NCBI GenBank assembly: GCA_902617805.1
Contig: CACMYF010000007.1
Span: 1-44,199 of the forward strand
From: an uncultured Pelagibacteraceae bacterium
GTDB taxonomy: Bacteria; Pseudomonadota; Alphaproteobacteria; Pelagibacterales; Pelagibacteraceae
DNA: 44,199 nucleotides
Reading direction: 5' to 3'
Made by a program: the position numbers and the translations under genes. Shown here piece by piece: positions 1 through 44,199 of this stretch (positions are counted from its first letter, which is position 1; every line of letters begins with the position of its first letter). The notes beneath the pieces are model-generated. The model had not been told where the DNA came from and made no database searches. It was given only the letters and a program-made list of their open reading frames with translations.

Positions 1-993
1 TTCAATCAATCTGAAAGTATGGACTCTGCTATCAATGGACTTTTACAATCCTTAGATCCTTATTCATCCTACATGTCTCCTAAAATTTTTGATGAAATGC
101 AAACAGAAACCAGTGGTGAATTTGGTGGACTAGGAATAGAAGTTAGCATGGAGGCTGGTGTGGTAAAAGTAATTTCACCAATAGATGATACACCTGCATC
201 TAGGGCTGGATTAAAAGCTGGCGATTACATAGTCAAAATAAATGATGTCCAGGTTCAAGGAAAATCATTAAGTGAAGCTGTTGATTTAATGAGAGGACCT
301 GTAGGTTCTGGAATAGAGTTAACAGTAAGACGAAGAGGCGAAAGAAAAGCGCTAACATTTAATATCATAAGAGAAGTTATTCAGGTTCAATCTGTAAAAT
401 CTGAAATTATAGATGAAAATATTGGATACATCAGGCTTACTTCATTTAACGATAACAGTAGTGATCAAATAGAGAAACAAATTAAAAAACTTAAAAAAGA
501 TAAAAACTTAAATTCATTTATTTTAGATTTAAGAAATAATCCTGGAGGTCTTTTATCTCAAGCAATAAAGATATCAGATTTTTTTCTGGAAAATGGAGAG
601 ATAGTTTCAACAAAAAGCAGAAAAAAATCTGAAAATAGAAAATGGTTTGCAAAAAAAGGAGATATTACTGATGGAAAAACACTATTGGTTTTAATTAACT
701 ATGGTTCAGCATCTGCATCTGAAATTGTTGCTGGAGCTTTAAAGGATCACAAAAGAGCAATCATCGTTGGTGAAAATAGCTTTGGTAAAGGTTCTGTCCA
801 ATCTATTATTCCTTTAAAAAATCGTGGTGCTATCAGATTAACTGTCGCAAAATATTATCTTCCTTCTGGAAAATCTATTTCTGAAGTAGGTGTTAGACCA
901 GATATTGAAGTAAATGAAGAAGGTGATGATTTTAGAATAAAAACTGATACTGATAATCAATTAAACTACGCTATTAAGTTACTTAACGGATAA
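1..993 (+). CDS. ctpA: C-terminal processing peptidase (S41 family), 5' end cut by window
   Basis: Periplasmic serine protease of the tail-specific/CtpA family, which trims or degrades envelope proteins from their C-termini. The frame is open to base 1, so the ATG at 19 is internal and the signal peptide lies outside the window. Counting from that ATG, a PDZ domain spans about residues 30-115 and the S41 core follows. The core carries LRNNPGGLL (171-179), the nucleophile motif GSASASE (229-235) and the general-base lysine K257 in GKGSVQ. The protein ends shortly after PDIEV, as short alphaproteobacterial CtpAs do. The stop at 993 is one base before the rppH start, so the two are probably co-transcribed. 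Family assignment is firm; the exact orthologue name is less so. Confidence 0.92.
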   Translation, partial: FNQSESMDSAINGLLQSLDPYSSYMSPKIFDEMQTETSGEFGGLGIEVSMEAGVVKVISPIDDTPASRAGLKAGDYIVKINDVQVQGKSLSEAVDLMRGPVGSGIELTVRRRGERKALTFNIIREVIQVQSVKSEIIDENIGYIRLTSFNDNSSDQIEKQIKKLKKDKNLNSFILDLRNNPGGLLSQAIKISDFFLENGEIVSTKSRKKSENRKWFAKKGDITDGKTLLVLINYGSASASEIVAGALKDHKRAIIVGENSFGKGSVQSIIPLKNRGAIRLTVAKYYLPSGKSISEVGVRPDIEVNEEGDDFRIKTDTDNQLNYAIKLLNG

Positions 994-994
994 T

Positions 995-1468
995 ATGAAT
1001 AAAAATTTAAAAGATTTACCACTGAGAAGTGGGGTCGGAATTGTGTTATTAAATAAAGAAAATAAAGTATTCGTAGCAAAAAGAATAGATAATCCTAAAA
1101 ATTTTTGGCAAATGCCTCAGGGTGGTGTTGATGAGGGAGAGGATAATTTAAAAGCTGCATTTAGAGAACTAGAGGAAGAAACAAGTATCAAAAGCGTAGA
1201 ACTTATAAAAGAATTAGATGGTACATTAACCTATGATTTACCTGATAGATTACTAGGTATTATTTGGAAAGGTAAGTACAAAGGTCAGAAGCAAAAATGG
1301 TTTTTAATGCGATTTATTGGAAATGATAATGAAATAAATATTAATACATCTAATCCAGAATTTTTAGATTGGAAGTGGATTGACTTAGATTTAATTACTG
1401 ATGTTGTTGTTGATTTTAAACATCATGTTTACAAAGAACTTAAAGAAAAAGTAAAAAAATTAATTTAG
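995..1468 (+). CDS. rppH: RNA pyrophosphohydrolase (Nudix hydrolase)
   Basis: Removes pyrophosphate from the 5' triphosphate of RNAs, which opens them to RNase E decay; also acts on dinucleoside polyphosphates. The 157-aa length is usual for alphaproteobacterial RppH/IalA. The N-terminus has the RSGVGIVLLN strand. The Nudix box is visible as GGVDEGEDN followed by RELEEETS, with the metal-binding REXXEE intact; the usual Gly after EE is Thr here, a common variant. FWQMPQGG just before the box is typical of RppH rather than generic Nudix enzymes. It starts one base after the peptidase gene. Its end overlaps the convergent atpC end by 9 bases, so no room exists for a separate terminator. Confidence 0.93.
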   Translation: MNKNLKDLPLRSGVGIVLLNKENKVFVAKRIDNPKNFWQMPQGGVDEGEDNLKAAFRELEEETSIKSVELIKELDGTLTYDLPDRLLGIIWKGKYKGQKQKWFLMRFIGNDNEININTSNPEFLDWKWIDLDLITDVVVDFKHHVYKELKEKVKKLI

Positions 1469-1851
1469 GGTTTTTAAAACTTCAACTTTTTGATCTGCTA
1501 AATATTTAGATTGATCGTTAATGTCGGTTTTATTTGCCTCTTCTTCTGCCTGTTTAAGCAAATCTTGTTGCTTTGATTTATCCATATCAGCAAGATTAAA
1601 AATTGTACTTGTTAAAATAGACAGATTGTTATTTTTAAACTCAACAATCCCATCTTCAACATAGTAATTTTCATCACCTGATTTTGATAAAATCTTAATT
1701 ATCCCAGGTTTTAAAAAGGAAATAATAGAAATATGATCCTTCAATATTCCCATCTCTCCTTCAAAAGCAGGGACCACAACTTCTGAAACGTCATCTTTTA
1801 CTAAAAAGGATTTTTCAGGATTTACTATTTCAACTTTAAACTCTTCGCTCA

Positions 1852-1852
<1 letters not shown>
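1460..1852 (-). CDS. atpC: F1 ATP synthase epsilon subunit
   Basis: Central-stalk subunit of F1Fo ATP synthase. It joins gamma to the c-ring and in many bacteria inhibits ATP hydrolysis. At 130 aa it has the N-terminal beta-sandwich (about 1-85), with VVPAFEGEMGILKDH matching the conserved epsilon segment, and a short helical C-terminus rich in Lys, Glu and Asp (about 88-130). It is last in the atpHAGDC operon. Its start touches the atpD stop (1852 is shared), which suggests translational coupling. Sequence conservation is low, as usual for epsilon, but position and motif make the call safe. Confidence 0.95.
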
Positions 1853-4145
<2,293 letters not shown>

Positions 4146-4151
4146 AAATTA

Positions 4152-5687
4152 TTAAGATTTAAAATTTCCTTTTAATTGAGTGATTACCTCAACAAGTAAT
4201 TTTTCTTTATCTTCCTCAAGTTTTCCTGAAGTTAAAATTGACTCGATAATTTCAGGCTTATCTGATTTACATTTTTCAATAATCTTGCTCTCAAATTCAG
4301 CAACGTCTTTTAAATCAATATCATCAAGATAACCTTTCACTCCACAAAATACTGAAATAACTTGTTCCGCAACAGTCATCGGTGAATATTGTTTTTGTTT
4401 TAAAAGTTCAGTTAGTTTAGAACCTCTATTCAAAAGCTGCTGAGTAGATGCATCTAAATCAGATCCGAATTGAGCAAAAGCTGCCATTTCTCTGTATTGT
4501 GCTAACTCTAGTTTCATTGAACCAGAAACTTTTTTCATCGCTTTTGTTTGAGCTGATGAACCAACCCTAGATACTGATAAACCTACGTTAATTGCAGGTC
4601 TTATACCTTGGTTAAATAGTTCTGTTTCAAGGAAAATTTGTCCGTCTGTAATTGAAATAACGTTTGTTGGAATAAACGCGGATACGTCTCCACCTTGTGT
4701 TTCAATAATTGGCAGTGCAGTAAGTGATCCACCTCCATGTTCGTCACTTAATTTAGCTGCTCTTTCAAGTAATCTACTATGAAGATAAAATACATCTCCA
4801 GGATAAGCCTCACGTCCTGGAGGTCTTCTTAATAGCAATGACATTTGTCTGTAAGCAACTGCTTGTTTAGACAAATCATCATAAATTATTAACGCATGCA
4901 TTCCATTATCTCTAAAATACTCTCCCATAGCACAACCTGTGTATGGTGCTAAAAATTGTAAAGGAGCAGAGTCCGATGCAGTAGCAGCAACGATTGTTGT
5001 GTACTCCATAGCTCCAGCTTCTTCTAATGTTTTTTGAATTTGTCTTACTGTTGATCTTTTTTGTCCAACTGCAACGTATATACAATACAGTTTTTGTTTT
5101 TCATCACCAGATTCGTTGATTTTTTTTTGATTAATAATTGCATCTACTGCAACTGCTGTTTTACCAGTTTGTCTATCACCGATAATTAATTCCCTTTGCC
5201 CTCTTCCAATCGGAACTAGACTGTCAATTGATTTAAGACCAGTTTGCATTGGTTCACTTACTGATTGTCGTGGAATAATACCAGGAGCTTTTACTTCAAC
5301 TCTGCTTTTTTTAATTCCTTTATCTAATGGTCCTTTTCCATCAATTGGATTTCCTAAACCATCCACTACTCTTCCTAATAATTCTTTTCCAACTGGAGTA
5401 TCAACAATATTACCCGTTCTTTTTACTACATCCCCTTCTTTAACATTTCTGTCATCACCAAAAATTACAACACCAACGTTTTCACTTTCTAAGTTTAGAG
5501 CCATACCTTTTGAACCATCTGCAAACTCTACCATTTCACCAGCTTGAACATTATCCAAACCATAAATCCTAGCAATACCGTCTCCAACTGATAAAACTTG
5601 ACCAACTTCTGTGACTTCTGCTTTATCACCAAAATTTTTAATTTGTTCTTTTAATATTTTTGTAACTTCTGAAGGATTTATTTCCAT
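4152..5687 (-). CDS. atpA: F1 ATP synthase alpha subunit
   Basis: Non-catalytic nucleotide-binding subunit of the F1 hexamer. At 511 aa it is full length. The P-loop GDRQTGKT is at residues 170-177, [11 protein letters not shown] marks the Walker B region, and [17 protein letters not shown] is the alpha-subunit signature containing the arginine finger. The start [16 protein letters not shown] matches the usual N-terminal helix that binds the delta subunit. Its ATG follows the atpH stop without a gap (5687/5688), so translation of the two is likely coupled. Confidence 0.99.
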
Positions 5688-6245
5688 TTATGCCTCTATC
5701 ATTCTATTTTCGATTTGTTGTAATTTATTTTTAATTGAGGTATCGACCATAGTACTTCCTACTTGTACTACCAAACCTCCTATTAAACTTTCGTCATGTT
5801 TGTAGTTTAATTTTATTTTTGATCTAAAATTTTTTGTTAACTCCTCTGTAATTTTTGCAATTTCTTCATTAGATAATTCTTTTGCTGATTTTAATTCTGC
5901 CTTAAGTTCACCTCTTTTTCTTGAACAAATCTCAATAAAGCTTTTAAGGATACGCTCAATAAAAAAGAAACGTCTTTTTTGAATTAAGAAACTTAAAAAA
6001 TTTTTAAATAAAGACTCAAATTTATTATTTTCAGAGATTGTATTGATTGCTTTTAATAAATCTTCTTGGCTTGTAGTTGGATCTTTAATCAAATTAGAAA
6101 AATCTTCACTTTGCTCAATTAAATTAAGAATAGATGAAGACTGATCTTCGATCTGACTTAAAAGATTGTTTTCCTCTGAAAGTTCAAAAAGCGCAAGAGA
6201 ATACCTTTCAGCTGAAGTTATTGAAAATCCGGTGTCTTTACTCAA
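5688..6245 (-). CDS. atpH: F1 ATP synthase delta subunit (TTG start)
   Basis: Peripheral-stalk subunit (OSCP homologue) that ties the top of F1 to the b subunits. The 185-aa protein has the N-terminal helical bundle (ITSAERYSLALFELSEE) and the C-terminal segment ending LIGGLVVQVGSTMVDTSIKNKL, which is the delta/OSCP signature. The start codon is TTG at 6243-6245, chosen because the Shine-Dalgarno-like AGAGGA lies about 7 bases upstream and the protein then begins at the usual place. It is first in atpHAGDC. The Fo genes (atpB, E, F) are absent here, as is normal for alphaproteobacteria, which keep F1 and Fo in separate operons. Confidence 0.95.
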   Translation of the reverse strand: MSKDTGFSITSAERYSLALFELSEENNLLSQIEDQSSSILNLIEQSEDFSNLIKDPTTSQEDLLKAINTISENNKFESLFKNFLSFLIQKRRFFFIERILKSFIEICSRKRGELKAELKSAKELSNEEIAKITEELTKNFRSKIKLNYKHDESLIGGLVVQVGSTMVDTSIKNKLQQIENRMIEA

Positions 6246-6289
6246 CTTGGTTCCTCTATAATGTTGAAGATTATTTAAAAATCACGCCC

Positions 6290-6318
6290 TAAATAGCATA
6301 TGACCCCTATGTCTTCAA
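6290..6318 (-). promoter_or_regulatory. Candidate sigma70-type promoter of the atp operon
   Basis: On the minus strand TTGAAG (6313-6318) is followed after exactly 17 bases by TATTTA (6290-6295). This gives a leader of about 35-40 bases before the atpH TTG. It lies in the 108-base priA-atpH gap, the longest spacer inside the large minus-strand block, which is where a separate F1 promoter is expected. The -10 element is a weak match and chance is not excluded in such AT-rich DNA. Confidence 0.4.
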
Positions 6319-6353
6319 GTAGCGGATTCGTAAAAAAGGCCTTTTTTTTGCGG

Positions 6354-8309
6354 TTAATTGAAGTTAATTGGATCAACATCAACTGAAAGTTTTATTCCAG
6401 TAGAAAATTTATATTTTGGAATAATTTTTGCAAGAGAGCTTTGTAGTTTCATGGATTTTAAGCCTCTGATTAAAAATCTAATTCTAAATTTTCTCTTTAA
6501 TCTAAATAATGGAGCATTCACAGGCCCTAACATTTTTCCTTCAATTTTATTTTCAATGAAATTTTTAAAATTTATAGCTTCTTTTTCTAATTTAATTTCA
6601 TTATCTCCTGTTAAGATTAAAGAAATAAACCTTTGAAATGGAGGTAGTTTATTTTTTTTTCTTATCTCTAGTTCTCTTTCTAAAAAAATATCTGGATTTT
6701 TACTTGTAATTTCTGAAATCATCTTAGTATTATTTTCATAAGTTTGAAAATATACCGTTGCTGGCTTTCCTGTTCTTCCTGCACGTCCTGAAAGTTGATG
6801 ATAGAGCTGCAAATTTTTTTCTGCACCTCTTAAATCATGTCCTTGAGATGAAAGATCGATATCAACAACTACAATGCAATTTAAGCTTGGAAAATGAAAA
6901 CCTTTTGAAATTAATTGAGTTCCAACTAAAATATGCGTTTCATTATTAATAATTTTATCTATTTTTTCTTTAGAATCTTTATTATTCATTGTGTCACTTG
7001 AAAAAATCTCAATTTTTTTTCCAGGGAATTTTCTTTTTACCTCTTCTGAAATTCTCTCAACACCAGGGCCGCTAAAAATAAATTCACAATTGCCTTCTTT
7101 TGTACAGTCCCTTTTAAGATCGGATTTGTATCCACAATAATGACATAATAAGTTATTTTTATTTTTATGATAAACTAAATTGATACTACAATTTGGACAT
7201 GTAAAACTTGTAAAACACTTATTACATAAAGCATTTGGAGAAAAACCTCTTCTGTTTAAAAAAAACAAAACTTGATCTTTTTTTTCCAAATGTAAATTAA
7301 CTTTTTCAATAATTTTATTTGATAGCCATGATTGTTTTTCAAGTTTGGTATTATTTAAATTAATAATTTCATAATTAGGTAAAGCTGCGTTTTGATATCT
7401 TTCTTTTAATCTAGAAACCTCGTATTTACCCTTTTTAATATTTTCAAAAGTTTCTATTGAAGGAACAGCAGTAATCAAATTTATTGGAATGTTTTCAAAA
7501 GATGCTCTAGAAATTGCCATATCACGAGCATTATAGATTATGCCTTCATCTTGTTTAAATGATTGATCATGTTCCTCATCAACAATTATCATTCCTAATT
7601 TTTTAAATGGTAAAAATAATGAAGACCTTGCACCAATAATTATTTTTATTTTACCATTAGAAACGCCACTCCAAATTAATTCTTTCTTTTTTTTTGAAAT
7701 ACCTGAGTGCCAAACTGCGGGCTTAAAACCAAAATATTCTAAAAATTTTTGTTCAAACTGACTAGTTAAACCTATTTCCGGTAATAAAATTAATCCTTGA
7801 AAACCCTTCTCTATCAGTGGTTTTAATGCTTCAAAATAAACTAAAGTTTTTCCTGATCCAGTTGTGCCTTGTAAAACATGAACTCTAAATTTTTTATTTG
7901 AAACATTCATTTTTTTTAGAGATTTATTTTGATCACTAGACAGCTTGATTAAGTTTTGCTTAATTTTGCTATCAAATATTTGATAAAGTTGAGTTTCTTT
8001 GTTCTCTACCGCATCACTACTTAAGAGTACTAACTTTAATGCCATACCTTTTGGGATAAGATTATATTCTGCAAACCAATTTAAAAAATTAATTGTATTT
8101 TTTTTTAATGGAGTAACGTCTAATTTCTTGATTACGTTTTTAGTCTTAAAATTTTTATTATTATTTTTTTCAAATTCATCCCAAACAACACCAGTAATTT
8201 TTGATTTTCCAAAAGGTACCATTACATAATCTCCAACTTTAAGAGTTAAATCACTTTCATAAGTAAATGGATGATTAAAAATATTTGGTACGAGAATCGG
8301 ATATTTCAT
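6354..8309 (-). CDS. priA: Primosomal replication-restart helicase PriA
   Basis: 3'-to-5' superfamily 2 helicase that reloads the replisome at stalled forks. At 651 aa it is shorter than the ~730-aa E. coli protein, mainly in the N-terminal DNA-binding part. Visible motifs: Walker A GTTGSGKT (148-155), DEEH (244-247), GTQLISKGFHFP (463-474) and QLSGRAGR (505-512). Eight cysteines for two zinc ions are at 362, 365, 371, 374, 389, 392, 402 and 408. Helicase motif III reads TAVPS (280-284) where the family usually has (S/T)ATPS. PriA commonly neighbours the F1 genes in alphaproteobacteria. It lies 22 bases after lpd and is probably read from the TCA block. Confidence 0.96.
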   Translation of the reverse strand: MKYPILVPNIFNHPFTYESDLTLKVGDYVMVPFGKSKITGVVWDEFEKNNNKNFKTKNVIKKLDVTPLKKNTINFLNWFAEYNLIPKGMALKLVLLSSDAVENKETQLYQIFDSKIKQNLIKLSSDQNKSLKKMNVSNKKFRVHVLQGTTGSGKTLVYFEALKPLIEKGFQGLILLPEIGLTSQFEQKFLEYFGFKPAVWHSGISKKKKELIWSGVSNGKIKIIIGARSSLFLPFKKLGMIIVDEEHDQSFKQDEGIIYNARDMAISRASFENIPINLITAVPSIETFENIKKGKYEVSRLKERYQNAALPNYEIINLNNTKLEKQSWLSNKIIEKVNLHLEKKDQVLFFLNRRGFSPNALCNKCFTSFTCPNCSINLVYHKNKNNLLCHYCGYKSDLKRDCTKEGNCEFIFSGPGVERISEEVKRKFPGKKIEIFSSDTMNNKDSKEKIDKIINNETHILVGTQLISKGFHFPSLNCIVVVDIDLSSQGHDLRGAEKNLQLYHQLSGRAGRTGKPATVYFQTYENNTKMISEITSKNPDIFLERELEIRKKNKLPPFQRFISLILTGDNEIKLEKEAINFKNFIENKIEGKMLGPVNAPLFRLKRKFRIRFLIRGLKSMKLQSSLAKIIPKYKFSTGIKLSVDVDPINFN

Positions 8310-8331
8310 ATTTTTATAATATGAAAAAAAA

Positions 8332-9732
8332 TTAAGAGTGTATTGCTCTTTTATCTACTGATAAAGCAGCTTCTTTAACTGCTTCAGAAAACGTAGGATG
8401 AGCATGACAAGTTCGGGCGATATCTTCTGCACTTGCGCCAAATTCCATTGCTACACCGATCTCTGCAATTAATTCTCCTGCATGAGGTCCAATTATATGT
8501 GCACCTAATACTTTATCTGTTTGCTCATCAGCTAAAATTTTAACAAAACCTTCCGCATCATCTATGGCCTTAGCTCTTGAATTAGCCATAAACGAAAATT
8601 TCCCTACTTTATATTTTTTATTTAATTCTTTTAATTCTTCCTCAGTTTTACCGATCGATGCTACTTCTGGTGTTGTATAAACTACTCCAGGTATTGTATC
8701 GTAATTTACATGTCCAGATTGACCAACTATGTTTTCTGCAACTGCTATACCTTCGTCCTCAGCTTTATGTGCAAGCATAGGACCAACAATTACATCGCCT
8801 ATTGCATAAATATTTTCAACGTTGGTCTTAAAAATTTTATCAGTTTTAATTCTATTTCTTTCGTCAAGATCTACTCCTACAGATTCTAAATTTAAACCAT
8901 CTGTATTGGGTTTTCTGCCAACAGAGATTAAAACAACATCGCACTCAAAATTATTTTTATTACCATCTTTATCTACTGTTGAAACCACTGCGCCTGCTGC
9001 ATTTTTTTTAATTGTTTCAACTTTATTTTGCATATTAAATTTCATACCCTGTTTTTTTAATATTTTCATAAATTCTGATGAGATTTCTTTATCCATTCCA
9101 GGAGTAATATGATCTAAAAATTCAACAACTTGCACCTCTGCTCCAAGTCTAGACCATACAGATCCCATCTCCAATCCTATATAGCCTCCTCCTACTACAA
9201 CCATTTTCTTAGGTACCTTTTCTAACTTTAAGGCACCTGTTGATGAGACAATTGTTTTCTCATCTATTTCTATTCCTGGTAATGAAACTGGAACTGATCC
9301 TGTTGCAATAACTGTTTTTTCTGATTGGATGACAGTTTCTTTATTTTTATCATCCTTTATTAAAATTTCATTTTTAGATTTAAAACTTCCGTGTCCTTTA
9401 AAATAAGTAACTTTGTTTTTTTTTAAAAGAAATTCAACACCTTTTGTAAGAACGGTTACAGCTTTATCTTTACTTTTCATCATTTTGTCTAAATTTAATT
9501 TTACTTCGCCAACTTCAATACCTTTGTTTGCTAAACTTTTTACTTTATGAAATTCTTCAGACAGATTAAGTAAGCTTTTTGATGGGATACAACCAACGTT
9601 TAAACAAGTACCTCCCAAAGACCCTCTGGACTCTATACATGCAGTTTTTAATCCTAATTGAGCAAGTCTGATTGCACACACATAACCACCCGGTCCACCT
9701 CCAATAACTACAGCTTGAAATTTTTCTGACAT
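8332..9732 (-). CDS. lpd: Dihydrolipoamide dehydrogenase (E3)
   Basis: FAD-dependent E3 that reoxidises the lipoyl groups of 2-oxoacid dehydrogenase complexes, passing electrons to NAD. The 466-aa protein has the FAD fingerprint GGGPGG (11-16), the redox-active disulfide C43/C48 in [13 protein letters not shown], a second dinucleotide fold around [14 protein letters not shown], and the C-terminal His445-Glu450 pair in HPTFSE, which acts at the partner subunit's active site. Its start is directly at the end of sucB (9732/9733), marking it as the E3 of 2-oxoglutarate dehydrogenase. Pyruvate dehydrogenase and glycine cleavage may share it, but the window does not show whether other lpd copies exist. 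Confidence 0.97.
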
Positions 9733-11031
9733 TTAAATATCTAAAAACAACCTTCTAGGGTCTTCTAAGTTTTCTTTAACCATTTTAAGGAAAGATACTG
9801 ATTCTTTTCCATCAATAATTCTGTGATCATATGATAATGCTAAATACATAATTGGTCTTATTTTGATTTCACCGTCTACAACAACAGGTCTTTCCACTAT
9901 ATTATGCATGCCCAACACTCCAGATTGAGGTAAATTTAGTATTGGAGTTGAAAGCATAGACCCATACACGCCTCCATTACTTATTGTAAATGTTCCTCCC
10001 TGGAGATCTTCAATCGTTAGCTTTCCATCTCGAGCTTTTTCTGAAATTTCTTTAATATTTTTTTCAATATCAGCAAAGGATAATTCATCTGCATTTCTCA
10101 AAACTGGAACAACCAAACCCTTATCTGTTCCAACAGCAAAGCTAATGTTGTAATAGTTTTTATAGACAATCTCATCTCCTTCTATTTCAGCATTCACCGC
10201 AGGAAAATTTTTTAAAGCAACTACACATGCTTTTACAAAGAAGGACATAAATCCTAATTTTATTCCATAACGAGTTTGGAAATCCTCTTGATTTTCTTTT
10301 CTCATTTCCATCACACTGCTCATATCAACTTCGTTAAATGTTGTTAAAAGAGCAGCATTCTCTTGGGCTTGTTTTAATCTTTTTGCAATAGTCTGTCTCA
10401 ACCTAGTCATTTTAATTCGTTCTTCTTCACCATATTGAATTTTTCTTTCAGATGGTTTTGGATTTGCACCCATCAAACTTATTAAATCTCCTTTTAAAAC
10501 TCTCCCATCTTTTCCTGAACCTTGAATTGAATTAATATCGATATTATTTTCAGTTACTATTTTTCTCACTGCTGGAGACAAGGTTGGATTAACATTTCTT
10601 TTAGGAGCAACATCTGGTTTTATTTCTTCAGTTAAAACCAATGGTTTATCTTTGGGTTTTTCTATATCTTTTTCTTCAAATACTTTTGGTTCTTTTTTAT
10701 TTGCATCTAATTTTATTACATTGCTCTCTACAGGAAGTATTTTCTCTTGCTTGATTTCTTTTTGGTTCTTTGGTGCAGATTTAACCACTCCACCTTCTGC
10801 TGATACAGAGCCTAATAATGATCCTACTTCAACGACTGATCCATCTTGTGAATTTATCTCTGTTAACACACCAGAAATTGGGGATGGCACTTCTAAGTTT
10901 ACTTTGTCTGTCTCAAGTTCTACAATTGGTTCATCTGCTTCGACTGTATCACCTGCGTTTTTCAACCATTTTGCAACAGTCGCTTCTGTTATACTTTCAC
11001 CTAGAACTGGGACTACTATTTTTTCACTCAT
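9733..11031 (-). CDS. sucB: 2-oxoglutarate dehydrogenase E2, dihydrolipoyl succinyltransferase
   Basis: Core of the 2-oxoglutarate dehydrogenase complex; moves the succinyl group from lipoyl-lysine to CoA. Domains in order: one lipoyl domain (1-78) with the lipoylated lysine K43 in ETDKVNLEV; a Lys/Glu/Pro-rich linker (about 85-145); the peripheral-subunit-binding domain (149-187, [15 protein letters not shown] then [13 protein letters not shown]); and the catalytic domain (about 200-432) with H403 and D407 in SYDHRIIDG. The 432-aa length is normal for one-lipoyl E2o. It sits 5 bases after sucA and abuts lpd, the classic sucAB-lpd order. E2 of pyruvate dehydrogenase is ruled out by this context. 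Confidence 0.97.
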
Positions 11032-11036
11032 TAAAA

Positions 11037-13955
11037 TTAATCAAATACCTTGTTAATTATTTCTTGTTGTTGAGAATTATGCCTTTTGGCATATCCTGTT
11101 GCAGGAGTTGCGTCTGGGCTTCTTCCTATATAAGAAATTTTATTATTATTAGCCTTTAAAGTGTCTAATGTCCATTGGATATAATCTCTAACTGAAAACC
11201 AAGCACCCATATTTTTTGGTTCTTCTTGGCACCAAAAGAATTCAGCATTTTCAGCATATGGTTTTAACTCCTTAACCAAAGCTTTTGCTGGAAATGGATA
11301 CAATTGTTCAATTCTATACATCACTACATCATCTCTTTTTAGCTTTTCTCTAGCATCTAACAAATCAAAATATACTTTTCCAGAACAAAGAATTACTTTT
11401 CTTATTTTAGAACTTTCTTTTAGTTTAATAAATCCTTTAGACTTAGGATCTATAGCATGATCCCACAATACTCTATGGAAAGTATTTTTTTTGTTAAAAT
11501 CTTCTAAATTTGAAACACAATACTTATTTCTTAATAATGATTTTGGTGTCATTATGATAAGTGGCTTTCTGAAACTCCTATGCATTTGTCTTCTTAAAGC
11601 ATGAAAATAATTTGCCGGGGTTGTACAGTTCATTACTTGCATATTATCGTTTGAGCATAGTTGTAAAAATCTTTCTAATCTTGCTGAAGAATGTTCTGGT
11701 CCTTGTCCTTCATATCCGTGAGGTAACAACATTACTATACCAGATGCTCTATTCCATTTTCTCTCACCAGATGCAATAAATTGATCAATTACTACTTGAG
11801 CTCCATTAGCAAAGTCACCGAATTGTGCTTCCCAAAGAGTAAGTGTGTTTGGCTCTACTAGACTATAACCATATTCAAAACCTAAAACCGCAAGTTCAGA
11901 TAAAAAACTATCTACTACTTCAAATTGCTTTTGATTTTTAGAAATATTATTCAGTGGAATGTACCTAGAATTGTCTATTTGATTTCTTAAAACAGAATGT
12001 CGTTGACTGAATGTTCCTCTTCCAGAGTCTTGTCCTACAAGTCTAACTGGATATCCCTCTTCTAGCAAAGATCCAAAAGCTAAAGATTCAGCTGAAGACC
12101 AATCGATTCCAGTACCTTTTTCGATACTTTCTTTTCTAGCATTAAATATTTTAGAGATAGTCTTGTGAATATTTTTTTCCTCAGGAATACCATTTATTTT
12201 ACCTGAAATTATTTTTAATTTATTTTCATCGAAACCTGTTATACCCCTCTTATCTTTACCTCTTTCAGGTTTATATCTTGACCATGTTCCCTCGAACCAT
12301 TCTATTTTAGGTTTATAATCTTTTGCACTTTTGTATTGTTCATCAAGTAAATCTTTAAATGATTTAACATTTTGATTTAATAATTCTTCAGTTATAGATT
12401 TTTCGTTTACTAATTTATTTCCATAAATTTTGTAAACACTGGGATGAGATCTAATTTTTTTATACATTAAAGGTTGTGTAAATGAAGGCTCATCTCCCTC
12501 ATTATGTCCAAATCTTCTATAACAAATTAAATCTACTACAACGTCTCTATTAAATTTTAATCGAAATTCAGTTGCTATTCTAGTTGCATAAACAACTGCT
12601 TCTGGATCATCACCATTAACATGAAGAATTGGAGCCTCTACCATTTTTGCAACATCAGATGGATAAGGTGAAGACCTCGCAAATCTTGGACTAGTAGTAA
12701 ATCCTATCTGGTTATTAACAATAATATGAATTGTTCCTCCAGTGTTATGTCCTGGTAGTCCAGACATTGCAAAACATTCTGCTACAACTCCTTGACCAGC
12801 AAAGGCTGCATCCCCATGAATGAGAATAGGTATAACTTTATTTCTTTCACGGTCTTTATGAAAAAATTGTTTGGCTCTTGTTTGACCTAAAACAACTGGG
12901 TTAACAGCTTCTAAATGAGAAGGATTATCGGTTAAACTGACATGTACTGAATTTCCATCAAATTCTCTATCAGACGACGCTCCAAGATGATATTTTACAT
13001 CTCCAGCACTATCTTCAGAGTCGTTACTAAACTCACCAGCAAACTCATTAAAAATTTTTTTGTAAGATTTTTGTAAAACGTTTGCCAAAACGTTAAGTCT
13101 GCCTCTATGAGACATGCCTATTTTAACTTCTTTTATATTATTTTGACCACCAATTTTTATTATTTGTTCAAGAGCAGGTATTAAACTTTCGCCACCATCT
13201 AAACCAAATCTTTTTGTTCCCACATACTTTGTGGCTAGAAATTTTTCAAATCCTTCTGCCTGTACCAATTTATTTAAAATTGCCTCTTTACCATTTTTTG
13301 TAAATTGAAGTGCATTTTTATCTTGCTCTATCCTGTCCCTAAACCACTTTCTTTCATTTGGGTTTGAAATATGCATGAACTCATAACCTATTTTTCCACA
13401 GTAGGTTTTCTTCATAAACTTAAGTATTTCTCTTATATTTGCATATTTACGATTGATTACCCCGTTTAGAAAAATTTTCTTATTGTAATTTTCTTTTTTA
13501 AAACCGTAAAAATCTGGATGAAGCTCATCTAGATATTCTGACTCTCTCATTTCTAAAGGATCAAGATCTGCTAATAAATGTCCTCTTAGTCTATATGCTC
13601 TAATTAATGCTACAGCACTAATAGAATCTTTATTTGAGTCAGCAAGTAATTGAAAATTAAATTTTTCTGAGGCGTCTAATTTGACATTATTAAAATCATT
13701 TATATCTTGTTCTTCTATTTTTTTTTGTAATTCATCAATATCAATCTTTTTTTTAGTAGGTCCCCATGATGGACCATTAATTTCTTTTGCTATAACATTT
13801 AGTTCTTCACCAATTCCCTCAAAATAATTTGCCCAACTTTCTGGAAGATCAGCATCTTTATTTACAAACCTTAAATACATTTCTTCTATAAATGCACTAT
13901 TAGATTTGTTTAAAAATGAAGTTTTTTCGAAATCAAGATTTTTTGATGAAGACAT
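11037..13955 (-). CDS. sucA: 2-oxoglutarate dehydrogenase E1
   Basis: Thiamine-diphosphate-dependent decarboxylase that starts conversion of 2-oxoglutarate to succinyl-CoA in the TCA cycle. At 972 aa it is full length. The N-terminal E2-contact segment ([15 protein letters not shown], about 20-34), HRGRLN (283-288) and the TPP/Mg motif GDAAFAGQG (381-389) are all present, as is the E1o segment [13 protein letters not shown]. The C-terminal half contains the transketolase-like pyrimidine domain with [13 protein letters not shown] purine-rich AGAGGGA precedes the start across a 34-base gap from sucD. Confidence 0.98.
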
Positions 13956-13989
13956 CTTTTTATTTAATATATCCCTCTAATATTTTTTT

Positions 13990-14865
13990 TCAATTAGACA
14001 GTTTATCAAATAAAGTTTTTCCAATAATTGATGGTGATTTGGCAACTGTAATACCACATTCTTCCATTTTTTTTATTTTATCTTCAGCTCCACCCTTGCC
14101 ACCTGATATAATGGCACCAGCATGCCCCATTCTCCTTCCTGGAGGAGCAGTAATTCCAGCTATAAATCCAACAATTGGTTTTTTGATCTTATGATTTTTT
14201 ATAAATTCAGCCGCTTCTTCTTCGGCTGTTCCTCCAATTTCACCTATCATTAAAATAGATTCTGTTTCAGAATCATTTAAAAATAAATCTAAACAATCTA
14301 TAAAATTTGTTCCATTAATAGGATCACCACCAATACCAATACAAGTTGATTGACCAAGTCCATTTTCAGTTGTTTGGGCTACTGCTTCATATGTCAATGT
14401 TCCTGACCTGGATACAATTCCAACACTTCCTCTTTTGTGAATACTTCCTGGCATAATCCCAATTTTACATTCATCTGGTGTTATTATTCCTGGACAATTA
14501 GGTCCAATTAATCTGCTACTTGATCCACTTAATTTTTGTCTGACTTTTAGCATATCCTGAATTGGAATTCCCTCTGTTATACAAACAATAAGTTCAATTG
14601 ATGCATCAATAGCTTCAATGATTGCTGCTGCTGCAAATTTAGCAGGTACATAAATCATAGTTGCATCTGCTCCTACTTCATTTTTTGCCTCTAAAACGCA
14701 ATTAAAAACTGGTCTGTCTAAATGTTTTTGTCCACCTTTCTTTGGCGTAACTCCACCAACAAGATTGGTTCCATATTTTATGGCCTGCTCTGAATGAAAT
14801 GTTCCGTGTGAGCCAGTAAATCCCTGACAAATTACTTTAGTATTTTTATTTACCAAAACCGACAT
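13990..14865 (-). CDS. sucD: Succinyl-CoA synthetase alpha subunit
   Basis: Carries the phosphohistidine of the enzyme that interconverts succinyl-CoA and succinate with substrate-level phosphorylation. The 291-aa protein has the CoA-binding Rossmann segment near the start ([12 protein letters not shown], 13-24), the GPNCPGI motif (121-127) and the active-site His248 in [14 protein letters not shown], which corresponds to E. coli His246. It begins 1 base after the sucC stop and precedes sucA, so one transcript would yield both halves of the 2-oxoglutarate-to-succinate steps. Confidence 0.98.
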
Positions 14866-14866
14866 T

Positions 14867-16027
14867 TTATTTTATCGCCTCAACAATTTTCTTAGCAGCA
14901 TCATCTAAATTTTCTGCAGAAATTAATTTTAATCCAGAATTATCAAGAATTTCTTTTCCCTCTTTAAAATTTGTGCCTGCTAATCGTACAACTAAAGGTA
15001 CACTAATATTAATTTCTTTAGCTGCATCAACTACTCCTTGGGCAAGGACATCACATCTCATTATTCCTCCAAAAATATTAATTAAAATACCCTTAACATT
15101 TTTATCTGAGAGAATTATCTTAAATGCAGCAGATACTTTTTCTTTGGATGCACCACCACCTACATCTAAAAAATTTGCTGGCTCTTTACCATACAATTTA
15201 ATTATATCCATTGTTGCCATTGCTAATCCTGCCCCATTCACCATACAGCCAATACTTCCATCTAGCTTAATATATGCAAGATCATGCTTGCTAGCTTCTA
15301 TCTCGGTGTGATCTTCCTCATTTAAATCTCTTAATTCAACAATTTCTGGATGCCTGAATAAAGCGTTAGAGTCGAAATTAACTTTTGCATCTAAACAAAC
15401 AATTTTTTCCTCTTTTGTCAAAATTAATGGATTTACTTCAACCATGTTTGCATCAGTACTCACAAACATTTTATATATTGATTTAATTAATGTTATTGCT
15501 TTTTTTTTTGTGTCTTCATTTAAATTAAAAATATTAATTATTTTTTCACAGTCTGACTCAGAAATTTCATCACCCATATCAACTTTTGTAGTTATAATTT
15601 TTTCAGGTGAACTGCTTGCAACTTCTTCAATGTCCATCCCTCCTTGGTCACTTGATATAAATGCAATTTTAGAACTTGCCCTATCAACCAGGCACGATAA
15701 ATAAAATTCTTTATCTATATTTGATGATTCTTCTACGTATAATCTTTTTACCTCTCTACCTTCAGGGCCAGTTTGATGAGTAACTAGTGTTTTTCCTAGT
15801 AATTCTTTAGCCGCTACCGTTAGTTCTTCAATAGAGTTTAAAATTTTTACACCACCAGCTTTTCCTCTACCTCCAGCATGGATTTGTGCTTTAAGCACAT
15901 ATTTCTCAGTTTTGAGTGATTTTGCTTTTTCAATAAGTTCATCAATATTAAGCGCAAATACTCCTTCGGGAACTATAGCTCCATATTTTTTTAATATTTG
16001 TTTAGCTTGATGCTCGTGAATATTCAT
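14867..16027 (-). CDS. sucC: Succinyl-CoA synthetase (ADP-forming) beta subunit
   Basis: Nucleotide-binding subunit of succinyl-CoA synthetase. The 386-aa protein begins [17 protein letters not shown], the hallmark N-terminus, followed by the ATP-grasp domain with [16 protein letters not shown] (about 46-61) and VEVNPLIL (metal-binding). The C-terminal flavodoxin-like domain contains FLDVGGGA and [15 protein letters not shown]. The ADP/GDP preference cannot be fixed by eye. It starts 2 bases after the mdh stop, continuing the mdh-sucCDAB-lpd operon. Confidence 0.98.
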
Positions 16028-16029
16028 TA

Positions 16030-16992
16030 TTATTTAGATAAATCAGGATCTATTTTAGATGCAGCTTCCCATAAAGCTTTTACAGCATCTATTGAATGCA
16101 TAAATTCTTTTTTTTCTTTTTCATCTAAATCAATTTCTTCAATTTTTTCTACACCATCTTTTCCAATGATAACAGGAACACCTGCATAAACATTTTTCAC
16201 ACCATATTCTCCATTTAATTGTACAGCGCAGGGTAATAATTTTTTCTGATCATTTAAATATGCTTCTGCCATTTGAACACCTGAAGCTGCTGGTGCATAA
16301 AAGGCTGATCCTTTTTCTAAATATTTAACTATTTCCGCACCACCATCTCGTGTTCTTTGATTAATTTCCTCAACTCTTTCTGAAGAAATCTTTCCATCCT
16401 TTACAAGATCCAACAATGGTTTACCTGAAATTTTTGTAAATCTTGGCATAGGAACCATGGTGTCACCATGACCACCCATAACCATTGCCTCAATTTCTCT
16501 TACTGGCACATTTAGTTCTAATGATAAAAATAATTTAAATCTCGAACTATCTAAAATACCTGCCATACCAACAACTTTATTTGATGGCAAACCTGAAAAT
16601 TTTTGAAATGCCATAACCATAACATCTAACGGATTAGTGATGCAGATCACAAAAGCGTTAGGAGCATTTTTCTTTACCCCTTCAGCAACTTGTTTAATAA
16701 TTTTTAAATTTATTCCAAGAAGATCATCTCGGCTCATTCCAGGTTTTCTTGGAACACCTGCTGTAATTATTATTACATCTGAATCTTTTATATCCTCATA
16801 GTTATCAGTTCCTGAAAACCTAACATTGAAACCATCTACAGATGAAGATTGTGCAATATCTAATGCTTTTCCTTTTGCAATACCGCTAGCTACGTCAAAT
16901 AAAACTACTTCATTAACTAATTCTTTTGTTCCTATTAAATGTGCAAGAGTTCCACCTATTTGGCCTGCACCAATTAAAGATATTTTTGTCAT
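16030..16992 (-). CDS. mdh: Malate dehydrogenase (LDH-like type)
   Basis: NAD-dependent oxidation of malate to oxaloacetate in the TCA cycle. The 320-aa protein has the NAD fold GAGQIGG (8-14) with D33 ending the second strand. Substrate arginines are R82 and R88 in [10 protein letters not shown], a third arginine is in DSSRF (about 151), and the catalytic His is H175 in [10 protein letters not shown]82 at the specificity position marks malate rather than lactate. It belongs to the lactate-dehydrogenase-like MDH clade usual in alphaproteobacteria. It lies 9 bases downstream of the mmsA-type gene and 2 bases before sucC. Confidence 0.97.
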
Positions 16993-17001
16993 TTATTTCC
17001 T

Positions 17002-18495
17002 TTATTTCATTGTTGGCATAACAAATTCCGCATTTGATCGGACACCTGAAGGCCATCTAGATGTTACTGTTTTAAGTTTAGTGTAAAATTTTATTCCTTC
17101 CATACCATGCATTCCGCTATCTCCGAATAATGATCTTTTCCAACCACCAAAACTATGAAATGCCATTGGAACAGGGATAGGTACGTTAATACCAACCATA
17201 CCTACTTGAATTTTACTTGCAAAAGTTCTGCCTGCATCACCGTCTCTTGTATAAATACTAACTCCATTTCCGTACTCATGGTCGTTAATTAATTTTGCAG
17301 CTTCTTCAAAAGTTTTTACTCGAACAACTGATAAGACTGGACCAAATATTTCTTCTTTGTAAATTCTCATATCTTTATTTACATGATCAAATAAACATCC
17401 ACCTATATAGAAACCATTTTCATAGCCTTGGAGTTTTAAACCTCTACCATCAACTACTAACTTTGCGCCTTCCTTGACACCTAAATCAACGTAGCTTGTA
17501 ACTTTTTCTAAATGTTCTTTTGTAACTAAAGGTCCCATTTCTGATGCTTTATCCATTCCAGGACCAACTTTTAAAGCTTCAGCTTTTTTTGATAATCTTG
17601 ATACAAGTTCATCACCGATGTCTCCAACCGCAACCGCAACTGATTGAGCCATACATCTTTCTCCAGCTGAACCATAAGCAGCACCCATTAAACCATTTAC
17701 TGCTCCATCTAAATCACAATCTGGCATAACAACTAAATGGTTTTTTGCTCCACCCAAAGCTTGAACTCTTTTTTCATTTTTAGCTGAATTTTCATAAATA
17801 TATTTTGCAATAGGAGTAGATCCTACGAAACTAACAGCTTTGATATCTTTGTTTTCTAAAATTGCATCAACAGCTTCTTTATCTCCATTTATCACGTTAA
17901 ATACTCCTTCTGGAAGACCCGCCTCAGAAAGTAGTTCTGCTAATCTTATTGCGCAAGAAGGGTCTTTTTCAGATGGTTTAAGAATAAAAGTATTTCCACA
18001 AGCTATTGCTATTGGAAACATCCACATTGGTACCATAGCAGGAAAATTAAAAGGTGTGATACCTGCAACAACTCCTAATGGTTGTCTAATTGACCAACTA
18101 TCAACATTGGTACCAACATTTTCTGAAAACTCACCTTTTAATAAATGTGGTATTCCACAAGCAAATTCTACCACCTCAAGTCCTCTAGTTAAAGAGCCTC
18201 TTGCATCTTCATAAACTTTTCCATGTTCTGAAACTATTAACTTCGTTAATTCATCAGAATTTTTTTCAATTAATTCTTTAAATTTAAATATTATTCTAGC
18301 TCTTTGTAGAGCAGGTTTTAAAGACCAAGTTTCAAATGCTTTTTTTGCTACTTCAACAGCACTATCTAAGTCAGATCTTGAAGCAAGTCTTACCTCTGAC
18401 TCTTGTTCGCCGGTTGCTGGATTAAAAACTTTCCCTTTTTTATCTGAAGATCCCGGAATTATTTTACCGTTTACGAAGTGTTCTATTAATTTCAT
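17002..18495 (-). CDS. mmsA: CoA-acylating methylmalonate/malonate-semialdehyde dehydrogenase
   Basis: Aldehyde dehydrogenase of the MmsA type, which oxidises methylmalonate semialdehyde to propionyl-CoA or malonate semialdehyde to acetyl-CoA with NAD and CoA. At 497 aa it matches the family. The nucleophile is C281 in GSAGERCMAQS, the MmsA-specific context. The substrate tunnel segment reads GITPFNFPAMVPMWMFP (145-161), and the NAD-binding FVGSTPIA is at 223-230. The general-base Glu of ordinary ALDHs is replaced by Gly/Ala-type residues (LGGAKNH, about 247-253), as expected for CoA-acylating members. It sits between sdhB (39 bases) and mdh (9 bases). Family is certain; the in vivo substrate is inferred. 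Confidence 0.92.
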   Translation of the reverse strand: MKLIEHFVNGKIIPGSSDKKGKVFNPATGEQESEVRLASRSDLDSAVEVAKKAFETWSLKPALQRARIIFKFKELIEKNSDELTKLIVSEHGKVYEDARGSLTRGLEVVEFACGIPHLLKGEFSENVGTNVDSWSIRQPLGVVAGITPFNFPAMVPMWMFPIAIACGNTFILKPSEKDPSCAIRLAELLSEAGLPEGVFNVINGDKEAVDAILENKDIKAVSFVGSTPIAKYIYENSAKNEKRVQALGGAKNHLVVMPDCDLDGAVNGLMGAAYGSAGERCMAQSVAVAVGDIGDELVSRLSKKAEALKVGPGMDKASEMGPLVTKEHLEKVTSYVDLGVKEGAKLVVDGRGLKLQGYENGFYIGGCLFDHVNKDMRIYKEEIFGPVLSVVRVKTFEEAAKLINDHEYGNGVSIYTRDGDAGRTFASKIQVGMVGINVPIPVPMAFHSFGGWKRSLFGDSGMHGMEGIKFYTKLKTVTSRWPSGVRSNAEFVMPTMK

Positions 18496-18534
18496 GAATA
18501 CGGTGTTTTAGATCAAAAATATCGAATAGTCTAT

Positions 18535-19314
18535 TTAAACATTAGCTGTTGCTAACATTTTTTTTATTTCAGCTATAGCTTTTGCTGGATTCAAGCCCTT
18601 AGGACATGCATTTGTACAGTTTAATATTGTATGGCATCTATATAATTTTAATTCATCAGAAACTTTTTTTAATCTAGCTTTTCTCTCTTCATCTCTACTA
18701 TCAATAATCCATCTATAAGCCTGTAGCAGAACTGCTGGACCTAAATATTTATCTCCATTCCACCAATAACTTGGGCAAGATGTAGAACAGCAAGCACACA
18801 TAATGCATTCGTAAGCACCATCAAGTTTTGCTCTATCTTCTTTAGACTGATAAATTTCTGTTGTCTGTTTTGTTGAGTTATTTTTTAACCAAGGTTCAAT
18901 TGATTGATACTGTTTGTACAATCCATCCAAATCACCAATTAAATCTTTTTTAACTTTTAAATGAGGTAGAGGATAAATATCAATATCTCCTTCAATTTCA
19001 GCATGTGGAGTGGTGCAAGCAAGGCCATTTTTACCCCCCATATTCATTGCACATGAACCACATACACCATGAGCACAAGATCTTCTGTATGTTATAGTTG
19101 AGTCGATTTCATTTTTGATCTTATTTAAAATATCTAAGACCTTTGAAGGACAATTATCCATGTCAACTTCATAAGTGTCTATCCTAGGACCTTCATCTGT
19201 GGATGGATCCCATCTATAAATATTTACTTTTCTTAAATTTTTTGATCCTGTTTTATCTTTAAAGTATTTACCTTTTTTAATTTCAGAATTCTTAGGTAAA
19301 CTCAATTGAACCAT
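18535..19314 (-). CDS. sdhB: Succinate dehydrogenase iron-sulfur subunit
   Basis: Passes electrons from FAD in SdhA to ubiquinone. All three cluster ligand sets are visible in the 259-aa protein: [2Fe-2S] C80, C85, C88, C100; [4Fe-4S] C170, C173, C176, C237; [3Fe-4S] C180, C227, C233. The quinone-site Trp lies in [10 protein letters not shown] (179-188). The N-terminus is shifted a little relative to E. coli, as in other alphaproteobacteria and mitochondria. The start codon overlaps the sdhA stop by one base (19314), pointing to coupled translation. Confidence 0.98.
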
Positions 19315-21089
19315 TAATATACTCGCTCTTGTGGTGGAAAATATTGAACTTCGTTTGTTAAAGTTGATTTGTGTACTTCTCTGTAACTTATCTTTGTATT
19401 TTTCCCATCACACCAAGCAAGAGTATGTTGCATAAACTTTTCGTCATCTCTATTTGGATAGTCATCTCTCGCGTGGGCACCTCTACTCTCTTTTCTATGA
19501 TATGCAGATTCTACAGTAGTTACTGCTTGTCTTATTAAATTATCAAATTCCAATGTTTCAACTAAATCAGTATTAAATACTAAAGACCTATCTTTAACTG
19601 AGATTGTGTCCATACCATCATAGGTTTTTTTAATCTCATCTACACCTTCTTTAAGATTTTTTTCTGTTCTAAAAACTGCACATTTGGACTGCATAGTTTT
19701 TTGCATTGAAAGTCTAAGTTCTGCAGTACTGTTATCTCCTTCTGCATTTCTAAGTTTATCAAATCTATCTAAACATTTTTGTGTTTCTGACTCGGGAATT
19801 TCTTCATGAGGTGTTCCTGGCTTAACTAATTCTGCTGCTCTTTTAGCTGCTGCTCTTCCAAATACTACTAAATCAATTAAAGAATTAGAACCAAGTCTAT
19901 TTGCTCCGTGAACAGAAACACATGCCGCTTCTCCTATAGCCATTAAACCTGGAACAGTTTTTTCTGAGCCATTTACAGTTAATACTTCTGCTTTATAGTT
20001 TGTTGGAATACCACCCATATTATAATGAACTGTTGGTACAACAGGAATTGGTTCCTTAGTTACATCTACATTTGCAAATAATCTTGCTGCATCAGTAATT
20101 CCAGGAAGCCTGCTTTCAATAACCTCTTTATCTAAGTGACTTAGGTTCAAATGAACATGATCTTGATCTTTTCCAACACCTCTTCCCTCATTAATCTCTA
20201 TAGACATGGATCTGCTAACAACATCTCTTGATGCTAAATCTTTTGCATTTGGAGCGTACCTTTCCATAAATCTTTCACCTTTAGAATTTGTAAGATAGCC
20301 CCCTTCTCCTCGCGCACCTTCTGTTATTAAAGTACCATGGCCGTAAATTCCTGTTGGATGAAATTGAACAAATTCCATATCCTGAAGCGGTAATCCAGCT
20401 CTTAAAACCATTGCATTACCATCACCTGTGCAAGTATGTGCTGATGTTGCTGAATAATAAACTTTTCCATAACCACCAGTAGCAATAATTACTGTGTGCG
20501 CTCTAAATCTGTGAATTGTGCCATCATTCAAATTCCAAGCAATTAGACCTTTGCATTCTCCATTCTTCATCAACAAATCTAATGCAAAATATTCTATAAA
20601 AAATTCTGTATTATGCTTTAAAGCTTGTCCATATAATGTGTGTAAAATAGCATGTCCTGTTCTATCAGCTGCTGCACAAGTTCTTTGGACTATTCCATTT
20701 CCATAATTTTTTGTCATTCCACCAAATGGTCTTTGATAAATTTTTCCCTCTTCAGTTCTACTAAATGGAACTCCGTATTTCTCCAATTCTAAAACCGCTT
20801 TAGGTGCTTCTTTACAAAGGTATTCAATACTATCTTGATCACCTAACCAATCTGCACCTTTGACAGTATCATACATGTGCCATCTCCAATCATCTTCTCC
20901 CATATTTCCTAATGCTGCTGATATTCCACCTTGTGCAGCTGATGTATGACTTCTGGTAGGAAATACTTTTGAGATACAAGCTGTTTTTAAGCCAGCTTCA
21001 CTAAGCCCTACTGCCGCTCTTAAACCTGATCCACCTGCACCAAGTACAACAACATCGTACTCATGGTCTATAATATTATATGCTTTCAT
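19314..21089 (-). CDS. sdhA: Succinate dehydrogenase flavoprotein subunit
   Basis: Oxidises succinate to fumarate and hands electrons to SdhB. The 591-aa protein has the FAD-binding GAGGSG (17-22), the flavin-attachment histidine H48 in [11 protein letters not shown], the substrate loop [21 protein letters not shown] seen in two adjoining parts, and the active-site [11 protein letters not shown] near residue 400. The C-terminal [14 protein letters not shown] is typical. It overlaps sdhD by 4 bases and sdhB by 1 base within sdhCDAB. Confidence 0.99.
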
Positions 21090-21415
21090 GTATTTAAGTT
21101 AAAAATTACAATTATTGTAATTACTGGAATTGTTATAGCAAAAAAATTTAGTACTTTGTTTGCGGCATTTTTGGTTTTTTTATCGTCAATATAGTCTTCA
21201 AAAACCTCACTTATAGTCAAAGCTGAAAAAAAATAAGCAATAACTAAAAATAATCCAATTAAGAATTTAGATGGTTGCGTTGTTAAAAAATTCACTATTT
21301 CTAAATAACTTTTATCATAAATATTTACTAAATTTATAATAAACCAAAGCATTAAAGGTAATAAGATTGCGGAACTAATTTTTAAGAATAACCATTTTTT
21401 TGTTACTGGCAGCAT
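21086..21415 (-). CDS. sdhD: Succinate dehydrogenase membrane anchor SdhD (no His or Cys)
   Basis: Small membrane anchor that, with SdhC, holds the SdhAB head and forms the quinone site. The 109-aa protein has three hydrophobic helices (about 12-32, 48-70, 86-106). [11 protein letters not shown] (about 68-78) aligns with the conserved region ending in the quinone-site Asp-Tyr of other SdhDs. The heme b ligand His normally 12 residues before that Tyr is Phe here, and the whole protein contains no His or Cys. Identification rests on position between sdhC and sdhA, size, topology and the EDY motif. Confidence 0.9.
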
Positions 21416-21795
21416 TATATTAATCCTCTACCAATTGTATAAATTAAGATGGTTAAAATAATCGAACCAAAAATAACTAGCAAACCTGTAATTCTTGTTG
21501 TTTGTAATTCAAATCCATAGCCTAAATCCATAAACAAGTGTCTTACTTCACTTAACATTTGAAAACTAAATGACCAGGTTATTCCAATTAAAATAAATTT
21601 ACCTAAAAAGGTTTCTAAAAAAATTTTTATAATTTGATAATTACTTTCTCCTAGAAGCATTAATGCAAACCAAATACAAATTAATGTAATTGCAAAAAAA
21701 TTAATTATTCCTGTAATTCTATGTGAAATAGATACTAATGAAGAAATATGCCATTTATAAATCTGTATATGTGGTGATAGAGGTCTGTTTTCCAT
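21415..21795 (-). CDS. sdhC: Succinate dehydrogenase cytochrome b556 subunit
   Basis: Membrane subunit contributing to heme b and ubiquinone binding. The 126-aa protein begins RPLSPHIQIYKWHISSLVSI (residues 4-23), the classic SdhC N-terminus, followed by SHRITG (24-29). Ser24 and Arg28-region residues correspond to the quinone site. H86 in EVRHLFMDLG matches the E. coli heme ligand His84. Three transmembrane helices are evident (about 28-48, 62-85, 102-122). It is first of sdhCDAB, starting 3 bases after asd. Confidence 0.96.
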   Translation of the reverse strand: MENRPLSPHIQIYKWHISSLVSISHRITGIINFFAITLICIWFALMLLGESNYQIIKIFLETFLGKFILIGITWSFSFQMLSEVRHLFMDLGYGFELQTTRITGLLVIFGSIILTILIYTIGRGLI

Positions 21796-21798
21796 ATT

Positions 21799-22794
21799 TT
21801 ATTTTGAATTAATAATTGTTTCAGCAATTTCAACTGAATTTAGAGCTGCACCTCTTAATAAATTATCTGATACTATCCATAAATTAATAGAATTCTCTTT
21901 TGTTTTATCTTCTCTAATTCTTGAAATATAAGTCTCGTCTTTTCCTGTGGCTTCTAGTGGCGTGCTATAACCTCCATTTTCTCTTTTATCAATAACCTCA
22001 CATCCGTCTGCTTTACTTAAAACATCTCTCACTTTTTCTAAAGTATATGGTTTTTCAAATTCTATATTTACAGACTCCGAATGAGACACTAAAACAGGAA
22101 TTCTTACACATGTAGCTGTAAGTTCAATTGAATTATCTAAGATTTTTTTTGTTTCATTTGTCATTTTTAATTCTTCTTTTGTATATCCATCATCAGCAAA
22201 AACATCGATATGTGGAATAACATTAAAAGCGATTTGTTTAGTAAAATTTTTTGACTCTATTTTTTTTCCATCTAAATATTGTTTAGTTTGATCAATTAAT
22301 TCATCCATTGGAATTTTGCCACCACCTGAAACAGATTGGTAAGTTGAAACTACAACTCTTTTAATTTTGAATAAATCATGTAGTGGTTTAAGTGCTATAA
22401 CAAGTTGTGCTGTAGAACAATTTGGATTGGCAATAATATTTTTTTTCATATTTTTAATTTCAGCTGCATTCACTTGTGGAACGATCAATGGAACATCAGG
22501 ATCCATCCTAAAAAAACTTGAATTATCTATTACAATTGTGTGCTTGGCAGCCTTTTCTGCAAATTTTTCTGCAATTTTTCCTCCTGCTGCAAAAAAAGTT
22601 ATATCTGCTTTTGAAAAATCATATGTTTCTAAATTTTCAATAACATACTCTTTATCTCTAAAAGAGATTTTTTTTCCTGCACTTTTTTCTGAGGCAACTA
22701 AATATAGATTATCAAACTTAAAGTTTTTTTTATCAAATACTTCAAGAGTTTTTCTCCCAACATTTCCTGTTGCACCTACTATAGCTATGTTCAT
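21799..22794 (-). CDS. asd: Aspartate-semialdehyde dehydrogenase
   Basis: NADPH-dependent reduction of aspartyl phosphate to aspartate semialdehyde, the branch point to lysine/diaminopimelate, threonine and methionine. The 331-aa protein has the nucleotide fold GATGNVGRK (7-15), the catalytic C126 in NPNCSTAQL and H238 in SHSESVNIEF. Length and motifs fit the family. In many alphaproteobacteria asd lies next to leuB; here a four-gene dmd cassette stands between them. It begins 15 bases after dmdA, so it may be co-transcribed with the cassette. DapF at 34438 belongs to the same lysine/cell-wall branch. Confidence 0.97.
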   Translation of the reverse strand: MNIAIVGATGNVGRKTLEVFDKKNFKFDNLYLVASEKSAGKKISFRDKEYVIENLETYDFSKADITFFAAGGKIAEKFAEKAAKHTIVIDNSSFFRMDPDVPLIVPQVNAAEIKNMKKNIIANPNCSTAQLVIALKPLHDLFKIKRVVVSTYQSVSGGGKIPMDELIDQTKQYLDGKKIESKNFTKQIAFNVIPHIDVFADDGYTKEELKMTNETKKILDNSIELTATCVRIPVLVSHSESVNIEFEKPYTLEKVRDVLSKADGCEVIDKRENGGYSTPLEATGKDETYISRIREDKTKENSINLWIVSDNLLRGAALNSVEIAETIINSK

Positions 22795-22809
22795 TTTAAA
22801 GTTGTTATA

Positions 22810-23919
22810 CTAAATAAAAGGTAAATCGCAAACTTTACCACTGCAAATATCACCATTTATGCTTGCTTTTACCTTCTGGTCTATATTCCAATGCGATTTT
22901 TTCATCATAGCAATACCAATTACTTTTTTAAAATGAGGCGAATAACAGGCTGACCTTAATTCCCCAATGATTTTGTTATTATCATCAGCCAGATCTAAAG
23001 ATCCTGTTAAACTTATTTTGTCCAAATCTAACTTAACACCCATTAATTTTCTTTTTATACCTTCAGATTTTATTTTCTTTAATTTTTCTTTTCCTAAAAA
23101 AATAACATCACTATCTATGTTGACATATTTATCAAAACCACATTCATAAGGATTATCTCCGTTATCCATATCATTGCCATGAGATAACAGTCCACTTTCG
23201 ATTCGTTCTATTAAATTAGGACACCCTGGTTTAATATTAAATTCTTTTCCAATTTCAAATAAATGATCATATAGTTTTAAGCCTGCTTCAGTATTTTGAA
23301 CATATACTTCATAACCTCCTTGTTTAGACCATCCAGATTGTGCGATAAGGTGTTTTGCACCTCCAAATTCAAAATAATCAAAACCAAAAAATTTTAATTT
23401 TGTGATCTGTTCTCCGAATACTTTTTCCATCAATTGAAATGATTTTGGACCTTGTACAGCCATGATATCAACTTTTGGCTCTATGATTTTAACATCAAAT
23501 TTATTTCCAATTGCTAATCCTTTTGCAAATAATATTACGTCCGTATCTGCAATAGAAATCCACCATTTATTTTCATTAATTCTTAAAACAACTGGATCAT
23601 TAATTAATCCAGCATTATCATCTATAATCGGACAATAATAACATCTTCCATCTTTAGATTTTGATAAATCTCTACAAGTCATTAGCTGAACTAATTTTGC
23701 AGAATCTTTTCCTGAAATTTCTACCTGTCTTTCAGCTGCTACATCCCAAATTTGAACATGCTCTTTTAAATGATAATAAGAATCTTCAATTGAACCAAAG
23801 GCAGCTGGAAGCAACATATGATTATAAATTGTATAAGCTGTAACACCCTGTTCCTCAATTCGAGAAGTATATGGTGTACCTCTAAGTCTTCTTGATTTTG
23901 CAATTAAAAAGTTTTTCAT
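22810..23919 (-). CDS. dmdA: Dimethylsulfoniopropionate demethylase
   Basis: Moves a methyl group from DMSP to tetrahydrofolate, giving 3-methylmercaptopropionate and 5-methyl-THF. The 369 aa have the GcvT fold and equal the known Pelagibacter DmdA in length. The N-terminus ([20 protein letters not shown], residues 9-28) and the segment [13 protein letters not shown] (195-207, with W197 and Y206) fit DmdA better than glycine-cleavage T protein. In place of the GcvT catalytic GG-I-I-D-D region there is GLINDPVV (104-111), as in DmdA. It overlaps the hydrolase by 4 bases and is clustered with dmdB and dmdC, which removes most doubt. The remaining alternative is another DmdA-like THF methyltransferase. 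Confidence 0.93.
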
Positions 23920-24692
23920 TTTTTCAAAAATTCTAAAACTTTGTCTCTCATTTCAAATGCTTTTTCAATCATAATCATATGGCCACAACCCTCAATTATG
24001 TGTGTGGATGAGTTATTAATTAGACTAGAAAATTTTTTTCCAGCTTCTAGATTTACCATCTTATCTAGAGAGCCAAAAATAAACATTGATGGAAATTCTA
24101 TTAATTTAGCAGCTTCAGAACCATTTTTGTAATTGTTACATGCAACAAGATCCACCGCCAGTATGTCTCTTATGTCTCGAGGTGATTGTATTATTTTTTC
24201 TACTGGGTTACCTCCAATAAATCTTTTTGAACCTTCATAACCCCACTTCATCATTAATTTAACAGCATCAGAGTCCCCATTTTTTGCTAGATCAATTAGA
24301 TCTGGATGAACTGGCATCTTATTTGACCCTCCGATAAAAACTAACTTTTTTAATCTATTTTTATATTTATGAGCATATTCAAGTATCTCCAAGCAACCTT
24401 GAGAATGACCAATTAAAATTAGATTATTTAAATTAAGTTTATTAAAAACCTGTTCCAACCAATCAGCTATTTTTTCAATACTATCTAAGCAAGGGCCATC
24501 AGAATTACCATGCCCAGGCAAATCAATAGATAATACGTTAAAATTATTATTTGAAAAAAACTGTTCAGTTAGAGACCAAACAATATGTGAAAGACCACTT
24601 CCATGAAGAAATACTATTGTTTCTTTATTTTGATCAATACCCTGTCCTGCATCAGACGCATAAACATTTTTATTTTCCAATTGAAAATTCAA
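23916..24692 (-). CDS. Alpha/beta hydrolase of the dmd cassette, substrate unknown
   Basis: The 258-aa soluble protein has a complete alpha/beta-hydrolase core: oxyanion segment FLHGSGLSH (28-36), nucleophile elbow GHSQG with S97, acid D210 in FGSLDKMV, and catalytic His H238 in EGCGHM. No signal peptide is present, so it is cytoplasmic. It starts 7 bases after dmdB and overlaps the start of dmdA by 4 bases, so it is almost certainly translated with the DMSP enzymes. Cassettes in other bacteria use the crotonase-like DmdD for the last step, which is missing here. A thioesterase or hydrolase acting on a CoA thioester or aldehyde-level intermediate is an attractive guess, not a demonstrated role. 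Confidence 0.85.
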
Positions 24693-24699
24693 AAATTAC

Positions 24700-26316
24700 C
24701 TAAACTTGTTTTCTCAATTCAAACTTTTGTATTTTTCCTGTCGAAGTTTTTGGCAAATCACAGAACACAACCTTTTTAGGAACTTTAAATCCCGCTAAAG
24801 TTTCTTTACAAAAATCAATTAATTCTTTTTCTGATACCGGCTTATCTTTAACCATTTCAATAAATGCACAAGGAACTTCTCCCCATTTTTCATCTGGTTT
24901 TGCAACAACTGCGGCAATTGAAACTGATGGATGTTTAGAAAGTGTATTTTCTATTTCAATTGAGGAAATATTTTCTCCTCCAGAAATAATTATATCTTTT
25001 GATCTATCTTGTATTTTTACATACCCATCAGGATGCATTACAGCTAAATCACCACTATGAAACCATCCATCTTTCATGGCTTTATCAGTAGCATCTTTGT
25101 CTTTAAAGTAACCTTTCATTACGACATTCCCTCTAATCATAATTTCACCAATTGTTTTTCCATCTTTAGGAACTTCTTTCATTGTTTCTGGATCCAAAAC
25201 AACGACACCTTCAGTATTTGGATATCTCACACCTTGCCTAGCCTTAATTTCATTTTGTTTTTCCTCATCGAAATTGTTCCATTCATCATTCCACGCACAC
25301 TGAGTAACATGTCCATAAGTTTCCGTTAAACCGTATACATGCATAACTTCAAAACCTAATGCTCTCATTTTTTTGAAAATTATACTTGGCGGTGGCGCTC
25401 CAGCAGTCAAAACATAAACTTTTTGTTTTAATTTTTTTTTGTCACTTTCAGGAGCTCCTGTAATCATATTTAATACTATTGGGGCACCACCAAAATGAGT
25501 TACTTCATATTTATCGATTAATTCAAAAATTTTTTTTATATCAATATTTCTTAAACAAATTGTCCTTCCGTTTAACATTGGAACTGTCCATGGATAACAC
25601 CAACCATTACAATGAAACATTGGAACCACTGTTAAAAAATTTAATCTATTTGGCATGTCCCAAGCTACCGAACTTCCTGTAGACATTAAATATGCACCTC
25701 TATGATGATAAACTACTCCTTTGGGATTTCCTGTAGTACCTGATGTATAGCTTAATGATATTGCTTGCCATTCATCCTCTGGCATTTGCCAATCGAAATT
25801 TTCATCACCTGTATTTAAAAAACTTTCATATTCTAAATCGCCAATTTTTTCTAATTTCGATTGATCAGCGTTTTTATCATCTATATCAATTATTATAATT
25901 TTTTTATTTAAAGTTTTTAATGCCTTCTTAACTTCTCCATGTAATTGTCTATCAACTACTAGTACCTTTGCATCACTATGATCTAAAATATATGAAATTG
26001 TATTTGCATCTAATCTTATATTAATAGTATTTAATACTGCACCTGCCATGGGTACTGAGTAATGTCCTTCGAAAATCTCTGGTGTATTAAAGGCTAAGAA
26101 TGAGACAGTGTCTCCTTTTTTAATTCCAATTTTTGACAGTGCACTAGCAAATTTTACAGCTCTTTTGTAAACTTCATTCCAAGTATATTTCCTATCTTCA
26201 TAAATTATAGCTTCATAATTTGGGTAAATTTCCCTTGCTCTTTTAAGAAACGTTAATGGGGTAAGTGGTACGTAGTTAGCTTTATTTTTATCTAAATTTG
26301 TCTCGTAATGATTCAT
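24700..26316 (-). CDS. dmdB: 3-methylmercaptopropionyl-CoA ligase
   Basis: Acyl-adenylate-forming CoA ligase that activates methylmercaptopropionate (MMPA), the second step of DMSP demethylation. The 538-aa protein shows the P-loop TSGTTGNPKG (191-200), the acyl-pocket segment VPMFHCNGW (231-239) seen in DmdB and related short/medium-chain ligases, YGLTETYG, SGGENISS, and the catalytic lysine K528 in STGKIQKFELR. The start MNHYETNLDKNKANYVPLTP resembles DmdB-type enzymes. It lies 2 bases after dmdC and 7 bases before the hydrolase. A general fatty-acyl-CoA ligase would look similar; the neighbours decide the name. Confidence 0.88.
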   Translation of the reverse strand: MNHYETNLDKNKANYVPLTPLTFLKRAREIYPNYEAIIYEDRKYTWNEVYKRAVKFASALSKIGIKKGDTVSFLAFNTPEIFEGHYSVPMAGAVLNTINIRLDANTISYILDHSDAKVLVVDRQLHGEVKKALKTLNKKIIIIDIDDKNADQSKLEKIGDLEYESFLNTGDENFDWQMPEDEWQAISLSYTSGTTGNPKGVVYHHRGAYLMSTGSSVAWDMPNRLNFLTVVPMFHCNGWCYPWTVPMLNGRTICLRNIDIKKIFELIDKYEVTHFGGAPIVLNMITGAPESDKKKLKQKVYVLTAGAPPPSIIFKKMRALGFEVMHVYGLTETYGHVTQCAWNDEWNNFDEEKQNEIKARQGVRYPNTEGVVVLDPETMKEVPKDGKTIGEIMIRGNVVMKGYFKDKDATDKAMKDGWFHSGDLAVMHPDGYVKIQDRSKDIIISGGENISSIEIENTLSKHPSVSIAAVVAKPDEKWGEVPCAFIEMVKDKPVSEKELIDFCKETLAGFKVPKKVVFCDLPKTSTGKIQKFELRKQV

Positions 26317-26318
26317 TA

Positions 26319-28082
26319 TTAATTAAACTTAAAATTCATTATATTAGAACTTCCAGAAATAGCAGATTTGTAATGGTACTCAGCTCTAGGCAGTACCTTA
26401 TCAAAATAAAATTTTGCTGTATTTATTTTATCACTATAAAATTCTTTATTTTTTTCAAAATCACTAAAACTTATATCTAAAATTTTGATCCAAGCATAAG
26501 CAATTGAAACATATCCCAGACTTCTCAAATAATCATTTGCTGCAGCACTAACATCGTCCTTTTCGATTTTATGTTTATCCTTAATCCAGTCGGTAAACTT
26601 AGATAAAATATCTAAATAATGATTTAATTCTTTTGAAAATGTTTTTACTTTTTCATTTTTACTATCAGATTCAGATTTAATCATATCTAAAAACTTATTA
26701 ATAACATCGCCATTTTTATTTGATAATTTTCTAAATACTAAATCTGCTGCCTGAACAGAATTTGTTCCTTCATAGATTGGGGTAATACGATTATCCCTAT
26801 ATAATTGCTCTATTCCTTGGTCTTTAGTGTATCCATATCCACCATGTATTTGCATCGCGTCGTTCGTAATTTCCATTGCTAAATCTGTAAATAATGACTT
26901 AACAACTGGTGTCATCAATGAAACATAATCCAAAGCTTCTTGTTTAATCTTTTCATCAGGATGATAAAGACTCACCTCAGTTTGTTGTGATAACCAAAAA
27001 CATAAGGCTCTTTCTCCTTCAATAATTGACTTCATATTAAGTAAAGATCTTCTAATATCCGCATGATCTATTATAAAGTCTGCACCATTTGTAGATTTTG
27101 AATTATTTGTTTTTCCTTGCTTTCTCTCTTTTGCATAAGCAAGTGAGTTCTGATACGCAATTTCAGAAATTCCTAAACCTTGAATACCTACCACTATTCT
27201 CTCAAGGTTCATCATAGTAAACATAGCACTAAGACCTTTATCTTTGTTACCAATCATATAACCAGTTGCTTCATCAAAATTTAACACACATGTTGCTGAA
27301 CCCTTTATTCCCATTTTACTCTCTATAGATCCTGTTGAAATTCCATTTCTTTGACCAACACTACCATCTTCATTTACAATAAATTTTGGTACTAAAAATA
27401 AACTAATTCCTTTAGTGCCCGCAGGAGAGTCCGTTGATCTTGCTAAAACTAAATGAATAATATTTTCAGTTAAGTCATGATCACCAGAAGTTATAAAAAT
27501 CTTTTGACCACTAATTTTATAGGTGTCATCAGATTGTTTGACGGCTTTGGTTTTTAACAAACCTAAGTCCGTACCACAGACTGGTTCTGTTAAACACATA
27601 GTGCCACTCCATTTACCTTCGACGATCTTTGGTAAATATTTATCTTTAATTTCATCTGAAGCATGATGATTAATACAATTATAGGCACCAATACTAAGTT
27701 CACTATATAATTTAAATGACAAACTGGCTGAAGAAAGCATTTCATCAAAGAACGCGCTTACTGTTTTTGGCATTCCTTGGCCTCCATATTTGGGGTCGCA
27801 AGACAATGACGTCCAACCATCCTCAATGTATTTCTGATATGCTTCTTTGTAACCCGGTGGTGTTCTGACAACACCATTTTCTAAAATTGCTGGATTTTCG
27901 TCACCTGCTTTAGCAAGAGGTAAAATTAAATTTTGATTTATTTTTGCTGCTTCCTCTAAAATATCTTTAACAAGATCTGCACTCACCTCATTATATTTTT
28001 CAAGCTCATTATAATTCTTATTATCTCTTAATTTTTCAAAGAGAAACATCATGTCTTTTACTGGTGCGGTGTAACTTGGCAT
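26319..28082 (-). CDS. dmdC: 3-methylmercaptopropionyl-CoA dehydrogenase
   Basis: FAD-dependent acyl-CoA dehydrogenase that converts MMPA-CoA to methylthioacryloyl-CoA, third step of the demethylation pathway. The 587-aa length is diagnostic: DmdC belongs to the long acyl-CoA dehydrogenase group (~590 aa), not the ~380-aa group. Motifs: MCLTEPVCGTDLG (162-174), KIFITSGDHD (194-203), QIHGGYGYTKD (411-421) and the catalytic Glu438 in YEGTNSVQA. The Asp-containing C-terminal extension domain (about 450-587) is present. It is first of the dmd cassette, 26 bases after leuB with no obvious terminator between them. Confidence 0.88.
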   Translation of the reverse strand: MPSYTAPVKDMMFLFEKLRDNKNYNELEKYNEVSADLVKDILEEAAKINQNLILPLAKAGDENPAILENGVVRTPPGYKEAYQKYIEDGWTSLSCDPKYGGQGMPKTVSAFFDEMLSSASLSFKLYSELSIGAYNCINHHASDEIKDKYLPKIVEGKWSGTMCLTEPVCGTDLGLLKTKAVKQSDDTYKISGQKIFITSGDHDLTENIIHLVLARSTDSPAGTKGISLFLVPKFIVNEDGSVGQRNGISTGSIESKMGIKGSATCVLNFDEATGYMIGNKDKGLSAMFTMMNLERIVVGIQGLGISEIAYQNSLAYAKERKQGKTNNSKSTNGADFIIDHADIRRSLLNMKSIIEGERALCFWLSQQTEVSLYHPDEKIKQEALDYVSLMTPVVKSLFTDLAMEITNDAMQIHGGYGYTKDQGIEQLYRDNRITPIYEGTNSVQAADLVFRKLSNKNGDVINKFLDMIKSESDSKNEKVKTFSKELNHYLDILSKFTDWIKDKHKIEKDDVSAAANDYLRSLGYVSIAYAWIKILDISFSDFEKNKEFYSDKINTAKFYFDKVLPRAEYHYKSAISGSSNIMNFKFN

Positions 28083-28108
28083 ATTTAAAGCTTAGAATAA
28101 TTCTGATT

Positions 28109-29215
28109 TTATTGCAATTTTGAAATTATCGCATCACCCATTGCTGACGTGGAAGTCTCTTTCATACCCTCTGACATTATATCTTTAGTTCTTAACCCAT
28201 CATTTAAAACATCTTGAACTGCTTTTTCTAAAATATCTGCTTCTTTATCAAGATCTAAAGAATATCTTAGTGCCATAGCAAAGCTCAAAATAGAAGCAAT
28301 TGGATTTGCTATCCCTTTACCAGCTATATCTGGAGCTGAACCGTGTATAGGCTCGTACATCGCTCTCATCTCACCATCTTTATTTTTTGCGCCTAAAGAT
28401 GCTGATGGTAAAAGACCTAAAGATCCCGTTAACATTGAAGCTTGGTCTGACAACATATCTCCAAACAAATTATCTGTTACAATTACATCAAATTGTTTTG
28501 GATTTCTTAAAAGCTGCATAGCACAATTGTCTGCTAACATATGACTTAATTCTACATCTTTGTATTCTTTTTCATGAAGTTCTTGGACTTCTTCTTTCCA
28601 CAATTGTCCTGCTTCCATCACATTTGATTTTTCACATGAAGTAACCTTGTTTGATCTTTTTCTAGCTAAATCAAAAGCGATCCTAGCTACTCTAGTAATT
28701 TCACTAGTCGTATAAGTGTGTGTATTAATTCCTTTTCTTTGTCCATTTTCAATTGGCTTAATTCCTCTAGGTTCACCAAAATATATACCACCCGTTAACT
28801 CTCTTACTATCATTATATCTAGTCCTGAAACTATTTCTGGCTTTAGGGTTGAAGCATCGACTAACTGTTTAAAACAAATTGCAGGCCTTAAGTTAGCAAA
28901 AAGCTTTAATTCTTTTCTAAGTTTTAATAATGCCCTTTCTGGTTTTTTAGAAAATTCTAGGTTATCCCATGTAGGACCACCAACTGCTCCAAGCATAATT
29001 ACTTCACTTTCTAGTGCTTTGTAAAAAACCTCATCAGTGATTGGGGTACCGTGTTTATCATAAGAACAACCACCAACTAACTCCTGATCAATTTCAAAAT
29101 CTAAAGATTTTTTATCATTAAACCAGTTAATAATTTTTTTTACCTCAGCTATTACCTCTGGACCAATACCATCACCAGGAAGTAAAAGTATTTTTCTTTT
29201 TTTTACTTTAATCAT
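28109..29215 (-). CDS. leuB: 3-isopropylmalate dehydrogenase
   Basis: NAD-dependent oxidative decarboxylase of leucine synthesis. The 368-aa protein has the start [16 protein letters not shown] (6-21), [14 protein letters not shown] (the LeuB-specific loop), the lysine/aspartate active-site stretch [11 protein letters not shown] and [14 protein letters not shown], and the NAD loop [17 protein letters not shown]. These separate it from isocitrate and tartrate dehydrogenases. Its start overlaps the end of leuD by 8 bases. It is the last of leuC-leuD-leuB, and the dmd genes follow. Confidence 0.97.
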
Positions 29216-29813
29216 TAAACACCCAAGGCTTTTCGTTTTTTAAATTTGTTTCAAACTTCTTTATTTTTTCTGATTTTTTTAGTGATAAAGCGATATCATC
29301 AAGCCCTTCTAACAAACATTTTTTCTTAAATGGATCAACTTCAAATTTTAGCTCATTATTTCCATAAACTATTTTTTCCTCTTGCAAATCAATAGAAATT
29401 TCTTCTTGTCTATTTGCGTATTCAGATAGCTCTTTGATTTTTTCTTCTTCAAGGATTATAGGCAAAATTCCATTTTTAAAACAATTACTAAAAAAAATAT
29501 CTGCATAACTTGAACTAATTACACAAGTAATTCCAAAATCTAATAAAGCCCAAGGAGCATGTTCTCTTGATGAACCACATCCAAAGTTTTTTCCAGCAAT
29601 TAAAATTTTAGATTGATTAAATGGATCTTTGTTTAAAACAAAATCATTTATTTCTTTGCCTTGATCATCATATCTCATTTCAAAAAACAAATTTTTTCCA
29701 AGACCGGTTCTTTTGATAGTTTTTAAAAACTGTTTTGGAATTATCATATCTGTATCAATATTTACAATTGGTAAATAAGCTGGGATACTTTTTAATTTAT
29801 TAAATTTTTGCAT
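29208..29813 (-). CDS. leuD: 3-isopropylmalate dehydratase small subunit
   Basis: Swivel-domain subunit of isopropylmalate isomerase, which converts 2- to 3-isopropylmalate together with LeuC. The 201-aa protein has [15 protein letters not shown] near the N-terminus and [17 protein letters not shown] (about 74-90), the LeuD signature, followed by [18 protein letters not shown]. The start adjoins the leuC stop (29813/29814) and the end overlaps leuB by 8 bases, so the three are translated from one message. Confidence 0.98.
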
Positions 29814-31217
29814 TTAATTTTGATACTTTCTGACATCATCTAAATTACCTGAAATTGCTGCTGCTGCGGCCATTCCTGGACTAACCAGATGGGTTCTACC
29901 ACCTCTACCTTGTCTTCCCTCAAAATTTCTATTTGATGTAGAGGCGCATCTTTCTTCTGGCTTTAATTTATCGGCATTCATCGCTAAACACATAGAGCAA
30001 CCTGGTTCTCTCCATTCAAACCCTGAGCTAACAAAAATTTTATCTAGCCCTTCTTGCTCTGCTTGTTCTTTAACTAAGCCTGAGCCTGGAACTACTATTG
30101 CATTAACATGCGATGATACTTTTTTATCTTTTAGGATTTTTGCTGCTTCTCTCAAATCCTCTATTCTGCCATTAGTACAACTACCAATAAATACTTTATC
30201 TATTTTTATATCTGTGGCTGCCATATCAGGTTTTAAACCCATATACTTTAAAGCTCTTTCAATTGAATTTTTTTTATCTTCATCAGTCTCATTATTTGGA
30301 TTTGGAACTTTTCCATCAATTGTTATTACATCTTGTGGTGACGTACCCCATGTAATCATAGGTAAAATTTCATTTGCGTTAAGGCTAATTTCTTTATCAA
30401 AACTAGCATCAGAGTCTGTTTTTAAAGTTTCCCAATAGTTCAAAGCTTTATCCCAATTTTCACTTTTTGGTGACATTGGTTTTCCTTTTAAATATTCAAA
30501 AATTTTTTCATCTGGTGCAATTAATCCTGCTCTTGCACCACCTTCGATTGTCATATTGCAAATAGTCATTCTTTGCTCAACACTTAAAGATCTTATTAAA
30601 TCTCCAGCATATTCCACAACAGATCCTGTACCACCCGCTGTACCTATTTTTCCAATTATTTGAAGTATTACATCTTTAGAAGTAACTCCTAAAGGAAGTT
30701 CACCATTAACATTAATTCTAAAATTTTTAGCTTTCTTCTGAACTAGTGTTTGGGTTGCTAAAACATGTTCAACTTCTGAAGTTCCTATTCCAAATGCTAA
30801 AGCACCAAATGCTCCATGCGTTGCGGTATGACTGTCTCCACAAACAATAACTGTACCTGGTTGAGTAAAACCTTGTTCAGGTCCTATGATATGAACGATA
30901 CCTTGCCTCTTATCATCCATACCAAACAACTGAACACCGAATTCTTTACAATTTGCCTCTAAAGTATCTACTTGAATTTTTGACTCTTCATCTGAAATAC
31001 CTTTTGATCTGTCAGTTGTTGGAACATTATGATCTGCAACTGCTAAAGTTAAATTTGGGTGTCTAACTTTTCTATTAGAATTTCTTAATCCTTCAAAAGC
31101 TTGGGGGCTTGTCACCTCATGAATTAAATGTCTATCTACAAAAAGTAAAGATGTGCCATCATCTTGTTGATCAACTAGATGATCGTTCCAAATTTTATCG
31201 TATAATGTTGTAGACAT
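29814..31217 (-). CDS. leuC: 3-isopropylmalate dehydratase large subunit
   Basis: Aconitase-family subunit carrying the [4Fe-4S] cluster. The 467-aa protein begins [12 protein letters not shown] and contains [20 protein letters not shown], plus the cluster cysteine in [13 protein letters not shown] and the pair in [12 protein letters not shown]-terminal [20 protein letters not shown] is diagnostic of LeuC over aconitase. It lies 11 bases after rplS. The rplS-leuC-leuD-leuB order is a recurrent alphaproteobacterial arrangement as far as I know. Confidence 0.98.
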
Positions 31218-31228
31218 TGAAAAAAAAA

Positions 31229-31771
31229 TTATTTTTTTTCTGTAGAGCTTTCTGATTTTTGTTCTTCTTTAGGAGCCTCTGTTGCTGGAGCAGCCTCTTC
31301 TTTAGGTGCTGTTTCTGCTTTAAGAGCCTCTTCTTTAGGTGCTTCAACTGCAGGAGCTACATTTTCCTCTGTAACTGTCTCTGGTTTTGCCTCGATATCA
31401 ATACCAATTTTTTTTCTAATTTTTTCTGCAATCCTTGCTGATTTACCAGTTCTGTCTCTTAGATAATAAAGTTTTGCTCTTCTTACTTTACCTGATCTAA
31501 TAACCTTAATTGAATCAATTAAAGTTCCAAATAAAGGAAAAGTTCTCTCAACACCCTCTCCAAATGAAATTTTTCTAACCGTAAAAGATGAGTTTAAGTC
31601 CCTGCTTTTTTTAGCAATACATACTCCCTCAAAATATTGAATTCTTTCTTTTTTACCCTCAGTAATTCTCACACCAACCTTAACAACATCTCCAGGATAA
31701 AATTCTGGAATTTTTTTCTCTGAAAGAATTTTGTTAACGTTATGTTGGTTTATTTCTTCAATTGTTTTCAT
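31229..31771 (-). CDS. rplS: 50S ribosomal protein L19 with long acidic/Ala tail
   Basis: L19 lies at the 30S-50S interface. The core (about 1-120) shows [51 protein letters not shown] and the basic [13 protein letters not shown] chose the ATG at 31769-31771; an in-frame TTG 15 bases upstream (31784-31786) has the better AAGAAG ribosome-binding sequence but would add five residues not usual for L19. Either start follows trmD immediately. The normal length is about 115-120 aa; this one has 180 because of a tail (about 125-180) rich in Ala, Glu, Lys and Pro with repeated APKEE units. The same kind of tail occurs on S16 nearby. Confidence 0.95.
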
Positions 31772-31787
31772 GTTAATATTTATCAAG

Positions 31788-32474
31788 TTAATTCTTCTTA
31801 TATTTTTCCCATAAATCAGGTCTTCGGACGCGTGTTATAGCCTCAGATTGAGATAAACGCCAGTGTTTAATTTTATTATGATCACCTGATAATAGTACGT
31901 CTGGCACAGCTTTTTCCTCCCAAATTTGAGGTTTTGTATACTGAGGGTACTCTAGAAGACCATTTTCAAAGGTTTCATCTAATTTAGAGTTTTCATTTCC
32001 TAATACACCTGGCAGCAATCTTAAAATACTATCTATTACTACATATGCTGCTGACTCTCCGCCTGACAAAACATAATCTCCAATACTAATTTCCTCAATA
32101 TTTCTTGTTGAAAGTATTCTTTCATCCACACCTTCAAAATGACCACAAATTAAAGACAGAGATTTTTCATTAGCTAGCTCTTTCGCTAAATTTTGATCAA
32201 ATTTTTTTCCTTTTGGTGATAAGTATAAAATTCTCTCATTCTCATTTTTGTTTTCATCTAAAGACTTTGCAAGAACATCTGCTTTTAACAGCATCCCTGA
32301 ACCACCCCCGTAAGGTGTGTCATCTACTGTTTTATGTTTGTCATCAGCTGAATCTCTTATGTTTACAACTTTAAGTTTCCATAAATTATTTGATAAAGCT
32401 TTTCCATAAAGTCCTTTAGATAAAGGACCAGGAAAAACCTCTGGATAAAGTGTAAACACTTGAGCTTGCCACAT
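31788..32474 (-). CDS. trmD: tRNA (guanine-37-N1) methyltransferase
   Basis: Methylates G37 of tRNAs next to the anticodon, preventing +1 frameshifts; SAM-dependent with a trefoil-knot fold. The 228-aa protein begins [17 protein letters not shown] and contains [18 protein letters not shown], then the knot residues [11 protein letters not shown] and [16 protein letters not shown]. The C-terminal part [19 protein letters not shown] is typical. It lies between rpsP and rplS. In most proteobacteria rimM separates rpsP and trmD; here only 14 bases do. Confidence 0.97.
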
Positions 32475-32488
32475 AAATAATCTTTAAA

Positions 32489-32905
32489 TTATTTTTTTTC
32501 CTCTGCTGGAGCTGCTTCTGCTTTAGGAGCTTCTTCCTTAGGAGCTTCTGCTGCTGGAGCTGCTTCTGCTTTAGGAGCTTCTTTATTATCCTCTTCTTTT
32601 TTATTTCTCTCTTTTTTTGGCACTGCTTTATTTGGATTATTTCCATTTGCAGGCATAGGCATTAGTTCGTTCTCACCTAAAATTCTTGCTACTCTCGTTG
32701 TTGGTTGAGCTCCTTGACCAAGCCAATATTTAATTCTCTCAGCTTCTAGGCCCACTCTTTCTTTTTTCTCTTTTGGTAATAGAGGATTAAAGAAACCAAC
32801 CTTTTCTATAAATCTTCCATCTCTTGCAAAACGACTGTCGGCAACAACAACCTTATAAACAGGACGTTTTTTTGTTCCACCTCTTGATAATCTTAATTTT
32901 AACAT
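32489..32905 (-). CDS. rpsP: 30S ribosomal protein S16 with repeat tail
   Basis: S16 is needed for 30S assembly. The core (1 to about 80) begins [20 protein letters not shown] and contains [13 protein letters not shown] and [17 protein letters not shown], as expected. The ordinary length is 80-90 aa; here 138, because residues 84-138 form a Lys/Glu then Ala/Pro/Glu tail with a 16-residue unit repeated. The start is preceded by a strong AAGGAG six bases upstream, a good ribosome-binding site by the standards of this window. It lies 13 bases after ffh and 14 before trmD. Confidence 0.97.
32504..32583 (-). repeat. Direct repeat in the S16 tail (two identical 32-base copies)
   Basis: A 32-base sequence at 32504-32535 recurs without change at 32552-32583, an offset of 48 bases or 16 codons, so the reading frame is kept. 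The spacer between them holds a further partial copy. The unit encodes the Ala/Glu/Pro/Lys pattern of the S16 tail. A 36-base segment of it (32543-32578) matches the L19 tail (31274-31309) at 30 positions. Confidence 0.9.
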
Positions 32906-32918
32906 TTGTTCTCCTTTT

Positions 32919-34277
32919 TTACTTTAATTGGTTAAATAGCTCTGGCGGTATACCTTTATCAGACATACCTTTCAGATTTCCTTTTGACATCTTTTTCATC
33001 ATTTCAGACATCATTTTAAATTGCTTAAGCAATTTATTGATAGTGGCCGGATCTGTGCCAGAGCCATTAGCAATTCTTTTTTTTCTAGAACCATCTATTA
33101 TTTTTGGGTTCTCTCTTTCTTTTTTTGTCATTGATAAAATAACAGCTTCATTTTTAGTAATTATACTTTCATCAATTCCCGCTGAGTCCATTTGGGATTT
33201 AATTTTAGAAACTCCTGGCATAAAAGACATGATTCCCTCAATACCACCCATTTTTTTCATTTGTCTTAATTGAGATAAATAATCTTCCATAGAGAATTGA
33301 CCTTTTTTTAAATTTTCCTCTGCTTTTTTAAGATTTTCTTCTCCTAAATCTTGAGCCGCCTTTTCTACAAGGGATACAATATCCCCCATACCAAGTATTC
33401 TGTTTGCAATTCTGTCTGGATGGAATACTTCAAGATTATCTATTTTTTCTCCTATCCCTAAAAATTTAATTGGAACGTTTGAAACATATTTCATACTCAC
33501 TGCAGCTCCACCTCTTGCATCACCATCAGCCCTAGTTAAAATAATTCCAGATAAATTAACTGTATTTTTAAATTCTTTTGCCACTGAGGCTGCAACTTGA
33601 CCTGTTAAAGAGTCTGCAACTAAAAAAGTTTCTGTTGGATTAATGACAGCTTCAATTTGCTTAATCTCACTCATCATTTGTAGATCGATTTGAGTTCTAC
33701 CAGCAGTATCAAATAAAATTATTTCAGCTCCATTTAAATTAGCAGCACTTATTGCTCTTCTACAAATATCAGCAGGTTGCTGACCTTCTATAATAGGTAA
33801 AGTTAAAATATTATTTTGTTCTCCTAAAGATCTAAGTTGTTCTTGTGCAGCTGGTCTGTAAATATCTAGACTGACCATCATTACTTTTTTCTTTTTATTA
33901 TTTTCTAAAAATTTTGCTAATTTTGCTGTAGTTGTTGTTTTTCCAGAACCTTGTAATCCAACTAACATCATTGGCACAGGCGGTACCGCGTTTAAGTTTA
34001 TCTCATTATTTGTTGCACCTAATAAGTCTACAAGCTCATCATAAACAATTTTAACAACCATATCCCCAGGAGAGGTAGACCTTATTATCTCTTGGCCTAA
34101 TGCTTTTGGCTTAACTTTTTCAATAAAATCTTTTGCAACATCCAATGAGACATCTGCTTCAAGTAAGGCTTGTCTAATGCCTCTTAAACCTTCATCTACT
34201 TGAGCTTCATCAAGTGAAGGTGCCTTTTTCAGAGAAGAAAAAATTTCTTCAAATTTATTTGTTAAATTTTCAAACAT
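32919..34277 (-). CDS. ffh: Signal recognition particle GTPase Ffh
   Basis: SRP54 homologue that binds SRP RNA and signal sequences of nascent membrane proteins and docks with FtsY. I start it at the ATG 34275-34277 ([18 protein letters not shown]); the frame stays open further upstream to a GTG but that stretch is a structured leader, not plausible protein. The 452 aa show the N domain (1-85), the G domain with P-loop GLQGSGKT (107-114), DTAGR and [11 protein letters not shown], and the methionine-rich M domain from about 300, including SFMPGVSK and the closing [13 protein letters not shown]. Its partner FtsY is only 1 kb away on the other strand. Confidence 0.97.
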
Positions 34278-34390
34278 ATTTATTACGCATAGCAGTAACG
34301 CACTAGTGGGCGAACCCTCGCTGACTAGTGTCGATCTCTTTGTTTCCAAAGACACCGCAAAGTTAATGTTTTTGCGGAAACGGCAACAAC
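34278..34390 (-). promoter_or_regulatory. Predicted structured leader upstream of ffh
   Basis: Read on the minus strand, three hairpins follow each other: CCGCAAA/TTTGCGG with a 9-base loop (34355-34377); TCTTTG-GAAA-CAAAGA, a 6-bp stem closed by a GNRA tetraloop (34337-34352), extendable by GTGTC/GACAC; and CACTAGT/ACTAGTG enclosing GCGA/TCGC (34301-34330). Two alternative pairings compete: GTTGTTGC with GCAAAAAC (34368-34390) overlaps the first hairpin, and GTGTC/GACAC shares bases with the third. It is much more GC-rich and symmetrical than other spacers here. It may regulate ffh or be a separate small RNA. I know no family name for it. Confidence 0.45.
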
Positions 34391-34391
34391 C

Positions 34392-34397
34392 TATAAT
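34392..34397 (+). promoter_or_regulatory. Candidate -10 element for dapF-ftsY
   Basis: A perfect TATAAT lies 41 bases before the dapF start, predicting a leader of about 35 bases. The -35 region (TTTTTG, 17 bases upstream) is poor. On the opposite strand the overlapping bases read TATTAT, so the same spot could serve ffh, making this a possible bidirectional promoter between the two divergent SRP-related units. Confidence 0.4.
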
Positions 34398-34437
34398 AGA
34401 GGTTCAAAAAGTCAATAAATAAGTTAAATATCTATAT

Positions 34438-35262
34438 ATGGATATTAAAGCATTTAAAATGGACGGTTTAGGTAATGATTTTGTCATCATAGATAATAGG
34501 CAAACAATTACAAATTTGACGAAAGAGCAAATAATAAAGATTTGTGACAGAAAATTTATTGGCTGTGACCAACTAATATTGATTAAAAAAAATGATATTT
34601 CAGATGCTTCACTAGAATTTTATAATTCAGATGGAGGAATGTCTGGTGCGTGTGGAAATGGTACGCGATGTATTGCTGATTTATTAGGCAAAGAAAATAA
34701 CAAAAAAGAAATTGTCCTAACAACTTTATCTGGCAAATTAAAATCAAATATTGTTGGAGAAAAAATGGTTTCAACAGAAATAGGTGTTGCAAAAACAAAA
34801 TGGGACGAGATTCCATTGTCTAAAGAATTAAATACGAATAATTTAGGAATTAAAATTAATGACAAAAATAATAACGAATTTTCTGGCGGGACTGCTGTAA
34901 ATGTTGGAAATCCACATGTGGTTTTTTTTGTTGATAATAACGAAAATTTTGAAATTGAAAAAATTGGACCAAAAATTGAAACCCACTCTCTATTTCCAGA
35001 AAAATGTAATGTTACTTTAGCAACTGTAGTTAACAAAGAATTGATAAAAGTTAGAGTGTGGGAAAGAGGAGCAGGACTTACCAAAGCTTGTGGAACTGCA
35101 GCTTGCGCAACAGCTTTTGCCGCAAAACAAAACGGACTGGTAAATGATGAAGTTGATATTGAATTTTCTACAGGTAGATTGACAATTTCAATTGATGAAA
35201 ACAATAGTATTCATATGAAAGGACCAGTTTCAGATATTAAGGAGATAAATTTTAAAATTTAA
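34438..35262 (+). CDS. dapF: Diaminopimelate epimerase
   Basis: Converts LL- to meso-diaminopimelate for lysine and peptidoglycan. The enzyme is cofactor-free and uses two cysteines, both visible in the 274-aa protein: C72 in GACGNGTRC and C218 in KACGTAAC. The start MDIKAFKMDGLGNDFVIID is the family N-terminus, and NVGNPHVVFFV (155-165) is conserved. The stop overlaps the ftsY start by one base (TAATG), so the two are translationally coupled. In many alphaproteobacteria a MiaB-like methylthiotransferase gene stands between dapF and ftsY; it is absent here. Confidence 0.98.
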   Translation: MDIKAFKMDGLGNDFVIIDNRQTITNLTKEQIIKICDRKFIGCDQLILIKKNDISDASLEFYNSDGGMSGACGNGTRCIADLLGKENNKKEIVLTTLSGKLKSNIVGEKMVSTEIGVAKTKWDEIPLSKELNTNNLGIKINDKNNNEFSGGTAVNVGNPHVVFFVDNNENFEIEKIGPKIETHSLFPEKCNVTLATVVNKELIKVRVWERGAGLTKACGTAACATAFAAKQNGLVNDEVDIEFSTGRLTISIDENNSIHMKGPVSDIKEINFKI

Positions 35263-36179
35263 TGGGAATTTTTGAAAAATTTAAATCAGGTTTTAAAAAA
35301 AGTGCCTCAGCTTTTACAGCAGGTTTAAGAGATATAGTTGTAAAAAAAGAGATTGATGACAAAACATTAGACAAAATTGAAGATTACTTAATTCAATCCG
35401 ATGTTGGTATTGTTTCTGCTTCAGAAATAAGAGAAATAATTTCTCAAACAAAAATTTATCCCAATAAAGATTTAACCGAAGAAATAAATAATATTTTAAA
35501 AAATTATATTATTTCAATAATGAAACCTTTAGAAAATATTGAATTCTTCAAAAAAAAAGAAAAATTAAATGCAACATTGATTTCAGGTGTCAATGGTGTT
35601 GGAAAAACAACTACTATTGGAAAAATAAGTAAAATATTAAAAGGTAATGGAAATAAAGTAATGCTAGCTGCATCAGATACTTTTAGAGCGGCAGCCATAG
35701 AACAGTTAGAAAATTGGGCAAACAAAGTTAATGTTCAAATTACAAAATCATCTCAAGGCTCTGATCCTGCATCAGTTGCCTACAAGGCTATTGAAGAGGC
35801 ATTAAATAATGATTTCAATCAAGTTTTAATCGATACAGCTGGGAGATTACAAAATAAAAAAAATTTGATGGAAGAATATAAAAAAATTGCAAATGTTACT
35901 AAAAAAATTGATCCCGATGCTCCACATGATGTTATTTTAGTTTTGGACGCAACTTCAGGTCAAAATGTAATTAATCAGGTTGAAGAATTTAATAAAATTA
36001 TTCCAATAACTGGTCTTATTATGACAAAGTTAGATGGTACAGCAAAAGGTGGTATCCTTTTAGCAGTTGCTAAAAAATATAAACTACCAATTATCGCCCT
36101 TGGATTAGGTGAAAAAGAAGATGATTTGCAAATTTTTGAGGCCGAAAAATTCGCAGAAGCATTTACTCAAATTAATTAA
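35262..36179 (+). CDS. ftsY: Signal recognition particle receptor FtsY
   Basis: Membrane-associated GTPase that receives the SRP-ribosome complex. The 305-aa protein is the NG core only: N domain (1-95) starting MGIFEKFKSGFKKSA, which holds the amphipathic membrane-targeting helix, then the G domain with GVNGVGKTTT (109-118), DTFRAAAIEQL, DTAGRLQ and TKLDGTAKGG. It lacks the long acidic A domain of E. coli FtsY, as is usual in short alphaproteobacterial versions. The end overlaps the convergent gene for a secreted protein by 8 bases. Confidence 0.98.
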   Translation: MGIFEKFKSGFKKSASAFTAGLRDIVVKKEIDDKTLDKIEDYLIQSDVGIVSASEIREIISQTKIYPNKDLTEEINNILKNYIISIMKPLENIEFFKKKEKLNATLISGVNGVGKTTTIGKISKILKGNGNKVMLAASDTFRAAAIEQLENWANKVNVQITKSSQGSDPASVAYKAIEEALNNDFNQVLIDTAGRLQNKKNLMEEYKKIANVTKKIDPDAPHDVILVLDATSGQNVINQVEEFNKIIPITGLIMTKLDGTAKGGILLAVAKKYKLPIIALGLGEKEDDLQIFEAEKFAEAFTQIN

Positions 36180-36735
36180 TTAAAGTACTAGAAATTAAAG
36201 GTTTATAAAAACTACACTTATAATTTTCTCTAAATTCATAATGTCCACAATTTTTAGCTATAGAAGAAATAATAAAATCAAATTTTCCATTTACAGGATA
36301 AAGCTCTAACTTTTTTTCAACGATATCAAATTTAAAATTAGCTTTTAAACTTTTTACAGCACTAATCATCACCAGAGTTTTGTTATCTTTTAGAAGATAA
36401 TATGCAAAATCATCTGGGAAAACTGGGAAATCATACTCTTGCAAAAAATATTTTGCAGTTTTGGGAAACCATTCATAAGAGATTAATGGCAAAGACTCTT
36501 TTGTTTTATAGTTATAAATATAAAGATCTTTTGGAAAATCATTAATGTAATTTGAATTTTCTCCTCGAGCCAAGACAGCTTTTTCGCGGGTTTTAAAATA
36601 TAATGCAAAATTTTCATCGTGCGAATTCATTTGATCAATATGAAAAAGGCTATCTACAGATGCTAAATTTTCTTTAGCATTTGATAAATTGCTTAAAGAA
36701 AACAAGATAATAAAAAATATGTAAAGATTTTTCAT
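36172..36735 (-). CDS. Secreted protein of unknown function
   Basis: I do not recognise a family. The 187-aa protein begins with a clear Sec signal peptide: MKNLYIFFIILFSLSNLSNA, probably cleaved before KEN at about residue 20. The mature part is mixed alpha/beta in composition, with many Tyr, Phe and Lys residues, and has two cysteines close together near the C-terminus (CGHYEFRENYKCSF), which could form a disulfide in the periplasm. No lipobox is present. It is the last gene of the minus-strand transport region, 48 bases after the alpha/beta hydrolase, and ends inside the ftsY tail. Its signal peptide, length and uninterrupted frame support a real gene. Confidence 0.75.
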   Translation of the reverse strand: MKNLYIFFIILFSLSNLSNAKENLASVDSLFHIDQMNSHDENFALYFKTREKAVLARGENSNYINDFPKDLYIYNYKTKESLPLISYEWFPKTAKYFLQEYDFPVFPDDFAYYLLKDNKTLVMISAVKSLKANFKFDIVEKKLELYPVNGKFDFIISSIAKNCGHYEFRENYKCSFYKPLISSTLIN

Positions 36736-36783
36736 GATGTAACTTAAAAAAAAAATTTGAGTTATGTTTGTTTGGATTGTGGC

Positions 36784-37602
36784 TTAATTTAAACTATCAA
36801 CAAATGATTTAAGAGCTAATACAAGTTTATCATCATATTCCATCATATGATCGTCATATTTTGTAAAATATGAATATTTGGGTTCACTTGCTAAATTAAA
36901 AATTTTTTTACCCATCCAAAATGGAACTATTTGGTCAGCCTCACCATGCATTACTAATACTGGAATATTAATATTTTTAATTTTTTCATTATTTTCATAC
37001 TTATCTTTTAAAATTAAACCTACTGGAATATATGGATAAAAATTTTTCGCAGCCTCTATCATTGATGTGAAGGGCGTTTCTAATATTAATCCAGCAAAAT
37101 TTTTATTCTGAGTAATTTCAGTGGCAATGCCAGTTCCCAATGACTCTCCATAAATAATTATATCTTCTTCATTTAGACCTTTTTCTTTAAGCCAGTTTAT
37201 TGCACTAGCACCATCTGTATAAAGACCATCCTCACTTGGTTTTCCTTTATTACCGCTAAACCCTCTCCATGCGATAATTAAAAAATTAACATCCATATCT
37301 TTAAAATGATTTAACTTATGGATTCTGTTTTCAAGTGTCCCTGCATTTCCATGAAAATAAACTATTGTTTTATAATTTTTTAAATTTTTATTATGAAACC
37401 AGCCTAAAAGATTAATATTATCAGTTGTTTTGATGGTAACTTTTTCAATGTTAACTTCTAAATTATCTCCAGAATAATTATTCTCATCAGGATGATACAT
37501 TAAATTTCTTTGAAAAAAGAATAAGAAAATTAATATAATTAAGTAAATTGCAATAATACCAATAAATAATTCCAAAAAAAAATTCCTACGTTTTATTTTC
37601 AT
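36784..37602 (-). CDS. Membrane-anchored alpha/beta hydrolase (BEM46/ABHD13-like)
   Basis: The 272-aa protein has one N-terminal membrane helix (about 11-30) preceded by a basic KIKRR, then QRNLMYHPDE, a motif seen in the BEM46/ABHD13 branch of serine hydrolases. The catalytic set is complete: oxyanion segment YFHGNAGTLENR (82-93), nucleophile S154 in GESLG, D223 in HGEADQIVP, and H252 in DDHM. The topology would place the catalytic domain in the periplasm. The natural substrate is unknown for this group. Its start overlaps the end of the MFS gene by 17 bases. Confidence 0.85.
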   Translation of the reverse strand: MKIKRRNFFLELFIGIIAIYLIILIFLFFFQRNLMYHPDENNYSGDNLEVNIEKVTIKTTDNINLLGWFHNKNLKNYKTIVYFHGNAGTLENRIHKLNHFKDMDVNFLIIAWRGFSGNKGKPSEDGLYTDGASAINWLKEKGLNEEDIIIYGESLGTGIATEITQNKNFAGLILETPFTSMIEAAKNFYPYIPVGLILKDKYENNEKIKNINIPVLVMHGEADQIVPFWMGKKIFNLASEPKYSYFTKYDDHMMEYDDKLVLALKSFVDSLN

Positions 37603-38824
37603 ATTTTTTTCTATTTAATATTAAAAAAAATATATAAGAAATAATACTTAAGATTAAGAAAACTGAAAAAGCTGATTTAAAAGCAAATATTTCTGTGTGA
37701 CCCATACCTTTAACAATATCTATCACTAAGCCCATTAGCCATTGCATTATGAATGTTCCTGCGAATATTAATAAATTAAATGAAGTTAGTGCTTTACCAG
37801 CAGAATAACCTGAAAAAGAAAGGCCCACAGCTGGCTGTGTAACTGATAAAAAAATTGAACTTAAAATAAATAAAGTTATGTAGAATGCGCCCGCTTTTGG
37901 GCCTAGCAATATAATCACAATCATTACAGAAAAACTAATTGGCAAACCTAATTTAAGTATTCTTTTTGCAGTAAAACCTATACCTGAAATTTTTGGTAAA
38001 AAATAACCCCACAAAAAAAAAGATACCAACATAGTTACATTGATCCAAAATAATCCTGTAGCGCTCTGAAGTGGTGTATAACCAGCAACTCTAGTCATCC
38101 ATGGGCCTGCCCATAAAGTCTGTATAGCCATTAAGCCCCCATAATTAAATAAACCCATTGGAATTACACTTATAAAAAATCTATTTTTCCAAACTTCTGA
38201 TAAAGTTCCAGTATTACTTGGCTCTTCTAACTCTTTATTTTTAGTTAAATTCCATTTTGGAATGAAAACTAACATTAAAAAAATACTTATTAAAATTAAG
38301 ATAGCGATACCTCCAAATATCCATCTCCATCCAAAACTAGGCAATAAAAGTTGTACAGGCAATGTGGATGACAAAAAACCTAATGATGCAATCATTAGCA
38401 TCCATGAGTTTGCTCTTTGTTGCTGATTTTCTGCATACCATATTCTGTAACCCGTTAACGGAGCCATCAAACAAGCACTTACACCTACACCAATTAGAAT
38501 TCGTGAAACTAACAATCCTGAAAAGCTTTCAGCTAAAGCAAATGATCCTGTTCCAACTAATGCGATTAATAAAAAAGAAGAGACAATTTTTTTTGGTCCA
38601 TATTTATCTAACAAATATCCAAGCGGTATTTGCATACAAGCAAAACCTAAAAAATAACCTCCAGCTAATAATCCTAAATCAGCTGCTAATAAATTAAATT
38701 CTAAGGTTAATACTGGTGAAAGTGTTGCAGTAATTGCACGTAACAAACATGATAAAAAATAACCAAATGCAAATACAAAAAAAACAACAATAGCCTGTTT
38801 TTTTGGTAAAATATAATTTTCCAT
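37586..38824 (-). CDS. Major facilitator superfamily transporter
   Basis: A 412-aa inner-membrane protein with about 12 hydrophobic helices. The loop between helices 2 and 3 reads GYLLDKYGPKK (about 69-79), the MFS motif A. RILIGVGVSACLMAPLTGYR (110-129) resembles the fourth-helix arginine motif used in proton coupling. It looks like the nitrate/sugar-phosphate/anion-type MFS branch, but the substrate cannot be read from sequence by eye. It begins 3 bases after the dctM stop, so a single message for TRAP and MFS transporters is likely; an export role alongside TRAP uptake is possible. Confidence 0.9.
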   Translation of the reverse strand: MENYILPKKQAIVVFFVFAFGYFLSCLLRAITATLSPVLTLEFNLLAADLGLLAGGYFLGFACMQIPLGYLLDKYGPKKIVSSFLLIALVGTGSFALAESFSGLLVSRILIGVGVSACLMAPLTGYRIWYAENQQQRANSWMLMIASLGFLSSTLPVQLLLPSFGWRWIFGGIAILILISIFLMLVFIPKWNLTKNKELEEPSNTGTLSEVWKNRFFISVIPMGLFNYGGLMAIQTLWAGPWMTRVAGYTPLQSATGLFWINVTMLVSFFLWGYFLPKISGIGFTAKRILKLGLPISFSVMIVIILLGPKAGAFYITLFILSSIFLSVTQPAVGLSFSGYSAGKALTSFNLLIFAGTFIMQWLMGLVIDIVKGMGHTEIFAFKSAFSVFLILSIISYIFFLILNRKKYENKT

Positions 38825-38827
38825 TAA

Positions 38828-41479
38828 TTAAAAGTTTAAAGATATATCTCTATGAACTGAGTTACACCTAGCAACAAATTTAGCTTGTTCTTTAGTTAAT
38901 CTGTTTTGAAGTCTAAGACCAATATTATGTTTGATAACATCATTATATTTAATTAATTCAGGCATCAAATTCTTATTAGCATCATCTCTCCATGAAACTT
39001 CTAAATTGAAAAGATCAAAAGTCTCTGAACTTACTTCAGACAATTTTTGCTCATCTACCTCATCATTATCTATAACAGATATTAGGTCATCTAATTTATT
39101 TGCAAATTCTTCGGTTCCAGAAATTTCTCCTAGTTTTTCAAAAAGATTATCAATTATTGATATTGCGTTTTCGTAATTTCTATTATCAATATTATATTTT
39201 AATTCTTTTATTTCTGGTGAAAGTTCTTTTAATTTTTCATTGTCATTTATAAACATCACTATTTGATCCAGAGTTTCATAAGCTTCATCAACATTTTTTC
39301 TATATCTTTTAGTTCTTGTGTTTTTTGCTTTGTGCAATATTTCAAACTCTCCATTTTTAGCTTTCCAGCTTTCAGGAACTTTATTTTGAAGTTCTTTAAT
39401 TTCTAGCTCGTAATTCTCGATCTTTAATTCTAATTTATTTTTATCTGATAAGTTATCATCATCTAAATTTCTAATTTCAGCTTTTATTTTTTTAATTTTC
39501 TGGTCTATTTTTCTAATTTTTTTCTCAATTTTTCTTACATTGAAATGCAAGTCCCTATAATCTTTTGTAAATAATTCATATTCTTGTTCCGTTTTTTGAA
39601 GCTTTTTAACAATAGCAAAAGTCCCAAGCGCATTATCAAAATGCTCTTCAAAAATATCTAATTTATCCATTGGAAGATTTGCTGGAGTTAATTTCTGCAT
39701 GTCTTTTATTGCATTAGTAATTCTTTGTTCTTCGGTGTTGTAAATCGCAAATTTATACTCTTGTAAGCAATATTGTAGCTTTGGATTCATCGGCGGTGGA
39801 GCAACGTTCGATGTTAAATATGTTCTTGCTGGTAGATAGTTTACTAATGATGGATAGAAACCGACAATTCCAAGACCTATTAATTGTAAAATAATGAATG
39901 GAACCACACCTTTCCAAATATTTAAAGTAGTAACAAGTTTTGAAGCTACACCTTTTAAGTAAAATAATGCAAAACCAAATGGTGGTGTTAAAAATGAGGT
40001 TTGCAAATTTACCCCAATCATTACACCGAGCCAAATTGCACTTACATTGGCTCCTGGTTCAGCTAATAATATCGGAGCAATGATAGGAACAACAACAACG
40101 GCTATTTCTATAAAATCAAGAAAGAAACCTAGTAAAAAAATAACTGCCATTACAACAATAAACTGTGTCCAAAATCCCCCTGGCAAATCTTGAAGAAAAT
40201 CTCTTACTAGCTCTTCACCTCCAAATGCTCTAAATCCAGAGGTTAACATTGCAGCACCTAATAAAATTATAAAAACCATTGAAGTTGTTACACATGTTTC
40301 TGTAACAACCTCTTTTAAAACATTCTCAATTTTGTATGCTCTCCAAAAACTCCAAACAATTCCAATTAAAAAAGTAATTGTAAAAAATCCTGTGATAAAA
40401 ATTGCTGTAAGATCTCTAGTTTCTACAGCCTTAATATTTAAATTATAATTCTTAGATAAAATATAAATTGGAATGATAGATAAAATTGCAATTATAATTG
40501 GATAGTAAGCATCTTTTTTTCCTTTATGTAAACGATAACCAGCCATCATGGTTGCACCAATTGCACCAATTGATCCAGCTTGATTAACGGTTGCAATACC
40601 TAAAAGTATAGATCCTAAAACTGCAAAAATTAGAGCAAGAGGTGGAATAATTACAATTAAAACCTTAATCCAAAACTTTGAGTCAAAATTTCCTTTAAAT
40701 GGAACAGGAGGAGCTGCCTTGGGATTTAGTCTTGCATACACAAATACATAAATCATATACAAACCAACCAATACTAAACCAGGTAATAGTGCTCCCAAAA
40801 ACATATCTCCTGCAGAAGTAGAACCCACTCTAAATTCTCCAGGCATATTAAATTCACCAGTTAAAATTTTGTAATCAGTCTGACGCATAGTATTTGCAAC
40901 ATCAGCCGCACTTGCTAATTGGTCAGCTATGATAATTAGTACAATTGAAGGAGGTATAATTTGTCCAAGAGTTCCTGATGAACAAACAATTCCACTTGCA
41001 AGACTTTTATCGTATTTATTATTAAGCATTGTGGGTAATGATATTAATCCCATTGCTATTACTGTTGCGCCAACAATACCCGTTGTAGCTGCAAGTAATG
41101 CCCCAACAAAAATTACTGATATTCCTAAACCTCCAGGGATAGGTCCAAACAACTGCCCCATTGTAACTAAAAGATCTTCCGCAATTTTTGATTTTTGCAG
41201 CATGATCCCCATGAAAATAAATAAAGGAATTGCAATTAAAGTATCAGTTTCTACATCCCAGTAGTTACTCCTAAAGTTTGTAATACCGGCGGTTAACCAT
41301 TCTTTAGGGCCATCAACAGCAAAATAAGCGCTACTGTCTCCTGCAAATAAATAACCAAAAAAAGCAGCTAGCCCGATTGAAATTATTGCTGATCCAGGTA
41401 ATGCAAAAGCTACTGGAAAACCAGAAGCTAATGCTCCAATCATTATAATTACAAGTAAAGCTAAAAACAGATGTTCCAT
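38828..41479 (-). CDS. dctM: TRAP transporter large permease with C-terminal coiled-coil extension
   Basis: Membrane channel subunit of a sodium-driven TRAP uptake system. Residues 1 to about 555 are the DctM body: ALASGFPVAFALPGS (16-30), IAIPLFIFMG (82-91), SSGTLGQIIPPSI (167-179) and TSFLTPPFGFALFY (494-507). An insert of extra membrane helices at about 265-390 is found in the longer DctMs of the TakP/mannitol-chloroaromatic type. Residues about 556-883 form a soluble tail without membrane helices. It is highly charged and contains a strong coiled coil at about 640-700 (Lys/Ile/Glu heptads). Ordinary DctMs are 430-600 aa, so this tail is unusual. The frame is uninterrupted. It lies 3 bases after dctQ. 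Confidence 0.93.
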   Translation of the reverse strand: MEHLFLALLVIIMIGALASGFPVAFALPGSAIISIGLAAFFGYLFAGDSSAYFAVDGPKEWLTAGITNFRSNYWDVETDTLIAIPLFIFMGIMLQKSKIAEDLLVTMGQLFGPIPGGLGISVIFVGALLAATTGIVGATVIAMGLISLPTMLNNKYDKSLASGIVCSSGTLGQIIPPSIVLIIIADQLASAADVANTMRQTDYKILTGEFNMPGEFRVGSTSAGDMFLGALLPGLVLVGLYMIYVFVYARLNPKAAPPVPFKGNFDSKFWIKVLIVIIPPLALIFAVLGSILLGIATVNQAGSIGAIGATMMAGYRLHKGKKDAYYPIIIAILSIIPIYILSKNYNLNIKAVETRDLTAIFITGFFTITFLIGIVWSFWRAYKIENVLKEVVTETCVTTSMVFIILLGAAMLTSGFRAFGGEELVRDFLQDLPGGFWTQFIVVMAVIFLLGFFLDFIEIAVVVVPIIAPILLAEPGANVSAIWLGVMIGVNLQTSFLTPPFGFALFYLKGVASKLVTTLNIWKGVVPFIILQLIGLGIVGFYPSLVNYLPARTYLTSNVAPPPMNPKLQYCLQEYKFAIYNTEEQRITNAIKDMQKLTPANLPMDKLDIFEEHFDNALGTFAIVKKLQKTEQEYELFTKDYRDLHFNVRKIEKKIRKIDQKIKKIKAEIRNLDDDNLSDKNKLELKIENYELEIKELQNKVPESWKAKNGEFEILHKAKNTRTKRYRKNVDEAYETLDQIVMFINDNEKLKELSPEIKELKYNIDNRNYENAISIIDNLFEKLGEISGTEEFANKLDDLISVIDNDEVDEQKLSEVSSETFDLFNLEVSWRDDANKNLMPELIKYNDVIKHNIGLRLQNRLTKEQAKFVARCNSVHRDISLNF

Positions 41480-41482
41480 TAT

Positions 41483-42466
41483 TTAATTCTTTAAAAGTTT
41501 ATGACTGCTACTCATAAAGTAGCTAGTGAATTGAGTTAACATACTTACAGCAAAGACTGCTAAATAAACTGCCATTAGATAAAGTAAATATAATCCGTTT
41601 GAACCTTGCTGCGTAATTTCAAATGAAATTACAGGACCATTGATGATACTAGCTTTGCCCCCCATGCCTAAAAATATTACAATCAAACATAAAGGAATTC
41701 CTAGAATTAATGACCCAATTGCATTAGTCCATGCTTTTTTACGTTCGCTAAAACCAGTATAAAGAACATCAACTCTAACGTGGCCCTCGTGAATTAACGC
41801 ATAAGCGCTTGCAAATAAATAAAGGGCTGCATACCAAAAACGAACTAAGTCACCTTGGAATGCCTGTTCATACTGAAATATGAACCTTGAGAGAACTATC
41901 AAAAATTCACTTCCAACCACTAAAACTGCTAACCAAATAAAGCCTACAGATCTTGTAAAATAACCAATTACAAAAGAAGCTAATATTAAAGGAAAGTGTA
42001 TATATGTGATTCTGAAAGCAGGTATTACTAAATTAATTTTCAGTTGTTCTCCAAAAATTGGCTCAACTAGTTTTTCTACTACCATGAATGAGATTAAAAA
42101 GTCTGCTACTCCAACAATTAGTACAGCCCAGAAAGAGGACCTTACTACGTAAGCTGTAATTTTCGATAAGATCTCAGAGTCTGTTTGTAATGTTTGTTTT
42201 ATAGATTTTAAAACAAAAAATATAACTCCTACTAAAGATACAAAATAAAATAGTAATTGAATATACGATAAATTTATTGCAAGCCCCTCTAAAGGCTTAT
42301 TTAATTTTTTAAATCCAAATAATTCATAATGAGCAAAAAGTTTTTTAACTCCTGGCCAATCAAACCAAACTGTTAAAACATTATTGACTAAAAAAACAAA
42401 AGTTAAAGCTAAGATAGAATAACTAAATATTCTTATTAAAATAGATAAGTTATTTTTCGCCATCAT
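41483..42466 (-). CDS. dctQ: TRAP transporter small permease, large form
   Basis: Scaffold subunit of the TRAP transporter. The DctQ domain proper occupies about 174-315 and has the hallmark HEGHVRVDVLYTGFSERK (226-243). Before it is an additional ~170-residue membrane region with about four helices (roughly 12-32, 66-86, 105-130, 155-172). This makes the protein 327 aa against 160-200 for ordinary DctQ. Enlarged DctQs accompany the TakP-type binding proteins. The spacer from dctP (69 bases) contains a strong stem-loop; dctM follows after 3 bases. Confidence 0.92.
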   Translation of the reverse strand: MMAKNNLSILIRIFSYSILALTFVFLVNNVLTVWFDWPGVKKLFAHYELFGFKKLNKPLEGLAINLSYIQLLFYFVSLVGVIFFVLKSIKQTLQTDSEILSKITAYVVRSSFWAVLIVGVADFLISFMVVEKLVEPIFGEQLKINLVIPAFRITYIHFPLILASFVIGYFTRSVGFIWLAVLVVGSEFLIVLSRFIFQYEQAFQGDLVRFWYAALYLFASAYALIHEGHVRVDVLYTGFSERKKAWTNAIGSLILGIPLCLIVIFLGMGGKASIINGPVISFEITQQGSNGLYLLYLMAVYLAVFAVSMLTQFTSYFMSSSHKLLKN

Positions 42467-42488
42467 ATTAAATCTTTTATTGATATAT

Positions 42489-42516
42489 AAAAAGAGGGCC
42501 CATTTAAGGGCCCTCT
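42489..42516 (-). terminator. Strong stem-loop with T tract between dctP and dctQ
   Basis: AGAGGGCCC (42493-42501) and GGGCCCTCT (42508-42516) form a perfect 9-bp GC-rich stem with a 6-base loop. On the minus strand the stem is followed by five Ts and TATAT, giving an intrinsic-terminator layout 20 bases past the dctP stop. Since dctQ follows directly, it probably works as a partial terminator or 3'-end stabiliser that gives more binding protein than permease. Confidence 0.75.
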
Positions 42517-42535
42517 AGTAATAATTAGAATTAAA

Positions 42536-43660
42536 TTATACTCCTAATGCTCTATTTCTTTGAGCAACATATGGCCCGTCGGACAAGTTAGTCCAAGCAC
42601 CAATTTCCTTACGACCTTTAACAAAGGCAGCATGTACTTTCTTAGCTAGAGCGCTATGTTGTTGAACTTCATCGAAAACTTCAGCAGCACCTTTAGCGAA
42701 AGCATCGTAAACTTTATCGTTAAACTTCTCTAGTTTAACTCCACTTTCGTTAACTAATCGCGCTAGTGCAGCTCCGTTTTTAGCATTGTATTCAGCCATT
42801 GTAGTTGTGTCAGCCCAATCACATGCAGTTTTAATAATTAACTGATCTGATTTTGACAAACTAGTAAACCAAGATTTGTTAACTCCACAAGCTAGTGTAG
42901 ATCCTGGTTCATGCATTCCTGGATAGTAATAATACTTAGCAGCTTCCTGGAACTTCATAGCCTCATCATTCCAAGGTCCTACCCATTCTGTTGCATCAAT
43001 TGCACCTGAAACAAGGTTTTCATAAATTTGTCCACCAGGAAGTGAAATTGGAGAACCACCTAGTTTTCCAAGTACTTGTCCACCTAATCCAGGCATACGC
43101 ATTTTTAAACCTTTAAAGTCATTCGCTGATCTAATTTTCTTATTAAACCAACCACCCATTTGCACTCCAGTATTACCAGCTGCAAAACTTTGTGTTCCAA
43201 AATCATCAGTCAATTCATCCCACAATTCTTGTCCACCAGCAAATTTTAACCACGCATTCATTTCAGCATATGTGAAACCAAATGGAACCGCAGTAAAATA
43301 TCCAAAAGCAGGGTGTTTTTTAACCCAGTAGTAATCAGCACCGTGATACATTTGAGAGTTACCTGATGCAACTTCGTCAAATGAGTCAAATGCTTTTACC
43401 CTTTCATTAGCAGCATAATAAGTAACTTGAATTCTACCGTCACTCATATCGCTTAATCTTTGAGCAAGTCTTTGTGCACCAGTTCCTAGGCCTGGAAAAT
43501 CTCTAGGCCAAGTAGCTACCATAGAAGCTTCAACTCTTTCTTTGGCAACGGCTGGAGCAGATAAAGCAACAGCAGCAACACCAGTTGCAGCTGCAGTTTT
43601 AAAGAACTTACGTCTTGAAGGTGATCTAGAAACCTTCAATGATTTTTTTTCTTTAATCAT
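42536..43660 (-). CDS. dctP: TRAP transporter substrate-binding protein, TakP-like, Tat-exported
   Basis: Periplasmic DctP-family binding protein that captures the substrate for DctQM. The N-terminus has a twin-arginine signal: SRRKFFK (15-21), a hydrophobic stretch and the cleavage site near APAVAKE (about 35-41). The mature domain shows TWPRDFPGLGTGAQRLAQRL, MRMPGLGGQVLGKLGG and TEWVGPWNDE, closely resembling the 2-oxoacid-binding TakP branch; the arginine in MRMPG is the family's carboxylate ligand. A 2-oxoacid or similar carboxylate is therefore the best guess, but other carboxylates or sulfonates are possible. A strong AGGAG lies 7 bases before the ATG. The nearby amidase hints that amide-derived acids may be involved. 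Confidence 0.94.
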   Translation of the reverse strand: MIKEKKSLKVSRSPSRRKFFKTAAATGVAAVALSAPAVAKERVEASMVATWPRDFPGLGTGAQRLAQRLSDMSDGRIQVTYYAANERVKAFDSFDEVASGNSQMYHGADYYWVKKHPAFGYFTAVPFGFTYAEMNAWLKFAGGQELWDELTDDFGTQSFAAGNTGVQMGGWFNKKIRSANDFKGLKMRMPGLGGQVLGKLGGSPISLPGGQIYENLVSGAIDATEWVGPWNDEAMKFQEAAKYYYYPGMHEPGSTLACGVNKSWFTSLSKSDQLIIKTACDWADTTTMAEYNAKNGAALARLVNESGVKLEKFNDKVYDAFAKGAAEVFDEVQQHSALAKKVHAAFVKGRKEIGAWTNLSDGPYVAQRNRALGV

Positions 43661-43744
43661 TAGTATCTCCTCTTCTTTGTTAATTAACTGTACAGAGTAA
43701 ATTACAAATGTGCGTTTAAGTCTAGATTAAAATAACTTTAAACT

Positions 43745-43757
43745 ATTGTATTACAAT
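43745..43757. promoter_or_regulatory. Candidate operator: 13-bp perfect dyad upstream of dctP
   Basis: ATTGTA-T-TACAAT has two perfect 6-base arms around one central base, about 85 bases before the dctP start in the 127-base spacer. It resembles the TTGTATACAA-type sites bound by GntR-family regulators, which often control TRAP operons. No regulator gene is in the window, and short AT-rich dyads arise by chance. Confidence 0.35.
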
Positions 43758-43787
43758 CTGAGGTAGTAAATTTTAGATTATATAAAA

Positions 43788-43964
43788 TTATTTTTTGTCA
43801 AAAAATGCTTCATAGACCATCATGAAGATTGCGATTGCCATCAATATATAAACTGGCAATACATCAAAAAAACCTATCATTGTTGATCTTGTAAGTGTCG
43901 TAGCTAAGCCAACTAAAAAAGCTGTTGCAAGCAAAGTTCCTAAAAATGTTGTAAATTTTTGCAT
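43788..43964 (-). CDS. Small two-helix membrane protein (58 aa)
   Basis: The protein starts MQKFTTFLGTLLATAFLVGL and ends VYEAFFDKK. It has two hydrophobic helices (about 5-22 and 36-52) joined by a short loop with TRSTMIGFFD. I do not recognise a family. The ATG directly follows the amidase stop (TAA at 43965-43967, then ATG), which indicates coupled translation. It precedes the TRAP operon by 127 bases on the same strand. It may be an accessory or stabilising subunit of the transporter, or unrelated. Support is the uninterrupted frame, the stop-start junction and the clear membrane pattern; no homologue search was possible. Confidence 0.7.
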   Translation of the reverse strand: MQKFTTFLGTLLATAFLVGLATTLTRSTMIGFFDVLPVYILMAIAIFMMVYEAFFDKK

Positions 43965-44199
43965 TTAATTATTACATTCCTTTTCTAACCAATTAGCAAT
44001 ACCTAAAAATCTATGATCATCGTACTTAGCACCAGTTAATTGGACGCCTAAAGGCATATTTGCATCACCTTGTAACAATGGGAGTGATATACATGGAGTT
44101 CCAAGATAAGACCAAACTTTATTAAATTCTGCAGAACCTGTTGTCTTTAAACTTTTGGGAGCAACACCAGGACTGGCAGGTGATAAAACTCCATGATAA
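43965..44199 (-). CDS. Amidase signature family enzyme, C-terminal part (cut by window)
   Basis: Only the last 77 residues are in the window; the gene continues beyond the right edge. SPASPGVAPKSL, then FNKVWSYLGTPCISLPLL and MPLGVQLTGAKYDDHRFL match the C-terminal region of amidase-signature enzymes (GatA/amidase type). These use a Ser-Ser-Lys triad located upstream, not visible here. It ends WLEKECNN. A stand-alone amidase is more likely than GatA because it adjoins a transport operon and its end is short, but this cannot be proved. It is first in the minus-strand transport region. Confidence 0.85.
   Translation of the reverse strand, partial: YHGVLSPASPGVAPKSLKTTGSAEFNKVWSYLGTPCISLPLLQGDANMPLGVQLTGAKYDDHRFLGIANWLEKECNN

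Follow-up and report, generated by a model that had tools for sequence, protein, structure and literature searches.

A DMSP demethylation gene set inserted at the leuB–asd junction in Pelagibacteraceae, and candidates for the enzyme absent from it

INTRODUCTION

In an uncultured member of the Pelagibacteraceae, leuB and asd are separated by four genes resembling those of DMSP demethylation, which raises the question of how this pathway came to lie among housekeeping genes, whether it is complete there and whether it is transcribed together with its neighbours. The window, that is, the whole stretch of DNA analysed, comprises 44 199 nt (contig CACMYF010000007.1 of assembly GCA_902617805.1). The gene set has been described before: according to the legend of Figure 1 in PMC3160333, ‘Candidatus Pelagibacter ubique’ HTCC1062 carries dmdA-mhpC-fadD-mmgC, which matches the window; the passage there on this set does not mention leuB, and the window comes from an uncultured relative. 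By locus tag, the distance from dmdA (SAR11_0246) to trmD (SAR11_0254) in HTCC1062 is eight genes, the same as here. HTCC1062 is reported to be incapable of using sulfate and to need DMSP and similar compounds as its sulfur source; DmdD is absent from it, and its methanethiol-making enzyme is described as merely hypothesized (PMC5069961). What is new here is the insertion at leuB–asd, the lack of a gene for the last step, the linkage of FadB to the gene set, a candidate for the missing enzyme, the dispensability of the hydrolase and a revised link to methionine.

RESULTS

Gene order and identities

The interval from leuB to asd holds, on the minus strand, ORFs for a dmdC-like gene, a dmdB-like gene, an alpha/beta hydrolase and dmdA (Table 1), with successive gaps of 26, 2, 7, −4 and 15 nt, and sdhCDAB follows asd; every gene of the order proposed in the earlier note, leuB-(dmdC-dmdB-hydrolase-dmdA)-asd-sdhCDAB, was found in its place. 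The same order recurs in all 18 other genomes of the genus that were fetched (split over two contigs in one, without the hydrolase in six), and is therefore due neither to chance nor to an assembly fault. The surrounding co-directional run, in which the largest gap is 108 nt (upstream of atpH), contains genes that from their sequences we take to be ffh, rpsP, trmD, rplS, leuCD, sdhCDAB, mdh, sucCDAB, lpd, priA and atpHAGDC, as well as mmsA, located after sdhCDAB.

Table 1. Location of the cassette genes, their flanks and associated features in the window
Feature	Position	Strand	Evidence
leuB, 3-isopropylmalate dehydrogenase; upstream flank of insertion site	28109..29215	−	TIGR00169, 467.5 bits (cut-off 353.2)
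dmdC-like acyl-CoA dehydrogenase, 587 aa; predicted MMPA-CoA dehydrogenase	26319..28082	−	Pfam Acyl-CoA_dh domains and Acyl-CoA_dh_C
dmdB-like acyl-CoA synthetase, 538 aa; predicted MMPA-CoA ligase	24700..26316	−	PRK08162, 868.1 bits (cut-off 677)
Alpha/beta hydrolase, 258 aa, TTG start; accessory	23916..24692	−	PF00561
dmdA, DMSP demethylase, 369 aa	22810..23919	−	NF009133, 578.1 bits; 3tfh, 685.5 bits
asd, aspartate-semialdehyde dehydrogenase; downstream flank of insertion site	21799..22794	−	NF011456, 475.7 bits (cut-off 223)
Co-directional housekeeping run holding the cassette	1460..34355	−	Gene order and spacing
Terminator-like site in dmdA	23613-23591	−	Scan against shuffles
Terminator-like site in dmdC	27582-27566	−	Scan against shuffles

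By sequence, the dmdA product is assigned to the DMSP demethylase family: it passes the NCBIfam equivalog NF009133 (cut-off 410) and matches over its full length (residues 1–369) PDB entry 3tfh, which is titled a GcvT-like aminomethyltransferase and which we take to be P. ubique DmdA. DMSP would be its substrate by virtue of this family, and the substrates of all the other enzymes discussed here are likewise predicted. The synthetase reaches 343.4 bits against the MMPA-CoA ligase equivalog PRK07008, below the cut-off of 822, and is thus termed dmdB-like by position, without being assigned to the family which that model describes. The dmdC-like protein contains PF12806 and matches 6ijc, presumably a DmdC, at 492 bits, yet 8png scores higher (568 bits), and no DmdC model is among its 12 NCBIfam matches.

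The hydrolase has S97, D210 and H238 invariant in 17 sequences and gives a predicted model of pLDDT 90, the fold search with which returned esterases, haloperoxidases, lactonases and other alpha/beta hydrolases and nothing specific. Its best relative among solved sequences, 5frd, is CoA-binding. Assays of the 5frd enzyme with a set of CoA esters, however, revealed no thioesterase activity (PMC4861933), and 46 of 80 loci have no hydrolase gene (these are the 80 top-ranking among 550 confirmed loci, in part contigs of the fetched genomes, and not an unbiased sample); an essential role, as a thioesterase, is therefore unlikely and was rejected. Deletion scars are kept at three loci, and the gene is dispensable and has been lost in some lineages.

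The leuB–asd junction as insertion site

Among ten fetched relatives without a cassette between leuB and asd, eight have an empty site, with 9–15 nt between the aligned ends, and across the class 49 other alphaproteobacterial genomes have both genes, 20 of them with a distance of less than 350 bp between the two (for G221 the second-best leuB, beside asd, was counted, the best leuB being about 950 bp from another asd). In two genomes of genus g9 (G009 and G022) leuB adjoins sdhC and no asd is close by. The earliest branches of the LeuB+SdhA+SdhB tree (g9, g12 and g5) have no cassette at the junction. The cassette is a block inserted into an ancestral leuB–asd junction, as the earlier note had supposed; the comparison of the interval across relatives and the class survey that it called for agree on this point.

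An alternative is that the ancestor shared with lineages g2 and g4 carried the cassette at leuB–asd, and that g2 and g4 later moved it elsewhere, the site then closing. The basic order of genes does not differ in the g2/g4 cassettes, and there is one DmdA clade (99). On the LeuB+SdhA+SdhB tree a single clade of cassettes at leuB–asd, and with it the branching of the g1, g3-like and g2/g4 lineages, has a support of only 39. Such a move, however, requires a clean excision that restored the short junction, so that a single gain is simpler, and we regard the relocation as possible but doubtful.

As to the source of the block, composition gave no sign of a recent foreign origin: in GC, in third-position GC and in codon usage the cassette genes are not outliers relative to the rest of the run. 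The hydrolase is among the four most divergent of 23 genes in codon usage, along with sdhB, leuD and atpD. Nor did another family emerge as donor of the entire block: none of 16 wider class-level dmdA regions shows the Pelagibacteraceae gene order; dmdB adjoins dmdA in four of them, with synthetases just 52–57 % identical. Of the gene trees proposed in the earlier note, those of dmdA, dmdB and dmdC were built, and the dmdB and dmdC trees conflict with that of dmdA, which suggests gene-by-gene replacement within the family.

Expression

The consensus scan of positions 16500–34500, both strands, yielded 70 promoter-like sites where shuffles gave 78.9, i.e. no excess, and none stands out for the cassette, in line with the earlier view that it has no visible promoter of its own. 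Terminator-like sites exceed the shuffles (13 against 6.7, SD 2.3); the two on the minus strand in the cassette lie within coding sequence and are given little weight. Rfam models matched the window at the ffh sRNA alone, and no regulatory RNA was found in the cassette. To judge from spacing and these scans, shared transcription with the housekeeping genes is plausible, and the cassette would be transcribed by read-through from the run. Constitutive expression would fit the HTCC1062 proteome, in which DmdA, DmdB and DmdC levels are reported as constant (PMC5069961). Minus-strand promoter-like matches do occur inside dmdC, dmdB, the hydrolase gene and dmdA, and might signify an internal promoter regulated apart from the neighbours, but the site total, the Rfam result and the published protein levels all argue against this, and we think it quite improbable.

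The terminal step

The cassette had been described as complete. This did not hold, as the window's ORF list contains no DmdD/AcuH-type hydratase from leuB to asd, and the gene for the terminal, methanethiol-releasing hydratase is absent from the interval. Other genera point to FadB, a dehydrogenase/hydratase: in each of the 48 other-genus genomes that carry it as well as dmdC, the two are no more than 74 nt apart. At the site itself, FadB lies between leuB and dmdC in all 12 other-genus loci that were fetched with sequence on both sides, and in the g2/g4 cassettes located elsewhere it is upstream of dmdC in nine of nine. Exactly one FadB is present in each of 23 genomes with the cassette and in none of seven without, and among high-quality genomes it occurs in 22 of 24 with dmdA and 0 of 21 without. 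The glutamates of its hydratase domain are kept. In the window's genus FadB is beside dmdC in none of 18 genomes and is located elsewhere, among what we take to be transporter-, agmatinase- and aldehyde-dehydrogenase-like genes, the copy of the window's own genome (G000) being on contig C5 at 2850-5072; three of the genus copies nest with cassette FadB of g14 and g10 (supports 98/97 and 100/98). The separation from the dmd genes in this genus counts against FadB, as do G001 and G069 (95 % and 99 % complete), which carry dmdA and no FadB, dmdC also being absent from G001, and G054 (genus g9), with FadB and dmdC side by side and no dmdA. We put the off-site FadB forward, tentatively, as a candidate for the missing MTA-CoA hydratase.

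A crotonase (PRK08139/ECHDC3-like; 365.6 bits against PRK08139, cut-off 313) might serve instead. It is off-site in the window's genus and lies between dmdB and the hydrolase gene in g2/g4 cassettes, eight of the ten with dmdB having both it and OsmC; in another family (L185) it is beside a DmdA-like gene and OsmC. It follows dmdA (54 of 62 genomes with dmdA, eight of 56 without), and its distribution in high-quality genomes (22 of 24 against 0 of 21) equals that of FadB. Both classical enoyl-CoA hydratase glutamate positions are, however, occupied by other residues in 16 readable loci (15 distinct places), and the nearest solved sequences are ECHDC3 (2vx2) and 3myb, 5xzd, presumably AcuH, being weaker (96 bits); we think the crotonase unlikely to be the terminal hydratase in place of FadB. 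It is also conceivable that the set mainly serves short-chain fatty-acid oxidation and that dmdA was joined to it, with DMSP as one of several substrates. The sub-threshold synthetase fits this, as does G054, whose pair could mean that FadB-dmdC pairs serve general fatty-acid oxidation, and DmdB and DmdC enzymes elsewhere are reported to be broad in substrate (PMC5395565). Against it, none of the 21 high-quality genomes of the family that lack dmdA has either dmdC or FadB, and we rate this reading as rather unlikely. Our working hypothesis, equally tentative, is that Pelagibacteraceae may release methanethiol by FadB, helped by the crotonase with its altered glutamate positions and, in certain lineages, also by OsmC together with a MetF-like protein.

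DISCUSSION

Taken as a whole, the window probably carries the known SAR11 DMSP demethylation set, inserted as a block at leuB–asd and embedded in a co-directional housekeeping run, with FadB off-site. Besides the genomes that speak against FadB, the synthetase score below the DmdB equivalog cut-off, the equally good match of the crotonase to dmdA, the low clade support and the excess of terminator-like sites weigh against this picture. DmdA would transfer a methyl group of DMSP to tetrahydrofolate, yielding MMPA, which the synthetase would convert to MMPA-CoA and the dehydrogenase to MTA-CoA; release of methanethiol might then fall to the off-site FadB. The earlier note linked cassette and asd through 5-methyl-THF, both feeding methionine synthesis, a proposal that fared poorly: MetH and MetE each exceed the cut-off in none of 19 genus genomes (weaker matches in 14 and five, respectively), whereas O-acetylhomoserine sulfhydrylase exceeds its cut-off in all 19. 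Table 3 of PMC5069961, in flattened form, lists one metH in HTCC7211 and metE in HIMB114. The likelier link is thus that methionine would be formed from methanethiol and O-acetylhomoserine, the latter being a product of the pathway beyond Asd.

With Ruegeria pomeroyi (DmdA, DmdB, DmdC and DmdD/AcuH) the window shares the first three predicted reaction types and an equivalog DmdA. It differs in that its synthetase does not reach the DmdB equivalog model and its cassette is without DmdD or AcuH; its relatives have FadB instead, plus a crotonase of another type in g2/g4. The Ruegeria demethylation genes are reportedly scattered.

Neighbourhood and co-occurrence name two candidates for methanethiol release in this family, FadB and the unusual crotonase. 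The leuB–asd junction offers an example of a streamlined genome gaining, rearranging and trimming a nutrient pathway inside a housekeeping run.

Results

The window, contig C7 of its genome (891 kb, 78 % complete), carries leuC, leuD, leuB, dehydrogenase, synthetase, hydrolase, dmdA, asd and sdhCDAB in this order, as the earlier note had read it, all of them on the minus strand. Between leuB and asd, consecutive genes are separated by 26, 2, 7, −4 and 15 nt. DmdA passes its NCBIfam equivalog cut-off (578 against 410 bits), matches 3tfh end to end and, among the best 80 of 550 loci, has its nearest named relatives on Pelagibacteraceae contigs (identity up to 99 %). The synthetase scores below the MMPA-CoA ligase equivalog (343 versus 822 bits; top family PRK08162, 868 bits), so that its predicted DmdB role is based on position; the dehydrogenase matches 6ijc with 492 bits and 8png more strongly, with 568 bits. 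For HTCC1062, the Figure 1 legend of PMC3160333 names these four gene types as well. The HTCC1062 tags of dmdA (SAR11_0246) and trmD (SAR11_0254) lie eight apart, a spacing that the window shares and that suggests an identical gene order in HTCC1062, with the leu genes as part of it. The term 'leuB' was not found in 16 open-licence papers matched by a search, a description in subscription papers being possible.

Features of the cassette, of the window and of related loci
Feature	Source	Coordinates	Strand	Length	Remarks
Acyl-CoA dehydrogenase (dmdC-like)	window		minus	587 aa	
Acyl-CoA synthetase (dmdB-like)	window		minus	538 aa	
Alpha/beta hydrolase	window		minus	258 aa	TTG start
dmdA	window		minus	369 aa	
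Presumed ribosomal protein L19	window	31229-31786	minus		repetitive Ala/Glu/Pro/Lys tail
Presumed ribosomal protein S16	window	32489-32905	minus		repetitive Ala/Glu/Pro/Lys tail
Rfam ffh sRNA RF01793	window	34293-34345	minus		56.9 bits; overlaps first codons of predicted ffh ORF
Presumed TRAP-transporter-like large permease	window	38828-41479	minus	883 aa	long charged C-terminal extension
FadB, off-site	window's genome (G000), contig C5	2850-5072			
FadB and dmdC relatives, side by side	G054, contig C1	29976-34039			50 % and 54 %
M24-peptidase-like protein between leuB and FadB	L025	1278-2429	leuB-forward orientation		best match ectoine hydrolase DoeA (172 bits), faint resemblance to DMSP lyase DddP (27 bits); neither reaches the cut-off
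Second DmdA-like gene region	L033	2443-8820	leuB-forward orientation		
Second DmdA-like gene region	L185	4628-10276			
Second DmdA-like gene region	L193	4897-9433			
Second DmdA-like gene region	L194	74-4169			

Given the sRNA overlap, the predicted ffh ORF may begin too far upstream.

Ser97, Asp210 and His238 of the hydrolase are invariant in all 17 aligned sequences, and its model has the standard alpha/beta hydrolase fold (pLDDT 90). Six of 18 same-genus genomes lack the gene, as do 46 of the best 80 of the 550 loci. Coding remnants were detected between dmdB and dmdA in loci L009, L018 and L092 (0/100 simple shuffles scored as high), with none clear in the remaining 49 of 52 hydrolase-less gaps; the L110 gap beat its shuffles too, and near-identical sister loci mostly did not. 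Since the three scars differ in their breakpoints, three or more losses of the hydrolase are probable, which makes it a probable accessory gene.

Cassette content varies among relatives. In other genera a FadB of about 740 aa stands between leuB and dmdC in all 12 fetched at-site loci with sequence on both sides, and upstream of dmdC in all nine cassettes of genera g2 and g4 with sequence there. A MetF-like gene separates dmdC from dmdB in seven loci, and OsmC and crotonase genes lie between dmdB and the hydrolase in eight of the ten g2/g4 loci with dmdB. In L185, from another family, a DmdA-like gene, OsmC and crotonase are grouped; in L197, also from outside the family, dmdA faces an ORF, presumably an O-acetylhomoserine sulfhydrylase, and after it come a hydrolase relative (33 %) and a FadB relative (38 %). 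A divergent synthetase (71–73 % to the window's versus 77–94 % elsewhere) occurs in L026, L029, L030, L047 and L050, from several genera, and suggests gene-by-gene replacement. The second DmdA-like gene, which also recurs in L056–L059, could act on another methylated compound; in the four loci of the table it lies beside what we take to be hydroxyisourate-hydrolase-like (short), ThDP-enzyme-like and FMN alpha-hydroxyacid-dehydrogenase-like genes, presumably joined by a GcvT-like gene in L033 and L185.

Discussion

The proposal that the cassette was inserted into a leuB–asd block gained support from comparison of this interval. All 18 other fetched genomes of the window's genus have the cassette in the leuB–asd interval, the block being split across two contigs in G101. 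Among ten fetched relatives without a cassette at this site, leuB and asd adjoin in eight (g4, four genomes; g2, two; g5 and g12, a single genome each), with 9–15 nt between aligned ends; the exceptions are two g9 genomes in which leuB adjoins sdhC, with no asd close by. Four closed-site genomes (G015, G061, G027 and G075) have a cassette elsewhere, and the other four have no DmdA above the cut-off. Of 68 genomes surveyed across the class, both genes were listed for 49, not counting that of the window; they lie less than 350 bp apart in 20, within 2.5 kb in five, and farther apart or on other contigs in 24. In a tree of LeuB, SdhA and SdhB (35 rows; g10, g13 and g14 left out), g9, g12 and g5 are the first branches, and a branch with a support of only 39 separates the 25 cassette-at-site rows from the others. 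Together, closed sites, class survey and tree make insertion after g9, g12 and g5 branched off well supported; g2 and g4 may have always lacked the cassette at this site or may have moved it elsewhere.

The cassette had also been described as complete-looking; completeness does not hold, as no ORF between leuB and asd resembles an MTA-CoA hydratase. PMC5069961 records DmdD as absent from HTCC1062 and hypothesizes alternate enzymes; the sole match to an open-licence search for SAR11, dmdA and fadB concerns SAR86. FadB and crotonase both accompany dmdA: across 118 family genomes, FadB occurs in 57 of 62 with DmdA above the cut-off versus 10 of 56 without, crotonase in 54 versus eight and dmdC in 58 versus nine, and in the 45 high-quality genomes FadB and crotonase each occur in 22/24 with dmdA (dmdC in 23/24) and all three in 0/21 without, counts that are phylogenetically non-independent and in which dmdC follows dmdA as closely as FadB does. 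The ten genomes with FadB and no dmdA are mostly incomplete. In a chosen set of 30, one FadB copy was counted in each of 23 cassette genomes and in none of seven without. In the family survey, the FadB and dmdC genes are no more than 74 nt apart in all 48 other-genus genomes with both, and in none of 18 from the window's own genus; the nearest same-contig pair there is 234 kb apart. Three FadB copies of this genus nest with cassette FadB of g14 and g10 (supports 98/97 and 100/98), so that the gene would most simply have moved out of the cassette. In G054 (g9), one of the ten genomes just named, FadB adjoins dmdC with no dmdA, a hint that their pairing predates a role in DMSP breakdown. Going by enoyl-CoA hydratase motifs, FadB keeps both of the expected glutamates where readable; crotonase has neither in 16 readable loci (15 distinct places). 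FadB is thus our favoured candidate for the MTA-CoA hydratase step, at somewhat below an even chance, which the FadB–dmdC distances raised slightly.

The genes from ffh to atpC, those of the cassette among them, are co-directional, with gaps of at most 39 nt as far as priA, and it is plausible that transcription of the cassette would be shared with housekeeping genes. PMC5069961, a sulfur-limitation study, gives constant DmdA, DmdB and DmdC protein levels across samples. The idea that methyl-THF would feed methionine synthesis finds no footing in the genus as sampled, MetH or MetE scoring above the cut-off in 0/19 genomes; Table 3 of PMC5069961, though, records metH in one strain, HTCC7211. 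O-acetylhomoserine sulfhydrylase is above the cut-off in all 19, so that methionine can instead be where the products of asd and of the cassette come together, by way of homoserine and methanethiol.
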